Positions 1 to 64,000 of a stretch of 64,000 bases of DNA are shown here, piece by piece (within the stretch, counting starts at the first letter, position 1; each line of letters opens with the position of its first letter). The notes under the pieces were generated by a model that saw only the letters and a list, made by a program, of their open reading frames with translations, was not told the origin of the DNA and made no database searches. A program made the translations under genes and the position numbers. Location of the stretch: assembly GCA_017613735.1 (NCBI GenBank), contig JAGADF010000009.1:186001-250000 (forward strand). The letters run 5' to 3'. The stretch is from Clostridia bacterium (GTDB lineage Bacteria; Bacillota; Clostridia; Oscillospirales; Acutalibacteraceae).

Positions 1-1753
1 GCAAAATATTATGCTTTTACAGGACGGTACCATTAAAGTTACCGATTTCGGTATTGCCCGTTTTTCAAGAGGAGACACGAAAACGCTTACCGAAAGCGCA
101 ATCGGTTCTGTACATTATATCAGTCCCGAGCAGGCGAGGGGCGAGGTAACCGATGATAAGGCTGATATCTATTCTGTAGGCGTTGTTCTCTATGAAATGC
201 TCACGGGTCAGCTTCCGTTCCAGTCGGACAGCGCGGTTTCCGTTGCGATAATGCAGCTTCAGCAGGAGGCAAAGCGTCCGCGTGAAATTAATCCTGAAAT
301 ACCGATAGGGCTTGAACAGATTACACTTCGCGCTATGCAGAAAAATACGCGCGACAGATATCATTCAGCGGCGGAAATGCTTATGGATATCGACCAGTTC
401 AAGAAAAACCCCGCAATTAAGTTCGATTATTCATATTTTGTTGATAAAGAGCCTACGAAGTATGTCGGCGCGCAGCGCGGCAATAACGTTCCGATTTCAA
501 AGCCCGTTGCAGAAGAAACCGAAGAGGATGAGTATGACGGCAGGAAGAAGGCTATCGCCATTGTCGGCGGAATAGCGGCAGGTCTTGCTGTGCTTGCTCT
601 TATCATTGTTCTTTTCGTTTCGCTCGGTCAGAAGGTTGAACTTCCGAAATTTGTCGGTATGAACTATAACGACGAGATATTTGAAAATGAAAAATATAAG
701 GATTTCGTTTTCGTTACCCAGAATGTAAACGACGAAACAAAGGAACTCGGCACGGTTATTGAGCAGAGTCCAAATGAAGGCACTAAAGTCAGAAAGAAAT
801 CAAAGGTTATTCTCAAAATTGCCTTTAACGACGAAAATGTTCTCGTAGATAACGTTGTCGGCAAGACAGCGGATGAAGCCAAGAAGATTCTTGAAGAAAA
901 AGGCTTTGTAGTAAGTATTGTCGAGGTTTATGACAAGCTTTCTACTGCAGGTCTTGTATTCAAGACTTTCCCGTCTGAAAATACCTATGCCGAAAGAGGC
1001 TCGACCGTTACTGTTTACGTTGCTACCGATGAAAGCGAAAATGCCGTAAAGGTACCCGCGGTAGTCGGCGACAGCGCGGATATAGCAAAAGAGCTTATCG
1101 AAAAGGTAGGACTTGTATGTAAGGTTGAGGAAGTTAATAACGCCGAAAATAAGGGTATGGTCATTTTCCAGAGCCCCGACGGAGATACGTCCGTTGAAGT
1201 CGGCTCAACCGTTACAATCAAGGTTTCAAACGGTATTCCCGAATCCTCGAATGCTACTGTAAGCTTCACTCTTCCCAAGGGCGTCGGAGATTCAGGCACT
1301 ATCAAATATTACCTCAATGATAACCTTTATAAGACCGAAAAGGACATTCTTTTCAGCGGTAAGTCAAAGAGCATTGAGGTTAAGGGCTCGGGCGACGACA
1401 ATACGTTTGTCGTTACCGCAAACGATAAGAAGATTTATGAATGCAAAATTGACTTTACTAAGGTACCTGGCGTAGTTTCGGACGGTAAGGACTTTGCATA
1501 CACCGACGATATTACTCTTCCCAACGACCTTGTTGAAAAGCTTAAGGCCGAAGCCGAAAGCGAGCTTAAAGCTGCGGGCTTTACGAATATCGTATTCAAG
1601 ACTGTTGCCGACGATACGATTGAAGAAGGCAGAGTAATTAAGACCGACCCCGCGGGCGGCTCAAAATACCCTGCGGACAAGAAAATAACCGTTTATATAA
1701 GCTCAGGTCCCGAAGCTGAAGAACCCGATACCGACGAGGGCTCCGGCGATTAA
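1..1753 (+). CDS. prkC: PASTA-domain Ser/Thr protein kinase, C-terminal part (5' end outside window)
   Basis: Membrane Ser/Thr kinase of the PrkC/StkP family, which senses muropeptides or lipid II through extracellular PASTA repeats. The reading frame is open from base 2, and the first residues (QNIM) continue the kinase catalytic loop, so the N-lobe and HRD motif lie upstream. Counting from the Met at base 11: DFG at about 12-14, the SPE activation-segment end at about 38-40, a transmembrane helix at 180-206, PASTA repeats at about 208-272, 275-340, 346-407 and 505-566. A non-PASTA beta-rich segment (about 414-485) separates repeats 3 and 4. rsgA starts 1 bp after the stop, the usual Firmicutes order. 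A PP2C phosphatase is expected upstream but is not visible. Confidence 0.95.
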   Translation, partial: QNIMLLQDGTIKVTDFGIARFSRGDTKTLTESAIGSVHYISPEQARGEVTDDKADIYSVGVVLYEMLTGQLPFQSDSAVSVAIMQLQQEAKRPREINPEIPIGLEQITLRAMQKNTRDRYHSAAEMLMDIDQFKKNPAIKFDYSYFVDKEPTKYVGAQRGNNVPISKPVAEETEEDEYDGRKKAIAIVGGIAAGLAVLALIIVLFVSLGQKVELPKFVGMNYNDEIFENEKYKDFVFVTQNVNDETKELGTVIEQSPNEGTKVRKKSKVILKIAFNDENVLVDNVVGKTADEAKKILEEKGFVVSIVEVYDKLSTAGLVFKTFPSENTYAERGSTVTVYVATDESENAVKVPAVVGDSADIAKELIEKVGLVCKVEEVNNAENKGMVIFQSPDGDTSVEVGSTVTIKVSNGIPESSNATVSFTLPKGVGDSGTIKYYLNDNLYKTEKDILFSGKSKSIEVKGSGDDNTFVVTANDKKIYECKIDFTKVPGVVSDGKDFAYTDDITLPNDLVEKLKAEAESELKAAGFTNIVFKTVADDTIEEGRVIKTDPAGGSKYPADKKITVYISSGPEAEEPDTDEGSGD

Positions 1754-1754
1754 T

Positions 1755-2639
1755 ATGAGCGAAAAGTATAACGGATTAATTTTAAAAGGAATAGGCGGTT
1801 TCTACTATGTGGAAACCGCCATTGGCATTTTTGAATGTAAAGCGAGAGGCATATTCAGAAAACATAGAATAACCCCTCTTGCGGGCGATAAAGTAGTCAT
1901 TTCGGTAAACGAGAAAACCGAAAACACAATAGATGAAATCGGCGAAAGAAAGAACTTTCTTTTAAGACCGCCCGTTGCTAACATTGACGTTCTTGCCATT
2001 GTTGTCGCAACGGTTAATCCTAAGCCGTCGACTCTTATTATAGATAAGCTTACCGCGATTGCTTTTCATAAAGATATTGAGCCCGTGCTCATTATTACCA
2101 AAACCGACCTCGGCTCGTCTGATGAATTGACCGAAATTTATAATTCCGTGGGAATTAAGACGGTCTGCGTTTCGTCGGTAAACGGCGAGGGGATTGACGA
2201 CGTAAAGAGTCTTGTCAGCGGTAAAATCTGTGTATTTACGGGTAATTCAGCCGTCGGGAAATCAACGCTTCTTAACGCGCTTGACGGTTCTCTTTCGCTT
2301 AAAACCGGCGAGTACAGTCAGAAACTCGGAAGGGGACGTCATACCACGAGAGAGGTTGAGCTGTTTCCGTTCTGCGGCGGTTATCTTGCGGACACTCCGG
2401 GCTTTTCGTCGCTTGACTTTGAAAAAAGCGATTTGATTCTTAAGGACGAACTTCCTTTCTGTTTCCCAGAATTTGAAAAGCACCTCGGTAACTGTAAGTT
2501 TACAAGCTGTACTCACACCTGCGAAAAGGGTTGTAAAATAGTTGAAGCCGTATCAAACGGCGAGATACCCGTTTCGAGGCACAACAGCTATGTATCGTTC
2601 TATAATGACGCAAAAAACATTAAAGAGTGGGAATTATAA
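1755..2639 (+). CDS. rsgA: Ribosome small subunit-dependent GTPase A
   Basis: Circularly permuted GTPase that checks late 30S subunit maturation in the cytoplasm. 294 aa, normal length. N-terminal OB fold, then the permuted G motifs: TKTD (G4, about 114-117), GNSAVGKST P-loop (about 163-171), DTPG (G3, about 216-219). A C-terminal zinc site (CKFTSC-H-CEKGC) has the RsgA spacing. The gene starts 1 bp after the kinase stop, so the two are probably translationally coupled, and a strong terminator follows. The neighbouring kinase order is the same as prkC-rsgA (cpgA) in Bacillus. Confidence 0.96.
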   Translation: MSEKYNGLILKGIGGFYYVETAIGIFECKARGIFRKHRITPLAGDKVVISVNEKTENTIDEIGERKNFLLRPPVANIDVLAIVVATVNPKPSTLIIDKLTAIAFHKDIEPVLIITKTDLGSSDELTEIYNSVGIKTVCVSSVNGEGIDDVKSLVSGKICVFTGNSAVGKSTLLNALDGSLSLKTGEYSQKLGRGRHTTREVELFPFCGGYLADTPGFSSLDFEKSDLILKDELPFCFPEFEKHLGNCKFTSCTHTCEKGCKIVEAVSNGEIPVSRHNSYVSFYNDAKNIKEWEL

Positions 2640-2641
2640 GT

Positions 2642-2675
2642 AATGCCGTGAGAATGATTTCTCACGGCATTTTTT
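2642..2675 (+). terminator. Rho-independent terminator after rsgA
   Basis: Perfect 13-bp stem (AATGCCGTGAGAA with TTCTCACGGCATT), 4-nt loop TGAT, followed by a T run. It closes the prkC-rsgA operon. Confidence 0.93.
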
Positions 2676-2813
2676 ACAAAAAAAATAAAAATGTTTGGTC
2701 AGTGTTACAGTTTAATTTTTTACGCATATATATTATAATATTATCGGTATATTTTGTCTTGATATACTTATAATTCTGTAATCAAATTTTTTATAACGAA
2801 AGGGGTTATAATT

Positions 2814-4043
2814 ATGGGATTAATCAGAGCAGCTCAAGGCGCAGTTGCAGGCAACCTTGCCGATCAGTGGAAGGAATTCTTCTATTGCGAAGCAATTGAT
2901 AAGGACGTTATGGTTGTCAAAGGTCAGAAGAGAATCGGTAACCGTTCCTCTAACACAAAAGCAAGCGACAACATTATTTCAAACGGTTCGGGTATTGCCG
3001 TTGCAGACGGTCAGTGCATGATTATCGTTGAGCAGGGTAAGGTTGTTGAGGTTTGCGCAGAGCCCGGTGAATTCACTTATGATTCTTCGACCGAGCCGAG
3101 CATTTTTGCAGGTAAACTCGGCGATTCAATTCTTCAGACCTTCAAGAATATCGGCAGAAGGTTTACATACGGCGGCGACACGGGTAAAGACCAGAGAGTT
3201 TATTATTTCAATACCAAGGAATTGGTTGATAATAAATTCGGTACTCCGAGCCCCATTCCCTTCAGAGTAGTTGATTCAAGAATCGGTCTTGACATTGACG
3301 TATCGGTAAGATGCAGCGGTATTTATTCATATAGAATTGCCGACCCGATTCTTTTCTACACGAATGTCTGCGGCAATGTTGAGAGCGAGTACAGAAGAGA
3401 AGAGCTTGACCAGCAGCTTAAAACCGAATTTGTCAGCGCTTTACAGCCTGCTTTCGGTAAGATGTCAGAGCTTGAAATCAGACCTAACCAGATTGCTTCT
3501 CACGCTACGGAGCTGAGCAACGCAATGAACGAAGAGCTTTCCGCAAAATGGAGCGAGCTTCGCGGTCTTGAGGTCGTATCGGTTGCTATGAACCCGATTA
3601 CTCTTCCCGAAGAGGATCAGGAAAGAATCAAGCAGCTTCAGAGCGCAGCAGCTCTTCGCGACCCGAATATGGCAGGCGCAACAATTGCTATGGCTCAGGC
3701 GGACGCTATGAGAACGGCTGCAGGCAACGAAGGCGGCGCTATGAACGGCTTTATCGGTATGGGTATGGCTATGAACGCAGGCGGCTCTGCGGCTAATCTC
3801 TTTGCTATGGGCAATCAGGAAGGTCAGCAGCCTCCTCAGGCTCCGACACCCGCTCCCGCTCCCGCAGCTGACGCATGGATTTGTCCGAAATGCAATCAGC
3901 AGGTAACAGGAAAGTTCTGCTCTAATTGCGGAACAGCTAAACCCGCAGGCGTTGCTAAGTGCGCTAACTGCGGCTATACTCCTGCCGACCAGAATAATCT
4001 TCCTAACTTCTGCCCCGAATGCGGAAAACCTTTTAATGGCTGA
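2814..4043 (+). CDS. SPFH (flotillin-like) protein with C-terminal zinc ribbons, YdjI-like
   Basis: 409 aa. An N-terminal SPFH/band-7-type domain of the 'virion core protein' subgroup covers about residues 10-280. A Gly/Ala/Met-rich linker and a Pro-rich stretch (about 340-355) follow, then two zinc-ribbon motifs: CPKC...CSNC and CANC...CPEC. This layout matches B. subtilis YdjI, an SPFH protein that forms membrane foci with PspA and YdjG/YdjH during envelope stress. There is no transmembrane helix, so membrane contact is probably through partners. SD GAAAGGGG lies 8 bp before the ATG. It heads a three-gene set with the next two genes. Confidence 0.88.
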   Translation: MGLIRAAQGAVAGNLADQWKEFFYCEAIDKDVMVVKGQKRIGNRSSNTKASDNIISNGSGIAVADGQCMIIVEQGKVVEVCAEPGEFTYDSSTEPSIFAGKLGDSILQTFKNIGRRFTYGGDTGKDQRVYYFNTKELVDNKFGTPSPIPFRVVDSRIGLDIDVSVRCSGIYSYRIADPILFYTNVCGNVESEYRREELDQQLKTEFVSALQPAFGKMSELEIRPNQIASHATELSNAMNEELSAKWSELRGLEVVSVAMNPITLPEEDQERIKQLQSAAALRDPNMAGATIAMAQADAMRTAAGNEGGAMNGFIGMGMAMNAGGSAANLFAMGNQEGQQPPQAPTPAPAPAADAWICPKCNQQVTGKFCSNCGTAKPAGVAKCANCGYTPADQNNLPNFCPECGKPFNG

Positions 4044-4077
4044 TTTTTATAATCATAATTGAAAGGGTTAGGATTGT

Positions 4078-5163
4078 ATGGCTGAATTATTAAACTACAA
4101 ATGTCCTCACTGCGACGCTCCGATTCAGTTTGAACCGGGAATACAGAATATGAAATGTCCTTATTGCGACAGCGAATTTGACGTTGCCGCCCTTAAAAGT
4201 AAGGACGAGGTTCTTAATTCTCAACCCGCGGACAGCTTTGAATGGGATGAAAAGGCGTCGGAACAGTGGGATGAAACAAATGACGAGGGGCTTCGTATCT
4301 TCGTCTGTAAGAGTTGCGGCGGTGAGATAGTCGGCGACGAAAACACCGCTGCGACAAAATGCCCTTACTGCGATAACCCTGTTGTGCTCTCGGGAAGGCT
4401 TTCGGGCGTTCTCAAGCCGAATTACGTCATTCCGTTCAAGCTTGACAAAAATCAGGCTAAACAGAGCCTTAAGGACTATGTGAACAAAAAGAAATTCGTT
4501 CCTAATTTATTCAGGAGCGAAAATCACCTTGACGAAATCAGGGGCATCTATGTTCCGTTCTGGCTTTTCGATTCGGATGTTGACGCTCAGGTTTCTTTTG
4601 ACGCGACAAAGGTCAGTTCCTGGAGTGACTCAAAATACAATTACACCAAAACCGACCATTTCGACGTTTTCAGAAAAGGCAGTATGAGCTTTGAAAACAT
4701 TCCCGTCGACGGCGCAAGCAAAATGCCCGACGACCTTATGGAGTCGATTGAGCCGTTTGATTTTTCCGAGGCGGTTGATTTTCAGACGGCTTATCTTGCG
4801 GGTTTTCTTGCGGATAAGTATGACGTCGATAAGGAAGCGAGTATTCCCAGAGCCAACGAGAGAATCAAAGTCAGCGCCGAGGATACCCTGAGGTCAACGG
4901 TTTCGGGTTATTCAAGCGTTACCGCGAAAAGCAGTTCGGTTCAGCTTATAAAGGGCTCTTCGAAATATGCTCTTTATCCCGTCTGGATTCTTAACACAAC
5001 CTATAAGGGCAATAAGTATTTGTTTGCCATGAACGGCCAGACAGGTAAGTTTATCGGCAATCTTCCCGTCAGTAATGCAAAGCTCGGCGCTTTATTCGCA
5101 GGCTTGTTTACGGGCATATCAGTTCTTGCCATTCTTGTTTCCAAGATGGCGGGCTTACTGTAA
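4078..5163 (+). CDS. Zinc-ribbon membrane anchor protein, YdjG-like
   Basis: 361 aa. Two zinc-ribbon pairs lie near the N terminus (CPHC...CPYC at about 9-30 and CKSC...CPYC at about 80-100), followed by a long beta-rich region. A single C-terminal transmembrane helix (about 334-356) ends 5 residues from the C terminus, so the protein is tail-anchored with the ribbons in the cytoplasm. B. subtilis YdjG has the same layout and recruits the SPFH protein YdjI to the membrane. The gene is 34 bp after the SPFH gene and 13 bp before the TPM gene, which supports one operon. The exact biochemical role is unknown. Confidence 0.8.
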   Translation: MAELLNYKCPHCDAPIQFEPGIQNMKCPYCDSEFDVAALKSKDEVLNSQPADSFEWDEKASEQWDETNDEGLRIFVCKSCGGEIVGDENTAATKCPYCDNPVVLSGRLSGVLKPNYVIPFKLDKNQAKQSLKDYVNKKKFVPNLFRSENHLDEIRGIYVPFWLFDSDVDAQVSFDATKVSSWSDSKYNYTKTDHFDVFRKGSMSFENIPVDGASKMPDDLMESIEPFDFSEAVDFQTAYLAGFLADKYDVDKEASIPRANERIKVSAEDTLRSTVSGYSSVTAKSSSVQLIKGSSKYALYPVWILNTTYKGNKYLFAMNGQTGKFIGNLPVSNAKLGALFAGLFTGISVLAILVSKMAGLL

Positions 5164-5176
5164 GGGGGTGCGTGAT

Positions 5177-6040
5177 ATGAAAAAGGTTTTATCTCTGATT
5201 ATTGTATTCGCACTTCTTATAACGCTTCCCGTTCTGGTATTCGCCGAGGGTGAGCATCCGCCGATTCTTGTTGACGAAGCCGGGTTGCTTACTCAAAGTG
5301 AGTTTGATTCGTTAAACGAAAAGCTTAATACATTAAGTACAACGCTTAGCTTTGATATAGTGGTTGTAACGGTTAACGATATCGACGGTAAAACTCCTAT
5401 GGAGTATTCCGACGACTACTATGATTATAACGGCTATGGGTACGGAGAAGACCACGACGGTTGCCTTTTGCTTATAAGCATGGCTGAGCGCGACTGGTGG
5501 ATTACTACGACCGGTTACGGTATCACCGCGATTACGGACTACGGAATAAGATATATTGAAGACACTATTGTTTCGTATCTTTCATCGGGTGATTATTACG
5601 GCGCGTTCTCCGCTTATGCGGACACGGTGGAAAGCTTTGTTAAAGAAGCGAGAAACGGTAAGCCGTATGATATCGACAATACAATTGACGATTATTATGA
5701 CAGTTATGATTATAACTATGATGATTCTCCTCGGGAGTTAACCGCAAAGGACAAAGCGCAGGCCGTAATAGGTTCGATTGTTCTTGCCCTTGTGATTTCT
5801 CTTGTTGTATCATTCGGTATCAAACGCTCTTATACAAAGGCTGTTCATTTCAACCGCGACGCGAGAAATTATCTTGTTCCGGGCAGTCTTAATATGTCCG
5901 CTTCATACGATAACTTCCTTTATTCCAACGTTACAAAGGTCAGAATCCAGTCCGAGAGCAGCAGCTCAGGCGGAGGAGGAAGCTCGACGCATGTTTCATC
6001 TTCCGGTACGTCGCACGGCGGCGGAGGAGGAAAATTCTGA
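5177..6040 (+). CDS. TPM-domain membrane protein with Gly/Ser-rich tail, YdjH-like
   Basis: 287 aa. An N-terminal signal peptide (about 1-22, cleavage after VFA) is followed by an extracytoplasmic TPM domain (about 27-165; PILVDEAGLL start and the WWITTTGYG motif), an Asp/Tyr-rich linker, one transmembrane helix (about 195-215), and a cytoplasmic tail ending in Ser/Gly runs and GGGGGKF. I chose the ATG at 5177 because SD AAGGGGGTG lies just upstream and the signal peptide begins there; the frame stays open further upstream inside the previous gene, but that extension has no support. Similar to YdjH and the TPM/YgcG family. A possible partner of the SPFH and zinc-ribbon proteins. Confidence 0.85.
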   Translation: MKKVLSLIIVFALLITLPVLVFAEGEHPPILVDEAGLLTQSEFDSLNEKLNTLSTTLSFDIVVVTVNDIDGKTPMEYSDDYYDYNGYGYGEDHDGCLLLISMAERDWWITTTGYGITAITDYGIRYIEDTIVSYLSSGDYYGAFSAYADTVESFVKEARNGKPYDIDNTIDDYYDSYDYNYDDSPRELTAKDKAQAVIGSIVLALVISLVVSFGIKRSYTKAVHFNRDARNYLVPGSLNMSASYDNFLYSNVTKVRIQSESSSSGGGGSSTHVSSSGTSHGGGGGKF

Positions 6041-6064
6041 TTTATTAATCGGAAAACAAATAAG

Positions 6065-6100
6065 TAAGCCGCAGTCTCTTCTGAGATTGCGGCTTATATT
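6065..6100. terminator. Bidirectional terminator between the YdjH-like gene and dus
   Basis: 13-bp stem TAAGCCGCAGTCT / AGATTGCGGCTTA (one G-U) with 6-nt loop CTTCTG, located between two converging genes. T-rich on the plus side and A-rich before the stem, so it can serve both strands. Confidence 0.82.
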
Positions 6101-7072
6101 TTAGTATTGATTTTCGCTTGCAATTCTGAATGCAATTTCTTCTAACTGAGCTATTGATTCAATGGCGCATATTTCTCGTTTATATCTTGCGGTGCCTCTT
6201 ATGCCTTTCGTGTACCAGGCGGCGTGTTTTCGCGCTTCTCTTATACCGATTCTTTCGCCTTTGTATTCGCATATTCTGTTAATATGCTTTATCATTACTC
6301 TCATTCTTTCCGAAACTGGAGGCTCGGGTATAATTGTTCCGTTGTTTAAATATGCGTTAACCTGTGAAAATACCCAAGGTCTGCCTAACGAACCTCTGCC
6401 GACCATTACCGCGTCGCAGTTGGTATATTCGAGCATTTTTGCGGCGGTAACGCCGTCGGTTACGTCGCCGTTTACTATAACGGGTATTGAAACCGAGTTT
6501 TTAACCTCTTTTATTATATCGAGGTTTACGGGCGGAGCATACATCTGGTCGCGCGTTCTGCCGTGAATTGTAATGGCTGATGCGCCTGCATTTTCGATTC
6601 TTTTTGCAATTTCCGTGGCATTGACGTTGTCTTTGTCAAAGCCCGCCCTCATTTTGACCGTAACGGGAACAGGTGACGCCTTGACAACGGCTCTTACAAT
6701 TTTTTCGGCTAATTCGGGATTTTTAAGAAGGCTTGAGCCGCTTTTGTTATTGACTATTTTCGGAGCGGGACACCCCATATTAATATCAATAATATCGGGC
6801 TTAAATTCCATAACGGATTCGACGCTCTGAGCCATTATTTCGGGGTCGTAACCGAAAATCTGGGCCGCGGAAGGTCTTTCCTTTTCGGACAGAACAAGTA
6901 ATTCCCTTGACTTTCTGTCGGTCATCGTGATTCCCTTGCTGCTGACCATTTCGCTTTCGGTAAGCGACGCGCCATATTCCCTGCAAAGCTCACGGAACGC
7001 CATATCCGCAACTCCCGCCATAGGCGCCAGTAAAGCTTTTCCTTCTATTTCTACATTACCGATTTTCAACAA
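6101..7072 (-). CDS. dusB: tRNA-dihydrouridine synthase (DusB family)
   Basis: FMN-dependent enzyme that reduces uridines in the tRNA D-loop. 323 aa, normal length. APMAGVAD FMN-binding motif near residue 16, catalytic Cys in DINMGCPAPK (about residue 101), SGSSLL, KMRAGF, TIHGRTRDQ and the C-terminal VGRGSLGRPW typical of DusB. No ATG is available at the family start: the likely initiation is TTG at 7072 (a second TTG follows directly), behind AAGGA. The gene is divergent from polA and monocistronic here. Confidence 0.95.
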   Translation of the reverse strand: MLKIGNVEIEGKALLAPMAGVADMAFRELCREYGASLTESEMVSSKGITMTDRKSRELLVLSEKERPSAAQIFGYDPEIMAQSVESVMEFKPDIIDINMGCPAPKIVNNKSGSSLLKNPELAEKIVRAVVKASPVPVTVKMRAGFDKDNVNATEIAKRIENAGASAITIHGRTRDQMYAPPVNLDIIKEVKNSVSIPVIVNGDVTDGVTAAKMLEYTNCDAVMVGRGSLGRPWVFSQVNAYLNNGTIIPEPPVSERMRVMIKHINRICEYKGERIGIREARKHAAWYTKGIRGTARYKREICAIESIAQLEEIAFRIASENQY

Positions 7073-7105
7073 ATCATTCCTTAAATATTACTTTTTTGGT
7101 ATTTT

Positions 7106-7134
7106 ATCATAATTTTTTATCTTTTTCACCCCAA
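7106..7134 (-). promoter_or_regulatory. Probable dus promoter
   Basis: On the minus strand TTGGGG, 17-bp spacer, TATGAT, 34 bp upstream of the dus start. The -10 is good and the -35 is weak. Confidence 0.45.
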
Positions 7135-7183
7135 AACAGAAAATTTGTGGTAAAATAATAAAAATAATTTCTGGCGGTGCATT

Positions 7184-9739
7184 ATGAAACTTTTGGTTTT
7201 AGACGGCAACAGCATACTTAACCGTGCTTTTTACGGTATTAAATTACTTACGACAAAGGACGGCAGATTCACAAACGGCATTTACGGTTTTCTCAATATC
7301 TTCCTTCGCCTTAAGGAAGAGGTCTCTCCCGATGCCGTTGCGATAGCGTTTGACCTTAAAGCGCCTACTTTCAGACATAAAATGTATGACGGTTATAAGG
7401 CGCAGAGAAAGGGTATGCCGCCCGAGCTTGCCGAGCAAATGCCCGTACTTAAGGAGCTTCTTGTCGCCCTCGGGTATAAGATTGTTGAAAAAGAAGGCTA
7501 TGAAGCCGACGATATTTTAGGAACTCTTTCCTGCAAATGCGGGGAGGGAAACCACTGTTATATCGCTACCGGCGACAGGGATTCCCTTCAGCTTGTAAAT
7601 GACAGAGTAACCGTTCTTCTTGCCGCTACAAAAATGGGCAGACCTCAGACGACCTTTTATAATAAAGAAAAGGTTAAGGAGGATTATCTCGTCGAGCCCG
7701 AACAGTTAATTGATATCAAGGCTCTTATGGGCGACAGCTCGGACAATATTCCCGGAGTCGCCGGCATAGGACAGAAAACTGCTACGGACTTGATTGTAAA
7801 GTATAAAAACATCGATTATATTTACGAAAACCTTTCCTCGCTCGAAATTAAAGACGGCGTAAGGGCAAAACTTGAAAACGATAAAGATATGGCTTATTTA
7901 AGCCGAAAGCTCGGCACGATTTATCTTGACACGCCGATTGACACGGATATCAATTCTTACATTCCGTCTTCACCCGACAATGCAAAGGCAGTTAAGATTC
8001 TTTCCGACCTTGAAATGTATTCGATGGTTGAAAAGTTTAATCTTAAAACCGACGGCTCCGTTCATACTGCCGTAAAAGACAGCAAATCCGTTAAGGCAGT
8101 TTTTGATGAAAACGAGGATTTTTCTACAAGCGAAAAAGTTTACATCAATTACTCTTTTGATAACGGAAAACTGTCTGTTATCGGCTTTTCCGACGGTAAG
8201 GTGAATCGCGTAAATAATTACAAGGCGCTTTTCGAAAATGAAAAAACCGAAAAATATGTTTTCGACGTTAAACCGCTTTATAATTATCTCTCGGCTGAGG
8301 GGACAAAGCTGAATAACGTAAAAGCCGATTTGATTCTGGCGGCTTATGTTCTTAATCCGTCGTCTGCAAGTTATGAGCTTTCAAGACTTTTTCAGGAGTA
8401 TTCGGTCAATACCGTTGAGGTCGGAAACTGCCCTGAGGAATTGAGCGAAAGGTGTTCAAATGCCGTTGCATTAATGACACTGAGCGAAAAAATGCTTGCC
8501 GAAATATCTTCAAATAATCAGGAGGATTTGTTCTTCAATATTGAAATGCCTCTCGCAAAGGTTCTTTCGTCAATGGAAACTCTCGGCTTTGCCGTCGACA
8601 GAAAAGGCATTGAAGATTTCGGCGAAATGCTTAACGGAAGAATCAGGGAAATTCAGAACCGAATATACGAACAGGCGGGCGAGGAGTTTAATATTAATTC
8701 CCCGAAACAGCTTGGAGTAATTCTTTTTGAAAAGCTTAATATTCCGGCAAAGAAAAAGACAAAAAGCGGTTATTCGACTAATGCGGACGTACTTGAAAGT
8801 CTTGAAAACGATTACCCGATTGTCCGCGATATACTTGAATACAGAACTCTTTCCAAGCTTTCGTCCACTTACTGCGAAGGTCTTCTGAAAGAAATCGAAG
8901 CGGACGGCAGAATCCATTCTGTTTTTAAACAGACTGAGACGAGAACCGGAAGAATATCTTCAACCGAACCTAATCTTCAGAATATTCCCGTCAGGCAGGA
9001 GCTTGGCAGGGAAATGAGAAAATTCTTCAGGGCGGGGGACGGCAAGGTGCTTATTGACGCCGACTATTCCCAGATTGAATTACGCGTTCTTGCCGACGTA
9101 GCCGACGATAAGGTTATGCTTGACGCCTTCAATAATGACGTCGACATTCACTCTATAACCGCTTCCCAGGTCTTTAATATGCCTCTTATGATGGTTACGC
9201 CTACAATGCGTTCAAGGGCGAAGGCGGTTAATTTCGGCATTGTTTACGGTATCGGCGCGTTCTCGCTTGCTAAAGACATTGGTGTTACAAGAGCCGAGGC
9301 GGACAAGTATATCAAGGATTATCTTTATCATTATTCGGGCGTTAATACCTATATGCAGAATGTGGTTAAAGCCGCAAAGGAAAACGGCTACGCCACAACT
9401 TTATTCAATCGCAGACGTTATCTTCCCGAGCTTTCGTCCTCAAACGGGATGCTGCGTGCATTCGGCGAAAGAGTAGCGAGAAATATGCCTATTCAGGGAA
9501 CTGCGGCAGACATTATTAAAATCGCTATGATTAAGACCTTTGACAGACTTGAGAAAGAGAATATGCAGTCAAAACTGATTCTGCAGATTCACGATGAACT
9601 CATTGTCGAAGCGCCTGAAAACGAAGCTGAAAAAGCGGCGGAAATACTTAAGGAAGAAATGGAAAACGCCTGCAAATTAAAGGTAAAACTTATTGCCGAC
9701 GTGGGCACGGGCAAAACCTGGTATGAGGCTAAAAAATGA
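7184..9739 (+). CDS. polA: DNA polymerase I
   Basis: 851 aa, normal for Firmicutes PolA. N-terminal 5'-3' FEN-type nuclease (about 1-290; GDRDSLQL, GDSSDNIPG), a middle 3'-5' exonuclease-like fold, and the family-A polymerase domain (about 450-851). Polymerase motifs: motif A DADYSQIELR near 625, motif B RSRAKAVNFGIVYG near 676, motif C QIHDELIVEAP near 801. The middle domain lacks the DxE exo I pair and the exo III Asp/Tyr, so proofreading is probably lost, as in the Bst and Taq enzymes. SD GGCGG lies before the ATG. It overlaps rimI by 4 bp and starts the polA-rimI-gtrA-tsaD run. Confidence 0.97.
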   Translation: MKLLVLDGNSILNRAFYGIKLLTTKDGRFTNGIYGFLNIFLRLKEEVSPDAVAIAFDLKAPTFRHKMYDGYKAQRKGMPPELAEQMPVLKELLVALGYKIVEKEGYEADDILGTLSCKCGEGNHCYIATGDRDSLQLVNDRVTVLLAATKMGRPQTTFYNKEKVKEDYLVEPEQLIDIKALMGDSSDNIPGVAGIGQKTATDLIVKYKNIDYIYENLSSLEIKDGVRAKLENDKDMAYLSRKLGTIYLDTPIDTDINSYIPSSPDNAKAVKILSDLEMYSMVEKFNLKTDGSVHTAVKDSKSVKAVFDENEDFSTSEKVYINYSFDNGKLSVIGFSDGKVNRVNNYKALFENEKTEKYVFDVKPLYNYLSAEGTKLNNVKADLILAAYVLNPSSASYELSRLFQEYSVNTVEVGNCPEELSERCSNAVALMTLSEKMLAEISSNNQEDLFFNIEMPLAKVLSSMETLGFAVDRKGIEDFGEMLNGRIREIQNRIYEQAGEEFNINSPKQLGVILFEKLNIPAKKKTKSGYSTNADVLESLENDYPIVRDILEYRTLSKLSSTYCEGLLKEIEADGRIHSVFKQTETRTGRISSTEPNLQNIPVRQELGREMRKFFRAGDGKVLIDADYSQIELRVLADVADDKVMLDAFNNDVDIHSITASQVFNMPLMMVTPTMRSRAKAVNFGIVYGIGAFSLAKDIGVTRAEADKYIKDYLYHYSGVNTYMQNVVKAAKENGYATTLFNRRRYLPELSSSNGMLRAFGERVARNMPIQGTAADIIKIAMIKTFDRLEKENMQSKLILQIHDELIVEAPENEAEKAAEILKEEMENACKLKVKLIADVGTGKTWYEAKK

Positions 9740-10179
9740 CTGTTTCCATAATGACAAAAGAAGATGTCGGTTCCGTAGCCGCACTTGAAAAAGAGTGCTT
9801 TGCTTCCCCGTGGACGCAGGAAACTCTTTCAGAAGAAACCGATAACCCTACCGCTGTTTTTCTTGCAGCAAAGCAAGACGGGAAGGTAATCGGCTATATC
9901 GGTTCGAATAATATTCTCGGCGAGGTTTTTATTACAAATATTGCCGTGAAAAACGAATACAGAAGAACGGGCGTTGCGTCTTTGCTTCTTGATACGCTTA
10001 TAAAAAAATGTAAAAGCGAAAAAGCCGTTTACATTACTCTTGAGGTAAGAAAAAGCAATTTTGCGGCGATAAAACTGTATGAAAAATACGGTTTTTCATT
10101 GGTCGGTGAAAGAATGAACTTTTATTCTAACCCTGATGAAAACGCGTTGCTTTACACCTTAACCTTTGATTATGATTAA
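9736..10179 (+). CDS. rimI: Ribosomal protein S18-alanine N-acetyltransferase
   Basis: 147-aa GNAT acetyltransferase that acetylates the N terminus of ribosomal protein S18 (family function). The SPWTQETL segment near 25 is typical of RimI. The acetyl-CoA site is RRTGVASLLL (about 76-85), followed by LEVRKSNFAAIKLYEKYGF, the RimI signature. The start ATG overlaps the polA stop (ATGA). rimI next to tsaD is a common bacterial arrangement; here gtrA sits between them. Confidence 0.92.
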   Translation: MTVSIMTKEDVGSVAALEKECFASPWTQETLSEETDNPTAVFLAAKQDGKVIGYIGSNNILGEVFITNIAVKNEYRRTGVASLLLDTLIKKCKSEKAVYITLEVRKSNFAAIKLYEKYGFSLVGERMNFYSNPDENALLYTLTFDYD

Positions 10180-10651
10180 ATCTTTATATAAAAAATACAA
10201 ACAAATAATTCTTTACGTATTTTTCGGCTTTCTGACAACGATTGTAAATTTCGTTACCTATTTTCTTTGTAAAGCCGTCGGAATACGTTATGAAATCGCT
10301 ACCGTAATCGCCTGGATTTGTTCGGTTTTGTTTGCTTTTGTCACAAATAAGATAATCGTATTTGAAAGCAAAACTTCTAAAAAACAGACGGTTGCAAAAG
10401 AAATTACCCTGTTTTTCGGCGGAAGAGTTTTCTCTCTTTTGCTTGAATTAATGATTATGAAAATCGGAATGGACTTTATTCATGCCGACAGACTTGTCGT
10501 TTTTATGTTTGAAAGGAGTCTGCCGCTCGGCGAGTTCCTTACAAAGCTGGCGGCGGGAATCGTGGTTCTTATTACTAATTTTTTAATAAGTAAATTCATT
10601 ATTTTCAGAAAGAAAAAAGGCGGTGAAACAGATGAAAATATTAGCGATTGA
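10172..10651 (+). CDS. GtrA-family membrane protein
   Basis: 159 aa with four predicted transmembrane helices (about 10-30, 38-58, 75-95, 118-142), the GtrA/DPMS-associated fold (PF04138). GtrA proteins are proposed to flip polyprenyl-linked sugars for cell-surface glycosylation. I chose ATG 10172, which overlaps the rimI stop; a TTG six bases earlier is also in frame. There is no clear SD, so coupling to rimI is likely. It overlaps tsaD by 20 bp. Its substrate cannot be told from the sequence. Confidence 0.85.
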   Translation: MIKSLYKKYKQIILYVFFGFLTTIVNFVTYFLCKAVGIRYEIATVIAWICSVLFAFVTNKIIVFESKTSKKQTVAKEITLFFGGRVFSLLLELMIMKIGMDFIHADRLVVFMFERSLPLGEFLTKLAAGIVVLITNFLISKFIIFRKKKGGETDENISD

Positions 10652-11648
10652 GTCCTCCTGCGACGAAACTGCAGCCGCCGTAGTAGAGGACGGAAGAAAA
10701 ATACTTTCGTCAGTTGTCGCAACGCAGATTGAAAGCCATAAGATATTCGGCGGAGTCGTTCCCGAAATCGCGTCGAGAATGCATATTGAGGCAATAAGCG
10801 CGGTCGTTGACGAAGCTATGAAAAAGGCTTCGCTTTCATTTGACGATTTGGACGCCGTTGCGGTTACATACGCTCCCGGTCTTATAGGCGCTCTTCTTGT
10901 CGGTGTGAATTTTGCAAAAGGGCTTTCGTATTCTACGGGGCTTGAGCTTATTCCTGTCCATCATTTAAGAGGTCATATCGCATCGAATTATCTTACTTTT
11001 CCAGAGCTTGAGCCGCCTTTTATGTGCCTTGTCGTTTCGGGAGGTCACAGCCATATAGTAACGGTTGACGACTACACTTCATTTAAGATTATCGGTAAAA
11101 CGCGTGACGACGCGGCAGGTGAGTGCCTTGACAAAGCCGCAAGGGCGATGGGACTTGCGTATCCCGGCGGCGTAAATCTTGACCGTGAAGCCGTTAACGG
11201 GGACGAAAACGCCTATAAACTGCCTCATCCGAGAGTTGACGGCAGCGAATATGATTTCAGCTTTTCCGGTCTTAAAACAGCCGCGATAAATATCATACAT
11301 AACGCGCAGCAGAAGGGCGAAACGATTAACAGAGCCGACTTGTGCGCTTCATATCTTAAAGCCGTTACGGATTGCCTTTGTGATAATACCGTCAGGGCGA
11401 TGAATGAATACGGATTTAAAAAGCTCGCGCTTGCCGGCGGAGTCAGCGCAAATTCGGTTCTGAGAAGAAAAATGAGTGATTACGCCGAAAAAAACGGCTG
11501 GTCGCTGTATTTGCCTGATTTGTCTCTTTGCGGCGATAACGCGGCGATGATAGGTTCGCAGGCTTATTATGAGTTTTTAAAGGGCAATATCGCGTCCGAA
11601 AATCTTAACGCATATGCGACAATGCCGATTGATAAGCCTATATTCTGA
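10632..11648 (+). CDS. tsaD: tRNA threonylcarbamoyladenosine transferase TsaD
   Basis: 338-aa ASKHA-fold protein that transfers the threonylcarbamoyl group to A37 of ANN-decoding tRNAs with TsaB and TsaE. Signature features: ESSCDETAAAVV N terminus, metal-binding HHLRGH (His-x3-His), GECLDKAARAMGLAYPGG, FSGLKTA, GGVSANSVLR and a C-terminal CGDNAAMIG with the metal Asp. I chose ATG 10632 (SD AAAGGCGG 8 bp before) over a GTG at 10623 that overlaps the SD. tsaB and tsaE are not in this window. Confidence 0.97.
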   Translation: MKILAIESSCDETAAAVVEDGRKILSSVVATQIESHKIFGGVVPEIASRMHIEAISAVVDEAMKKASLSFDDLDAVAVTYAPGLIGALLVGVNFAKGLSYSTGLELIPVHHLRGHIASNYLTFPELEPPFMCLVVSGGHSHIVTVDDYTSFKIIGKTRDDAAGECLDKAARAMGLAYPGGVNLDREAVNGDENAYKLPHPRVDGSEYDFSFSGLKTAAINIIHNAQQKGETINRADLCASYLKAVTDCLCDNTVRAMNEYGFKKLALAGGVSANSVLRRKMSDYAEKNGWSLYLPDLSLCGDNAAMIGSQAYYEFLKGNIASENLNAYATMPIDKPIF

Positions 11649-11676
11649 CTCAGGTATAAAAATGCACAAAAAAACA

Positions 11677-11724
11677 TATAAAATTGTTTATTATTTAACA
11701 AAATAATGATTGAACAATTTTATA
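11677..11724. promoter_or_regulatory. 12-bp perfect inverted repeat over the pckG -35 region
   Basis: TATAAAATTGTT (11677-11688) and AACAATTTTATA (11713-11724) are exact reverse complements. A second 7-bp inverted pair (11690-11696 / 11701-11707) sits between them. The right arm covers most of the -35 hexamer and the start of the spacer of the pckG promoter. This could be an operator, or a weak AT-rich terminator for tsaD. Confidence 0.5.
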
Positions 11725-11738
11725 AAATATAATATAAT
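11710..11738 (+). promoter_or_regulatory. pckG promoter
   Basis: TTGAAC, 17-bp spacer, TATAAT, 48 bp upstream of the pckG start. A near-consensus vegetative promoter. Confidence 0.85.
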
Positions 11739-11786
11739 TATTAACGTAATCAAATGTTTTTGAAATCTAAATAAGGAGTTATAGTT

Positions 11787-13580
11787 ATGGAAAATGCACT
11801 CACAACCAATAAGAGCATTTTGGCTTGGATTGAAAAGCAGGTTGAGCTTGTAAAGCCCGACAAAATTGTCTGGATTGACGGCTCCAGGGAGCAGACCGAA
11901 GCTCTGCGCGCAGAAGGCTGTTCAACCGGTGAAATGATTAAGCTTAATCAGGAGCTTCTTCCCGATTGCTATTATCACAGAACCAATCCCAACGACGTTG
12001 CCCGCGTTGAAGACAGAACTCTTATCTGCTCAAGAAAAGAAGAGGACGCAGGCCCTACAAACCACTGGATGGATCCCGAAAAAGCATATAAAATGCTTTA
12101 TGATATTGCCCGCGATTCATATAAAGGCAGAACAATGTACGTAATTCCCTATTCTATGGGCCCCGTAGGTTCTCCTTTCTCAAAGGCAGGAATCGAGCTT
12201 ACTGACTCAATCTACGTTGTTCTTAATATGCTTATTATGACGCGCGTAGGCAAGTCGGTTATGGACGCTCTTGGCGACAGTGACGACTGGGTTCGCGGAC
12301 TTCACTGCAAATGCAATATCGACGCCGAAAACAGATGGATTTGCCAGTTTCCCGAAGATAACACTATTATCTCCGTTAACTCGGGCTACGGCGGAAACGT
12401 TCTTCTCGGTAAAAAGTGCTTCGCTCTTCGTATAGCTTCCTATCAGGGTAAGAATGAGGGCTGGCAGGCTGAGCATATGCTCATTCTCGGTATTGAGAAT
12501 CCTCAGGGCGAGGTTAAATACATCTGCGCCGCTTTCCCGTCTGCATGCGGAAAGACGAATCTTGCAATGCTTATTCCTCCCGAGGGATACAGAAACAAGG
12601 GCTATAAGGTATGGTGCGTAGGTGACGATATCTCATGGATTCGCAAGGGCGCTGACGGCAGACTTTACGCTATTAACCCCGAAAACGGTTTCTTCGGTGT
12701 TGCTCCCGGAACAAACGATAAATCAAATCCCAACGCTCTTAAGTCGACTATGAAGGGCGCAATCTTTACAAACGTAGCAAGAAATCTTGATACAAATACG
12801 GTTTGGTGGGAAGGTCTTGACAAGAATCCTCCCGTTAATGCTGAGGAGTGGACCGGAATTAAGTGCAACGGCGTTGAATGGAAAGCCGAGGGCAAAAACC
12901 TCGCTAACCCGAACAGCCGCTTTACTGCTCCCGCCGTTAACTGCCCGTGTCTTTCAAGCGAGTTTGAAAATCCGCAGGGCGTTCCGATTTCGGCATTCGT
13001 ATTCGGCGGCAGACGCGCAAAGTTAGCTCCGCTCGTTTATCAGTCAAGGGACTGGAATCACGGCGTATTCGTAGGCGCTACAATGGCTTCCGAGACTACC
13101 GCCGCGGCTGCGGGCGCAGTCGGCGTTGTACGCCGCGACCCGATGGCTATGCTTCCGTTCTGCGGTTATCATATGGCTGATTATTGGCAGCACTGGATTG
13201 ATATCGGTAAGACTCTTGATCCCGCAAAGGCTCCCAAGATTTTCAACGTCAACTGGTTCAGAAAGGATGACGAAGGTAACTTTATGTGGCCCGGATTCGG
13301 CGATAATCTTCGTGTTCTTGAATGGATTATCAAGCGTTGCGAGGGCGAGGTTGACGCTAAGGAAACCGCTATCGGCTATGTTCCTTACGCTAAGGACATT
13401 AACCTTGAAGGCCTTGAAGGCGAGGTAACCGTTGAATCTCTCGAAAGCATTCTTGACGTTGATAAGGCTCTCTGGAAAGATGAGGCGGCTGGCGTTGAAG
13501 AATTCTTCAAGAAGTTCGGCGAAAAGCTTCCCAAGGAGCTTGTTGATTCTCTCAATACTCTTAAGGCGAATCTTGAATAA
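11787..13580 (+). CDS. pckG: Phosphoenolpyruvate carboxykinase (GTP)
   Basis: 597 aa, the GTP-dependent PEPCK class. It interconverts oxaloacetate + GTP with PEP + CO2 + GDP. Visible motifs: the P-loop in FPSACGKTN (about 249-257), GDDISW kinase-2/metal motif, FGVAPGT, the RRDPMAMLPFCGYHMADYW region and the C-terminal FRKDDEGNFMWPGFGDN nucleotide site. In anaerobic Clostridia the enzyme often runs in the CO2-fixing direction toward oxaloacetate and succinate; direction here is inference. SD AAGGAG lies 8 bp before the ATG. Transcribed alone from the consensus promoter at 11710, with a terminator after it. Confidence 0.97.
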   Translation: MENALTTNKSILAWIEKQVELVKPDKIVWIDGSREQTEALRAEGCSTGEMIKLNQELLPDCYYHRTNPNDVARVEDRTLICSRKEEDAGPTNHWMDPEKAYKMLYDIARDSYKGRTMYVIPYSMGPVGSPFSKAGIELTDSIYVVLNMLIMTRVGKSVMDALGDSDDWVRGLHCKCNIDAENRWICQFPEDNTIISVNSGYGGNVLLGKKCFALRIASYQGKNEGWQAEHMLILGIENPQGEVKYICAAFPSACGKTNLAMLIPPEGYRNKGYKVWCVGDDISWIRKGADGRLYAINPENGFFGVAPGTNDKSNPNALKSTMKGAIFTNVARNLDTNTVWWEGLDKNPPVNAEEWTGIKCNGVEWKAEGKNLANPNSRFTAPAVNCPCLSSEFENPQGVPISAFVFGGRRAKLAPLVYQSRDWNHGVFVGATMASETTAAAAGAVGVVRRDPMAMLPFCGYHMADYWQHWIDIGKTLDPAKAPKIFNVNWFRKDDEGNFMWPGFGDNLRVLEWIIKRCEGEVDAKETAIGYVPYAKDINLEGLEGEVTVESLESILDVDKALWKDEAAGVEEFFKKFGEKLPKELVDSLNTLKANLE

Positions 13581-13592
13581 TTAATTAAAATT

Positions 13593-13633
13593 TAAACCCT
13601 TTAACCTTTGGTTGAAGGGTTTACTTTTTTTTA
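13593..13633 (+). terminator. Terminator after pckG
   Basis: Stem AAACCCTTTAACC / GGTTGAAGGGTTT (one wobble pair) with a 3-nt loop, followed by a run of T residues. Confidence 0.85.
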
Positions 13634-13676
13634 TATATATGTTAATATTTATCTATATATATGGTAAAAGGGGGTA

Positions 13677-14720
13677 ATGCGTTTGATAGGCACGAGAATT
13701 GCCATTGACCTTGGTACGACAAAGGTTATCGCTTTTGTCGAGCACAAGGGTATTGTTCTTTCGGAGCCGTCTGCAATTGCGTTTGACAGCGAGACAAGCG
13801 AACCTGTCGCGGTCGGTAAAAAAGCCTATGAAATGCTCGGTAAAACCCCCGATTCGATTTATGTTATTAAACCGCTTGCAAACGGCACTGTTTCTTCTTT
13901 TTCCGCCTGCGAGCAAATGCTGACTTCATTTATTAATAAAATCTGTCAGAATAAAATATTCAAGCCGAATGTTATTGTCTGTATGCCAAGCTCGGTAACG
14001 AATCTCGAAAAGAGAACTATTCTTGACGTTGTTACTGCTTCCGGCGCAGCGTCCGCCTGCCTTTTTGAAGAGCCTCTTGCCGCCGCTGTCGGCGCGGGAC
14101 TTTCAACCGCCGAGGCTATCGGCAGAATGGTTATAGATATCGGCGGAGGTACAACCGATATTGCAGTAATTTCAATGGGAAATATTGCTAAATCAAGCTC
14201 TGTCAAGGGCGCGGGAAACGCGCTTACGGAAGCGATAATCCGCCACCTTAAAAAAGACAGGGACATTGTCGTAGGCTTTCCCACCGCTGAAAAGATTAAA
14301 ACAACTTTAGCCTGCGCTATCGACAGAGAAGCCGAGCTCGCCCTGATTGCAAAGGGCAAAAGTAATCTTGACGGAATGCCGATTACGTTTGAGGTTACGT
14401 CGACTGAGATTAAAGAGGCGATTTTGGAGCAGCTTTACGCTCTTTGTGAAGAGATACACTCAATTCTTGAGGGTACGCCGCCCGAGCTTGTAGGCGATAT
14501 TCAGGAAACCGGCATTACTCTTACCGGCGGCGGAGCTTTGCTTTACGGAATTGATAAATTTTTTGAAGAGGAAATCGGCATCAAAACAGTGGTTGCCGAC
14601 GACCCGGTTAACTGTGTTATTAGAGGAACGGGCGCGGCTCTTGAAAAAATGGAAATACTTCTGAGTAACGGTTATCAGTTTATTTCAAGAGAAGATATTC
14701 TCGGTACGTCAAGGGATTAA
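13677..14720 (+). CDS. mreB: Rod shape-determining protein of the MreB family
   Basis: 347-aa bacterial actin that assembles on the membrane and guides the cell-wall elongation machinery. Actin-fold motifs: phosphate-1 DLGTTKV near residue 11, phosphate-2 DIGGGTTDIAV near 158, adenosine motif TGGGALLYGI near 283. Start is uncertain. ATG 13677 lies only 2 bp after GGGGG, while an in-frame TTG at 13683 has better spacing (8 bp) and would give MIGTRIAIDLG. No mreC/mreD follows; hflX is 3 bp downstream, so this may be an Mbl/MreBH-like paralogue rather than the main mreBCD copy. Confidence 0.92.
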   Translation: MRLIGTRIAIDLGTTKVIAFVEHKGIVLSEPSAIAFDSETSEPVAVGKKAYEMLGKTPDSIYVIKPLANGTVSSFSACEQMLTSFINKICQNKIFKPNVIVCMPSSVTNLEKRTILDVVTASGAASACLFEEPLAAAVGAGLSTAEAIGRMVIDIGGGTTDIAVISMGNIAKSSSVKGAGNALTEAIIRHLKKDRDIVVGFPTAEKIKTTLACAIDREAELALIAKGKSNLDGMPITFEVTSTEIKEAILEQLYALCEEIHSILEGTPPELVGDIQETGITLTGGGALLYGIDKFFEEEIGIKTVVADDPVNCVIRGTGAALEKMEILLSNGYQFISREDILGTSRD

Positions 14721-14723
14721 TCT

Positions 14724-15971
14724 ATGGAACTTCATGAAAACATATTAAAACCTGAAAGAACTTTGCTTGTTTCGGTTGATACGGGCGAGTTTGACGCCGA
14801 GGCTTCGCTTGACGAGCTTGAAGAACTTGCCTATACCGCGGGCGCGGACGTTGTTGCGAAGATTTCTCAGAAAAGGGATACCTCCTCCGACGCCAATTAC
14901 GTGGGAAAGGGCAAGCTTGAAGAAATAAAAGAGCTTTGTGAAAACGAAGAAATCGACCTTGTTATCTGCGACAGTGAACTTACCCCGTCACAGATTAACA
15001 ATCTAGAAAATGCGCTTGACGTCAGAGTCGTCGACAGAACTACGCTTATTCTTGATATTTTTGCTGCGAGAGCGAGAACGAGCGAGGGTAAACTTCAGGT
15101 TCAGCTTGCGCAGCTAAAGTATTCGTTGCCCCGTCTTACGGGCAGGGGGAAACAGCTTTCACGTCTCGGCGCGGGCATCGGCACAAGAGGTCCAGGCGAA
15201 ACGAAGCTTGAGGTTGACAGACGTCATATAAGAGAAAAAATTCATTCCCTTGAGGTTCAGCTTGATGAGCTTGAAAAGAGAAGAAACTCTTTGAGAAAAC
15301 GCCGTAAGAAAGACGGGATTGAAACGGTCGCTCTTGTCGGTTATACGAATGCGGGCAAGTCGACTTTAATGAATTATCTGACTAATGCGGGCGTTCTTGC
15401 CGAAGATAAGCTTTTCGCAACTCTTGACCCGACCGCAAGAAAACTCGTCCTGTATGACGGCAGGGAAGTTATGCTTATTGATACCGTCGGTCTTGTAAGA
15501 CGTCTTCCTCATCATCTTGTCGAAGCGTTTAAATCAACGCTTGAAGAAGCCGCGAATGCGGATTTGATTTTAAATGTCTGTGATGTTTCGAGCGACGAAT
15601 TCGGCGAGCACCTGAACGTCACTATGAATTTGCTTAATTCTCTCGGCTGTGAGAATAAGCCGATAATATCCGTCCTTAATAAATGCGATTTACTTGACGG
15701 ACATACGGAATTGCTTTCTTTTAACAATTCGGTATGTATCAGCGCGAAAACGGGTTCGGGAATTCCCGATTTGCTTTTGCGTATTCAACAGCTTTTACCC
15801 AATAAACGCCGAAAAGTAAGCCTGCTTATTCCGTTTTCGCAGGGCGCGATAGCGGGCAGAATCCGCAAGGACGGAGTCGTACTGAGCGAAGATTATACCG
15901 AAAACGGTATTAAAATAACCGCGATTCTTGATGTCGGTTTCATTGATGAAATAAAAGATTATGTAATATAA
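14724..15971 (+). CDS. hflX: GTPase HflX
   Basis: 415-aa ribosome-associated GTPase that splits or rescues 70S/50S particles under stress. N-terminal HflX domain (about 1-175) with VDRTTLILDIFAARA and GTRGPGETKLEVDRR. A coiled region (about 165-200) precedes the G domain: VGYTNAGKST P-loop near 208, DTVGLVRRLPH G3 near 254, NKCD G4 near 318, SAKTG G5. The gene starts 3 bp after mreB with SD AAGGG inside the mreB end, so it shares that operon; the arabinose genes follow after 12 bp. Confidence 0.96.
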   Translation: MELHENILKPERTLLVSVDTGEFDAEASLDELEELAYTAGADVVAKISQKRDTSSDANYVGKGKLEEIKELCENEEIDLVICDSELTPSQINNLENALDVRVVDRTTLILDIFAARARTSEGKLQVQLAQLKYSLPRLTGRGKQLSRLGAGIGTRGPGETKLEVDRRHIREKIHSLEVQLDELEKRRNSLRKRRKKDGIETVALVGYTNAGKSTLMNYLTNAGVLAEDKLFATLDPTARKLVLYDGREVMLIDTVGLVRRLPHHLVEAFKSTLEEAANADLILNVCDVSSDEFGEHLNVTMNLLNSLGCENKPIISVLNKCDLLDGHTELLSFNNSVCISAKTGSGIPDLLLRIQQLLPNKRRKVSLLIPFSQGAIAGRIRKDGVVLSEDYTENGIKITAILDVGFIDEIKDYVI

Positions 15972-15983
15972 CGGGGTGAAATT

Positions 15984-17597
15984 ATGCTTGACGCTTTAAA
16001 AACTGCCGAAAAGATAAAAAACGGCGAAACATTTATCGGAATTGAATTCGGCTCTACAAGAATCAAGGCCGTATTGACCGATGAAAAATGTACCCCTCTC
16101 GCTTCGGGCAGCTTTACGTGGGAAAATGAGCTTGTCGACGGAATATGGACATATTCTCTTGACAGTATTATAAAAGGGCTTCAGGTCTGTTTTTCTTCTC
16201 TTAAATCAAACGTAAGGGAAGAATATAATATGCCGCTTGTAACCGCGGGCGCTATCGGCATTTCCGCGATGATGCACGGTTATATGGCTTTTGACAAAAA
16301 CGACGAACTGCTTGTACCGTTCCGTACCTGGAGAAATACAATTACAGCCAAAGCGAGCGAAAAACTGAGCGGGGAGTTCGGGTTTAACATTCCCGAAAGG
16401 TGGAGCATAGCCCATCTTTATCAGGAAATCCTCAATGACGAATACTATGTCAAACAGATTCGCCATCTCAACACTCTTGCAGGTTATATTCATTTCATTC
16501 TGACGGGCGAAAGAGTTCTCGGCATAGGCGACGCGAGCGGTATGTTCCCGGTTGACAGTGAAAAGCTCTGCTATAATGAGGTTATGCTCGACAAGTTTGA
16601 AGAGATTATTCATTATCACTATTATAAATGGAAAATCCGCGATATTCTTCCGAGAATTCTTCTTGCGGGCGATGAAGCGGGCGTTCTTACAAAAGAGGGC
16701 GCGCTGATTCTCGACCCGACCGGCGAGTTTATGCCGGGCGTTAGATTTTGCCCGCCCGAAGGCGACGCAGGGACCGGAATGGTTGCTACAAACAGCGTCA
16801 AACCTCTTACGGGTAACGTCAGCGCAGGTACAAGCGTATTCGCAATGGCGGTTCTCGATAAGGCTATGAAAGGCTGGTATCCCGAAATTGACGTTGTCGC
16901 TACGCCTGCGGGTAAGGATGTAGCTATGGTTCACTGTAATAACTGCTGTTCCGATATTGACGCATGGGCGGAAATTTTCAGTCAGTTTTCCGCGGCGTCG
17001 GGGAACAAGCTTCCCATGAGCAAGGTTTATGACGTTCTTTATGACGAGGCGGCTAAAGGCAAAAAAAACTGCGGCGGCGTTACGGCTTTTAACTATGTTT
17101 CGGGTGAAAGCATTACAAAGCTCAATAACGGTGCGCCGATGATTGTCAGAAGAAACAACAGTGAGTTTTCTCTTGCGGATTTCTTCAGAGCTAATCTGTA
17201 TTCCGCGCTTGCCACGCTGCGTATAGGAATGAACATTCTTTACACGAGCGAAAACTTAAGTCTTTCAAAGCTTGCTGTTCACGGCGGCTTTGTAAAATCC
17301 TCAGTCGGTCAGAGCGTTATGGCTGACGCGATGAACACCCCCGTAACCGTTTATTCAACGGCGGGCGAGGGCGGACCGTGGGGTATGGCAATACTTGCAT
17401 CCTATACCCGTCATAAAAACGAGATGAGCCTTGAGGATTACCTTGACAACTGCATTTTCTCTTCGGCAAAAAGCGAAATTACAAATCCCGATAAGGACGG
17501 CGTAACAGGCTTTAACGAATACCTTGAAAGCTACGAAAAGCTTCTTGAAGCCGAAAGGAAAGCAACCGAAATTCTTTATAAAAAGGTGAAGAAATGA
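15984..17597 (+). CDS. FGGY-family carbohydrate kinase, probable L-ribulokinase
   Basis: 537 aa. ASKHA/FGGY sugar kinase: EFGSTRIKAV phosphate-1 near 20, the SAMMHGYMAFD substrate loop, RTWRNT, GDASGMFPVD, and a C-terminal adenosine motif around GGFVKSSVGQSVMADAMNTPV. It overlaps araD by 4 bp and araA follows, so the substrate is probably L-ribulose, phosphorylated to L-ribulose 5-phosphate. It differs from E. coli AraB in sequence and belongs to a divergent FGGY branch, so I give no gene symbol. The frequent FGGY alternative, xylulokinase, fits the context less well. SD GGGGTG precedes the ATG. Confidence 0.88.
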   Translation: MLDALKTAEKIKNGETFIGIEFGSTRIKAVLTDEKCTPLASGSFTWENELVDGIWTYSLDSIIKGLQVCFSSLKSNVREEYNMPLVTAGAIGISAMMHGYMAFDKNDELLVPFRTWRNTITAKASEKLSGEFGFNIPERWSIAHLYQEILNDEYYVKQIRHLNTLAGYIHFILTGERVLGIGDASGMFPVDSEKLCYNEVMLDKFEEIIHYHYYKWKIRDILPRILLAGDEAGVLTKEGALILDPTGEFMPGVRFCPPEGDAGTGMVATNSVKPLTGNVSAGTSVFAMAVLDKAMKGWYPEIDVVATPAGKDVAMVHCNNCCSDIDAWAEIFSQFSAASGNKLPMSKVYDVLYDEAAKGKKNCGGVTAFNYVSGESITKLNNGAPMIVRRNNSEFSLADFFRANLYSALATLRIGMNILYTSENLSLSKLAVHGGFVKSSVGQSVMADAMNTPVTVYSTAGEGGPWGMAILASYTRHKNEMSLEDYLDNCIFSSAKSEITNPDKDGVTGFNEYLESYEKLLEAERKATEILYKKVKK

Positions 17598-18298
17598 GCT
17601 ATCTTAACGAACTAAAGGAACGCGTTTTCAGACAGAATCTCGAGCTCGTAAAACAAAAACTTGTTGTACTGACCTGGGGTAATGTGAGCGCGATTGACCG
17701 TGAAAGCGGGCTTCTCGTCATAAAACCGAGCGGTGTTGATTATTCGGCTATGGCTGCGGACGATATGGTTGTCGTTGACCTTGACGGCAACAGAGTCGAG
17801 GGCAGGCTTAATCCATCAAGCGACACGCCGACTCATATTGAGCTTTATAAAGCCTTTCCTGACATTGGCGGCGTTGTTCATACTCATTCGCTGAACGCGA
17901 CTTCATTCGCTCAGGCGGGTAAAAGCATTACCGCTTACGGCACTACACACGCCGACTGCTTTTACGGCGACGTTCCCTGCGCGAGAGCACTGACTAAAGA
18001 TGAAATTGAAAACGAATATGAAAAGAACACGGGCAAGGTTATCATAGAAACCTTTATGGACCTTGACTATATGGCAATTCCCGCTGTTCTTGTAAAGAAT
18101 CACGGCCCGTTCACCTGGGGAAAAACTCCCGAAAAAGCGGTTGAAAACGCTGTGACGCTTGAAGCGGTAGCCGAAATGGCAATTAAAACGGCTGTAATCA
18201 ATCAGACGGTACAGCGTGTTGACCAGTATCTTCTGGATAAGCATTATTTTCGTAAACACGGCAAAAACGCCTATTACGGACAAGGAGAGAATAAATGA
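17594..18298 (+). CDS. araD: L-ribulose-5-phosphate 4-epimerase
   Basis: 234-aa class II aldolase-fold zinc enzyme that converts L-ribulose 5-P to D-xylulose 5-P. Seen: TWGNVSAIDRESGLLVIKPSGV, SSDTPTHIELYKAFPDIGGVVHTHS with the metal-binding His pair, GTTHADCFYG, and the third metal His in VKNHGPFTWG. Length and motifs match E. coli AraD. It overlaps the kinase (ATGA) and araA, so the three are co-translated. Confidence 0.96.
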   Translation: MSYLNELKERVFRQNLELVKQKLVVLTWGNVSAIDRESGLLVIKPSGVDYSAMAADDMVVVDLDGNRVEGRLNPSSDTPTHIELYKAFPDIGGVVHTHSLNATSFAQAGKSITAYGTTHADCFYGDVPCARALTKDEIENEYEKNTGKVIIETFMDLDYMAIPAVLVKNHGPFTWGKTPEKAVENAVTLEAVAEMAIKTAVINQTVQRVDQYLLDKHYFRKHGKNAYYGQGENK

Positions 18299-19692
18299 TG
18301 AAAAAGGTATATTTTCTTACCGGAAGCCAGTTTCTTTACGGTGAAGAAACATTAAAGCAGGTTGAAAAGGACAGCGTTGAGATGGTATCATTTCTCAATG
18401 AAAAAACGCCCGGAGCCGAAATTGTTTTTTCGGGCGTAATGAAGACATCCGACGAAATAACCTCGACAATAAAAAAGGTAAACTTTGATGACGAGTGCAT
18501 AGGAATTATAGTCTGGTGCCATACTTTCAGCCCTGCTAAAATGTGGATTAACGGGCTTAAAATCCTTAATAAGCCCATGCTTCATCTTCATACTCAGGCT
18601 AACGAAAAGCTTCCGTATGACGAAATTGATATGGATTTTATGAATCTGAATCAGTCTGCTCACGGGGACAGGGAGTTCGCTCATATTCTCACCCGTCTCG
18701 GCATACCGAGATATACCGTTGTAGGTTATTATAAAAAGCAGAGAGTCATTGATAAAATAAATAAGTGGATTTCTGTTGCCAATGCTCTTGATTTCAGCAA
18801 GCAGGTTAAAATCTGCCGTTTCGGCGATAATATGCGCGAGGTTGCCGTAACCGACGGCGATAAGGTCGCCGCCAACATTCAGTTCGGCTGGCAGACGGAT
18901 TACTATGCGGTCGGCGATATTGTAAGCGAGATTGCAAAGGTTACCGACGCGGAAACTGACGAGCTTTATAATGAGATTATAAAGAAATATGACCTTAATA
19001 CCGATAATATTCAGGCGGTTAAGGAACAGGTAAAATATGAAATCGCTTTAAAACGTTTTCTTGACAGAGGAAACTATACGGCGGTTACTACCAATTTCCA
19101 GGATTTGTACGGTCTCAGACAACTTTTCGGTATGTCGATTCAGCGCCTTATGGAGTCGGGCTACGGCTTCGGCGCCGAGGGTGACTGGAAAATTGCCGCC
19201 CTTACGGCTATTCTTAAAAAAATGGCTGAGGGCAAAGACGGCGGAACCGCTTTTATGGAGGATTATACATACGATTATACCGACGGCGAAGAGCTTGTGC
19301 TCGGCGCTCATATGCTTGAGGTTTGCCCGTCCGTTGCTGCAAATAATCCTAAAATCGAGGTTCATCCTTTGGGCATAGGCGATAAGGAAGACCCTGCAAG
19401 ACTTGTTTTTGACGGTATTACGGGCGACGCGGTTGCGGTATGTATGACCGATATGGGCGACCGTTTCCGCATTATCTGCGCCGATATTGAACTTGTCAAA
19501 CAGCCTAAGGAGATGCCTAATCTTCCCGTGGCGAGAATTATGTGGAAAATCAAGCCCGATTTTGAAACTGGCGTTAAAGCCTGGCTTGAGGCGGGCGGAG
19601 CTCACCACACGGTAGTTTCAACCGCTCTTGACAGAGAAGACATCGAACTTTTTGCCCGTCTTACGGGTGCCGAATTTGTTGCCATAGGCTGA
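18295..19692 (+). CDS. araA: L-arabinose isomerase
   Basis: 465 aa, about 30 residues shorter than the E. coli and B. subtilis enzymes. Converts L-arabinose to L-ribulose using Mn2+. CHTFSPAKMWINGL, MDFMNLNQSAHGDREF and the four metal ligands are present: Glu in GAEGDWK, Glu in FMEDYTY, His in LGAHMLEVCPS, His in AHHTVVS. Two adjacent ATGs (18295, 18298); the first has SD AAGGAG 7 bp before it and overlaps the araD stop. No araR-type regulator is visible nearby. Confidence 0.96.
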   Translation: MMKKVYFLTGSQFLYGEETLKQVEKDSVEMVSFLNEKTPGAEIVFSGVMKTSDEITSTIKKVNFDDECIGIIVWCHTFSPAKMWINGLKILNKPMLHLHTQANEKLPYDEIDMDFMNLNQSAHGDREFAHILTRLGIPRYTVVGYYKKQRVIDKINKWISVANALDFSKQVKICRFGDNMREVAVTDGDKVAANIQFGWQTDYYAVGDIVSEIAKVTDAETDELYNEIIKKYDLNTDNIQAVKEQVKYEIALKRFLDRGNYTAVTTNFQDLYGLRQLFGMSIQRLMESGYGFGAEGDWKIAALTAILKKMAEGKDGGTAFMEDYTYDYTDGEELVLGAHMLEVCPSVAANNPKIEVHPLGIGDKEDPARLVFDGITGDAVAVCMTDMGDRFRIICADIELVKQPKEMPNLPVARIMWKIKPDFETGVKAWLEAGGAHHTVVSTALDREDIELFARLTGAEFVAIG

Positions 19693-19711
19693 AAATCAAG
19701 GGGGGTTGGAT

Positions 19712-21175
19712 ATGGATAACAATGAAAACACAAATGTCGAACAGACAGTGAAAAAAGAACATCCGAATAAAATCGGTATAAAAGAGGGAATGGGTTATAT
19801 GCTCGGCGACGCGGGCAACCTTTTCGTACTTACAACCGTTTCTTCCTACCTTAAGGTATTTTTCACGGACGTTCTTAAAATCCTGCCCGAAAAGGTAGCA
19901 ACTCTTTTCCTGCTTACAAGGCTCTGGGACGCTATCAATGACCCTATATGGGGTGGACTTGTCGCAAAGCGCAGACCCGGTAAGAGCGGTAAATACAGAC
20001 CTTACCTTATCTGGGTTTCGATTCCGCTTGCGATTTCGGAGCTTATGTGCTTTTACAACATAGGCGATTATAACGAGCATCCGACGAGAGTGCTTTTATA
20101 CGCGTATATAGCTTATATCGCTTTCGGTATGCTCTATACGGGAATCAACGTGCCTTTCGGTTCGCTTGCGTCGGTTATTACCGATGACCCCGACGGCAGA
20201 ACTCTTTTGTCAACATTCCGTTCAATAGGCGGCGGAATAGGCGGCGCCGCTCCGCTTCTTGTTGCGCCTCTTGTAATTTATACAAAGGTCGCTACTTCCG
20301 ACGGCAAGGTCGTTGAGGTTGCCGATGCGGGCGGTATGTTTAAATTCGCGCTTATTATGGCTGTTCTTTCGGCTGTATTTTACTTTGCCTGCTTCAAGAC
20401 GACAAAAGAACGCGTCAAATCGGAAGCTGAGCCTCATGTCGATATGAAGGCGGCTTATAAGGGTATGTTTAAATCCCGTCCCTTCGTCGTACTTGCGGTT
20501 ACGGGCGTTCTTATTTCCGGTCAGCTTCAGTTCGCGTCATTGAATCAATATTTATACAAGAATTACTTTGTAAATACAAAGCTCGGTATATTCGGCTCTA
20601 TTGCTCAGTATCTTCCGATGGCAATTATGATTCTCTTTACGCCGAAGCTTGTTAAAAAGTTCGGTAAAAAAGAGCTTGCGGGCTTTGGCTCAATGTTCGC
20701 AGCTGCCGCCGCGATAATATGCTTTATTGTAAAACCCGGCAGAGACCAGGCGTGGATTTTTATGCTTGTTCTGTTTATAATCGGCTTCGGTTATTCGTTT
20801 GTTTCGATTACTAACTGGGCTGTAGTTGCCGACGTTATTGACTATCAGTTCGTCAAGACGGGCATTAGAAGCGAAAGCGCAATTTACGCCGTTTACACCT
20901 TCTCAAGAAAACTCGGTCAGACAATTGCCGACTACGGCGGACTTATGCTTTTAAGCAAATACGCAGGCTATACCGATAAAATAGCGGACGCAGGCTACGT
21001 TCCGGGCGTAGGCGACAAGATTCTTACAATATGCACGCTTATTCCGGCAATTACGTATACGCTTATCTGGCTTCTTTACAGATTCGCTTATCCGCTTACG
21101 AAAGAAAAGCTTGAGCCAATTTACGAGGAAGTACGTTCGTCAAACGAAACGATGGAAGAGGCTTCTCAGGCGTAA
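19712..21175 (+). CDS. GPH-family sugar:cation symporter
   Basis: 487 aa, 12-helix glycoside-pentoside-hexuronide:cation symporter (MelB/XylP-like MFS). The signature LTRLWDAINDPIWGG near 70-84 and the KSGKYRPYLIW cytoplasmic loop are clear. It directly follows araA, so it likely imports L-arabinose or an arabinoside. I chose ATG 19712, 6 bp after SD AAGGGGGG; a TTG at 19706 lies too close to the SD. A terminator follows at 21191, which ends the mreB-hflX-ara run. Confidence 0.9.
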   Translation: MDNNENTNVEQTVKKEHPNKIGIKEGMGYMLGDAGNLFVLTTVSSYLKVFFTDVLKILPEKVATLFLLTRLWDAINDPIWGGLVAKRRPGKSGKYRPYLIWVSIPLAISELMCFYNIGDYNEHPTRVLLYAYIAYIAFGMLYTGINVPFGSLASVITDDPDGRTLLSTFRSIGGGIGGAAPLLVAPLVIYTKVATSDGKVVEVADAGGMFKFALIMAVLSAVFYFACFKTTKERVKSEAEPHVDMKAAYKGMFKSRPFVVLAVTGVLISGQLQFASLNQYLYKNYFVNTKLGIFGSIAQYLPMAIMILFTPKLVKKFGKKELAGFGSMFAAAAAIICFIVKPGRDQAWIFMLVLFIIGFGYSFVSITNWAVVADVIDYQFVKTGIRSESAIYAVYTFSRKLGQTIADYGGLMLLSKYAGYTDKIADAGYVPGVGDKILTICTLIPAITYTLIWLLYRFAYPLTKEKLEPIYEEVRSSNETMEEASQA

Positions 21176-21190
21176 ATCGAATATAATAAT

Positions 21191-21220
21191 AAAAGGCAGG
21201 ATTTGTTCCTGCCTTTTTCT
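21191..21220 (+). terminator. Terminator after the GPH symporter
   Basis: Perfect 11-bp stem AAAAGGCAGGA / TCCTGCCTTTT, loop TTTGT, then T-rich sequence. Confidence 0.92.
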
Positions 21221-21229
21221 ATTTTTATC

Positions 21230-21258
21230 TTGACAAATTAATATATGATGGCTATAAT
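21230..21258 (+). promoter_or_regulatory. Promoter of the tRNA Arg-His-Gln cluster
   Basis: TTGACA, 17-bp spacer, TATAAT: a full consensus promoter 29 bp upstream of the first tRNA, as expected for stable RNA genes. Confidence 0.93.
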
Positions 21259-21287
21259 AATTAAGCGCTTAAAAGGAGCGTATGTAC

Positions 21288-21361
21288 GCGCTTGTAGCTC
21301 AGTAGGATAGAGCATCTGCCTTCTAAGCAGAGGGTCGGGGGTTCGAATCCCTCCAAGCGCG
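21288..21361 (+). tRNA. tRNA-Arg (UCU)
   Basis: Complete cloverleaf, 74 nt: acceptor GCGCTTG/CAAGCGC, anticodon stem TCTGC/GCAGA with loop CTTCTAA (anticodon TCT), T-loop GTTCGAATC. CCA is not encoded. First of three tRNAs behind one promoter. Confidence 0.95.
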
Positions 21362-21368
21362 CTTTGTG

Positions 21369-21442
21369 GTGGCTATAGCGTAGTTGGTTAACGCGCCAGT
21401 TTGTGGCACTGGAGACCATCGGTTCGAATCCGATTAGCCACC
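21369..21442 (+). tRNA. tRNA-His (GUG)
   Basis: Cloverleaf of 74 nt: acceptor GTGGCTA/TAGCCAC, anticodon stem CCAGT/ACTGG with loop TTGTGGC (anticodon GTG). The base before the acceptor (21368) is G and the discriminator is C, giving the G-1:C73 pair typical of tRNA-His. Confidence 0.95.
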
Positions 21443-21462
21443 CTTTATTTTTTTGTTCATAT

Positions 21463-21533
21463 TGGAGTGTAGTCTAGCGGTAGGACACGTGACTTTGACT
21501 CACGCCGTGGTGGTTCAACTCCACCCACTCCAG
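21463..21533 (+). tRNA. tRNA-Gln (UUG)
   Basis: Cloverleaf of 71 nt: acceptor TGGAGTG/CACTCCA, anticodon stem CGTGA/TCACG with loop CTTTGAC (anticodon TTG), T-loop GTTCAACTC. Last tRNA of the cluster; a terminator follows. Confidence 0.95.
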
Positions 21534-21537
21534 TAAA

Positions 21538-21572
21538 AAAGCGCTTGCTTATTCAGCAAGCGCTTTGATTTT
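21538..21572. terminator. Bidirectional terminator after tRNA-Gln
   Basis: Perfect 12-bp stem AAAGCGCTTGCT / AGCAAGCGCTTT with loop TATTC, then TGATTTTTT. The A run on the other side also serves the converging minus-strand gene. Confidence 0.92.
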
Positions 21573-21579
21573 TTATTGT

Positions 21580-22149
21580 TTACTGATTGCTTTCGGATAA
21601 TCTTGTGTTCATAAGATTGTCTAAATCAATTTCAGGCTCGGCAGCCGGAGCAGGCGCAGGAGCGGGTGCCGGTGCAGGCGCAGTTTCAGGAGCAGCTGCG
21701 GGAGCGGGAGCTGCTTCATCGTTTGCGAATAAATCCTGAACAACTTCCTTTGTAACCATGTCGGATGCAGGCTCATTTGAAATTGCTTTTGATCCCATAG
21801 CTTCTTTAATGGAAGACTTTCTGCTGATATTAATTCCCTTGCTCTTCCAGTAATTGATAATAACGTCAAAACCGGCGTCCTTTGAAATAATTGCATAGCC
21901 CTGTCTGCTGTCAATGGCGATAAGTCGGCCTATGATAGTAGAAAGCAGGAAATTGAGTGCGTTCTGGGTTTCACCGGAAATCTTCTGATAATCCTTTTTG
22001 CATTCAAGCATTTCAATCTGCTTATGCAAATCAAATGAAATTCTTGAATTATCGTTATAGAATACAAGAAGCTCGTCATTCTTAGTCAAAGAGCTTACGC
22101 CCTGAAGACCGGGAGAATTAACGTTTTCAAAATCAATAAGAACTTTCAT
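21580..22149 (-). CDS. PIN/NYN-like domain protein with Ala-Pro repeat tail
   Basis: 189 aa. The N-terminal domain (about 1-125) starts KVLIDFENVNSPGL and has conserved Asp/Glu/Asn positions of the PIN-like nuclease superfamily (LIDFENV, IDSRQGYAIISKDAGFD), so RNase activity is possible. A low-complexity (AP)n segment (about 150-172) follows, then a short acidic tail. I chose ATG 22149 with SD AAAAGGGG 7 bp upstream; a TTG at 22167 overlaps the SD. Promoter TTGACT-17-TACAAT lies 86 bp upstream. Target and partners unknown. Confidence 0.82.
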   Translation of the reverse strand: MKVLIDFENVNSPGLQGVSSLTKNDELLVFYNDNSRISFDLHKQIEMLECKKDYQKISGETQNALNFLLSTIIGRLIAIDSRQGYAIISKDAGFDVIINYWKSKGINISRKSSIKEAMGSKAISNEPASDMVTKEVVQDLFANDEAAPAPAAAPETAPAPAPAPAPAPAAEPEIDLDNLMNTRLSESNQ

Positions 22150-22208
22150 TTTTAAACCCCTTTTCAAAAGAAACCGTTTTCGGTGTTCTTAAAAGTACAT
22201 AATTTATT

Positions 22209-22242
22209 GTGTTTGATATTGTATCGTGTTTGATATTGTATC
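22209..22242. repeat. Exact 17-bp tandem duplication in a promoter
   Basis: GTGTTTGATATTGTATC occurs twice head to tail (22209-22225, 22226-22242). The unit contains the minus-strand -10 hexamer TACAAT, so the PIN-like gene has two -10 copies 17 bp apart. Confidence 0.9.
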
Positions 22243-22263
22243 ACCTTTTTTTGAATCAGTCAA
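22235..22263 (-). promoter_or_regulatory. Promoter of the PIN-like gene
   Basis: On the minus strand TTGACT, 17-bp spacer, TACAAT. The -10 falls in the upstream (distal) copy of the 17-bp repeat. Confidence 0.78.
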
Positions 22264-22284
22264 TATTATTAATTACCGTTTTTA

Positions 22285-22313
22285 TTGTAAATGTTAAATT
22301 GATATGATAAAAT
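22285..22313 (+). promoter_or_regulatory. Probable promoter of the HAD hydrolase gene
   Basis: TTGTAA, 17-bp spacer, TAAAAT, ending 20 bp before the start codon. Moderate match. Confidence 0.5.
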
Positions 22314-22332
22314 AACTGACGGAGGAGAGAAT

Positions 22333-23160
22333 ATGAGCGTTAAAATGATTTTAATTGACCTTGACGGTACCTTGATGCTGCCTGACCATATCACAGTAAG
22401 CGAGGCTAATAAAAGAACTCTTAAAGCCGCTCACGATAACGGCGTAAAGATAGTAATTTCAACGGGCAGAACTCTGTCCGTCGTAAGGCGCGTCATTGAC
22501 CAGATACCTTTTATCGACTGCGTTATGTATTCGGACGGCGCGGCAGTTTATGACGTTAAGGAAAATAAGGTTATATATGAAAAACTGATTGATTTTTCTT
22601 TAACCGAAAAGGTGATTGAGTATCTTAACGGCGTTGAGGTTTATTATAACCTTTATATCGACGGTAAAATAGTTACACAGAAAGGGCGTCAGCGTTTCTT
22701 TAAAAACAGCGGTCTTTCCGAGGAGTTTATTAAGGATTATTTAAAAAATACAACAATGTACGATGATTTGCTTTCGGGTATTGAAGGCAAGGGCGCAGAG
22801 CTGATTGTAGGATTCTTTAACTGCGAAGAGGATTTGAACAACGCTTTCGGATTCATTAATTCGTTTAAAGATAAACTGTATGTAACATCTGCTTTTACAA
22901 ATGAGTTTGAAATGACCAATAATGAGGCGACAAAGGGCAGAACAATGAAGTATCTTTGCTCGCTTGAAGGGATTACCAATGAAAACGTAATGGCAATAGG
23001 GGATTCGCACAACGACCTGCCGATGCTTGAAGAAGCGGGCATAGCTGTTGCTATGGGTAATGCTGAGCAGTTAGTTAAGGAAAAAGCGGATTATATAACC
23101 GAAACAAATGCAAATGACGGTGTTGCATTGGCTATAGAAAAATTTGTATTGAATGTTTAA
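22333..23160 (+). CDS. Cof-type HAD-IIB phosphatase
   Basis: 275 aa. Haloacid dehalogenase-superfamily sugar or cofactor phosphatase of the Cof/YidA subfamily. Motif I DLDGTLM near residue 9 (nucleophile Asp), motif II STGRT near 43, motif III Lys in the ATKGRTM stretch near 197, motif IV GDSHNDLPML near 220. A C2-type cap lies between. SD GGAGGAG precedes the ATG. Substrate cannot be read from sequence. Confidence 0.93.
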   Translation: MSVKMILIDLDGTLMLPDHITVSEANKRTLKAAHDNGVKIVISTGRTLSVVRRVIDQIPFIDCVMYSDGAAVYDVKENKVIYEKLIDFSLTEKVIEYLNGVEVYYNLYIDGKIVTQKGRQRFFKNSGLSEEFIKDYLKNTTMYDDLLSGIEGKGAELIVGFFNCEEDLNNAFGFINSFKDKLYVTSAFTNEFEMTNNEATKGRTMKYLCSLEGITNENVMAIGDSHNDLPMLEEAGIAVAMGNAEQLVKEKADYITETNANDGVALAIEKFVLNV

Positions 23161-23177
23161 GTCTGTTTTGATATAAT
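23149..23177 (+). promoter_or_regulatory. tRNA-Leu promoter
   Basis: TTGAAT, 17-bp spacer, TATAAT, 13 bp before the tRNA. The -35 lies in the last codons of the HAD gene. Confidence 0.87.
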
Positions 23178-23190
23178 TCTTAATATCTAA

Positions 23191-23272
23191 GCACCTGTGG
23201 TGGAATTGGCAGACACGCAAGATTTAGGATCTTGTGTCGAGAGGCGTGCAGGTTCAAGTCCTGTCAGGTGCA
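23191..23272 (+). tRNA. tRNA-Leu (UAG)
   Basis: 82-nt class II tRNA: acceptor GCACCTG/CAGGTGC, anticodon stem CAAGA/TCTTG with loop TTTAGGA (anticodon TAG), short variable arm, T-loop GTTCAAGTC, discriminator A. Confidence 0.95.
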
Positions 23273-23277
23273 TAATG

Positions 23278-23303
23278 ACCGAGGTTTGTCCTCGGTTTTT
23301 TTT
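23278..23303 (+). terminator. Terminator after tRNA-Leu
   Basis: Stem ACCGAGG/CCTCGGT, loop TTTGT, then a run of T. Confidence 0.9.
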
Positions 23304-23373
23304 GTAAAATTTTAAAAAGAATATAAAAAACGAATTTTCAAAAAATAAAATGAACGCATGAAAGGAGGATATT

Positions 23374-23559
23374 ATGAATAAATCAACATCCGATACGATG
23401 AAAGCAATCGGCGTTGGTATGGCTGTAGGCGGCGCGGCCGCAGCTATTACGAATGCGGTTGCGGGTTCATCTATGAAAAGGACACTTAAAAAGACATTTA
23501 AAAAGGCGGGAAGTACTTTGACCGACCTTATGAGTAACGCTTCGAGTATGATTAAATAA
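23374..23559 (+). CDS. Small hypothetical protein, 61 aa, Gly/Ala-rich hydrophobic segment
   Basis: 61 aa with strong SD GAAAGGAGG 7 bp before the ATG. Residues about 11-31 are Gly/Ala-rich and weakly hydrophobic; residues 35-45 are Lys-rich. It resembles small membrane-associated proteins with a glycine-zipper-like segment, but I do not recognise a family. The next gene starts 1 bp after its stop, so the two are probably cotranscribed. Confidence 0.75.
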   Translation: MNKSTSDTMKAIGVGMAVGGAAAAITNAVAGSSMKRTLKKTFKKAGSTLTDLMSNASSMIK

Positions 23560-23560
23560 T

Positions 23561-24463
23561 ATGAAAAAATCAATTATTATTCTATGTTTATTATTGCTTG
23601 TTTTAATTGCTGGATGTACGGTGAAAGAAGAAAATCCTACAATTGACGAAAGCGATTTGTCAACTACTATTGACGCGCAGCCCGAGCCTGTCAACTCCCC
23701 AAAGGGAAAAAAGGTAAATGAAACTGTCGAATACAGCGTAATTGACCCCGAAAATAATAGGGGATTGAGCACAGAAAAAATCTCACACAGTTACGGCGTG
23801 GCAAAGGACGGCAAACCTAATCAAATCTCGGTTAATTTCCAGAATATGTTTGACGAAAAAGGCTGGAACGCGGTCTGCTACGATAATAAATCAAACGATA
23901 AAAGGCTTTATCTGACTTTTGACTGCGGCTACGAAAACGGAAACACCGAAAAAATACTTGACGTTTTAAAAGATAAAAAAGTCCCTGCGGCATTTTTCTG
24001 TACGCTTTATGAGGTTAAAGAGAATAAAGAATTAATTAAAAGAATGATTGACGAAGGTCATATTGTCGGCAATCATTCAAACACTCATCCTTCTTTCGCT
24101 GAGATTTCGAGAACACAGATGATGGAAGAAATTAAAGCGATGGACGATTACCTGAGAACGGAGTTCAATTATTCTTCCGCGTTCTTCAGGTTTCCTAAGG
24201 GAGAATACAGCGAAAATGCAATAGACCTTGTTAATTCACTCGGTTTTAAGTGCGTTTTCTGGTCGTGTTCGTATGCCGACTGGGACGTCAACAAACAAAA
24301 AGGGAGTAAATACGCTTTTGACACGGTGACGTCAAGGCTTCATCCGGGAGCCGTAATTCTTCTTCATTCGGTATCGTCGGACAATGCGGCGGCATTGGGC
24401 GAGATAATAGACACAGCGCGCGAAAAAGGCTACGAGTTCAAATCATTAAATGATTTACCGTAA
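23561..24463 (+). CDS. Polysaccharide deacetylase lipoprotein, PdaA-like
   Basis: 300 aa. Lipoprotein signal with lipobox LIAGC (Cys about 19), then an NodB-type carbohydrate esterase 4 domain (about 100-295): TFDCGYE (catalytic Asp and metal Asp region), NHSNTHPS (metal His pair), RFPKGEYS and the LLHS motif. The sequence between WNAVCYD and LND resembles PdaA, the N-acetylmuramic acid deacetylase needed for muramic-delta-lactam in spore cortex. Whether this organism sporulates is not shown here. There is no SD; it starts 1 bp after the 61-aa ORF. Confidence 0.88.
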   Translation: MKKSIIILCLLLLVLIAGCTVKEENPTIDESDLSTTIDAQPEPVNSPKGKKVNETVEYSVIDPENNRGLSTEKISHSYGVAKDGKPNQISVNFQNMFDEKGWNAVCYDNKSNDKRLYLTFDCGYENGNTEKILDVLKDKKVPAAFFCTLYEVKENKELIKRMIDEGHIVGNHSNTHPSFAEISRTQMMEEIKAMDDYLRTEFNYSSAFFRFPKGEYSENAIDLVNSLGFKCVFWSCSYADWDVNKQKGSKYAFDTVTSRLHPGAVILLHSVSSDNAAALGEIIDTAREKGYEFKSLNDLP

Positions 24464-24468
24464 AGAAA

Positions 24469-24499
24469 AAGCCGTATGTAAAACATACGGCTTCATGTT
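24469..24499. terminator. Bidirectional terminator between the deacetylase gene and ackA
   Basis: Perfect 11-bp stem AAGCCGTATGT / ACATACGGCTT with a 3-nt loop; A-rich before and T-rich after, between converging genes. Confidence 0.88.
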
Positions 24500-24509
24500 T
24501 TGTTGTTAA

Positions 24510-25712
24510 TTAAAGAGCGTTTACAATAGCAAGCGTATCTCTTGCGATAACGAGTTCTTCGTTTGTAGGAATTACAAAGAGCTTAACCTTTGAGCCTTCA
24601 ACGGAGAATTCGACTTCTTTACCCCTGCAGTTGTTCTTTTCTTCGTCAACCTTTGTGCCGAGGAATTCGAGCTGCTTGCCGACTCTTGTTCTGTACTGAG
24701 GATTGTTTTCGCCGATACCGCCGGTAAATACTACGGCGTCAACTCCGCCCATGGCCGCGGCGAAACCTCCGATATACTTGGTGAGCTGATGGCAGAGCAT
24801 TGATTCAACAAGCTTTGCTCTCTCGTCGCCCTCTTTTGCTCTCTGCTCGATAGTGCGGTTGTCGCTCGTTCCCGCGAGACCGAGCATACCGCTCTTTTTA
24901 TTCATAAGGTTGTCCATTTCCTTGGGAGTGAGGTTATGCTCTTCCATAATGGTCGTAACAATAGCGGGGTCAATCGAGCCGCAACGCGTTCCCATAAGAA
25001 TACCTTCAAGAGGAGTTAAGCCCATTGTTGTATCAAAGCACTTGCCGTCTTTTACAGCCGAAATTGAAGAGCCGTTACCGAGGTGGCAGGTGACAATTTT
25101 AGTTCCCTCTGCCTTACCGCCGAGAAGCTCAATGCAACGTCCCGAAACGAATCTGTGGCTGGTGCCGTGGAAACCGTATCTGCGTATACCGTCTTTTTCG
25201 TAATATTCATAGGGGAGAGCGTACATATAAGCGTAATCGGGCATTGTCTGATGGAAACCCGTATCAAATACTGCGACCTGAGGAACGCTCATAATGCCTT
25301 CGCAGGCTTCAATGCCCTTAAGGTTTGCGGGGTTATGAAGCGGACCGAATTTAAAGCATTCTTTGATAGTTTCCTTAACCTTTTCCGTAACAAGAACCGA
25401 AGCCGAGAACTTTTCGCCGCCGTGAAGAACTCTGTGACCTACTGCGCCGATTTCATCCATTGAAGCTATAACTCCGTGCGTTTTGTCGACAAGAGTGTCA
25501 AGAACAAGCTGAATTGCAGCGCTGTGGTCGGGCATGGCGTAAGGCATCTTTTTGATGTTCTTTGATTCGTCATCATCGACCTTGTGCGTAAACGTAGCGT
25601 TATCGTCGCCTATCTGTTCGCAGATTCCTTTTGCAAGCAGGTGTTCGTTTTCCATATCAATAAGCTGATATTTAAGAGATGAGCTGCCTGCGTTGATTAC
25701 GAGAATTTTCAT
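24510..25712 (-). CDS. ackA: Acetate kinase
   Basis: 400 aa, normal length. Makes ATP and acetate from acetyl phosphate, the last step of fermentative acetate formation. Motifs: NAGSSSLKYQL N terminus, GHRVLHGGEKF, FDTGFHQTMP, HGTSHRFV, TCHLGNGSS, GTRCGSIDPA, GGIGEN. SD AAAGGAGAG precedes the ATG. Transcribed alone from a near-consensus promoter. pta is not adjacent here. Confidence 0.98.
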   Translation of the reverse strand: MKILVINAGSSSLKYQLIDMENEHLLAKGICEQIGDDNATFTHKVDDDESKNIKKMPYAMPDHSAAIQLVLDTLVDKTHGVIASMDEIGAVGHRVLHGGEKFSASVLVTEKVKETIKECFKFGPLHNPANLKGIEACEGIMSVPQVAVFDTGFHQTMPDYAYMYALPYEYYEKDGIRRYGFHGTSHRFVSGRCIELLGGKAEGTKIVTCHLGNGSSISAVKDGKCFDTTMGLTPLEGILMGTRCGSIDPAIVTTIMEEHNLTPKEMDNLMNKKSGMLGLAGTSDNRTIEQRAKEGDERAKLVESMLCHQLTKYIGGFAAAMGGVDAVVFTGGIGENNPQYRTRVGKQLEFLGTKVDEEKNNCRGKEVEFSVEGSKVKLFVIPTNEELVIARDTLAIVNAL

Positions 25713-25762
25713 TGTTACTCTCCTTTTGAAAAAAATACTTGTTTACTTTTATTAACTGTTAT

Positions 25763-25791
25763 ATTATATACTTATAAAGTATATTTTTCAA
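25763..25791 (-). promoter_or_regulatory. ackA promoter
   Basis: On the minus strand TTGAAA, 17-bp spacer, TATAAT, 50 bp upstream of the ackA start. Confidence 0.85.
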
Positions 25792-25813
25792 GATGTTTCG
25801 GGAGATTTTATTT

Positions 25814-26992
25814 ATGCGCATTTGTGGAATTGTCGCCGAATACAATCCGTTCCATAACGGACATAAATATCTTATTGAAAAAATCCGTGAAAGCGGGTTT
25901 GATTGCATTGTTGCCGTAATGAGCGGAAACTTTGTTCAGCGCGGCGAATCGGCCGTAATTGAAAAGCATCTTCGGGCAAATCAGGCGTTGTTAAACGGCG
26001 TCGACCTCGTTATTGAACTGCCTACGCCTTTTGCCGTTTCGTCAGCCGAAAAATTCGCGCTCGGCTCGGTTGGCATACTTGATTCGCTCGGAGTTGTCGA
26101 TTCGCTTTGTTTCGGCAGTGAATGCGGGAATATCGACGTTTTGGAAAAAATCGCGGATTTGAATACTAAGGGAATAATTAATAAATATCTTAATGACGGA
26201 ATTACCTATGCTCAGGCGTTTGAAAAATTAGTTGAAAATGACCTTGGAAGCGAGTATTCGTCCGTTTTGTCAAATCCTAACAACATTCTCGGAATTGAGT
26301 ATATAAAGGCTCTTAACGCCCTTAAAAGCGATATAAAGCCATTTACGGTTCAAAGATACGGCGTTTCACATGATTCGGACGAACCGGAAGGGGAGTATTG
26401 CTCGGCTTCGTATATACGAAACAACATAAACAATAACTGTATTTGCGATTATATGCCGGATTCTGCTTATGAGATAATCAAAAAAGCTGTTTCGGACAGA
26501 ATCTGTCCCGTTTCTCTTTCAAACAATGAAAGACAGATTCTTTCATATCTCAGGCGTTTCGACAGGGATTACTTTTCGTCGCTTCCCGATATAAGCGAGG
26601 GAATTGAAAACCGTCTTTGTTCTTCTGTCAGGGAGGCTTGCTCGCTTGAAGAGCTTTATACTCTTGTGAAAACCAAAAGATATACAATGGCGCGCGTCAA
26701 GAGGCTTGTTTTAAGCGCGTATCTCGGCATAACTTCCGACTTTAGCGATTCTTTGCCGCCGTATATTAAAGTTCTCGGCTTTAATGACAGAGGACGTGAA
26801 GTATTGAAAATATCAAAGGAAAAAGTAAAAAAGCCCGTTCTTACGCTTGCGTCTGAGTTTTATTCAGCTGATGAAATGTGTAAAAAGTTTTATGAACTTG
26901 AATGCCGTGCTACTGATTTATATTTTACGCTTACGCCCGAAATCCTTCCGTGTGGAAGGGAGCAAACGGAGAACGCGGTTATTATCAAATAG
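25814..26992 (+). CDS. tmcAL: tRNA(Met) cytidine acetate ligase TmcAL
   Basis: 392 aa, formerly YlbM. Uses acetate and ATP (through acetyl-AMP) to form N4-acetylcytidine at the wobble base of elongator tRNA-Met. Nucleotidyltransferase-type HxGH: AEYNPFHNGHKYLI near 9-22, then VMSGNFVQRGE and the ELPTPFAVSSAEKFA segment. I chose ATG 25814 with GGGAG 10 bp upstream; an in-frame ATG at 25793 lies 1 bp from the ackA -35 and has no SD. It is divergent from ackA, both enzymes sharing acetate as metabolite. Confidence 0.93.
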   Translation: MRICGIVAEYNPFHNGHKYLIEKIRESGFDCIVAVMSGNFVQRGESAVIEKHLRANQALLNGVDLVIELPTPFAVSSAEKFALGSVGILDSLGVVDSLCFGSECGNIDVLEKIADLNTKGIINKYLNDGITYAQAFEKLVENDLGSEYSSVLSNPNNILGIEYIKALNALKSDIKPFTVQRYGVSHDSDEPEGEYCSASYIRNNINNNCICDYMPDSAYEIIKKAVSDRICPVSLSNNERQILSYLRRFDRDYFSSLPDISEGIENRLCSSVREACSLEELYTLVKTKRYTMARVKRLVLSAYLGITSDFSDSLPPYIKVLGFNDRGREVLKISKEKVKKPVLTLASEFYSADEMCKKFYELECRATDLYFTLTPEILPCGREQTENAVIIK

Positions 26993-27002
26993 TCTTATTC
27001 GC

Positions 27003-27031
27003 TTGATTATTTCCTCAAAAAATTGTATAAT
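27003..27031 (+). promoter_or_regulatory. Promoter of the baiN-like to ispH-rpsA operon
   Basis: TTGATT, 17-bp spacer, TATAAT, 33 bp before the first gene of a five-gene run. Confidence 0.82.
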
Positions 27032-27064
27032 AAAATTCAATGATTTTTTGAAAGGAGTAGTCGT

Positions 27065-28297
27065 ATGTCAAAGAGCGTAATTGTTATCGGCGCGGGCGCG
27101 TCGGGGCTTATGGCGGCAGGTTTTGCGGCGAAAAACGGCAATACGGTTACTCTTATTGAAAGAAACGACAAGGTCGGCAGAAAGCTTATGATTACGGGCA
27201 AGGGCAGGTGTAATGTTACAAACGCCTGTACAATGCTCAACGAGCTTATTGAAAACGTACCTGTTAACGGCAGGTTTTTATATACCGCTTTTTCCCGTTT
27301 TATGCCAAGTGATACAATGGATTTTTTCGAGTCTCTCGGTGTACCGCTTAAAATCGAAAGGGGCAACAGGGTTTTTCCCGTTTCGGACAAGTCGGTTGAT
27401 ATCGTCGATGCTCTTAACGGTTTTGTAAAATCAAACGGCGTTAAAAGAATAACCGAGCGCGTAACCTCGCTTATTATAGAAAACGGTGAAATAAAAGGCG
27501 TTAAATGCGAAAACGGCAATGAGTATTTTGCGGACGCCGTTATAGTTGCAACCGGCGGTAAATCTTATCCTCAGACCGGCTCGACCGGCGACGGCTATAA
27601 TTTCGCGCGTCAGGCAGGTCATACGGTTATAAATCCAAAGCCTTCTCTTGTTCCTCTTGAATGTCACAAGGGATTCTGTTCAAGGCTTATGGGCCTTACG
27701 CTGAAGAATATCGCAATTACGGTTTACGATAATGAGAAATTCCGTGAGATATATTCGGATTTCGGCGAACTGCTTTTTACTCATTTCGGAGTTTCGGGCC
27801 CCGTTGTTTTAAGCGCGTCAAGTCATATCCGCGATATGAAAAGCGGAAGATATGAATTACATATTGATTTAAAGCCCGCTCTTTCGTCTGAACAGCTTGA
27901 CAAAAGACTTTTAAGAGAGTTTAAAGAGAATCCGTCAAAGGCGTATATTAATATAATGAATTCGCTTCTTCCGAAATCGCTTGTACCCGTATTTGTCGGC
28001 TTGACGGGAATTCATCCCGCAACAAAGGCAAATCAGGTTACAAAGGAAATGCGGTATGAAATTATTAATCTTTTAAAGGATTTCAAGCTTACAATTACCG
28101 ATTTCCGTCCAATTGACGAGGCAGTCGTAACCTCGGGCGGAGTTGAGGTTAAGGAAATTAATCCCAAAACAATGGAATCCAAACTTTGCAAAGGGTTGTA
28201 TTTCTGCGGCGAGGTAATTGACGTTGATGCTTATACCGGCGGGTTTAATTTACAGATTGCTTTTTCGACGGGCTTTCTTGCGGGTAACAGCGTATGA
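27065..28297 (+). CDS. Flavoprotein of the HI0933/BaiN family
   Basis: 410 aa. FAD/NAD(P)-binding Rossmann start VIGAGASGLMAA, then KLMITGKGRCNVTN, the ATGGKSYPQTGSTGDG motif and the C-terminal GEVIDVDAYTGGFNLQIAFSTG FAD motif, all typical of the HI0933 (YhiN/BaiN) oxidoreductases. One member, BaiN, acts on bile acids, but most family members have no proven substrate, so the symbol is not used. First gene of the operon, SD GAAAGGAG. Confidence 0.9.
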   Translation: MSKSVIVIGAGASGLMAAGFAAKNGNTVTLIERNDKVGRKLMITGKGRCNVTNACTMLNELIENVPVNGRFLYTAFSRFMPSDTMDFFESLGVPLKIERGNRVFPVSDKSVDIVDALNGFVKSNGVKRITERVTSLIIENGEIKGVKCENGNEYFADAVIVATGGKSYPQTGSTGDGYNFARQAGHTVINPKPSLVPLECHKGFCSRLMGLTLKNIAITVYDNEKFREIYSDFGELLFTHFGVSGPVVLSASSHIRDMKSGRYELHIDLKPALSSEQLDKRLLREFKENPSKAYINIMNSLLPKSLVPVFVGLTGIHPATKANQVTKEMRYEIINLLKDFKLTITDFRPIDEAVVTSGGVEVKEINPKTMESKLCKGLYFCGEVIDVDAYTGGFNLQIAFSTGFLAGNSV

Positions 28298-29067
28298 AAG
28301 AGATAATCGATAAAGGTAAAAGCTTTGACTGGGGTTTTTCCTCCGACAGTTATGCTAAATACCGTGATATTTATCCCGAAAAAATGTTTGACGAGTTTTA
28401 CCGTCTCGGTTTCGGCGGTAAAGATAAAACAAACCTTGATATCGGTACGGGTACGGGCGTAATTCCGCGCTTTATGTCCCGTTTCGGCGGAAAGTATTGC
28501 GGCATTGATATATCTGATAATCAGCTGTCAAAGGCCGAGGAATTATCAAAAGGACTTAATATTGAATATAGAGTCGGCGTTGCCGAAAGTATACCTTTTG
28601 ACAACTGCAAGTTTGATTCTGTAAGCGCAGTTCAGTGCTGGCGGTATTTTGACAAAGAAAAAGCCGTTCCCGAAATCCGGAGAGTGCTTAAAGACAAAGG
28701 CGTTCTGGTTATTGCCTATATGCAGTGGCTTCCGAAGCAGTCGGCTATAATTGATAAATCACTTAATCTTGTTAAAAAGTATAATCCGAGCTGGGATTGC
28801 TTCGGCGACAGGATTAAGGTCAAGGATTCGTCCTTTAAACTTGACGGTTTTATTAAAAAAGAATTTCTTGAGTTCGATTGCGATATTCCTTTTACTTACG
28901 AAAGCTGGAACGGCCGTATGTTGGCTTGCAGAGGCGTTGAACCGTCGCTTTCGGCTGAAGAGGTAAAAAGATTTTCGGATGAACATCTTAAAATGCTTAA
29001 AAATCTGACGGATGACAAATTTACCTTGAAGCATCAGGTTGCAATCTTTTGCTTTGAGAAAAGATAA
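28294..29067 (+). CDS. Class I SAM-dependent methyltransferase
   Basis: 257 aa. Motif I LDIGTGTGVIPR near 49-60, acidic GIDIS loop near 72, motif with AESIPFDNCKFDSVSAVQ near 97, and VLKDKGVLVI post-motif. Methyltransf_11-like fold. It overlaps the flavoprotein gene by 4 bp and lies 12 bp before cmk. Substrate unknown; the context gives no clue. Confidence 0.85.
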   Translation: MKEIIDKGKSFDWGFSSDSYAKYRDIYPEKMFDEFYRLGFGGKDKTNLDIGTGTGVIPRFMSRFGGKYCGIDISDNQLSKAEELSKGLNIEYRVGVAESIPFDNCKFDSVSAVQCWRYFDKEKAVPEIRRVLKDKGVLVIAYMQWLPKQSAIIDKSLNLVKKYNPSWDCFGDRIKVKDSSFKLDGFIKKEFLEFDCDIPFTYESWNGRMLACRGVEPSLSAEEVKRFSDEHLKMLKNLTDDKFTLKHQVAIFCFEKR

Positions 29068-29079
29068 AGGAGAATTATT

Positions 29080-29742
29080 ATGATAAATATTGCTATTGAC
29101 GGCCCCGGCGGCGCAGGTAAAAGCACTATAGCAAAGGCTGCCGCAAAGGAGCTCGGTTACATTTATGTCGATACCGGCGCGCTTTACCGTTCGGTAGGTC
29201 TTTACGCCTTGAGAAAAGATGTCAAAACCGATTCTGCGGATGAGGTCGTTCCGCTTCTTAAGGAGATTACGGTTGAGCTTAAGTTTATTGACGGTTCACA
29301 GAGGGTTTTCCTCAACGGCGAGGACGTTTCCGAAGAAATAAGAACTCCCGAGGCTTCCATGGCCGCGTCCAACGTTTCCGCAATTCAGGCTGTAAGGGAT
29401 TTCCTCTTTGATTTGCAAAGAGATATCGCGAAAGCAAATAACTGCATTATGGACGGCAGAGATATCGGCACGGTAGTTCTTCCCGACGCGCAGGTAAAGA
29501 TTTTCCTTACCGCCTCCGCGGAAGAAAGAGCGAAAAGACGTTATATTCAGCTTACCGAAAAAGGGCAGGAAGTTAATTATGAGGATGTACTCAAAGAGCT
29601 TCAGGAACGCGATTATCAGGATTCTCACCGCGAAATTGCGCCTTTAAAACCCGCTGACGATTCGGTAATAGTCGATACTACGGAAATAAATCTTGAACAG
29701 TCAATTGACACTGTTGTCAATGTCATCAGGGAGAGAATTTAA
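29080..29742 (+). CDS. cmk: Cytidylate kinase
   Basis: 220 aa. Phosphorylates CMP and dCMP. P-loop DGPGGAGKST at 6-15, DTGALYR, DGRDIGTVVLPDA near 122, and RRYIQLTEKGQ lid segment. SD AAAGGAG precedes the ATG. cmk, plsC and ispH-rpsA in this order are a frequent Clostridia arrangement. Confidence 0.97.
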   Translation: MINIAIDGPGGAGKSTIAKAAAKELGYIYVDTGALYRSVGLYALRKDVKTDSADEVVPLLKEITVELKFIDGSQRVFLNGEDVSEEIRTPEASMAASNVSAIQAVRDFLFDLQRDIAKANNCIMDGRDIGTVVLPDAQVKIFLTASAEERAKRRYIQLTEKGQEVNYEDVLKELQERDYQDSHREIAPLKPADDSVIVDTTEINLEQSIDTVVNVIRERI

Positions 29743-30377
29743 TGGCTAATAAATTTGATTATTCCTCATTTCGGAATTACAAATTTCAGGATGCAATAAG
29801 ACCGCTCGGACACTTTATCTGCAAGGTTATTCTTCATACAAGCTATAAGGGGCAGGAAAATATACCGGCTGATAAAAGTCCCGTCATCTTTTGTCCTAAT
29901 CATATTTCCGCAAAGGACCCCATTGTTGTTGCTATGGGGACTAAAAAGCGCGTTCATTTTATGGCTAAGGAAGAGCTGTTCAAGAACCCTATTGTTGCTT
30001 TGCTTTTAAAGCATAACAACTCTTTCCCTGTAAGCCGCGGCAAAATGGACGTTGACGCCGTTAAGTATTCGGTTGAACTTGTTAATCACGGAAGAGATTT
30101 CGGAATCTTTCCCGAGGGTACGCGTTCAAAGGACGGCAAACCGAAAAACGGTAAAAACGGCGCGGCATACATTGCTAAAAAAACGGGCGCGGATATTATT
30201 CCCGTCGCCATCTGCAAACATAATGACGGTAAGAAGATTACAGTTGTTTACGGCAAGCCGATTAAAAACAGCGAGCTTGGCTTTACCGAGTCCAAAAGCA
30301 AATCCGAGCTTAATGCCGCTACCGAAAGAATTATGAACGAAATTACTTCATTGTGGGAGGAAGAGCTTTGCAAATAA
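29742..30377 (+). CDS. plsC: 1-acyl-sn-glycerol-3-phosphate acyltransferase
   Basis: 211-aa LPLAT enzyme that acylates lysophosphatidic acid at the membrane. Motif I NHISAKDP (His-x4-Asp) near residue 50, motif III FPEGTRSKDGKPKNGKNGA near 121, and the VPVAI-like motif IIPVAICK. Start ATG overlaps the cmk stop by one base (TAATG). It overlaps ispH-rpsA by 10 bp. Confidence 0.94.
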   Translation: MANKFDYSSFRNYKFQDAIRPLGHFICKVILHTSYKGQENIPADKSPVIFCPNHISAKDPIVVAMGTKKRVHFMAKEELFKNPIVALLLKHNNSFPVSRGKMDVDAVKYSVELVNHGRDFGIFPEGTRSKDGKPKNGKNGAAYIAKKTGADIIPVAICKHNDGKKITVVYGKPIKNSELGFTESKSKSELNAATERIMNEITSLWEEELCK

Positions 30378-32542
30378 CTCTTGCAAAAACCGCAGGCTTC
30401 TGCTTCGGCGTTGACAGAGCCGTGAATATGCTTTATTCTCTTGTGGACGAGGGTAAAAAGGTTTGTACTTTAGGACCGATTATTCATAATCCGTCCGTTA
30501 TTTCCGACCTTGAAAACAGGGGAGTTAAGATTATAGAAAATCCTTCACAGGCAACAAAGGATTCGCTTATTGTTATAAGAACTCACGGCGTCACGAAGGA
30601 AACGCTTGAAAGCATTAATTCAAGCGGCATTGATTATTGCAACGCAACCTGCCCGTTTGTAACAAAAATCCATAAAATTGTTTCCGAAAACTCGAGTGAG
30701 GAAACGGTTGTTCTTATTGCGGGCGACGGTTCGCATCCCGAGGTTGTCGGCATAAGAAGCTATTGTAACGGCGACTCTTTTGTTTTTAAAAACGAAGAAG
30801 AGCTTGACGAAATACTTAAAAATAACGATTTTTCCGAAAAAAAAGACGTAATTTTGGTCTCACAGACCACTTTTAGTGTCAATGAATGGAAAAAATGTGA
30901 AAAAAAATTAAAATTATTGTATACAAATGCAATTATTTTTGATACAATATGTAATGCTACCGAAGAAAGGCAGAAGGAAGCCAATGAACTGTCACTGACA
31001 AATGACGCTATGATTATTGTCGGCGGCAGGACAAGCTCCAACACCGCTAAGTTAAAAGCAGTGTGTGAAAAAAACTGTCCAACTTTTTTAATAGAAACGG
31101 CGAAAGAGCTTAAAAACATTGACTTTTCTTCGTTCAATTCGGTTGGCGTGACCGCGGGCGCTTCGACGCCCGACGGCGTAATCAAGGAGGTATTATCAAT
31201 CATGTCCGAAATCAAAAACGAACAAACAACTGAAGTAAAGGAGGAGCCTATTTCTGCAGTCGACGGAGATACGAGCTTTGAGGCAATGCTTGAAGAAAAT
31301 CTTGAAGCAATGAACTCTGATCAAAAAGTAGTTGGCGTTGTCGTTGGCATTTCGGCTACAGAGATACAGCTCGACATCGGTAGAAAGCAGACCGGCTATC
31401 TGCCCTTCAACGAGTACAGCAACGACCCCACAGTTGATCCCAGAGACGAGGTTAAGGTCGGCGATGAGATTAATCTTATCATTATGAAGACCAATGATGC
31501 CGAAGGCACGATTACTCTTTCAAAGAAGAGATATGACGCCGCTAAGGTTTGGGAAGACCTCGCAGCAGACGAAGACAAAATCTATGAAGGCAAGGTCACC
31601 GATATTGTCGGCGACGGCAAGGGACTCTTTGTTGCCGCTAACGGCTTCAGGGCATTCATTCCCGCTTCGCTTGCAAAGGCTAACAGAAACGATTCTCTTG
31701 AGGATATGCTCAAGACCGAAGTCAAGTTCAGAATTATTGAAGTTGACAAGAGACGCAGAAGAGTTGTCGGTTCAATCCGCGCTCTGCTTTCAGACGCACG
31801 CAGAGAAGCCCGTGAAAAGTTCTGGGCTGAGGCTGAGGTTAACCAGGTTTATACCGGTACAGTCAGAAGCCTTACCAATTACGGCGCATTTGTTGACCTG
31901 GGCGGCGTTGACGGTATGATACATATTTCCGAGCTTTCATGGCAGAGAATTAAGCATCCGTCAGAGGTTGTTAACGTAGGCGATACTGTTGAGGTTTATA
32001 TCAAAGCTCTTGATAAGGAAAACAAGAAAGTTTCTCTCGGCTACAAGAAGGTCGAAGATAATCCCTGGGAGATTATGAAGAGAGATTATCCTGTCGGCAG
32101 TGAGGTTGAGGCTACTATTGTCGGTCTTACCACTTTCGGCGCATTCGCTCAGATTATTCCCGGCGTTGACGGTCTTATCCATATTTCACAGATTTCTTAT
32201 TCGCGTATAGGCAAACCCGCCGACGTTCTTAAGATGGGTGAAAAGGTTAAGGTTAAGGTTCTTGAAATAGACGATGAGAAGAAGAGAATTTCTCTTTCTA
32301 TCAAAGCTCTTCTTGATCCTCCGGCAGTAGAAGAAACTCCCGCTGAAGAAGCTCCTGCTGAAGAAGCTCCCGCTGAAGAGGCTCCTGCTGAAGAAGCTTC
32401 CGCTGAAGAGGCTCCTGCTGAAGAAGCTCCCGCTGAGGAAGCTCCCGCTGAGGAAGCTCCTGCTGAAGAAGCTCCTGCTGAAGAAGCACCCGCTGAGGAA
32501 GCTCCTGCTGAGGAAGAAAAAGCCGAAGAAGCTGCCGAATAA
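30368..32542 (+). CDS. ispH: IspH - ribosomal protein S1 fusion protein
   Basis: 724 aa. Residues about 1-275 are 4-hydroxy-3-methylbut-2-enyl diphosphate reductase, the last MEP isoprenoid step: the three [4Fe-4S] cysteines lie in GFCFGVDRA, ATCPFVTK and DTICNAT, with THGVTKET, SQTTFS and TAGASTPD. Residues about 320-650 carry four S1 RNA-binding domains; the last two (YGAFVDL, FGAFAQI) are the best conserved. A (PAEEA)n-like tail of about 65 residues follows. The start is TTG 30368 with GGAGG 7 bp upstream; a GTG at 30353 overlaps that SD. The fusion is known in many Clostridia. An internal SD and ATG at the junction (31202) may allow separate S1 synthesis. Confidence 0.95.
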   Translation: MQITLAKTAGFCFGVDRAVNMLYSLVDEGKKVCTLGPIIHNPSVISDLENRGVKIIENPSQATKDSLIVIRTHGVTKETLESINSSGIDYCNATCPFVTKIHKIVSENSSEETVVLIAGDGSHPEVVGIRSYCNGDSFVFKNEEELDEILKNNDFSEKKDVILVSQTTFSVNEWKKCEKKLKLLYTNAIIFDTICNATEERQKEANELSLTNDAMIIVGGRTSSNTAKLKAVCEKNCPTFLIETAKELKNIDFSSFNSVGVTAGASTPDGVIKEVLSIMSEIKNEQTTEVKEEPISAVDGDTSFEAMLEENLEAMNSDQKVVGVVVGISATEIQLDIGRKQTGYLPFNEYSNDPTVDPRDEVKVGDEINLIIMKTNDAEGTITLSKKRYDAAKVWEDLAADEDKIYEGKVTDIVGDGKGLFVAANGFRAFIPASLAKANRNDSLEDMLKTEVKFRIIEVDKRRRRVVGSIRALLSDARREAREKFWAEAEVNQVYTGTVRSLTNYGAFVDLGGVDGMIHISELSWQRIKHPSEVVNVGDTVEVYIKALDKENKKVSLGYKKVEDNPWEIMKRDYPVGSEVEATIVGLTTFGAFAQIIPGVDGLIHISQISYSRIGKPADVLKMGEKVKVKVLEIDDEKKRISLSIKALLDPPAVEETPAEEAPAEEAPAEEAPAEEASAEEAPAEEAPAEEAPAEEAPAEEAPAEEAPAEEAPAEEEKAEEAAE
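31184..31204 (+). promoter_or_regulatory. Internal ribosome binding site and in-frame ATG at the IspH/S1 junction
   Basis: AAGGAGG at 31184-31190 is followed, 11 bp later, by an in-frame ATG at 31202, exactly between the IspH part and the S1 part. It would give an S1-only product of about 446 aa. Confidence 0.45.
32336..32530 (+). repeat. 15-bp tandem repeat coding the PAEEA tail of the S1 protein
   Basis: About twelve imperfect copies of a 15-bp unit (CCTGCTGAAGAAGCT and synonymous variants) code for Pro-Ala-Glu-Glu-Ala. Third positions vary between copies while the peptide is kept, with one PAEEA-to-SAEEA change. Confidence 0.9.
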
Positions 32543-32558
32543 TCTTCAGGTAAAACTT

Positions 32559-32590
32559 AAAAGGTCAGTAATTTATTTACTGACCTTTTA
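32559..32590 (+). terminator. Terminator after ispH-rpsA
   Basis: Perfect 13-bp stem AAAAGGTCAGTAA / TTACTGACCTTTT with a 5-nt loop. The following T run is short. Confidence 0.8.
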
Positions 32591-32615
32591 TTATTAAACA
32601 AAGAGGTTGTAATTT

Positions 32616-34346
32616 ATGAAAAAATCAGGTGTTGTTTCGCTGGTTGCCGCAGGTTCCGTTGCTCTTATAGGCGGAAGCGTCGCCATACTCAAGAAAAAGA
32701 ATATTTGCCCGATTTGCGAGGTAAAGAGGGCTATTTCAAATACTAAAGTCCATGTCAAAGCGACTGATGAGTTTTCAAACGGAATTGCTTTGACTCCTCC
32801 GATGGGCTGGTCAAGCTGGAATACTTTCGGAGCTAATATAAACGAAAATCTTATTTATGAGACCGCAAAGGCGATGAAAGAAAGCGGTTTGCTTGACGCC
32901 GGTTATCAGTACGTCAATATTGACGATTGCTGGGAGTCGTCTTCACGTGATTCCAACGGCAGACTTCAGGCTGATTTTTCAACTTTCCCGTCCGGAATCA
33001 AGGACCTTTGCAAAAGGGTAAACGACCTCGGTCTTAAACTCGGTATATACTCTTCGAACGGTACTAAAACCTGCGAGGGAAGATTAGGTACTTTATATCA
33101 CGAAAAAGTTGACGCCGAAACCTTTGCGGACTGGGGCATTGAGTATTTCAAATACGATTTTTGTCACCACGAGCCTATTCCGACAGTGGCTCCTTTCATT
33201 GATAAAATACTGATTGAGAATTATGAAAAAGGTTTTTCACTTACCGTTCAGGCGGAGGACGGAAAGCTTTCGGGCAAGGCTAAAATAGTAAAAGATAAAA
33301 AGACCGAAAGCGGTAAAATGGTTATCGGTCTTTCCGATAACGAGGGCTCTCTTACCTTCGATAATATAAGCTTGCCTTCGGACGGCGAATACATAGTTTC
33401 GGTGCATACAAGAAAATCAACTAAATCCGGAAAATATCTTGAAATGACGGTGGATAATTGTCAGATAATACCTATGAGCTTTGATTCTGCAGGTCCGCTC
33501 AGCGTTTCGGATATGTTCCAGGTTAAGCTTGATTTAAAAGCCGGGGAGCATTCGTTCGTATTGCAAAATCCCTTTAAATCAGAAAAAGACTCTTATGCCC
33601 GTCAGTATATTAATATGGGTAATGAGTTAAAAATTGCAACAAAGGAATATGCCGAAAAGAATAATTGTGCTGAAAAGCCAATCGTGTATTCAATATGCGA
33701 ATGGGGCTTTAATAAGCCATGGCTCTGGGGCAAACAGGCGGGCAATCTCTGGAGAACAACTCCCGATATAAAACCTTTCTGGGCTTCGGTTTTAGGTATA
33801 TACGAATTCAATGTAAGGCTTGCTAAATATGCAGGTGTCGGAAATTATAACGACCCTGATATGCTTGAAGTAGGTAACGGCAAGCTGACCTATGACGAGA
33901 ATATTTCTCATTTTTCACTCTGGTGTATGATGAACGCACCGTTGATTTTAGGTAACGATATCAGAAAGTTTATTCTTCCCGACGGCACTGTTGACAAGGA
34001 TAATAACATTTTAAAGATTGTTACAAATAAAAACTTAATTTCTGTTAATCAGGATAAGCGCTGTATTCAGTGCATAAGAGAAAAAAGAGACTTGCTTCAC
34101 GACGTTCTTATCAAGCCTCTTGAGAATAACGAGCTTGCCGTATGTCTTTTCAATAAAGGACCGAAGGCTTCAAAGATGTCCGCAAGTGTTTCGGAGCTTA
34201 AGAATAACGTAATTGTTGACTTGCCCGACAGCGATAAGTACGAATTCCTTGATTTATGGGATGAAACCTCTGTCATAACCGACGATAAGGTTACTGCCGA
34301 CGTTCCTTCCCACGGTGTAAAGGTTTATAAAATCAGGGCTCTTTAA
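32616..34346 (+). CDS. GH27 alpha-galactosidase with an inserted CBM35-like domain
   Basis: 576 aa. N-terminal membrane anchor or uncleaved signal (about 5-26), then the GH27 barrel: PPMGWSSWNTFG near 62, YVNIDDCW, GLKLGIYSSNG, catalytic nucleophile in KYDFCHH (Asp181), SICEWG, PWLWG, NLWRTTPDI, and the acid/base Asp in NYNDPDMLEVGNG near 418. Between the nucleophile strand and SICEWG is a beta-rich insertion (about 205-325) with the look of a CBM35-type module (VQAEDGKLSGKAK start, GEYIVSVHTR, LKAGEHSFVL). A beta-sandwich ends the protein. Predicted to remove alpha-galactosyl residues from outside glycans. It sits just after the rpsA terminator, with no clear own promoter. Confidence 0.9.
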   Translation: MKKSGVVSLVAAGSVALIGGSVAILKKKNICPICEVKRAISNTKVHVKATDEFSNGIALTPPMGWSSWNTFGANINENLIYETAKAMKESGLLDAGYQYVNIDDCWESSSRDSNGRLQADFSTFPSGIKDLCKRVNDLGLKLGIYSSNGTKTCEGRLGTLYHEKVDAETFADWGIEYFKYDFCHHEPIPTVAPFIDKILIENYEKGFSLTVQAEDGKLSGKAKIVKDKKTESGKMVIGLSDNEGSLTFDNISLPSDGEYIVSVHTRKSTKSGKYLEMTVDNCQIIPMSFDSAGPLSVSDMFQVKLDLKAGEHSFVLQNPFKSEKDSYARQYINMGNELKIATKEYAEKNNCAEKPIVYSICEWGFNKPWLWGKQAGNLWRTTPDIKPFWASVLGIYEFNVRLAKYAGVGNYNDPDMLEVGNGKLTYDENISHFSLWCMMNAPLILGNDIRKFILPDGTVDKDNNILKIVTNKNLISVNQDKRCIQCIREKRDLLHDVLIKPLENNELAVCLFNKGPKASKMSASVSELKNNVIVDLPDSDKYEFLDLWDETSVITDDKVTADVPSHGVKVYKIRAL

Positions 34347-34731
34347 AGCGTTCCCTGAGCCTTTTGCAGATTATTACGCACGGTATTGACAAAAGCAGCC
34401 ATAAAAGCGAGTTGAAAAGATTAATCTGTCCGAAAAGATTCAACGGTCTGTTTGAATAATCCCAGACGTTAAGCTTTAGAATTTTGTTCAGTAAAATACC
34501 GAGAATCAGTTCGACTCCCGTAATAAAAACTGTAAAAATCAGAATTTGTGTGGTATAATAACTTTCAGAAGTCAGTTTGCCGATTGAATAAAGAAAAAGG
34601 AATACAATCCCGCCTGAAATCACCATTGTCCAGTGCGTATGGCCCCTGAAAACTATTTCAATCAGGCTGTATACAAATGAGCCTACGGTATAAATATAAA
34701 GCGTGTTGCGTATTCTTTTCAAATCAATCAC
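34333..34731 (-). CDS. Small membrane protein of the PF06541-like (putative ABC-transporter type IV) group
   Basis: 132 aa with four predicted transmembrane helices. The segments SFVYSLIEIVFRG near 17-29, WDYSNRPLNLFGQINLFNSLLWLLLS near 90-115 and a WTMVISGG loop resemble the PF06541 membrane family found in Clostridia. It converges on and overlaps the alpha-galactosidase 3' end by 14 bp and is divergent from ligA. Function unknown. Confidence 0.75.
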   Translation of the reverse strand: MIDLKRIRNTLYIYTVGSFVYSLIEIVFRGHTHWTMVISGGIVFLFLYSIGKLTSESYYTTQILIFTVFITGVELILGILLNKILKLNVWDYSNRPLNLFGQINLFNSLLWLLLSIPCVIICKRLRERFKEP

Positions 34732-34735
34732 CTAA

Positions 34736-36757
<2,022 letters not shown>

Positions 36758-36770
36758 TGCATAAAAAACA

Positions 36771-36806
36771 AAACCGCCTCAAATAATAGTTTTGAGGTGG
36801 TTTTTT
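36771..36806 (+). terminator. Terminator after ligA, overlapping the SD of the next ORF
   Basis: 13-bp stem AAACCGCCTCAAA / TTTGAGGTGGTTT (one G-U pair), 7-nt loop, then six T. The 3' arm contains GAGGTGG, 6 bp before the ATG at 36807. Confidence 0.85.
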
Positions 36807-36998
36807 ATGACTGACAACAATTCAAGAAAAAATGAAAAGCGCAGAATTATCAAGCATTTTTCAAATGAAAAGGAAAGGCATACATTCGGACTTATTGACG
36901 ACGAAGATATGGAAATCGCATACTCGGATGCGGAGGATTTGCCCGAAACAATGCACATTAACGATTTGACCGATTTGTTTGACTGGGACGATATTTAA
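36807..36998 (+). CDS. Small acidic hypothetical protein, 63 aa
   Basis: 63 aa: basic N-terminal third (KNEKRRIIKHF) and a strongly acidic C-terminal half (DDEDMEIAYSDAEDLPE ... DWDDI). Codon use resembles neighbouring real genes. I prefer ATG 36807 with GAGGTGG as SD over a TTG at 36792 that lies in the terminator. Its stop abuts the stop of the converging pseudouridine synthase gene with no spacer. No family recognised; it could be a small regulatory or stress protein. Confidence 0.6.
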   Translation: MTDNNSRKNEKRRIIKHFSNEKERHTFGLIDDEDMEIAYSDAEDLPETMHINDLTDLFDWDDI

Positions 36999-37961
36999 TT
37001 AAAGATTTCCTTTTTCAAATTCGTCTCTGAACCAGATATTATCAACCATAAAGCATTTCCCGTCAAGGTAAGAAAGAATGCCCGAATCGGATTTGAAATC
37101 AAATACAAGCTTATACGAATACAGAAACTGTTTTTTGTAGCCGTATGCCTTGTTTTGTCTGTTTATTCCGTATTTTCCGTCGCCGAGCAGGGGATGACCG
37201 ATAAATGCGAAATGCGCCCTTATCTGGTGGGTTCTGCCTGTCAGGAGATGAACCTCGACAAGCGAAAGGTTATTCTTTTCGGAAAGAACCTTATACTCGG
37301 TCTTTATTTCTTTGGAATTATCTGCTTTTTTATTATAAATCTTAACAAGATTTTTGTTTTCATCCTTTATCAGATACCCTTTAAGGGTGTCTGATTTTTT
37401 ATTGAGATAACCGTGAATAACGCAGAGATAATATTTTTCAATTTCCCTGTCCTTAAGCTTTTTGTTAAGGATTCTCAACGCTTCGGCATTTTTTGCGGCA
37501 ATTACAATTCCACCCGTGTTTCTGTCAATTCTGTTTACAAGAGCGGGCGTAAAAGAGCTTTCCTCATCGGGATTGTATTCGCCTTTCTCATAAAGGTATC
37601 TCTTTAGCCTGCTTATAAGAGTATCTACGTATTCTTTGTCGTCGGGATGACATAAAAGACCGACCTTTTTATTAAGCAAAACTATGTTTTCATCCTCATA
37701 AACAATGTCAATTCCCTTTGACGCGCGCATAAAATCATAGACGGACTCTTCTTTTTCAAAGAATTCGTCGTTGATATACATTTCAACAATGTCTCCTTCT
37801 TTAAGCCTTGTTGAGATTTCGGCTTTTTTGCTGTTGAGCTTAATCCTTTTTGTCCTTAAGTATTTATACATAAGGCTTTGCGGCAGGGAGGGGACTGTCT
37901 TTGATATGAACTTGTCAAATCTCTGGTCGGCTTCATTTTTGCCGATGGTAAAAGACTTCAT
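36999..37961 (-). CDS. RluA-family 23S rRNA pseudouridine synthase
   Basis: 320 aa. N-terminal S4 RNA-binding domain (about 10-75), then the pseudouridine synthase core: catalytic Asp in NRIDRNTGG near 143, YYLCVIHG near 178, LLTGRTHQIRAHFAFIGHPLLGD near 240. RluC/RluD-like; the exact uridine target cannot be told. SD GGTGA precedes the ATG. Confidence 0.93.
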   Translation of the reverse strand: MKSFTIGKNEADQRFDKFISKTVPSLPQSLMYKYLRTKRIKLNSKKAEISTRLKEGDIVEMYINDEFFEKEESVYDFMRASKGIDIVYEDENIVLLNKKVGLLCHPDDKEYVDTLISRLKRYLYEKGEYNPDEESSFTPALVNRIDRNTGGIVIAAKNAEALRILNKKLKDREIEKYYLCVIHGYLNKKSDTLKGYLIKDENKNLVKIYNKKADNSKEIKTEYKVLSEKNNLSLVEVHLLTGRTHQIRAHFAFIGHPLLGDGKYGINRQNKAYGYKKQFLYSYKLVFDFKSDSGILSYLDGKCFMVDNIWFRDEFEKGNL

Positions 37962-38030
37962 AGTTTCACCGCGTTTAAAATTCTATTTCAATTATATCAA
38001 TTATTTATTTTTAAAGCAATATAAAAATGA

Positions 38031-38078
38031 AGAGCCGCTTGCGCGACTCTTTATCTTTTTAACGGAGAGCAAGGGATT
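38031..38078 (-). repeat. Partial duplicate of the tRNA-Ser 3' end and terminator
   Basis: 38031-38078 matches 38192-38239 at 46 of 48 positions. The unit holds the tRNA-Ser 3' end (TAACGGAGAGCAAGGGATT on the plus strand) and its hairpin terminator. The first copy has only this tRNA fragment and no complete tRNA. Confidence 0.88.
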
Positions 38079-38168
38079 TTTATCGCCTCGCTTCGCTCGT
38101 TGCGACTCGGCAAACGCTCCACCGGAGCGTTTGGTCTGCGACTTCCCTCGCTGTTCGAATCCCTTGCT
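38068..38168. repeat. Palindromic element inserted at a tRNA-Ser 3' fragment
   Basis: Ends are an 11-bp perfect inverted repeat (AGCAAGGGATT at 38068-38078, AATCCCTTGCT at 38158-38168). Inside is a perfect 10-bp hairpin CAAACGCTCC/GGAGCGTTTG (38111-38133), flanked by direct TGCGAC copies, and a GC-rich CTCGCTTCGCTCG stretch. No ORF makes sense of it. Composition is much more GC-rich than the flanks. Confidence 0.75.
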
Positions 38169-38181
38169 TTTTTAATTAACT

Positions 38182-38211
38182 AAAAAGAAAAAGAGCCGCT
38201 TGTGCGACTCT
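38182..38211 (-). terminator. tRNA-Ser terminator
   Basis: On the minus strand AGAGTCGC, loop ACAA, GCGGCTCT (one G-U), then TTTTTCTTTTT, directly downstream of tRNA-Ser. Confidence 0.82.
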
Positions 38212-38223
38212 ATATCTTTTTAA

Positions 38224-38313
38224 CGGAGAGCAAGGGATTCGAACCCTCGAAGCCGTTTTAGCAGCTTACACGATTTCCAATCGTGCTCCTTCGACCAGCT
38301 CGGACAACTCTCC
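38224..38313 (-). tRNA. tRNA-Ser (GGA)
   Basis: 90-nt class II tRNA on the minus strand: acceptor GGAGAGT/GCTCTCC, anticodon stem CACGA/TCGTG with loop TTGGAAA (anticodon GGA), long variable arm, T-loop GTTCGAATC, discriminator G. Confidence 0.95.
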
Positions 38314-38402
38314 GCGTCTGCCTTGATATTATATTAGACTTATCGAAAAAAATCAAGTGTTTTATATAATCATTTTTTCTAACTATTGCCTTTGTCGAAT
38401 GA

Positions 38403-38431
38403 TTGACAATTATTTATATATAGTGTATTAT
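38403..38431 (+). promoter_or_regulatory. Promoter of the polysaccharide locus
   Basis: TTGACA, 17-bp spacer, TATTAT, 54 bp before the aminotransferase gene. It probably drives the 16 collinear genes up to 54476; the rest of 38314-38484 is AT-rich and holds no gene. Confidence 0.88.
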
Positions 38432-38484
38432 ATATAAGGTTATATTTAAATTTTATAAATATTTATTTTTCAGGTGATACATAA

Positions 38485-39750
38485 ATGCTTTTTACTGAAG
38501 ATTCAAGATTCGAAGGAATTGAAAAATTTGATAATAAATGCTGGCTTTCAAGCCCTACTATGCACGGTGATGAGAAGCATTGGGTTGATGATGCAATACT
38601 TACAAACTGGGTTTCTACTATCGGCGAAAACATTAATGAAGTAGAAAAAGAAATGGCAAGTATTATCGGCGTTAAATATGCCGTTGCGCTTTCGTGCGGT
38701 ACGGCCGCTCTTCATCTCGCCGCAAAACTAGCCGGTGAAAAACTATACGGTCAGCCCAAGGCTGACAGCGGCTATTTATCGGGCAAAAAGGTTTTCTGTT
38801 CCGATATGACCTTTGACGCGTCCGTTAATCCCGTCGCTTATGAAAACGGAGAGGCTGTATTTATCGACAGTGAGCGCGATACGTGGAATATGGATCCGGA
38901 TTCACTTGAAAAAGCCTTTGAGATTTATCCCGATGTAAAGCTCATTGTTCTTGCTCATCTGTACGGCACGCCCTGTAAGATGGAAAGCATCAGAAGGATT
39001 GCAGATGAACACGGCGCTCTTATTATTGAAGACGCTGCAGAAAGTCTCGGCGCAAAATATCTTCTTAACGGCGAATGGGTTGAAACGGGAAATCTCGGAA
39101 ATTACAACTGTATTTCTTTTAACGGCAATAAAATTATCACCGGAAGCTCGGGCGGAATGTTCCTGACAAATTCAAAGGAAGATGCCGATAAGGTTCGTAA
39201 ATGGAGTACTCAGAGCAGAGAAAACGCTCCCTGGTATCAGCATGAAGAACTCGGGCATAACTACAGAATGTCGAATATTGTTGCGGGCGTTGTAAGAGGT
39301 CAGATGCCTTATCTGAACGAGCATATAGCTCAGAAAAAAGCAATTTATGAGCGTTATAAAAAAGGCTTTGCCGACTTGCCCGTAAGTATGAATCCCTATG
39401 ATGCCGTCAACAGCGAACCGAATTTCTGGCTTTCCTGTTTGATTATCGATAAGGACGCTATGGCACAACAGACGCGAACAGGTTTAACCTATACATATAA
39501 AACCGAAAACGGCAAAAGCACTCCTTCGGAAATACTTGACGCGCTTGCGGCTTTTAATGCCGAGGGCAGACCGATATGGAAGCCTATGCATATGCAGCCG
39601 ATTTATAAATCACATCCGTTTGTTTCCGCAAACGGCGAAGATGTCGGCGCTGATATTTTTGAACGCGGACTTTGTCTGCCGTCCGATAACAAGATGACTC
39701 CCGAACAGCAGGATAAAGTTATAGAAATAGTTCACAGATGTTTTAGATAG
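38485..39750 (+). CDS. DegT/DnrJ/EryC1-family sugar aminotransferase, PglE-like
   Basis: 421 aa, PLP-dependent aminotransferase that aminates a 4-keto (or 3-keto) nucleotide sugar. Seen: SCGTAALHLAAKLAG near 72, the DMTFDASVNPV segment, EDAAESLGA, PLP-lysine in SFNGNKIITG near 213, RMSNIVAGV, and the C-terminal GRPIWKPMHMQPIY signature typical of PglE/WlbC-like enzymes. A NeuD/PglD-like acetyltransferase and a PglC-like transferase lie downstream, so UDP-4-amino-sugar (bacillosamine-like) synthesis is likely; no 4,6-dehydratase is in the window. Base composition is like the housekeeping genes, unlike the next genes. Confidence 0.9.
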   Translation: MLFTEDSRFEGIEKFDNKCWLSSPTMHGDEKHWVDDAILTNWVSTIGENINEVEKEMASIIGVKYAVALSCGTAALHLAAKLAGEKLYGQPKADSGYLSGKKVFCSDMTFDASVNPVAYENGEAVFIDSERDTWNMDPDSLEKAFEIYPDVKLIVLAHLYGTPCKMESIRRIADEHGALIIEDAAESLGAKYLLNGEWVETGNLGNYNCISFNGNKIITGSSGGMFLTNSKEDADKVRKWSTQSRENAPWYQHEELGHNYRMSNIVAGVVRGQMPYLNEHIAQKKAIYERYKKGFADLPVSMNPYDAVNSEPNFWLSCLIIDKDAMAQQTRTGLTYTYKTENGKSTPSEILDALAAFNAEGRPIWKPMHMQPIYKSHPFVSANGEDVGADIFERGLCLPSDNKMTPEQQDKVIEIVHRCFR

Positions 39751-39788
39751 TTTTTTGTTGCAGTATTCAATATTTCGGAGGATATATA

Positions 39789-40451
39789 ATGAAGACATTA
39801 GTAATTGCACCCCATCCGGATGATGAGATAATTGGAGTTGGAGGAACAATAGCTAAGAGAACCAATGATGGTAATGATGTATATGTTTGTGTTGTTACAA
39901 AAGGAACGGCACCTATTTTTGAAAGTGATTTTATAGAAAAAGGTAGAGAAGAGTGTAGAAAAGCAGATAGATTTCTGGGAGTAAAAGAGACAATTTTCCT
40001 TGATTTCCCTGCAGCTATGCTTGAAACTGTTCCCAGATATCAGTTTAATAAAGCATTTGAAGAAGTTATCTCAAATATTAAACCTGATGAAGTGTTTATA
40101 CCACATAGAGGTGATATGCAATTGGATCATCAATTAGTTGTTGATGCTGCTATGGTTGCTATGAGACCAAAGTATGAACACACACCTAAACGCATATATG
40201 CTTATGAAACTTTGTCTGAAACAGGTTGGAATATACCAAATTCTTCAAATGAGTTTATACCGACTGTGTATGAAGACATAACTTTTACTCTTGATAAAAA
40301 AATCGAGGCAATGAGGTTTTTTGAAACACAATTATCGTGTTTTCCCGCTGCTCGGTCTTTAATTGCCATTGAATCTTTGGCGAAATATCGGGGTGCTACA
40401 GTTAATTTTTTAGCTGCTGAAGCGTTTTCATTGATAAGAGAGATTAAATAA
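39789..40451 (+). CDS. PIG-L/LmbE-family deacetylase
   Basis: 220 aa. Zinc-dependent N-deacetylase fold: metal motif APHPDDEIIGVGG at 7-19 and the third ligand region HRGDMQLDHQLV near 109-120. Family members remove N-acetyl groups from GlcNAc conjugates (GlcNAc-PI, mycothiol and bacillithiol precursors, glycan intermediates). In this polysaccharide cluster it could free an amino group on a lipid- or nucleotide-linked sugar. First gene of the AT-rich block; SD CGGAGG precedes the ATG. Confidence 0.9.
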   Translation: MKTLVIAPHPDDEIIGVGGTIAKRTNDGNDVYVCVVTKGTAPIFESDFIEKGREECRKADRFLGVKETIFLDFPAAMLETVPRYQFNKAFEEVISNIKPDEVFIPHRGDMQLDHQLVVDAAMVAMRPKYEHTPKRIYAYETLSETGWNIPNSSNEFIPTVYEDITFTLDKKIEAMRFFETQLSCFPAARSLIAIESLAKYRGATVNFLAAEAFSLIREIK

Positions 40452-40452
40452 T

Positions 40453-41088
40453 ATGAAACGTCAATTCTACCTGGTAATAAAGCGTTGCTTTGATATAATT
40501 TCGGCTTTGTCTCTTTTTATCCTACTAATTCCTCTATTTGCATTAATATGCTTGTTGGTAAGAATAAAAATGGGCAGCCCTATATTCTACCGTCAAGTTA
40601 GAAGCGGAAAAAACCGTAAACAGTTTTCAGTCATTAAATTTCGTACTATGACTAATCAGACGGATGAAAATGGTAATCTATTGGCAGATGAGTTTCGCCA
40701 AACAAAGTTTGGAAATTTTTTACGTTCTACGTCATTGGATGAGTTACCTGAATTGTTATCAATTGTAAAAGGGGATATGTCAGTTATCGGTCCAAGACCG
40801 CTACCCATTAAATACAATGAATATTTCAATGAAAGGGAACTGAAAAGATTTGAAGTCCGAAGTGGGTTGTTACCTCCGGATTCTGTTGAATCATCTGCAA
40901 TTATATCGTGGGATAAGCAACTTGAATATGAAGCTGATTATGCGGAAAACATTTCATTACATAATGACATTAAAATCTTTTTTTCTGCTATAAAGATTCT
41001 ATTCAAAAGAAACGAAACAAATTACGGTAGTTTTGTAAGGTTACCATTGGATGAGGAGAGAATTTCATGGAATACAGTAAAGCGTTAA
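40453..41088 (+). CDS. Bacterial sugar transferase (monotopic phosphoglycosyl transferase), PglC-like
   Basis: 211 aa, the short single-domain form. N-terminal re-entrant membrane helix (about 10-35), then FYRQVRSGKNRKQFSVIKFRTMT, catalytic region LRSTSLDELPELLSIVKGDMSVIGPRPLP near 98-126. Transfers a phospho-sugar from UDP-sugar to undecaprenyl phosphate, starting the repeat unit. Length and motifs match PglC/WecA-unrelated family enzymes. No SD; starts 1 bp after the deacetylase gene, so coupling is likely. It overlaps the next gene by 22 bp. Confidence 0.92.
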   Translation: MKRQFYLVIKRCFDIISALSLFILLIPLFALICLLVRIKMGSPIFYRQVRSGKNRKQFSVIKFRTMTNQTDENGNLLADEFRQTKFGNFLRSTSLDELPELLSIVKGDMSVIGPRPLPIKYNEYFNERELKRFEVRSGLLPPDSVESSAIISWDKQLEYEADYAENISLHNDIKIFFSAIKILFKRNETNYGSFVRLPLDEERISWNTVKR

Positions 41089-42302
41089 TTGATGATATAA
41101 AAGAACAGTTCGAATTACCTTGTTATGTTTTTGATGAAAATGAGTTTAGAGAAAACTATCTGCATTTATTAAATGCATTGAGAGAGTACTATCCAAAGTA
41201 TGATATTGCTTATTCATATAAGACTAACTATGCCCCAAAGCTTTGTTCAATAGTTAAAGAGTTAGGCGGGTACGCCGAAGTCGTTTCCGATATGGAGTAT
41301 GATATAGCACGTAAAGTTGGTTATAAAAATGAATTAATTATCTACAACGGTCCCTTTAAGGGCCCAAAAATGGAAGAACATTTGTTAAACAATGGCATTT
41401 TAAATATTGATAATATGAACGAGTTGGATCGTGTTATTTCTTTTGCCTCAAATTATGATAAAACTTTTAAAGTTGGTATTAGAGTCAATATTTCTATTGG
41501 TCAAAATTTCATATCACGATTTGGTATAGATGCTGAATCAAACGATTTAACTAAGGCCGTTAACTTGATTAAAGAGTGTAATAATGTCAAACTGGTTGGT
41601 TTTCATTGCCATATTGGTCAATGCAGAAGCCTATCTGCGTGGGAGAACAGAACCAAACAATTGTTAAAGTTGGCAGATATGTATATTGATGGAATACCTG
41701 AATATATTGATTTGGGCAGTGGAATGTTCGGTGATATGCCGTCTGATTTGAAAGGACAATTTAGCAGTGTTCCGACTTATGAAGAATATGCATGTGTTAC
41801 TGCAAAAATCTTCAATGAACATTATATTGATATCCCGTTAGAGAATAAACCTGTTTTATTTACTGAACCCGGAACTACTGTTGATAATAGATATATAGAT
41901 TTAATAGCTGAAGTTGATGGAGTTAAAAAACTGAAAGGTAAGGATTTTGCAATTCTTAACTGTTCAATACATAATCTGGGAGATGTAGCGTGTTCTGTAA
42001 AGCTTCCAATTCAGGTTTTTGAGTGTTCAAATAACAGTAAAGAATATATTGATATGGACTTTGTTGGTTATACATGTTTGGAACGAGATGTTCCTTATAA
42101 AGGGTTTTCCGGCAAGATTGGAAAAGGAGATTACATTGTATTTGGTAATGTAGGAGGATATTCAAACGTTGATAAACCTCCGTTCATTCTTCCTCAATGT
42201 CCGATGATAGGAATTAAGGATTCAAAAGTATATGTTATTAAACGAAAGGAGACAACTGAAGATATTCTTTCGACATATGTTTTTAATGAGCATTCTTTTT
42301 GA
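41067..42302 (+). CDS. PLP-dependent fold-type III amino acid decarboxylase (LysA/ornithine-type)
   Basis: 411 aa. Alanine racemase-like barrel with PLP-lysine in YSYKTNY near residue 50, VSDMEYDIA, YNGPFKG, VGFHCHIGQ near 179, GSGMFGD glycine loop, FTEPGTT near 269 and a C-terminal beta domain with the active-site Cys in YTCLERD, as in diaminopimelate, ornithine and arginine decarboxylases. The substrate is not clear: it does not look like the housekeeping lysA. Its place between a sugar transferase and an ATP-grasp gene suggests it makes an amine or amino acid for a glycan substituent. SD GGAGAG is 8 bp upstream. Confidence 0.85.
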   Translation: MEYSKALIDDIKEQFELPCYVFDENEFRENYLHLLNALREYYPKYDIAYSYKTNYAPKLCSIVKELGGYAEVVSDMEYDIARKVGYKNELIIYNGPFKGPKMEEHLLNNGILNIDNMNELDRVISFASNYDKTFKVGIRVNISIGQNFISRFGIDAESNDLTKAVNLIKECNNVKLVGFHCHIGQCRSLSAWENRTKQLLKLADMYIDGIPEYIDLGSGMFGDMPSDLKGQFSSVPTYEEYACVTAKIFNEHYIDIPLENKPVLFTEPGTTVDNRYIDLIAEVDGVKKLKGKDFAILNCSIHNLGDVACSVKLPIQVFECSNNSKEYIDMDFVGYTCLERDVPYKGFSGKIGKGDYIVFGNVGGYSNVDKPPFILPQCPMIGIKDSKVYVIKRKETTEDILSTYVFNEHSF

Positions 42303-42322
42303 ATAAAATGTGAGGTATAGAA

Positions 42323-43387
42323 ATGAAAGATATTACCGTACTATTAACTGCTGCCGGGTCTCCATCTTCTCCGGGTTTGATTCGTTGTTTGAAGAACAAT
42401 GGAGAGAGAAATGTTCGTGTAGTTGGCACAGATATGAAAGCCGATGCAACTATAAATCAAATGGCAGATGTTGTTAGACTTGTTCCACCTGCTTCGGATC
42501 CGTTTTATGTTGATGCTCTTTACGATATTTGTAAGGAAGAAAAAGTAGATGTTCTTATTCCGGGCATTTCACAAGAGCTTTGTGAATTGCAACAGAGAAA
42601 AAAAGATTTTGATTTAATAGGAACCAAAGTATCTGTTTCCGACGGAGATGGATTGCTTATTGCAAATGATAAAATAAGTTTGTATCAATATATGCTTCAA
42701 AATGGATTTAGTGTTCCTGAGTTTTGTGTTGTTGATTCTATAAGTGGATTTAAAGAAGGATGCAAGAAAATAGGTTATCCTTCAAAACCTATCTGTGTGA
42801 AAATTAAAGATGGAAGTGGAAGTCGCGGAATAAGATTGATCGATCCTTCTAAATCGCGTTTTGATATTTTTATAAATGAAAAACCGAACTCCTTTTACAC
42901 AACATATGAGGATATGTTATCTATTCTTAATGAAGCTGAGATTTTTCCTGAACTTATGATTATGGAATTGCTTCCTGGTAATGAGTATTCTGTTGATTTG
43001 TTGGCTGATCATGGTAAAGTGATTTATATGGTTGGCAGGGAGAGTAATGTAATTAATGCAAGTATTCCTCAAGAAGCAACTCTTTCACCCAATGAACATG
43101 CATATAGTATTTCTGAAAGAATTGTTCAAAGTCTGCAATTAGATGGAAATGTTGATTTAGATTTTAAATTTGACAAAGACGGTATACCGCAGCTTATTGA
43201 GATTAATCCAAGATTGGCGGCGACATTATCGGTAATTGCTGCCGGAGGTATTAATCTTTTATACTTAAGAGTTAAACAGTTATTAGGTGAGAGTTTGCCA
43301 GAGTTAAAAGTTAATTACGGAGTTAAATTGAAAAGAAGATATCACGAGCTGTTTTGTGACAAAAACGGTAATCCTATTTGCTTATGA
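42323..43387 (+). CDS. ATP-grasp ligase
   Basis: 354 aa. N-terminal Rossmann-like pre-ATP-grasp domain (VLLTAAGSPSSPGLIRCL), a central ATP-grasp fold (about 115-300) with VKIKDGSGSRGI as the P-loop-like strand, IMELLPGNEYSVDLLA and the metal-binding LIEINPRLAATLSV near 292. CarB/PurK-like family that couples a carboxylate to an amine through an acyl phosphate. In this locus it could attach an organic or amino acid to an amino sugar. SD GAGGT precedes the ATG. Confidence 0.87.
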   Translation: MKDITVLLTAAGSPSSPGLIRCLKNNGERNVRVVGTDMKADATINQMADVVRLVPPASDPFYVDALYDICKEEKVDVLIPGISQELCELQQRKKDFDLIGTKVSVSDGDGLLIANDKISLYQYMLQNGFSVPEFCVVDSISGFKEGCKKIGYPSKPICVKIKDGSGSRGIRLIDPSKSRFDIFINEKPNSFYTTYEDMLSILNEAEIFPELMIMELLPGNEYSVDLLADHGKVIYMVGRESNVINASIPQEATLSPNEHAYSISERIVQSLQLDGNVDLDFKFDKDGIPQLIEINPRLAATLSVIAAGGINLLYLRVKQLLGESLPELKVNYGVKLKRRYHELFCDKNGNPICL

Positions 43388-43418
43388 TTCTTTGTATATA
43401 AAAATGGAGAGCACATTT

Positions 43419-44588
43419 ATGTCCGAGATAAAATATGCACTTATAACAACTGTTGATCAAAGTATAAAAAGTTTTATGTTACCTTATGCAGAAAAACTAT
43501 CGGATAAAGGTTATAAAGTGTATTTAATATGCAATTTTACTGATGAGAACTATGAGAAATACAGTAAGAGTTATGAATGTATTAATATTGATATGAAGCG
43601 CGGATTTGACTTTTTTTCAACTATTAAAACTATTTATACTTTAAAAAAGTTTTTTTTAAAGGAAAAAATAACTGTTGCAGAATATGGTACTGAAAATGCT
43701 GCCTTTTGTGCTTCAATTGCCGCTAAAATAAGTAAAGTTCCAGTCAGAATTTATGATCATTGGGGAGCCAGATATGTTGGTTTTGAAGGTTTTTTTAGAA
43801 AATTATCAAAATTAATTGAAAAAATTGCTTCAAAGTTCTCGACCGATATTAGACAAGTTAGTGAAAAAAACATGAAAATGTGCATTGACGATGGCCTTTA
43901 TAAACCTGACAAAGTTAAGGTTCTTGGTAAGGGAGGAACAGTTGGAGTTGATTTTTCTGTTTTTGATTATTCGCAAAAATCAACGTTTAATAAATCTGTT
44001 AGAGATCAACTGAATATCTCTTACGATTCTTTTATATATGGATTTGTAGGTAGAATTCAAAGTGATAAAGGCTTAAATGAGTTGTTAGCTGCGTTTAAAA
44101 CAATTGTCAATGATAATGAAAACGTGTTTCTTGTAATTGTTGGCGCGGAGGATAATGTGAATCCTTTAAATCCTGAATTAATTGAGTGGGCCAAAAATAG
44201 TACCAGAGTTTTTTTTACGGGACCCGTAAACGATGTTTATAGGTATATTAGCTGCTTTGATGTTCTGGTTCATCCTACGTACAGAGAAGGGTTTGGGATG
44301 GTTCTTCAAGAAGCCGGTGCGCTTAAGGTACCAATTATTACTACGGATATAATTGGACCGGGTGAATTTATTATTGATAAGGAAACCGGTGAATTAGTTC
44401 CTCCAAAAGATGTTAATCAACTATATAGTGTTATGAAAAAGTATTTGCTTGATAGAGAATTAATAAGTAATTATGCTGAAAGAAATTATAATTACACTAA
44501 GAGTTTTTTTGAAAGGCAAGTAATGGTTAATCGAATCGTTGACGATCGAGTTTCAGTTATAAATAATAGAATCCATAATAGTCTCTAA
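43419..44588 (+). CDS. Glycosyltransferase family 4, PglA/CapM-like
   Basis: 389 aa. GT-B fold: N-terminal acceptor domain with HWGARYVGFEGFFRK near 110, then a donor domain with VKVLGKGGTVGVDF, GFVGRIQSDKGLNELL near 220, FFTGPVNDVYRYISCFDVLVHPTYREGFGMVLQEAGALKVP with the EX7E-type motif near 300. Similar to GT4 enzymes that add the second sugar to an undecaprenyl-linked amino sugar. I chose ATG 43419 (SD GGAG 10 bp upstream); the upstream in-frame extension overlaps the ATP-grasp gene and has no SD. Confidence 0.9.
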   Translation: MSEIKYALITTVDQSIKSFMLPYAEKLSDKGYKVYLICNFTDENYEKYSKSYECINIDMKRGFDFFSTIKTIYTLKKFFLKEKITVAEYGTENAAFCASIAAKISKVPVRIYDHWGARYVGFEGFFRKLSKLIEKIASKFSTDIRQVSEKNMKMCIDDGLYKPDKVKVLGKGGTVGVDFSVFDYSQKSTFNKSVRDQLNISYDSFIYGFVGRIQSDKGLNELLAAFKTIVNDNENVFLVIVGAEDNVNPLNPELIEWAKNSTRVFFTGPVNDVYRYISCFDVLVHPTYREGFGMVLQEAGALKVPIITTDIIGPGEFIIDKETGELVPPKDVNQLYSVMKKYLLDRELISNYAERNYNYTKSFFERQVMVNRIVDDRVSVINNRIHNSL

Positions 44589-44600
44589 TGGAGGGGAAAA

Positions 44601-45434
44601 ATGTCTTTAACATTAATGTACATTACTAATAAACCTGAAATTGCAAAAGTTGCTCAAATTGCCGGTGTTGATCGAATTTGGGTAGATATGGAATACATTG
44701 GTAAGGAGATTCGCCAGCATGGAATGGATACTGTTAAGTCCCATCATACTTTGGAAGATGTGCATAATATAAGAAAAGTTGTTACTTCTTCTGAATTAAT
44801 GGTACGTATTAACCCCATTCATGATGAAACTTCATATTATTCAAATAGTGAAAACGAAATTGAAGATACAATTCAAGCAGGTGCAGATGTATTAATGCTT
44901 CCAATGTTTAAAACGCCAAAAGAAGTTCAACGCTTTGTTGATTGTGTTAATGGACGTTCAAAAACTATGCTGCTTTTTGAAACGATGGATTCTGTAAATA
45001 ATATTGATGAAATTTTACAAATCGATGGAATAGATGAGGTTCATATCGGTTTAAATGACTTACATTTGGATTATAAAAAAAAGTTTATGTTTGAATTATT
45101 GTGCGATGGAACTGTTGACTATATGTGTGATGTTTTTAAAAGGTATAATAAAAAATTTGGCTTCGGCGGAATAGCTCGAGTTGGATTTGGCATGTTACCG
45201 GCAGAATATATTATTACTCATCATTATTATTTAGGTTCAACTGCCGCAATACTTTCAAGAGGTTTTTGCGATGCAAATAAAATTGATAATCCTGAAATTG
45301 TCAGAGATTTGTTTATTGAAGGAGTTAGCAATATTAGAAAAAAAGAAGATGAAGTTTCAAATTATACATTAAGACAATATAAAGATAACTATGAGATAAT
45401 AAAAGAAATTGTTTATAAAATCGCTAATGGCTGA
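44601..45434 (+). CDS. HpcH/HpaI aldolase-like (citrate lyase family) protein
   Basis: 277 aa TIM barrel. VDRIWVDMEYIGK near 24, MVRINPIHDE near 74, a metal-binding Glu in LLFETMDSV near 132 and the GLNDLHLDY motif near 155 match class II pyruvate aldolases of the HpcH/HpaI family, which join or split 2-keto acids and aldehydes with a divalent metal. It has lost typical N-terminal residues, so its exact reaction is open. SD GGAGGGG precedes the ATG. It sits next to a 2-hydroxyacid dehydrogenase homologue, which suggests a small keto/hydroxy-acid pathway. Confidence 0.83.
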   Translation: MSLTLMYITNKPEIAKVAQIAGVDRIWVDMEYIGKEIRQHGMDTVKSHHTLEDVHNIRKVVTSSELMVRINPIHDETSYYSNSENEIEDTIQAGADVLMLPMFKTPKEVQRFVDCVNGRSKTMLLFETMDSVNNIDEILQIDGIDEVHIGLNDLHLDYKKKFMFELLCDGTVDYMCDVFKRYNKKFGFGGIARVGFGMLPAEYIITHHYYLGSTAAILSRGFCDANKIDNPEIVRDLFIEGVSNIRKKEDEVSNYTLRQYKDNYEIIKEIVYKIANG

Positions 45435-45474
45435 TTTAATAATTCCTATATTATAAAACTTCAAAGGTGATTTT

Positions 45475-46443
45475 ATGAAAAAAAAGACTGTTCTTACTGA
45501 AATCAAAATTAATAATAGCAATGAAGAACTTCCAAGTTTTGAATTCAAACAATTGAACTACGGCAGCCGATTGTTGAATTATTTGTCTGATTGCAAAAAG
45601 AAAAAAGCATTAATTAGTTCAATCACAGAAGAGGTTGATGCGATAATATGCTGTAGAGCAAGTGCAACAATTCTTGCTGATATTGATACTAAAAACATTA
45701 AATTAATACAATTAACGAGTACCGGATATGACGGAGTTCCTGTTGAAAGATTAAAACTTAAAGGTATTACTGTTTGTAATCTTAAAACTGTGTACGATAT
45801 TTCAATTGCCGAGACTGTTGTATATGGTTTGATTCGTTATGTCAAAAGATTCCGTAATAGAGTTAACAATAATACGCCTAAACTTTTTAGGCACTATACT
45901 TGCATGACGGAATTGAATAATAAAAATGTACTTATTATGGGTGCCGGTAATATTGGTTCGAAAATAGCAGACAGATTATATGGATTGAATATGAGAGTAA
46001 TAGGGTACGACGTTAACAAAGATGTTTGCGGTAGGTTTGAATACATTATCGACAATAAAGAGCAATTGATTAATGAATTACAAGAGTTTGACTATATAAT
46101 ATCAACTCTTCCTTTGGTTAAAGATACGGTAAAATTCTGTGATAAGACATTTTTTGATGCAATGAGTAAAACAGCTGTCTTTTTTAATATCGGACGTAAT
46201 GATACTGTTGATAGTATGTCGTTGTATTCAGCATTAAAGAATAATGATATTGGTGGCGCCATTATTGATACGGTTGAGTTACTTCCATATCCTTTGTTTA
46301 ATAGATTTAGGCGGTTAAAGAATTGTTTGGTCCTTCCGGGTATTGCAACATCTAGTGAAGAATGCAACGAAAGAGTTCAGTCACGTATTATTGCTAATTT
46401 GACTGATTTTTTCGATAATAATTTGTGCCAGGATGAGATTTAA
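45475..46443 (+). CDS. D-2-hydroxyacid dehydrogenase homologue without catalytic His
   Basis: 322 aa. NAD-binding domain with MGAGNIGSKIADRLYGLNMRVIGYD near 148 and the family layout: LPLVKDT near 210, Arg in NIGRNDTV near 235, Glu in DTVELLPYP near 268. The usual catalytic His in a PHIA-type motif is replaced: LPGIATSSEE near 290. This suggests altered or lost dehydrogenase chemistry. SD AAAGGTG precedes the ATG. The neighbour is an HpcH-like aldolase. Confidence 0.85.
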   Translation: MKKKTVLTEIKINNSNEELPSFEFKQLNYGSRLLNYLSDCKKKKALISSITEEVDAIICCRASATILADIDTKNIKLIQLTSTGYDGVPVERLKLKGITVCNLKTVYDISIAETVVYGLIRYVKRFRNRVNNNTPKLFRHYTCMTELNNKNVLIMGAGNIGSKIADRLYGLNMRVIGYDVNKDVCGRFEYIIDNKEQLINELQEFDYIISTLPLVKDTVKFCDKTFFDAMSKTAVFFNIGRNDTVDSMSLYSALKNNDIGGAIIDTVELLPYPLFNRFRRLKNCLVLPGIATSSEECNERVQSRIIANLTDFFDNNLCQDEI

Positions 46444-46474
46444 GGAAAATGAATAATTATAATCGGAGGTTTTT

Positions 46475-47650
46475 ATGAAAGTTGCATTTTTTACGGGAAT
46501 GAAATTTTCAAAAGTTGATGGAAAATATTATCATATCACTTTAAAACACGATATTATTAAAGAAAGATATCTTTCTGTGTTTGACGAGTTTGTTGTTTTT
46601 GGCAGTGAACAAAATGGTGATGAGAACACTTCTGTCAGAGAAGAACTTTCCAGTGGACCAAATGTGACATTTAGACTGTCACAAAAATATCATAATGGCT
46701 CTGACGAGTTTAAACCCTGGGTAGTCAGTGCATGCAAAAAAGAGATTAGAAACTTACTTAATGATGTCGATTGCGCTATCATCAGGTTGCCTTCAAATAT
46801 AGGTATTTGGGCATGTAAAGAATGTGAGAAGATTGGCAAACCTTATGTTATTGAGGTAGTAGGTTGTGTTTTTGATTCTTTATATAATTTTGCTTGGTAT
46901 ACTAAACCGTTGGCTTATTTTGAACGTTATAAGATGAAAAAAGCAGTTTCAAAAGCAAAATACACTACTTATGTTTCAAAGCATTTTTTACAGGAAAGGT
47001 ATCCCTCTGATTCTATAAGTACAAATTGTTCGAATGTCAGAGTTATCGATTTTGATGAAGGTATTATTGATAAGAGATTATCACAAATTGATATGCGTCG
47101 CAAAGAATCGGATCGCGTTTTGAGGTTTTGTACTTGTAGTGGAATTGATATAAAATATAAAGGTCATGAATATGTATTCAGGGCCATGAAAGAGCTTGAA
47201 AAAGAAGGTATTAATACTGAATACTATCTGGCTGGCAGCGGGTCACCTGAAATGCTTACTAATTTAGCTAAAAATATCGGTGTGCTCGATAGAATCCATT
47301 TCCTCGGTCAAGTTAAACATGAAAGTGTTATTTCTTTGTTAGATCAAACGGATATTTATATTCAGCCTAGTCTTGCAGAAGGATTACCCAGAGCACTTAT
47401 TGAGGCAATGAGCCGTGGATGTCCTTCAACTGGTTCAAGAGTAGCAGGAATACCTGAATTGCTTCCTGATGAGTTGATATTTGAACCTAAAGATGTTGTC
47501 GGAATTTGCAACAGAGTAAAATATATCATGAAAAATGAGCGTGACGTTGCAAAACAGTTATTCGAAACATCAAAAGATTATGACATAGAAATAATTGAAA
47601 AGAATCGTCATTGGCTTTTATCGGAATTCAGAGACAGTATAAATACTTAA
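46475..47650 (+). CDS. Glycosyltransferase family 4
   Basis: 391 aa. GT-B fold; the C-terminal donor domain has YKGHEYVFRAMKEL, YLAGSGSPEML, RIHFLGQVKHESVISLLDQTDIYIQPSLAEGLPRALIEAMSRGCP with the EX7E motif near 306-314. Acceptor domain residues give no clue to the sugar. SD CGGAGG precedes the ATG. Third sugar-adding step of the AT-rich block. Confidence 0.88.
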   Translation: MKVAFFTGMKFSKVDGKYYHITLKHDIIKERYLSVFDEFVVFGSEQNGDENTSVREELSSGPNVTFRLSQKYHNGSDEFKPWVVSACKKEIRNLLNDVDCAIIRLPSNIGIWACKECEKIGKPYVIEVVGCVFDSLYNFAWYTKPLAYFERYKMKKAVSKAKYTTYVSKHFLQERYPSDSISTNCSNVRVIDFDEGIIDKRLSQIDMRRKESDRVLRFCTCSGIDIKYKGHEYVFRAMKELEKEGINTEYYLAGSGSPEMLTNLAKNIGVLDRIHFLGQVKHESVISLLDQTDIYIQPSLAEGLPRALIEAMSRGCPSTGSRVAGIPELLPDELIFEPKDVVGICNRVKYIMKNERDVAKQLFETSKDYDIEIIEKNRHWLLSEFRDSINT

Positions 47651-47669
47651 TGATTAAAAGGTATTTCAT

Positions 47670-48704
47670 ATGGATAATAGTATTCGAAAATATGAATTGA
47701 TGGATTATATAAAGCTTTTATTTGCCTTGCTTATTGTCTGTGGCCATTTTACAAGCGAAAATCCTACTCCAACTATTATTAAGCTTCCATTTTCAATTTC
47801 TGCTATTGCCGTTCCTTTTTTCTTTACTTGTACCGGGTTTTTATGCGGAAGAAGCGCGATTACTAATAATGACTCGAAAACAGTTGTTAAGAGACAAATA
47901 AAAAAACTTTTTTCAATATATTTTTGGTGGAGCTTAATCTATATTTTATTTAAAGTTTTATATTTCATAGGGAATAAAGTCGATTCAGTAGAAGTTTTTC
48001 AGTATATTTATAAGTGCTTTGTTTATACAACTTACGCTACTATTTGGTATCTTCCTGCTTCAGCAATTGGTTTGTTAATATCTTGGAAATGTATCGAATT
48101 ACTTTCAGTAAAAAAAGCGTTGTTTATTTCTTTGTTTTTTTACTTGATATGCATTTTTGGATATTCGTATTCCTTTATTCTTAAAGGAACTGTATTAGAG
48201 GTCTTTTATTCGAATTATGAAACTGTATTTATAAGTGTTAGAAATTGCTTGTTTTACGCATTTCCTTTTATTACTCTCGGTTGGTTTATTGCTGAAAGGC
48301 AGCATAAAGGTATAACGACTTCTTTTGTATACTTTAAGGCATTTATATGTATTCTTTTATTTATATGTGAGGCTTTATTACTGAAAAAGATTGGAAATAC
48401 AAGAGGTAGTGAAACGTTAATAATGCATTTATTAACTTCTTATTATCTCGTCGTAATGTCAATTCAGAGTAAGATTAAGACTCCTGAAAACTTTTCTGTT
48501 TATGCTCGTAAAATGAGTACGCTTGTATTTTTATCACAAAGGATTTTTTTAACTGGGATTCCTGCAATAATTCCTTTTATATATAATAATTTGTTTTCAA
48601 AATGGTACCTAGGATTATTATGTGTTCTTATATGTACGGTTTCTTTGTCTATGATTATACTATTATTATCAAAAAGATTTACTTTTTTAAAGAGGCTTTT
48701 TTAG
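47670..48704 (+). CDS. Acyltransferase family 3 membrane protein
   Basis: 344 aa with about ten transmembrane helices. N-terminal MDYIKLLFALLIVCGHF with the conserved His, and AVPFFFTCTGFLCGR, match the AT3 family (OafA/WecH-like), which O-acylates surface glycans using cytoplasmic acyl-CoA. Last gene of the strongly AT-rich block. SD AAAGG is weak. Confidence 0.87.
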   Translation: MDNSIRKYELMDYIKLLFALLIVCGHFTSENPTPTIIKLPFSISAIAVPFFFTCTGFLCGRSAITNNDSKTVVKRQIKKLFSIYFWWSLIYILFKVLYFIGNKVDSVEVFQYIYKCFVYTTYATIWYLPASAIGLLISWKCIELLSVKKALFISLFFYLICIFGYSYSFILKGTVLEVFYSNYETVFISVRNCLFYAFPFITLGWFIAERQHKGITTSFVYFKAFICILLFICEALLLKKIGNTRGSETLIMHLLTSYYLVVMSIQSKIKTPENFSVYARKMSTLVFLSQRIFLTGIPAIIPFIYNNLFSKWYLGLLCVLICTVSLSMIILLLSKRFTFLKRLF

Positions 48705-48752
48705 TGGCTTTTATTATTTGTGTGTTATAATTAATTCTTTTGGTGAGTAAAA

Positions 48753-49361
48753 ATGAAAAAAATTGTAATTATTGGTGCATCGGGACACGGCAAGGTTGTA
48801 GCTGATATTGCATTAAGATGCGGATATGATGAAATTGCTTTTCTTGATGATAATGAATCAGTAAAAACCTGCGGTAAATGGGACTGTATCGGGAAAACCG
48901 ATATGGCTTCGCAATTGAATGATGATTTGTTTATAGCAATTGGAAATGCCGATGTCAGAAAAGCTTTTTTTGACCGTTTAAAAGATAAAAAAATTGTTTC
49001 TCTTGTTCATCCCCAGACCGTTATTGCCAATAGTGTGAAAATTGGCAGAGGAACAGTCATAATGGCTGGTGCTGTAATTAATCCCGATGCCGAAATCGGT
49101 GAAGGTTGCATTATTAATACCTGTTCATCAGTTGACCATGACTGTAGAATCCGTGATTTTGTGCATATTTCGGTCGGCGCGCATATAAGCGGAACCGTAG
49201 AAATCGGTGAATTTACATGGGTAGGTGCGGGTGCAACTGTAAGTAATAATATAAACATCTGCGGTAACTGTGTTTTGGGTGCAGGCGCGGTCGTTGTAAA
49301 AGATATTTCAGAATCAGGAACATATATAGGTGTTCCAGCTAAAGTAATTAACAAAATGTAA
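48753..49361 (+). CDS. NeuD/PglD-family sugar acetyltransferase
   Basis: 202 aa. N-terminal Rossmann-like UDP-sugar binding domain (VIIGASGHGKVVADIALR, FLDDNE) and a C-terminal left-handed beta helix; the catalytic His lies in TCSSVDHDCRI near 130. Same length and layout as Campylobacter PglD, which acetylates UDP-4-amino sugar to UDP-diNAcBac. With the PglE-like aminotransferase at 38485 it would make an N-acetylated 4-amino sugar. SD GGTGAG precedes the ATG. Confidence 0.91.
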   Translation: MKKIVIIGASGHGKVVADIALRCGYDEIAFLDDNESVKTCGKWDCIGKTDMASQLNDDLFIAIGNADVRKAFFDRLKDKKIVSLVHPQTVIANSVKIGRGTVIMAGAVINPDAEIGEGCIINTCSSVDHDCRIRDFVHISVGAHISGTVEIGEFTWVGAGATVSNNINICGNCVLGAGAVVVKDISESGTYIGVPAKVINKM

Positions 49362-49405
49362 TTAATAAAATTTGGTATTTATTATTATTTAGTGGATTGT
49401 TTAAA

Positions 49406-50476
49406 ATGAAAATTGGTATTGTGATTGCATCGCTCGGTTTCGGCGGAGCTGAAAAAGTAACTATTTCTTTAACTGAATATTTTATATCACAAGGGCATGA
49501 TTGCATTATTTATACGACTATTCGTAAAAAAGACGAATACACTCTTCCCGAAAATGTTAGAAGGGTTAATGTTACCGACGGTAAGAGTAATTCTTATTTT
49601 AACCGTGTATCTTGCATTAAAAATGCCGTAAAGAGAGATATGCCCGATGTTATTATTGTTATGGGTATGCCCGTTACTACTTATGCTATTCCCGCTTGCA
49701 AGGGCCTTAACATACCGATTATTTCATGCGAACGTAATGATCCATACAATTTTAACGGTAAATTAATCACTAAGATTTTCTATGAGCATTTTATCAAGGA
49801 TTCCGATGCCTTTATATTCCAGACAGAGTATGCGAAGGGATACTATGAAGATAAGATTAAAGAAAAGTCTTATACTATTATTCCGAATCCGATTAATACA
49901 AAATATGTTTTTGAAAGAAATTATTCTGAAATCAAAAACACAATTGCAAATGTCGGCAGATTGATTCCTCAAAAAAACCAAAAGATGCTTATTGAAGCTT
50001 TTTCATTGTTTTTAAAAGAGTATCCCGATTATACTCTTGAAATATTCGGAAGCGGCTCCTTGCTTGACGAACTGACGGATTTAACAAATAGTCTTGGGTT
50101 ATCCGATAAAGTATTTTTTATGGGTACTTGTGAAGATGTTAATCGAAGAATTCAGAACGATTCAATGTTTGTTCTTTCTTCAAATTTTGAAGGCATGCCA
50201 AATGCGCTGATGGAAGCCATGGCATGTTCCGTTCCTTCAATTTCAACTGATTGTCCCGTAGGAGGACCAAAGGAGATTATTACTGACGGCGAAAACGGTC
50301 TTCTTGTTGAAGTTAACAATGCGGTAAAAATGGCTGAAGCTATGAAGTATTATGCTTCGGATATTGACCGAGCAAATTCCATAGGTGAAAAAGGTAAGCA
50401 GGCTACTGAGCGTTTTTCGATAGATGTTATAGGAAAAAGATGGTTAAGCTTTATAGATAGTATTTTGAACAAATGA
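49406..50476 (+). CDS. Glycosyltransferase family 4
   Basis: 356 aa. GT-B enzyme: VIASLGFGGAEKVTISLTEYF N terminus, SCERNDPYNF acceptor segment, VGRLIPQKNQKMLIEAFSLF near 186, EIFGSGSLLDEL, VFFMGTCEDVNRRI and SSNFEGMPNALMEAMACSVP with the EX7E motif near 265. The family includes GalNAc and Gal transferases of O-unit synthesis (PglH/J-like); the sugar is not known. I chose ATG 49406 over a TTG at 49397. Confidence 0.88.
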   Translation: MKIGIVIASLGFGGAEKVTISLTEYFISQGHDCIIYTTIRKKDEYTLPENVRRVNVTDGKSNSYFNRVSCIKNAVKRDMPDVIIVMGMPVTTYAIPACKGLNIPIISCERNDPYNFNGKLITKIFYEHFIKDSDAFIFQTEYAKGYYEDKIKEKSYTIIPNPINTKYVFERNYSEIKNTIANVGRLIPQKNQKMLIEAFSLFLKEYPDYTLEIFGSGSLLDELTDLTNSLGLSDKVFFMGTCEDVNRRIQNDSMFVLSSNFEGMPNALMEAMACSVPSISTDCPVGGPKEIITDGENGLLVEVNNAVKMAEAMKYYASDIDRANSIGEKGKQATERFSIDVIGKRWLSFIDSILNK

Positions 50477-50485
50477 GGTTTTAAT

Positions 50486-50986
50486 ATGATTGATAGAATT
50501 AAAAAAAGATTTCAAAATCCTGTTGATTATTGGAGAAGCAAGGGAGTTAAAATAGGAAAGAACACTGATATTAACAGATATGTAGTTTTTGGTACTGAAC
50601 CATATCTGATTACCATCGGAGATAATGTTAGAATTACAAGAGACGTTGAATTAATTACTCATGACGGCGGTGTCTGGGTTCTGAGAAATCTGTATTCCGA
50701 GTTTAAAGATATTGATATTTTTGGCAGAATTGTTATAGGCAATAATGTTTATATCGGCAACGGAGCGATTGTTTTACCCGGAGTGACTATTGGCAATAAT
50801 TGCATTATCGGCGCCGGAGCAATCGTTACAAAGGACGTTCCCGAAAACAGTATTGTTGCAGGAGTGCCTGCTCGAGTAATTGAAACGATTGATGAGTATG
50901 TTGAAAAGAATAAATCCAGATTTGTTAATACAAAATATATGGATTCGCAACAGAAAAAGGAATATCTTATTTCCAATCATTTTTGA
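50486..50986 (+). CDS. Hexapeptide-repeat acetyltransferase
   Basis: 166 aa. Left-handed beta helix with [19 protein letters not shown] near 47-65 (His as probable catalytic base), [20 protein letters not shown] and the C-terminal AGVPARVI signature of the NodL/LacA/CysE superfamily. Probably O-acetylates a sugar of the repeat unit. SD GAGG precedes the ATG. Confidence 0.87.
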
Positions 50987-51005
50987 GCTGTGAGGTATTT
51001 GTTGA

Positions 51006-51614
51006 ATGATTAACTCCAAAGATGACTTAAAAAAATATCTTGAAGCCGATGAAATCGCAAGATTCGGCAGACGCGCTTCTTTCCGTGATAAATTAGTCGC
51101 GGGTAAAATGTGGAAATTTAACATTTTACTCAGGAAAGAAGAATTCAACTGTAATTGCCGAAAGGGTTTTATTAAAAAAATACTTTCTCTGTATTATAAA
51201 ATAAAAAGACGCAACATAGCGTATAAGACAGGGTGGTTTGTTGAGCCTAATACTGTTGAAAAAGGCTTCTGTATTGTTCATGTCGGTCCCGTAATAATTT
51301 CAGAATATGCGTCTATAGGTAAAAACTGTAAGGTTCAGGCGATGGTTAATATCGGCGCAAACAACGGTATAAAAAAAGCCCCGCAACTCGGTGACAATGT
51401 TTATATCGGACCTGGCGCAAAGCTGTTTGGAGATATTAAGATAGGTTCAAATGTTGCTGTTGGCGCAAATGCTGTTGTTAATAAGTCATTTGATGAAGAC
51501 GGAATAACAATTGGCGGAGTTCCTGCAAAAAAGATTTCTGACCACGGCAGCGAACTTATGATAAATAAAAAACTTAAAGAATTAGATTATAAGATTGATA
51601 CAGGTGTTCAATGA
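51006..51614 (+). CDS. Serine acetyltransferase-like hexapeptide acetyltransferase
   Basis: 202 aa. N-terminal helical part (about 1-85), then a left-handed beta helix with FCIVHVGPVIISEYASIGKNC, AMVNIGANNG and IGGVPAKKI. CysE-like in fold, but within a polysaccharide locus it more likely modifies a sugar (WbbJ/Cps-type) than serine. The usual CysE His-x-Gly ligand pattern is present as IVHVGP. It overlaps the polymerase gene by 4 bp. Confidence 0.85.
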   Translation: MINSKDDLKKYLEADEIARFGRRASFRDKLVAGKMWKFNILLRKEEFNCNCRKGFIKKILSLYYKIKRRNIAYKTGWFVEPNTVEKGFCIVHVGPVIISEYASIGKNCKVQAMVNIGANNGIKKAPQLGDNVYIGPGAKLFGDIKIGSNVAVGANAVVNKSFDEDGITIGGVPAKKISDHGSELMINKKLKELDYKIDTGVQ

Positions 51615-52951
51615 ATAGATATATTAAAAAAGCATTTAAACTATTAATACTTATATTTTTTCTGGCAGTAAATATAATAGCTGTAACACGCACTTCGCCG
51701 AAATCAGCTTCTATTTTGTCGGCTGTAACTGTATTTGTCTGCTTATTTCTTACAATAAAACGCAAATACGGCGTTACTCCGACAATATGCTTGCTTATTT
51801 ATACTATTCTTACACAGTTCGGTCTTGTTTGGCCATATGTTGTTTTAGGAAATGGTGTTCTTAGCAATTATAATATATACACACTGAGGTTTCTGAAAAG
51901 CATTTATCTGCCTCAGGCTATTTGTATTGCGTCAGTTGCAATAATTTGTTTTTCAATCGGTTTTATTATTGCCGATAAAGAAACTAAAAATGAATTAGAG
52001 GAACATGCAAATCATATTTTAAGTGACGATGGATTGTCTCAGACAGGAATTGTTGTCTCCTGTGCTATAATATTATCAATTACATTATTGGTTTTCATAT
52101 TTGGAATCCTAAGAGGCGATATTAGTATCTTCGGTTCGTATAGTGATTATATGTCATCTGAATTGTATTCAAATTCTTTTTATGTTTACTTACTGCTTTT
52201 CTATGGTATCGGAACAGTTTTTCTTTTCACAATTAATGATAAAAAAATAAGGAACATACTTTTTATTATATGGTTTTTAATCGCTGCTATTCTGTTCCTG
52301 ACTGGTAATAAGGGCGAAGTTCTTTATGCGGCTTTTACCTGTTACGGTTTTATTGCTATTGAAAAGAAAAAAGCAAACAGAAAACTGATAGTTCTTGGAC
52401 TGATTATGCTCTTTTTGATAATACCTCTTATCACAAATTCACGTCCCGACGGCGTTGTGGCAAATCTCAATAACATAAAATTCAGTTTTACTGATGCTTT
52501 TGTTGAGATGGGTATGCAGATTAGAATGTCAGTTTTTATGATAAATGATGTTAAGACCGGAGTCAGACATCTTCTTTTGGGTAAATCATATTATAATCCT
52601 GTTTTGATGTTGATTAATCACTTCATTCCGCTTTTCGGTCATCTCGAAATAGCAACGAGAGATATATATGATATTTATAAAGGATACGGTTCTTCGCAGG
52701 TTGCTGAAAGTTATCTGAATTTTGGGCTTTACGGCGTTGTCGGATTTTTCGGGATACTTGGGTTTATCCTGAGACATTTTGAACAGAAAATTGATACCAC
52801 CTTCGGATTGGCTTTGTTCGGTTGCGTAGTATTTGTTTTCATGAATGCAACGAGAAACCATTTCTACTTTGTTCCTGTTCAGCTTGTAATTGTGTTTTCA
52901 CTGTTTCTGGTACTTTATATTATTCCTAAAAGAAAGCATTTGCAAAAATAA
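51611..52951 (+). CDS. Oligosaccharide repeat-unit polymerase, Wzy-like
   Basis: 446 aa with about 11-12 transmembrane helices and a large loop near residues 280-350 (HLLLGKSYYNPVLMLINHF, STQ-poor). O-antigen/capsule polymerases show little sequence conservation; the size, helix pattern and place directly before the flippase support this call. Starts inside the acetyltransferase stop (ATGA overlap). Confidence 0.82.
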   Translation: MNRYIKKAFKLLILIFFLAVNIIAVTRTSPKSASILSAVTVFVCLFLTIKRKYGVTPTICLLIYTILTQFGLVWPYVVLGNGVLSNYNIYTLRFLKSIYLPQAICIASVAIICFSIGFIIADKETKNELEEHANHILSDDGLSQTGIVVSCAIILSITLLVFIFGILRGDISIFGSYSDYMSSELYSNSFYVYLLLFYGIGTVFLFTINDKKIRNILFIIWFLIAAILFLTGNKGEVLYAAFTCYGFIAIEKKKANRKLIVLGLIMLFLIIPLITNSRPDGVVANLNNIKFSFTDAFVEMGMQIRMSVFMINDVKTGVRHLLLGKSYYNPVLMLINHFIPLFGHLEIATRDIYDIYKGYGSSQVAESYLNFGLYGVVGFFGILGFILRHFEQKIDTTFGLALFGCVVFVFMNATRNHFYFVPVQLVIVFSLFLVLYIIPKRKHLQK

Positions 52952-52967
52952 GGGAGATTTTTTATAA

Positions 52968-54476
52968 ATGAGGACTAAAAAGGCATTAGTAAATTCGTTT
53001 TGTGCCGGTTTTCTTGAAATCGTTAATGTTATAATGGCTTTGGTTGTTCCTAAGCTAATAATTGATGCATTTGGCTCTGAAACAAATGGCTTAATTGTAT
53101 CGATTACTCATTTTTTAGGCTATATTTCCCTTATGCAGGCAGGAATAGGAAATGTTATCCGCGCAAATTTATATAAACCTCTTGCCGATAATGACTCATC
53201 TGCAATAAAAGCAGTTTTTCATTCGGGTGAAAAGTTTTTCAGAAAACTTTCTTATTTTTTGATACTTTATATATTAATACTTGCTGTTGTATTTCCGCTA
53301 TTTGTTAAAGGTGAATATTCGTTTGTATATGTTTCTTCGCTCGTTGTTGTTCTTGGCTTAAGTACATTATCACAGTATTTTTTCGGATTTACATGCCGCT
53401 CATTATTAATGGCGGATCAAAAGGAATTTATTTATTCGCTTATACAGTCTATTTCAGTAATAATCAGCATATTAATTGCATCAGTTCTCATTATTAAGGG
53501 ATTCGGAATACATATTGTTAAGTTGGTTTCGCTTGTCCCTTTTATCATTTCTCCTATAATACTTAATGTTTATACGCGGAAAAAGTACAAATTAAAAGAC
53601 TTTGACATAAATAATAATATCAAATTGTCTCAGAGATGGTCTGCATTTGGTCATTCAATAGCTGATTTTGTACATAGAAAGACGGACTATTTTGTATTGA
53701 CGCTTATGTCAACTTTATTTAATGTTTCCATTTATTCCGTATATTCAACCGTTATCAACGGCGTTTATTCTATTATTTCAGTTTGCGCTTCGCCTTTACA
53801 GGCAGCGCTCGGTAATATTGCAGCTACGGATTCTCAGGAAGAGACCAATAAAAAACTCGGCTTTATTGAGTATATGATTCATTCTATTTCCACTGTTGTT
53901 TTCGGAACCTGTCTTGTTATGATTGACAGCTTCATTACAATTTATCTTAATAAATCGGATGATGTCAGATATCACAACGGAGTTTTCGCTTTATTAATTA
54001 TTATTGCAGAACTTCTCTATTGTTGCAGGCAGCCGTTACTATCGATGATTATGGTTAAAGGATGCTTTAAAGATACTCAAAGGGGCGCGTATATTGAAGC
54101 CGGAATAAATATCGTTCTGTCTGTTGCTTTGGTTACTAAATTCGGTTTGGCAGGAATTGCCGTAGGTACTCTTTCGGCTATGATATTCAGGACGATTGAT
54201 TTGTTTATTTATGTTCATAAAACATTTGATTATTCAAGCGTCGGTCGTATTATTGTAAGATACCTTGTTACATTCGGCTCTATATTTATAGTGTATTTTG
54301 TTCATCTGAATCTTATTGACAAATCAAATCTGTCGCTTTATATGTGGATTATATATTCCGCTATTACACTTTTGTCACTTATAATCCTTATTCTGCTTTC
54401 GAGTCTTACAATTTACAGAAAAGAATTCTTCTATCTTTTTGCGTGCTTAAAAGGTATGATTAAAAAGAAGAATTAA
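52968..54476 (+). CDS. Lipid-linked oligosaccharide flippase, Wzx-like
   Basis: 502 aa with about 14 predicted transmembrane helices, MOP superfamily. N-terminal LVNSFCAGFLEIVNVIMALVVPKLIIDAFGSETNGLI is typical of Gram-positive Wzx (RfbX/CpsJ) proteins. Predicted to move undecaprenyl-linked repeat units across the membrane for the polymerase encoded just upstream. SD AAGGGAG lies about 11 bp before the ATG. Last gene of the plus-strand locus; a terminator follows. Confidence 0.9.
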   Translation: MRTKKALVNSFCAGFLEIVNVIMALVVPKLIIDAFGSETNGLIVSITHFLGYISLMQAGIGNVIRANLYKPLADNDSSAIKAVFHSGEKFFRKLSYFLILYILILAVVFPLFVKGEYSFVYVSSLVVVLGLSTLSQYFFGFTCRSLLMADQKEFIYSLIQSISVIISILIASVLIIKGFGIHIVKLVSLVPFIISPIILNVYTRKKYKLKDFDINNNIKLSQRWSAFGHSIADFVHRKTDYFVLTLMSTLFNVSIYSVYSTVINGVYSIISVCASPLQAALGNIAATDSQEETNKKLGFIEYMIHSISTVVFGTCLVMIDSFITIYLNKSDDVRYHNGVFALLIIIAELLYCCRQPLLSMIMVKGCFKDTQRGAYIEAGINIVLSVALVTKFGLAGIAVGTLSAMIFRTIDLFIYVHKTFDYSSVGRIIVRYLVTFGSIFIVYFVHLNLIDKSNLSLYMWIIYSAITLLSLIILILLSSLTIYRKEFFYLFACLKGMIKKKN

Positions 54477-54490
54477 TGGTAGTTTAAATA

Positions 54491-54528
54491 AAAAAAGAGC
54501 GTGTCGTTTGTCGGCACGCTCTTTTTTT
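54491..54528. terminator. Bidirectional terminator between the flippase gene and ugd
   Basis: Stem AGAGCGTGTCG / TCGGCACGCTCT-type pairing (one G-U), 5-nt loop, A run before and T run after; it ends both the polysaccharide locus and the minus-strand sugar-nucleotide operon. Confidence 0.88.
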
Positions 54529-55798
54529 AATCTCTCATAAACAAATCTCTTGTATATACCTTTTCTTTTACATTGTCAAGGGATTTGTCATATCGGTTTG
54601 CGATAATACAGGAACATATTTTTTTGAATTCTTCAATATCATTTATTACTCTTGAACCAAAGAAGGTGGAGTTGTTTTCAAGCGTCGGTTCATATATGAC
54701 GACTGTTGCGCCTTTGGCTTTAATCCTTTTTATTACGCCTTGAACCGAGGACTGCCTGAAATTATCTGAATTTGATTTCATTGTCAATCTGTAAATTCCG
54801 ATAATTACCTCTTTCTGAAGCTGTTCTTTAGTTGTTGAATAAACTTCATTGTTTTTATATATACCGGCAGTTTCCATTACCCTGTCTGCAATAAAATCTT
54901 TTCTGGTTTTATTGCTGTCAACAATTGCCTGTATAAGATTTTCGGGTACGTCGCTGTAATTAGCAAGCAATTGTTTGGTGTCTTTCGGAAGGCAATAACC
55001 GCCGTAACCGAATGAAGGGTTGTTATAATAATCACCTATACGAGGGTCAAGGCAAACGCCCTTTATTATTGACGAAGTATCAAGACCTTTTAATTCGGCA
55101 AATGTGTCAAGCTCATTGAAGAAGCTTATACGAAGGGCGAGAAATGTATTTGCAAAAAGCTTTACTGCCTCGGCTTCGGTTGTTTTCATAAATAAAACGG
55201 GTATGTCTTCTTTTATAGCGCATTCGCTTACAAGTCCGGCAAATACGTGAGCCTCTTCTGAAGTATTATCGTTACAGCCTACAATAATTCTTGAAGGATA
55301 AAGATTGTCGTAAAGCGCTTTGCTTTCACGCAAAAACTCAGGGCTGAAAAGTATTTTTAAATCATCATACTTTTTGTTGATTGAGTTTGTGTAACCGACA
55401 GGAATTGTTGATTTTATTACAATAAAAGGCTTTTCATTGATTCCTTCGGTTGACTCTCTGATAAGCTCAAGTATTGACTCGACTGCCGAACAGTCAAAGA
55501 AGTTCTTGTCCGGATCATAGTTTGTCGGCGCAGCAATTATAATTATATCGGCATTCCTATATGATTCAGGTCCGTCAAGAGTTGCCTTCAGCGATAAGCT
55601 TATCTCTCCGTTTTTTGCATTTTGAAGATATTTTTCGATATATTCATCCTGTATAGGGGAGATATAGTCATTAAGTTTATCAACCTTGTCTTTAACTACG
55701 TCAACAACCGTAACGTCATTTTTCTGCGAAAGAAGAACAGCAAGCGAGAGGCCGACATATCCCATGCCGGCTACTGCAATTTTATAGTTTTTAATCAT
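54527..55798 (-). CDS. ugd: UDP-glucose 6-dehydrogenase
   Basis: 423 aa. Oxidises UDP-Glc to UDP-Glc[19 protein letters not shown] motif, [72 protein letters not shown] and the catalytic Cys in [15 protein letters not shown] near 260. Very close to the E. coli Ugd branch, with a C-terminal extension. I chose ATG 55798; a GTG at 55807 overlaps the previous stop (GTGA) and is also possible. Last gene of a five-gene operon. Confidence 0.94.
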
Positions 55799-55803
55799 AT
55801 TTA

Positions 55804-56958
55804 TCACATTCCGTCTATTTGCATTTCTTTAAAAATATATGCAATACTATTTATTTTTTCATTATTCTGATTTTTGATGCTGTTTAACATTGTTTCGGTT
55901 TGTAATGTATTTTTGCGGGAAATTTTTTCAAATAGCCTTTTTATATACATAAACGGTAATAAAAACGGGTATTTGTTAAGCACGGGATAATAATTAATCA
56001 TCTTTGATTTTTTAAGAAAAACCATACTTAAAATAAACTTGAATCTGCTTTTGTTTCTTGCAGTTCCCGCGGCAACCATATTTGACGTTGTTCCGCGCGT
56101 CCCGCCGTTGAGCACAAAGCTTTCAACCGCTTTTGTCAGGTCTGTATGTTCTTTATCATTGAACCAGATATCTATTAACTGACAAACTGTTGTATAAAAC
56201 TTCAGCAGTCCGCATTTGTCACATAACGAGCGTACATCATCTTCATTATAGAAGTTATGTCTTTTTAGAATCCATAAATCCATAAAAGGTTTTATTCCGC
56301 ATCCGCCGTTTGTGAAATGATGAGCCATATGAGAGATTATATGAAAAGCAAAAAACTCATTTGTAAATTGATATTTGCAGTTGTTTTTGTCTTTAACGGA
56401 ATAATCCCAGGCGTTTTCAAGTATTCTGTCAATATTTTTTTGACCTTCACAAATTGAAAAATGCAGTTCAAGCAATCCTTCGCCCAATCGCAGGTGCACA
56501 TCGTGAAAATGCTTTTCATTATCCGTTGTAAAACCTTTTTCGGTCAGAACAAAAACGGCAGGCTCAATGTCTTTTTCATGAATTAAAATATCGATATCAC
56601 AGCTTGTACGCATCCATCTTTCAGGATAAAGGGTAGAAATAAAAGCACCTTTTAAAAGAATGTACGGAATATTATTATCTTTTAAAGCCGATTCGGTCTG
56701 ATTGCATATATTTTCATTAGTTGCTGATATATACGCTTCGCTCAATATTATTTTTTGAATTCTCGCTTTGACAGTATCACTGTCCGGAGCAATACCGTTT
56801 TTCTTTAACACGTCTGCAACCAAATGTGCTAAGCTGTGTAATGATGCCAATGATATCAGATTATTAAAGTCATTTTCAGTTAAACTATTGATTTTTGGTT
56901 TTTCTCCGGTTATTTCACACCTGAGTAAATCAAAAAGCATTTCAACAGTTGACATCAT
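55804..56958 (-). CDS. Nucleotidyltransferase-like protein of the PF14907 (NTP_transf_5) family
   Basis: About 384 aa. Conserved block [28 protein letters not shown] near 98-125 carries the Gly-Ala and Asp-x-Asp pattern of the nucleotidyltransferase fold, followed by [16 protein letters not shown] and [12 protein letters not shown]14907 proteins are common in surface-polysaccharide loci but have no proven reaction. SD GGGAGGT lies 4 bp before ATG 56958; ATG 56955 (7 bp) is equally likely. It sits between an epimerase and ugd in the same operon. Confidence 0.82.
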
Positions 56959-56990
56959 CACACCTCCCTAAAAAAATAATAATACCGATA

Positions 56991-58058
56991 TTATTTATAG
57001 TATTCCTTATACCAATCTGCGAATTTCTGTAAACCTTCTTTTATTCCGATTTTCGGAGTGAAGCCGTAATCGTCCTCAAGGGCTTTTGAATCGGCAAATG
57101 TAACGGGTACGTCGCCGGGCTGCATACCGACAAGTTCCTTATGCGCTTCAAAATCATAATCCGAAGGAAGAATACCGGAATTTACAAGCGCATGCTGGAG
57201 CGTGTCAATATAATCAAGAAGGTTTTCGGGCGTGCCGCCGCCTATGTTATAAACCGCATAAGGTGGAACGGGGAGACCGTCGTCGCCGTTTTCCTTTATA
57301 GGCGCGCCCTTCATTACACGGTATACGCCTTCTACTATATCGTCAACATAAGTGAAATCGCGCTTGCAGTTACCGTAGTTGAATATCTTAATATTTTCAC
57401 CCTTTACAAGCTTATCCGTTGCCGAATAGTAGAACATATCAGGTCTGCCTGCAGGGCCGTAAACGGTAAAGAATCTTAATCCGGTTGACGGGATGTTATA
57501 GAGCTTGCTGTAGCAGTGGGCGAGCAGCTCGTTTGATTTTTTTGTCGCCGCATAAAGGCTTACGGGATTATCGACTTTATCGTCAACGCTGAACGGAACT
57601 TTTTTATTACCGCCGTAAACAGATGAAGAAGACGCATAAACAAGATGCTCGACCGGATTATTGCGGCAGGCTTCAAGAATATTGTAAAAACCAATTATAT
57701 TGCTTTCAATATAAACGTCGGGATGATCGATGGAATATCTTACTCCCGCCTGAGCGGCAAGATTTACTACAATTTCCGGTTTATATTCATTAAAAATACT
57801 GTTAATCAAATCTCTGTCGGCAATTGAGCCTTTAATAAAAATATGATTTGTTTTTGAAGTTTCAGCTTGTTTGTTGATTAATTCAAGTCTGTATTCTTTA
57901 AGAGATACGTCATAATAATCGTTCATGTTATCAAGACTTATAACGGTTTTACAGGCATTATCCCTTAAAATTCTGAGAACGAGATTTGCGCCTATAAAAC
58001 CAGGCGAACCGGTAACAAGAACGGTCTTATTATTTAATTCAATTGACTGTTTATTCAT
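56991..58058 (-). CDS. NAD-dependent UDP-glucuronate 4-epimerase-like SDR
   Basis: 355 aa. Extended SDR: VTGSPGFIGANLVLR NAD motif (Ser in place of the usual Ala/Gly), DNMNDYYDVSLKEYRL, NLAAQAGVRYSIDHPDVYIESN, catalytic SSSSVYGG and Tyr/Lys in YAATKKSNELLAH, RFFTVYGPAGRPDM. The DYYD...LKEYRL and AGVRYS features are typical of UDP-GlcA 4-epimerases, which make UDP-GalA, rather than plain GalE. Context with ugd supports this. SD AGGTGA precedes the ATG. Confidence 0.9.
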   Translation of the reverse strand: MNKQSIELNNKTVLVTGSPGFIGANLVLRILRDNACKTVISLDNMNDYYDVSLKEYRLELINKQAETSKTNHIFIKGSIADRDLINSIFNEYKPEIVVNLAAQAGVRYSIDHPDVYIESNIIGFYNILEACRNNPVEHLVYASSSSVYGGNKKVPFSVDDKVDNPVSLYAATKKSNELLAHCYSKLYNIPSTGLRFFTVYGPAGRPDMFYYSATDKLVKGENIKIFNYGNCKRDFTYVDDIVEGVYRVMKGAPIKENGDDGLPVPPYAVYNIGGGTPENLLDYIDTLQHALVNSGILPSDYDFEAHKELVGMQPGDVPVTFADSKALEDDYGFTPKIGIKEGLQKFADWYKEYYK

Positions 58059-58067
58059 TTAAATCAC

Positions 58068-58805
58068 CTATTCAATAATTCCTGAGTAGCTTTCTTTAAT
58101 ATTATTATAGCTTTCAAGAGAGCCTATATCGTATCTTTTACCGGGCATTTCCATCGAATAAACAACAGAATTCTTACACATCCAACCTACAAGACTTCCC
58201 GGCGCGTCAGTTCCGCATCCGTCGGAAACAGCGCTGTCAAGTCTTGAGATATCTTCTTTTTTATAAAAATAGAACGGGGGAGTGCACCAGTTCGATTTCG
58301 GGTTTTCGGGCTTTTCCTCAAGTGAAAGAAGCAAATCATTATCGCCGATTTGAGCTACGCCGCTCTTTTTAAGCCTGTTGATATCGGATTCAAAATAACG
58401 CATTACGCAGGAAGAGTTTTTGTTTAAAGAATAACCGATAAATTTTTTAAGCGAAAAATCGAGAACGTTGTCACCCGCAAGTATAAGTAAATCGTCTGAA
58501 AGCTTAAGGGTGTCAACTGCAAATTTAATATCAATTACGGCTCCGAGTCTGTTTTCGTTTGAAGTTGTGCCGTCGTCAAGAACCGTTATACTGACAGATT
58601 TTGTTTTAGCCCAATTCTCAAAATGGGAATAGAACTTGTGGTTGGAAATTACAATGTATTCGTCAATTACGTTTAATGTATCTATATCATCAATCAACCA
58701 GTCAAGAATGGTTTTGCCTTTTACTTCTAGCAAAGGCTTTGGAAAGTTTTCGGTTAAAGGATAAAGCCGCGTAGCATATCCCGCGGCAAGAATAAGACAT
58801 TTCAT
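58068..58805 (-). CDS. Sugar-1-phosphate nucleotidyltransferase
   Basis: 245 aa. Nucleotidyltransferase core: LILAAGYATRLYPLTENFPKPLLEVKGKTILDWLIDDI N terminus, LILAGDNVLDF near 101 (metal Asp), LEEKPENPKSNWCTPPFYFY. Activates a sugar 1-phosphate with an NTP. It lies 2 bp after a galacturonokinase-like gene, so the substrate may be GalA-1-P (giving UDP-GalA); the family alone does not tell the sugar or nucleotide. Confidence 0.87.
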   Translation of the reverse strand: MKCLILAAGYATRLYPLTENFPKPLLEVKGKTILDWLIDDIDTLNVIDEYIVISNHKFYSHFENWAKTKSVSITVLDDGTTSNENRLGAVIDIKFAVDTLKLSDDLLILAGDNVLDFSLKKFIGYSLNKNSSCVMRYFESDINRLKKSGVAQIGDNDLLLSLEEKPENPKSNWCTPPFYFYKKEDISRLDSAVSDGCGTDAPGSLVGWMCKNSVVYSMEMPGKRYDIGSLESYNNIKESYSGIIE

Positions 58806-58807
58806 AT

Positions 58808-59986
58808 TTATTCCTCACAGTTTATTCCGTCGGCGCTTTCACAGATATATACGCCGTATTTGTCTTTAAGAACGGGGAAAGACTCAAGATATTTGTCGGT
58901 TACGTTTCTGATAACCGATTCCCTGTAATCGGGATTAATCAAAGCCATACAGCATCCTTTGAAACCGGCTCCGCAGAATCTGCCGCCGTAAATACCTTCG
59001 GTCTGAGTCATAATTTCATAAAGACGGATTTGCTCCGGCGCACCGGATTCCCAGCTGACGATACTGCTTTTACCGGATTCAAACGAAAGCCTTCCGAATT
59101 CCTCAATATCTCCGTCTCGCCAGGCTTCGGCACCTTTTTCAACTCTCTCGAATTCAGTGTACCAGTGCTCGCATCTCTTAGCCCAGTTTAACGGAAGCTT
59201 ATCTTTATATTGGCGGAAGATTTCTGAGGAAACATCACGCGCGTTAGTTTCGTTGAATTTGCCGTATTCCATACCCGAAAGAGCTTCAAGAGCATATACG
59301 CCCGCTCTTAATTCGTCAACTCTCATATTGTATTTTGAACCGGCGAGACTGTGCTCAAGACCGCTGAAGAATATAGCTATTTCATAAGGCTTCATATTCG
59401 GATTTGTAGGAATAAGCTCATAGCTGTTGTCCTTTGTGTCAAGATAGAGAAGATTATCTTTTTTACATAAAACCTCACAGCTCTGGTCAAGCTTGCCGAC
59501 GGATACGCCTACATAGTTCTTTTCGGCATCAAAAGCCGTATCAATTAACTCCTGCTTTGAAAGAACAATATTATTAACCTTACAAAGCGCAGTCAGAAAT
59601 GAAAGGATAACTGCTGCGGAAGAGCTGAGACCGCCGATGGGCAGTGAGCCTTCAATTACGCCGCAAAGACCGGTGTGAAGAGCATACTTTTTAGTAAGCG
59701 CCCACGTTGCTCCTCTTAAATAATCAGCCCAGTCATTTACCTTTTTCTCGGGTACGGAATTGATATGCCACTGAGCTCTTTTAGGAAACTGAAGTGAGAT
59801 AATCTCAATAACTCCGTTCTGTTTAGGGCCGTAAGCAATATGTATTCCCTTATCTATGGCAAGTCCCGTTATTTTACCGAGATTGTGATCGGAATGAGCG
59901 CCTAAAGGGCAAACTCTGTAAGGCGAAAAAGAAATTGCCTGAGGGTATTTATTATAAACCGAATAGAATTTTTCTTCACAAAGCAT
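58808..59986 (-). CDS. GHMP kinase, galacturonokinase-like
   Basis: 392 aa. GHMP fold with SPYRVCPLGAHSDHNLGKITGLAIDKGI near 20-47 in place of the galactokinase motif PGRVNLIGEHTDYN, the P-loop GGLSSSAAVILSFL near 118, the LDQSCEVLCKK catalytic-Asp segment, NMRVDELRAG and GGRFCGAGFKGCCMAL. The first motif and the C-terminal AEAWRDGDIEEFGRL and GAGFKGCC stretches match what I recall of plant galacturonokinase (GalAK), which makes D-galacturonate 1-phosphate. Galactokinase remains the fallback annotation. First gene of the operon; SD AGAGGTG. Confidence 0.85.
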   Translation of the reverse strand: MLCEEKFYSVYNKYPQAISFSPYRVCPLGAHSDHNLGKITGLAIDKGIHIAYGPKQNGVIEIISLQFPKRAQWHINSVPEKKVNDWADYLRGATWALTKKYALHTGLCGVIEGSLPIGGLSSSAAVILSFLTALCKVNNIVLSKQELIDTAFDAEKNYVGVSVGKLDQSCEVLCKKDNLLYLDTKDNSYELIPTNPNMKPYEIAIFFSGLEHSLAGSKYNMRVDELRAGVYALEALSGMEYGKFNETNARDVSSEIFRQYKDKLPLNWAKRCEHWYTEFERVEKGAEAWRDGDIEEFGRLSFESGKSSIVSWESGAPEQIRLYEIMTQTEGIYGGRFCGAGFKGCCMALINPDYRESVIRNVTDKYLESFPVLKDKYGVYICESADGINCEE

Positions 59987-60015
59987 AAAAGCACCTCTTT
60001 AAATACAATATAAGT

Positions 60016-60044
60016 ATTATAACAGAGATTAATATGAAAATCAA
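60016..60044 (-). promoter_or_regulatory. Promoter of the sugar-nucleotide operon
   Basis: On the minus strand TTGATT, 17-bp spacer, TATAAT, 30 bp before the GHMP kinase start. It probably drives five genes down to ugd. Confidence 0.85.
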
Positions 60045-60048
60045 TTGC

Positions 60049-60321
60049 TTATGCCGTTTGTTTTAAATATATGCAATGCAAAACTTCAAGCGCGAATGCT
60101 CCGAAATATATTGCGCCGAAGCTTTCCTTAATACATTCGAGAAGGTCTTCAAAGAAAAAGTCAAGCGAAACGGGTGAAACGTCGCTGAGAATTATTAGCT
60201 TTGTTGTTACCGCAATCAGCGAAAGAATTAATAATATTGCTGTCCCTATTTTGAGTATGTACTTTGACACAATATTATATTTTTTAAAATCTTCTCTTAA
60301 ATTATTAAATAATACTTGCAT
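60049..60321 (-). CDS. Small membrane protein, 90 aa
   Basis: 90 aa with two transmembrane helices (about 21-43 and 66-84). I chose the ATG at 60321 with SD GAGGTG about 8 bp upstream; the frame stays open for 33 more codons, but that extension has no SD and reaches into the promoter of the next gene. No family recognised. Divergent from the TIM-barrel gene. Confidence 0.7.
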   Translation of the reverse strand: MQVLFNNLREDFKKYNIVSKYILKIGTAILLILSLIAVTTKLIILSDVSPVSLDFFFEDLLECIKESFGAIYFGAFALEVLHCIYLKQTA

Positions 60322-60350
60322 TTTACAGCACCTCACAGTTAAAATATAAG
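60322..60350 (+). promoter_or_regulatory. Possible promoter of the sugar isomerase-like gene
   Basis: TTTACA, 17-bp spacer, TATAAG, 45 bp before the start codon. Moderate match. Confidence 0.45.
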
Positions 60351-60395
60351 TGATTAATGCGTAAAAAACAACGAACAAGATTTGGAAGTGATAAA

Positions 60396-61187
60396 ATGTC
60401 CGAAATAGGAATGTCAACATCCTGCTTTTATCCGCTTGAAACCGAAAAGAGTCTTGAAAAATGCTGCGTGCTTGGCTTTAAAACAGTTGAGATGTTTATG
60501 AATGCGTATTCAGAGCTTGACGAGCCGTTCATTTCAATTTATAAAAGACTTGTCGGTGAGTATTCATTAAGACTTGTTTCGATACATACGACTGCTTCGC
60601 TTGCTGACGGTTATAACTATTTCAGCGATTATTACAGACGTTTCGAAGAAAGCGTTGAGGTATTTAAAAAGTATATTGATTTAGCCAATATTCTGGATTC
60701 TAAATATATAGTTATGCACGGCATGAAAAAGACTATGAGAGCAAGCGACGAAGTGTATTTCGAAAGGTTCGCTATACTGACTGAACTTGCAAAGAAAAAC
60801 GGAGTTTCGCTTCTTCAGGAAAACGTTGTCAATTACAGAAGCGAATCGCCCGAATATATTGAAAGAATGAGACAATATATCGGAGGGGATTTCGGTATAA
60901 CTCTTGATATAAAACAGTGCAGACGGGCGGGGCGCAGTCCTTATGAGTTTATTGAAAAGCACCACGATATTATCAGGCATATTCACATAAGTGACTATAA
61001 CGATAAACATGATTGCATTACGCCGCTAAACGGTGATTTTGATTTTGAAAAGCTGTTCGTGGAAATGAAAAAATACAGTTATGAAGGCGATTATATTATT
61101 GAATTGTATAAGCACAGCTATTCGGATGACAACGAGATAAGAAAAGCGGGAAACGAGCTTGATATAATATTGAAAGGAGCAGAATAA
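60396..61187 (+). CDS. Sugar phosphate isomerase/epimerase-like TIM-barrel protein
   Basis: 263 aa. Xylose isomerase-like (AP endonuclease 2 superfamily) barrel: SIHTTASLAD near 57, YIVMHGMKKT near 106, LLQENVVNY near 139 (metal Glu), FGITLDIKQCRRAG near 164, RHIHISDYNDKHDCITPLNGDFDF near 192 and IIELYKHSYSD. Metal-binding His/Glu/Asp are present. Substrate unknown, probably a sugar or sugar phosphate. I chose ATG 60396 (SD GGAAG 8 bp upstream). Confidence 0.84.
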   Translation: MSEIGMSTSCFYPLETEKSLEKCCVLGFKTVEMFMNAYSELDEPFISIYKRLVGEYSLRLVSIHTTASLADGYNYFSDYYRRFEESVEVFKKYIDLANILDSKYIVMHGMKKTMRASDEVYFERFAILTELAKKNGVSLLQENVVNYRSESPEYIERMRQYIGGDFGITLDIKQCRRAGRSPYEFIEKHHDIIRHIHISDYNDKHDCITPLNGDFDFEKLFVEMKKYSYEGDYIIELYKHSYSDDNEIRKAGNELDIILKGAE

Positions 61188-61207
61188 AATCTGCTCTTTT
61201 TTTCTTT
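61175..61207 (+). terminator. Terminator overlapping the end of the isomerase-like gene
   Basis: Stem GAGCAGA/TCTGCTC with the gene's stop codon in the loop, followed by about nine T with one C. Confidence 0.82.
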
Positions 61208-61233
61208 ACAAACACTATATTATGTGGTATAAT
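61205..61233 (+). promoter_or_regulatory. nrdR operon promoter
   Basis: TTTACA, 17-bp spacer, TATAAT, 35 bp before nrdR. Confidence 0.83.
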
Positions 61234-61268
61234 CATTAGTTGAAAAACTATATTGTGGAGGGATATGT

Positions 61269-61724
61269 ATGAAATGTCCGTTTTGCGGGTATGAAGAAAG
61301 TAAGGTAATCGACTCAAGACCTACCGACGGCGGCGAAAGAATCCGCAGACGCAGGGAGTGCCTTAAGTGCGAAAAACGCTTTACCACCTATGAGGTTATT
61401 GAGAGCGTTCCGATTGTTGTAATTAAGAAGGACAAATCCCGTGAGGTATTTGACCGCAACAAGCTTCTTTCGGGTATGCTTCGCGCATGTGAAAAGCGTC
61501 AGGTTTCCATGGAAACTCTTGAAAACGCGATTGACGAAATTGAGGTTGCTCTTCAGAATTCTCTTGACAGAGAGGTTACTTCCGTTCATATCGGCGAGCT
61601 CGTTATGGAAAAGCTTAAGGATATTGACGAGGTCGCTTATGTCAGATTTGCTTCTGTTTACAGGCATTTCAAGGATATCAACGAATTTATGGAGGAGCTT
61701 TCCACTTTACTTAATAATAAATAA
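61269..61724 (+). CDS. nrdR: Transcriptional repressor NrdR
   Basis: 151 aa, normal length. Zinc-ribbon CPFC...CLKC (residues 3-34) with [17 protein letters not shown], then an ATP-cone domain (about 49-139) with [20 protein letters not shown] and [18 protein letters not shown]. Represses ribonucleotide reductase genes when dATP is high. No NrdR box was found in the window. The next gene overlaps its stop (ATGG within TAATGG). Confidence 0.97.
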
Positions 61725-62644
61725 TGGATAACAGGCAATTACTTCGCTTTATGGACGTCCTTGAGGACCTTGAAAAACAGAGAAAATGGGTTGCATTTTT
61801 GTTTTTGTTTTCGGATGTTCCTCTTGTCCTTAGTTTTATTATTGCTATATTCTCACGCGAGTATTATATTTATTTTTTCGCTTCGAGACTTTTCCTTTTG
61901 CCTTTCTTTTTGTCATTCGCATTTTTTATGTTTGCGATGAATAAAAAGAAACTGTATGCAAAGAGATATAAGCGTTATATTGTCGAATACGGTATTAACA
62001 ACTATTTTGAAAATGTTACTTACAGACCGGACGACGGAATTGACGAGCACACGGTTTTTTCTACCGGAATGATTTACAAGGGCAATCATTTTGAAAGCGA
62101 AGACTTGATTACAGGCATTTATAAGGGCGTACCGTTTACGCAGTCGGATGTCCGTATTCAGCACCGTCAGGGAAAATCTGATTACTCAAAAAGAGTTGAA
62201 TATTTCACGGGAAGATGGATGATTTTCAGATTTAACAAGAATTTTGTCTGTAATCTTCAGGTCGTTGAAAAAGGACTCGGCGCATATAAAAACGGCAGGG
62301 ATTCCTTCGGCGGTAAGCTTGAGAAAATAGAACTTGACGACGAGGCGTTTAATAAGGCGTTCAGAACAAACTGCGAGAATCAGCAGGAAGCATACTATAT
62401 TCTCACTCCTCAGATGATGAGGAGAATGCTTGACCTTAAAGAGAATACAAAAGGTCAGCTTATGTTCTGTTTCCTTGACAATGCGCTCCATATTGCCTGT
62501 AATACCGGCAAAAACTCGTTTGAGCCGCCGATTTTCAGAAAGATTGATTTACAGAGAATAATGGACGAAACCTACAGTGATTTGTCGCTTATAACTTCGT
62601 TTATTGATTTTCTGAATCTTGATAATAAGTTGTTTAAGAATTAA
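61724..62644 (+). CDS. DUF3137 membrane protein
   Basis: 306 aa. Two N-terminal transmembrane helices (about 22-43 and 50-71), then a cytoplasmic domain with YIVEYGINNYFENV, FESEDLITGIYKGVPFTQSDVRI and FTGRWMIFRFNK, the pattern of DUF3137 proteins, which commonly pair with lemA. Function unknown. It overlaps nrdR by one base (TAATG) and is followed by lemA after 12 bp. Confidence 0.85.
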   Translation: MDNRQLLRFMDVLEDLEKQRKWVAFLFLFSDVPLVLSFIIAIFSREYYIYFFASRLFLLPFFLSFAFFMFAMNKKKLYAKRYKRYIVEYGINNYFENVTYRPDDGIDEHTVFSTGMIYKGNHFESEDLITGIYKGVPFTQSDVRIQHRQGKSDYSKRVEYFTGRWMIFRFNKNFVCNLQVVEKGLGAYKNGRDSFGGKLEKIELDDEAFNKAFRTNCENQQEAYYILTPQMMRRMLDLKENTKGQLMFCFLDNALHIACNTGKNSFEPPIFRKIDLQRIMDETYSDLSLITSFIDFLNLDNKLFKN

Positions 62645-62656
62645 GGGGGTAGTTTT

Positions 62657-63202
62657 ATGCCTTATGTAGTATTGGCTTTAGTACTTATGCTTTTTGTAAT
62701 AGCCGTTATATGGATTATTTCCACGCGAAATACATTCGTAAAGCTGAAGGTTAAAATAAGCGAAGCCGAAAGCGGTATCGACGTTGCTCTTACAAAGCGC
62801 TATGACGTTCTCACAAAGCTTCTTGACGTTACCAAGGGTTACGCCGAACACGAAAAATCAATTCTGACACAGACCGCTATGCTTCGTTCGGGCTCAACGC
62901 TTAAAGAGAAGGAAGAATATAATTCAAAGCTTACAGAGGCGTTCAGACAGATTTACGCTGTGGCTGAGAATTATCCCGTACTTACTGCCGACCGCTCTTT
63001 TAAAGAGCTTCAGATGACTATTTCGGACGTTGAAGAACATCTTCAGGCCGCAAGACGCGCTTACAACGGCAACGTATCAATTTTTAACCAGAAAATTAAT
63101 ACTTTCCCTTCCAATATAATTGCCGACAGCATGGGGCTTGAAGCCGCAGATTTCTTCCAGGCAGATGAAGAAAAACGTCAGGACGTAAGTATGAAATTTT
63201 AA
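62657..63202 (+). CDS. lemA: LemA family protein
   Basis: 181 aa. One N-terminal transmembrane helix (about 4-24), then a helical extracytoplasmic or cytoplasmic domain with VKISEAESGIDVALTKRYDVLTKLLDVTKGYAEHE and ARRAYNGNVSIFNQKINTFPSNIIA, the LemA signature. Molecular role uncertain. SD AAGGGGG precedes the ATG. Partner of the DUF3137 gene. Confidence 0.93.
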   Translation: MPYVVLALVLMLFVIAVIWIISTRNTFVKLKVKISEAESGIDVALTKRYDVLTKLLDVTKGYAEHEKSILTQTAMLRSGSTLKEKEEYNSKLTEAFRQIYAVAENYPVLTADRSFKELQMTISDVEEHLQAARRAYNGNVSIFNQKINTFPSNIIADSMGLEAADFFQADEEKRQDVSMKF

Positions 63203-63205
63203 ATG

Positions 63206-63237
63206 AAAATGCCGTCTTATTCAAGATGGCATTTTTT
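63206..63237 (+). terminator. Terminator after lemA
   Basis: 13-bp stem AAAATGCCGTCTT / AAGATGGCATTTT (one G-U), loop ATTC, then T residues; it lies just before the deoC SD. Confidence 0.82.
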
Positions 63238-63249
63238 AAAGGAGATAAT

Positions 63250-63912
63250 ATGGAAAAAGAGTATTTCGGTTTAAAAGCCGAAGATATTATTTCAAAAATC
63301 GACCATACAATTCTTAAGGTTGATTCCACCTGGGATGACGTTAAACGTATCTGCGACGATGCGAAAAAATATAAAACCGCTTCGGTTTGTATTCCGCCCT
63401 GCTTTGTCAGGCAGGTAAGTGAATATCTTAACGGAGAGGTTTCGGTATGTACCGTAATCGGTTTCCCGAACGGTTATATGACAACAAATGCAAAGGTTTT
63501 GGAAACAGAGGACGCCGTAAAAAACGGAGCCGATGAAATCGATATGGTAATAAATGTCGGTAAGGTTAAAGAAGGCAATTTTGATTATGTTTCCGATGAA
63601 ATCAGGGCTGTCAGAGACGCCTGTAAAGGTAAAGTTTTAAAGGTTATTATTGAAACATGCCTGCTTACCGAGGAAGAAAAGATTGAAATGTGTAAAATCG
63701 TTTCCGAATCGGGAGCTGATTTTATAAAAACGTCAACCGGCTTTTCAACGGGCGGAGCCACGAGAGAAGATATTGCATTAATGAAAAAATATACTTATGG
63801 AATTAAAATAAAGGCTGCGGGCGGTATAAAAAGCGTTGAGGACGCGGTTGATTTCATAAATCTCGGCGCTCAAAGGCTCGGCACAAGCTCGCTTTTGAAA
63901 ATGATGGAGTAA
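63250..63912 (+). CDS. deoC: Deoxyribose-phosphate aldolase
   Basis: 220 aa class I aldolase splitting 2-deoxyribose 5-P to glyceraldehyde 3-P and acetaldehyde. IDHTILKVDSTWDDV N terminus, IGFPNGYMTT, EIDMVINVG, KVIIETCLLT, Schiff-base Lys in FIKTSTGFSTGGAT near 152 and KAAGGIKS near 183. I chose ATG 63250 with SD AAAGGAG 8 bp upstream over an in-frame ATG at 63226 inside the terminator. cdd follows 2 bp later. Confidence 0.96.
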   Translation: MEKEYFGLKAEDIISKIDHTILKVDSTWDDVKRICDDAKKYKTASVCIPPCFVRQVSEYLNGEVSVCTVIGFPNGYMTTNAKVLETEDAVKNGADEIDMVINVGKVKEGNFDYVSDEIRAVRDACKGKVLKVIIETCLLTEEEKIEMCKIVSESGADFIKTSTGFSTGGATREDIALMKKYTYGIKIKAAGGIKSVEDAVDFINLGAQRLGTSSLLKMME

Positions 63913-63914
63913 TT

Positions 63915-64000
63915 ATGGATTATAAAGAACTTATAAAAGAGGCGTTTGACGCTCAGAAGAATTCATATTCGCCTTATTCTTCGTGTAAGGTAGGAGCGGC
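63915..64000 (+). CDS. cdd: Cytidine deaminase, N-terminal part (runs off the window)
   Basis: Only 28 codons are visible. They read through SYSPYSSCKVGA, the N-terminal signature of cytidine deaminases before the first zinc motif. With deoC just upstream this is a nucleoside salvage pair. Confidence 0.88.
   Translation, partial: MDYKELIKEAFDAQKNSYSPYSSCKVGA

Follow-up and report, generated by a model that had tools for sequence, protein, structure and literature searches.

The seven-gene run analysed here belongs to a locus for surface sugars that a bacterium of the Clostridia type has acquired, and we tentatively read it as two exchangeable enzyme modules on a known sugar-starter cassette rather than as one seven-step pathway, with a probability of about 0.45. 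Module A, consisting of a PIG-L deacetylase, a fold-III decarboxylase and an ATP-grasp protein, would lead to a decarboxylated amide, while module B, consisting of an HpcH-family protein and a variable partner, would provide a group derived from a hydroxy- or oxo-acid. The family assignments, the module boundaries, the swapping of partners and the gene fusions were established by computation. The window is the whole stretch of 64,000 nucleotides that was analysed.

Locus layout and the starter cassette

The plus strand of the window carries seven intact, tightly packed open reading frames between 39789 and 46443, with intergenic gaps of -22 to +40 bases; all are of the families named in the preliminary description, and their Pfam scores lie above the cut-offs (Table 1). 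A DegT aminotransferase gene just upstream of these is the first of the unit, and the GT4 gene starts more convincingly at ATG 43419, which has GGAG upstream, than at GTG 43356. The locus continues to 54476 and includes a Wzy polymerase and a putative flippase gene, which has no Pfam match and whose label is our own reading. Beyond 54476, nucleotide-sugar genes lie on the reverse strand, and a UDP-sugar dehydrogenase is also encoded in the window. The GC content of the locus is 0.31-0.35, as compared to 0.437 for bases 1-36000 of the window. The glycan-locus setting proposed earlier is supported.

Table 1. Genes of the starter cassette and of the two modules in the window.
Feature	Position	Strand	Evidence
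DegT aminotransferase, PglE-like	38485..39750	+	Pfam DegT 254 bits
PIG-L family de-N-acetylase	39789..40451	+	Pfam PIG-L 88.5 bits, above cut-off
PglC-like phosphoglycosyl transferase	40453..41088	+	Pfam Bac_transf 171 bits, above cut-off
Fold-III PLP decarboxylase	41067..42302	+	Pfam Orn_Arg_deC_N 71.5 bits, above cut-off; EPGT and CxExD variants
ATP-grasp carboxylate-amine ligase family protein	42323..43387	+	ATPgrasp_Ter 94.9, PylC-like_N 55.5 bits, above cut-offs
GT4 glycosyltransferase	43419..44588	+	Pfam Glycos_transf_1 116 bits, above cut-off
HpcH/HpaI-family protein	44601..45434	+	Pfam HpcH_HpaI 53.6 bits, above cut-off
D-2-hydroxyacid dehydrogenase homologue	45475..46443	+	Pfam 2-Hacid_dh_C (PF02826) 108 bits, above cut-off
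PglD/NeuD-type sugar N-acetyltransferase	48753..49361	+	NCBIfam TIGR03570 224.5 bits (cut-off 160.8); Pfam PglD_N

The cassette in the window comprises the PglE-like DegT, PglC, the PglD-like NeuD and GT4, and a PglF-like dehydratase is encoded elsewhere in the genome. The best PDB sequences for DegT are 1o61 and 4ztc, which we take to be C. jejuni PglE; the protein is 64% identical to the DegT of locus L052, and its expected product is the 4-amino sugar for a starter of the bacillosamine type. The window PglC has a Bac_transf domain and falls in a starred 17-row clade of the PglC tree, in which DegT and/or NeuD lie within 1.6 kb in 15 rows. It is assigned to PglC by this domain and by its grouping with PglD/PglE-flanked homologues, and its exact place in the tree is unsure because of its long end branch (1.49). 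The possibility that it is the kind of PglC adjoining HpcH in most loci was rejected, as the tree separates the two kinds and L072, L088, L096 and L098 carry both.

The GT4 is of the kind typical of DegT-PglC-NeuD-GT4 cassettes. Such cassettes occur in L157 (a 5.4 kb contig), L158 and L160, where profiles found no HpcH, D-2-hydroxyacid dehydrogenase homologue (HDH) or Ldh2, while L159 has GT4 followed 4 kb on by PglC, and the retrieved segment of that locus contains neither DegT nor NeuD; the genomes of all four loci are absent from the HpcH matches listed. Because the GT4 relatives sit in cassettes of this composition, we lowered a bacillithiol-like reading in which GT4 would glycosylate a hydroxyacid. 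The tetronic acid of V. cholerae O1 was also considered as a model for the product.

Single open reading frames join HpcH to DegT (L051, L056), PglC to HpcH (L062, L099), HpcH to GT4 (L046) and GT4 to HDH (L056), and these fusions tie module B to bacillosamine-type starter cassettes. The locus would encode a Wzy-type surface polysaccharide whose first sugar would be supplied by the PglF-like dehydratase, DegT, NeuD and PglC, followed by GT4.

The PIG-L, decarboxylase and ATP-grasp trio

PIG-L, a LysA-like decarboxylase and ATP-grasp occur together in all five loci that have a close ATP-grasp relative (at least 46% identity), namely the window, L052, L132, L133 and L142. Elsewhere among the HpcH loci PIG-L was found in only 1 of 92 (Fisher p 9e-8, relatedness ignored), and it is also present in L144, which is outside the 92-locus set. 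Three genomes have the trio and no HpcH relative in a search at E 1e-5, and an ATP-grasp protein of the window's kind is present in just two of the 94 HpcH loci, the window and L052. Five genomes have more distant ATP-grasp relatives (32-34%), and wherever the flanks were readable these do not lie near such cassettes. The decarboxylase has no accompanying ATP-grasp in three of eight decarboxylase loci, and stands beside HpcH in L028, L143 and L144.

These distributions bear on the earlier proposal of a single linear pathway, in which an acid from the aldolase and dehydrogenase and an amine from the decarboxylase are joined by ATP-grasp on the sugar freed by PIG-L. The families recur jointly in other genomes more than by chance, and L052 has all seven in a different gene order, plus DegT and NeuD, so the lack of co-occurrence that had been named as evidence against the proposal is not what we observed; the presence of the decarboxylase beside HpcH in three loci also agrees with it. 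However, an obligatory link between the aldolase/dehydrogenase pair and ATP-grasp is not supported, given the trio lacking HpcH in three genomes, the scarcity of ATP-grasp among the HpcH loci, and a window dehydrogenase that has lost its Glu-His relay. We therefore judge a single linear pathway unlikely, while an amide-decorated amino sugar would be a plausible product.

The preliminary description saw motifs in each gene. Those of the trio are intact, whereas the HpcH protein lacks the HpaI His and the dehydrogenase lacks the relay. The PIG-L protein, with its PHPDDE motif and its Pfam score, is a PIG-L de-N-acetylase by family, and its PDB matches include diacetylchitobiose deacetylase and GlcNAc-malate deacetylase. 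The decarboxylase keeps SYKTN and HCHIG, and its closest NCBIfam model is N-citrylornithine decarboxylase (FslC/FigC), at 133.7 bits against a cut-off of 500, which makes it the best match and not a member. It scores about 128 bits with the diaminopimelate decarboxylase (LysA) model, below the cut-off of 297.9; a housekeeping LysA role was rejected, another gene of the same genome scoring 460.5 bits. The N-citrylornithine decarboxylase clade works on modified amino acids (PMC7857480).

The ATP-grasp fold, the ATP-binding Lys and the ExNPR motif, here EINPR, place the third protein in the ATP-grasp ligase superfamily; the Glu of this motif is replaced by Asp in two of four close relatives (L125, L142). 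Its AF2 model (pLDDT 89.4) has 2pn1 as the top Foldseek match; RizA, an amino-acid ligase, ranks 16th. In a literature search that covered few subscription papers, we found no paper on this gene set and none on the Ter-operon biosynthesis hinted at by the ATPgrasp_Ter match.

For this and the following module, we infer every substrate, step order and product. PIG-L would take the N-acetyl group off an amino sugar, and ATP-grasp would couple an amine to a carboxylic acid, most likely the side-chain carboxyl of an amino acid. From the amino acid modified in this way the decarboxylase would then remove the alpha-carboxylate to leave an amine-ended amide, a step modelled on FigC and SbnH, which act on citryl-amino acids.

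The HpcH-family protein and its exchangeable partners

Relatives of the HpcH protein are encoded on at least 566 stretches of the GTDB contig collection; the best 80 of these were used, and they are mostly Clostridia as labelled in the records. Named isolates that carry the HpcH module include Ruminococcus bromii YE282 (L078) and [Clostridium] citroniae WAL-17108 (L049). The profiles used to score the neighbourhoods of 94 HpcH loci, a set containing related MAGs, were built from these very loci, leaving out L043, L064, L076 and L102 as duplicates, with the HpcH-DegT fusions L051 and L056 standing outside the set. A PglC-type transferase lies within 6 kb of HpcH in 82 of the 94 neighbourhoods. 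The NeuD counts take in weak hits.

The metal ligands E127 and D153, which align with the Glu and Asp of YfaU (2vws), and the oxoacid-binding R69 are kept in 55 of 55 HpcH sequences. The window protein has the barrel fold, metal ligands and pyruvate-binding Arg of class II pyruvate aldolases, but not the catalytic His of the DxEH motif. This His is missing in 54 of the 55 sequences, with position 32 being Tyr in 37 and His in one. The AF2 model (pLDDT 94.2) matches YfaU and AbHpaI in Foldseek with TM of about 0.6, and SbnG (4tv5) at rank 46.

The partner of HpcH varies. Among the 94 loci it is HDH in 52, Ldh2 in 21 and a BCAT-type aminotransferase in two, and HDH and Ldh2 are both present only in L114, where a contig edge leaves just part of Ldh2. 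The HpcH tree requires at least 13 changes of partner; on it, L110, with HDH in two pieces, was assigned by hand to the relay-bearing label, and the long branches of L038 and L144 come together. Of the 70 HpcH loci that have 4 kb of sequence to either side, 15 gave no detected oxoacid enzyme.

The window dehydrogenase has the NAD-binding domain and the catalytic Arg, which is kept in all 10 members of its group, but Leu stands in place of the relay Glu and Gly in place of the relay His. The Glu of the relay directly precedes Pro and is distinct from the Glu of the DxxE stretch, which lies three residues beyond its Asp; the loss of the relay Glu is seen too against the solved relatives 8hpg and 2dbq. 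Within the group of 10, the Glu column has five Leu and five Ile and the His column nine Gly and one Arg. By comparison, 44 of the other 45 dehydrogenase rows cover the relay columns, with His in 44 and with Glu in 43 and Asp in one. Ordinary 2-hydroxyacid chemistry can therefore not be assumed for the window protein, which could be a non-catalytic subunit, and with the HpaI His also missing, neither aldolase nor dehydrogenase activity is assured. DegT accompanies the relay-less form in 8 of 9 loci and the relay-bearing form in 0 of 43.

In module B, a metal-dependent HpcH-family enzyme would make or use a 2-oxoacid, and its partner, the dehydrogenase homologue in the window and Ldh2 or the BCAT-type aminotransferase in other loci, would convert the 2-oxo group; the product would be attached during assembly of the starter sugars. 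For none of these loci did we find a glycan structure or an assay.

A different use of these enzymes is conceivable, in which HpcH, an aminotransferase and the decarboxylase provide an amine for coupling to a uronic acid; the glucuronic acid serinol amide of the C. jejuni capsule is an example of such a linkage. HpcH, BCAT and the decarboxylase do stand together in L028, L143 and L144, a UDP-sugar dehydrogenase is present in the window, and there is precedent for an ATP-dependent ligase (PMC13276843). Such a uronamide is nevertheless improbable, since PIG-L, which would yield a sugar amine, is in all five ATP-grasp loci, and no window-type ATP-grasp was found in the examined stretches of the three BCAT loci.

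Module B might instead turn the 4-amino group of the sugar into an opine-like, carboxyalkylamino one, with a 2-oxoacid and the amine condensing and the relay-less dehydrogenase or Ldh2 reducing the imine. The Ldh2 family includes imine-reducing enzymes, imine reduction may do without the Glu-His acid, and both the HpcH-DegT fusions and the DegT counts given above fit this chemistry. The DegT association may, however, be clade inheritance, and HpcH would need a role in oxoacid supply, so that we regard this route as distinctly unlikely. An ordinary mosaic capsule locus, in which horizontally assembled modules act on different residues, agrees with the low GC content and with our not finding the ATP-grasp gene in 58 other relatives (E 1e-60; 35 of the same genus) or in another 147 genomes from the family to which genome G355 belongs, but is very unlikely given the repeated co-occurrence and the fusions among DegT, PglC, HpcH, GT4 and HDH homologues.

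Significance and relation to known systems

With at least 566 stretches encoding HpcH relatives and a PglC-type transferase in most neighbourhoods, HpcH in this setting looks like a common and uncharacterised element in the synthesis of surface glycans. If partner swapping means D-hydroxyl, L-hydroxyl or amino at one position, the stereochemistry of surface substituents would be predictable from gene content. The trio would carry the modified-amino-acid decarboxylases of siderophores and antibiotics into glycans. There is also an outside chance of a widespread, undescribed starter-sugar decoration, in which HpcH works on, or is channelled to, a nucleotide- or lipid-linked amino sugar and an exchangeable D-dehydrogenase, L-dehydrogenase or aminotransferase sets chirality or nitrogen content; in DegT loci the relay-less dehydrogenase would then reduce imines, so that surface polysaccharides of Clostridia would contain carboxyalkylamino sugars.

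The C. jejuni Pgl and B. subtilis EpsL/EpsD systems share with the window the PglE-like DegT, PglD-like acetyltransferase, PglC-clade transferase and GT4, and with the rest of its genome the PglF-like dehydratase. To these bacillosamine-initiated systems the window adds PIG-L, the decarboxylase, ATP-grasp, HpcH and the dehydrogenase, and we know of no such additions in either. The bacillithiol pathway (BshA, BshB, BshC) has GT4, PIG-L and amide formation in common with the window, and among NCBIfam models BshB1 fits the PIG-L protein best; however, the window scores fall under the BshB and BshA cut-offs, and GT4 belongs to the DegT-PglC-NeuD cassette also in loci that lack HpcH. The staphyloferrin B and rhizoferrin pathways (SbnG, SbnH, FslC/FigC) share the HpcH/HpaI fold, a FigC/SbnH-like decarboxylase and an ATP-dependent amide ligase, whereas the ligase of the window is an ATP-grasp protein in a glycan locus, and no IucA/IucC (NIS) synthetase was matched by Pfam at E 0.001 among the 20 window proteins from 38485 to 58805.

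Precedents were taken from the literature (PMC13276843, PMC7857480, PMC12414870, PMC10653937). As described there, B. subtilis EpsL takes UDP-diNAcBac and EpsD is a GT4 (PMC10653937), while the C. jejuni capsule uronamide pathway (HS19.11, Cj1438) likewise has an ATP-dependent amide ligase in a capsule locus (PMC13276843). In C. jejuni the ligase domain is fused to a GT2, and serinol phosphate is the amine with which it amidates glucuronic acid, in contrast to the ATP-grasp protein of the window, which stands alone and is accompanied by a PIG-L deacetylase.

Gene content and setting of the locus

The seven genes of the preliminary description are all intact, every one scores above a Pfam cut-off, and neighbours are spaced by -22 to +40 bases. 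The surrounding surface-polysaccharide locus is larger: it begins with a DegT aminotransferase and also encodes a polymerase of the Wzy type, along with several glycosyltransferases and acyltransferases. GC content is 0.31–0.35 from PIG-L to the D-2-hydroxyacid dehydrogenase homologue (HDH) as compared to 0.437 for bases 1–36,000, and a search for the ATP-grasp gene at E 1e-60 gave no match in 58 other relatives, of which 35 share the genus and some are incomplete genomes; together, these features point to an acquired locus.

Features and their coordinates
Feature	Sequence	Positions	Strand	Remark
Seven genes	Window	39789–46443	+	PIG-L, PglC, LysA-like decarboxylase, ATP-grasp, GT4, HpcH, HDH
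DegT gene	Window	38485–39750		Start of the polysaccharide locus
tRNA-Ser	Window	38223–38314	-	Locus edge, shortly 5' of DegT
TTGACA-17-TATTAT	Window	38403–38431		Promoter-like, shortly 5' of DegT; such sites in the region are overall no more than chance
Phosphonate (aminoethylphosphonate) synthesis-like genes	L143, a decarboxylase locus	3264–7757	reverse complement	By eye; upstream of HpcH-LysA-PglC-BCAT
GNAT-like gene, fold-II PLP enzyme-like gene, second ATP-grasp (61 bits)	L133, a decarboxylase locus	4070–6502	reverse complement	PglC to PIG-L interval

The interpretation first given, one linear seven-gene pathway, was retained only in part: the genes look like two modules plugged into a known cassette, namely a trio of PIG-L, decarboxylase and ATP-grasp, and HpcH with one 2-oxoacid enzyme, added to bacillosamine-type sugar genes (PglE-like DegT, PglC, PglD-like NeuD and GT4). 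The best structure matches of the window DegT are 1o61 and 4ztc, its PglC groups in a tree, on a long branch, with PglCs flanked by DegT or NeuD, and a PglF-like dehydratase of 637 residues is encoded on another contig of the genome. GT4 relatives occur in such cassettes without HpcH at three loci (L157, L158 and L160).

HpcH and its exchangeable partners

Relatives of HpcH (E 1e-15) were found in 20 of 391 class genomes, own genome counted, and a GTDB contig scan gave at least 594 matching stretches, at least 566 of which encode a relative. The best 80 of these at least 566, 19 class-genome neighbourhoods and the window, minus four duplicates, made 96 loci; an HpcH ORF was scored in 94 of them, and the remaining two are fusions. 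Within 6 kb of HpcH in this set, which thus includes only the best 80 GTDB relatives, PglC is encoded in 82/94 loci, HDH in 52, NeuD in 27, DegT in 22, Ldh2 in 21, a PP-loop asparagine-synthetase-like protein in 16, PIG-L and LysA-like proteins in three each, a BCAT-type aminotransferase in two, and ATP-grasps of the sugar-transfer, another and the window type in four, three and two, respectively. Pfam and NCBIfam searches with one or two sample members per family confirmed the neighbour families. Among the 70 loci of this set with 4 kb on both flanks, PglC lies within 6 kb in 66, and HDH, Ldh2 or BCAT within 7 kb in 55; none of these three was detected within 7 kb in the other 15. At L032, L036 and L097, three HpcH loci where no oxoacid enzyme was detected, a different ATP-grasp lies near PglC; the one in L032 has a D-Ala-D-Ala ligase-like C-terminal domain.

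Every partner fused to a second domain in a single ORF is a homologue of a window neighbour gene: HpcH-DegT (L051 and L056, which are 80% identical and may stem from a single event), PglC-HpcH (L062 and L099, 49% identical), HpcH-GT4 (L046) and GT4-HDH (L056, its HDH lacking the catalytic relay).

The AF2 model of HpcH (pLDDT 94.2) bears a distant structural resemblance (query TM 0.56–0.65 among the matches listed) to pyruvate kinase barrels, to aldolases of the HpaI type, to malyl-CoA lyase and to SbnG, a citrate synthase. E127, D153 and R69 are invariant in 55/55 sequences, and the position of the HpaI catalytic His holds His in 1/55. For HDH, we take the Arg, Glu and His to be the catalytic Arg and Glu-His relay. 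The window HDH belongs to a group of 10/55 proteins that keep the Arg, while the relay Glu is replaced by Leu or Ile and the His by Gly (nine) or Arg (one); 44 of the other 45 cover the relay columns, with His in 44, Glu in 43 and Asp in one. The loss is also visible against 8hpg and 2dbq and speaks against a plain hydroxyacid dehydrogenase in the window; the role of this protein may be non-catalytic.

Each of the 96 HpcH sequences in a tree (the 94 loci, including the best 80 of at least 566 GTDB relatives, plus L143 and L144) was labelled by its partner, if any, within 7 kb: relay-bearing HDH 43, Ldh2 21, relay-less HDH nine, BCAT four and none 19. The labelled rows require at least 13 partner changes, and close relatives have unlike partners, with Ldh2 in L040 and relay-less HDH in L041 and L042, and likewise Ldh2 in L072 and relay-less HDH in L088. 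HDH and Ldh2 co-occur in one of 94 loci (L114), where the Ldh2 piece is partial (136 bits) and at a contig edge; the exclusion gives a Fisher p of 6e-8, relatedness ignored. In the simplest reading, the swapped enzymes would act on a single 2-oxo position. DegT accompanies relay-less HDH in 8/9 loci and relay-bearing HDH in 0/43. The very divergent asparagine-synthetase-like protein (a weak match, 23.6 bits) goes with relay-bearing HDH, and the N-terminal Cys is absent from the three read (L024, L078 and L089, among its 16 loci); it is a possible alternative amide ligase.

The deacetylase, decarboxylase and ATP-grasp trio

Decarboxylase relatives occur in 4/391 class genomes (E 1e-45) and 4/398 phylum genomes (E 1e-60), own genome in both, and these with L052 gave eight loci. 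The ATP-grasp is present in five (window, L052, L132, L133 and L142), all with PIG-L, which is also in L144; PglC is in all but L144. In the other three (L028, L143 and L144), HpcH is accompanied by a BCAT-type aminotransferase, and the stretch seen holds no window-type ATP-grasp. The trio also occurs apart from HpcH: no HpcH relative was found at E 1e-5 in the genomes carrying L132, L133 and L142. In L052, the order is DegT, NeuD, HpcH, PIG-L, PglC, LysA-like, ATP-grasp, GT4, HDH, with proteins 46–72% identical to those of the window.

At E 1e-45, the ATP-grasp was found in 8/391 genomes: own, those of L132 and L133, and five genomes from a single further family, at 32–34% identity, beside which profiles detected no cassette genes where flanks were readable. 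In the family of the L132 genome, that genome alone of 148 gave a match. An opposite-strand gene of ~280–300 residues, similar-looking in all five, adjoins the 32–34% relatives (L134–L138).

Comparison with known systems

Decarboxylases of this fold usually carry EPGR and CESxD; the eight aligned here have EPGT or EPGS in place of the former and CxExD as their Cys motif. The best family match is FslC (133.7 bits, under cut-off) and the best structure match is the FslC structure 7kh2 (112.9 bits), both ahead of DAP decarboxylases. The FigC paper (PMC7857480) groups FigC with SbnH, AcsE, MccE and BtrK, and gives citryl- or aminocarboxypropyl-modified substrates for SbnH, AcsE and MccE. By analogy, the matches and this grouping support a substrate whose distal end would already be linked to another group. 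For the cassette, PMC10653937 describes B. subtilis EpsL as using UDP-diNAcBac, and EpsD, a GT4, as using UDP-GlcNAc. A literature search, with most subscription papers outside its reach, found no description of the gene set as a system; every part of it has known relatives.
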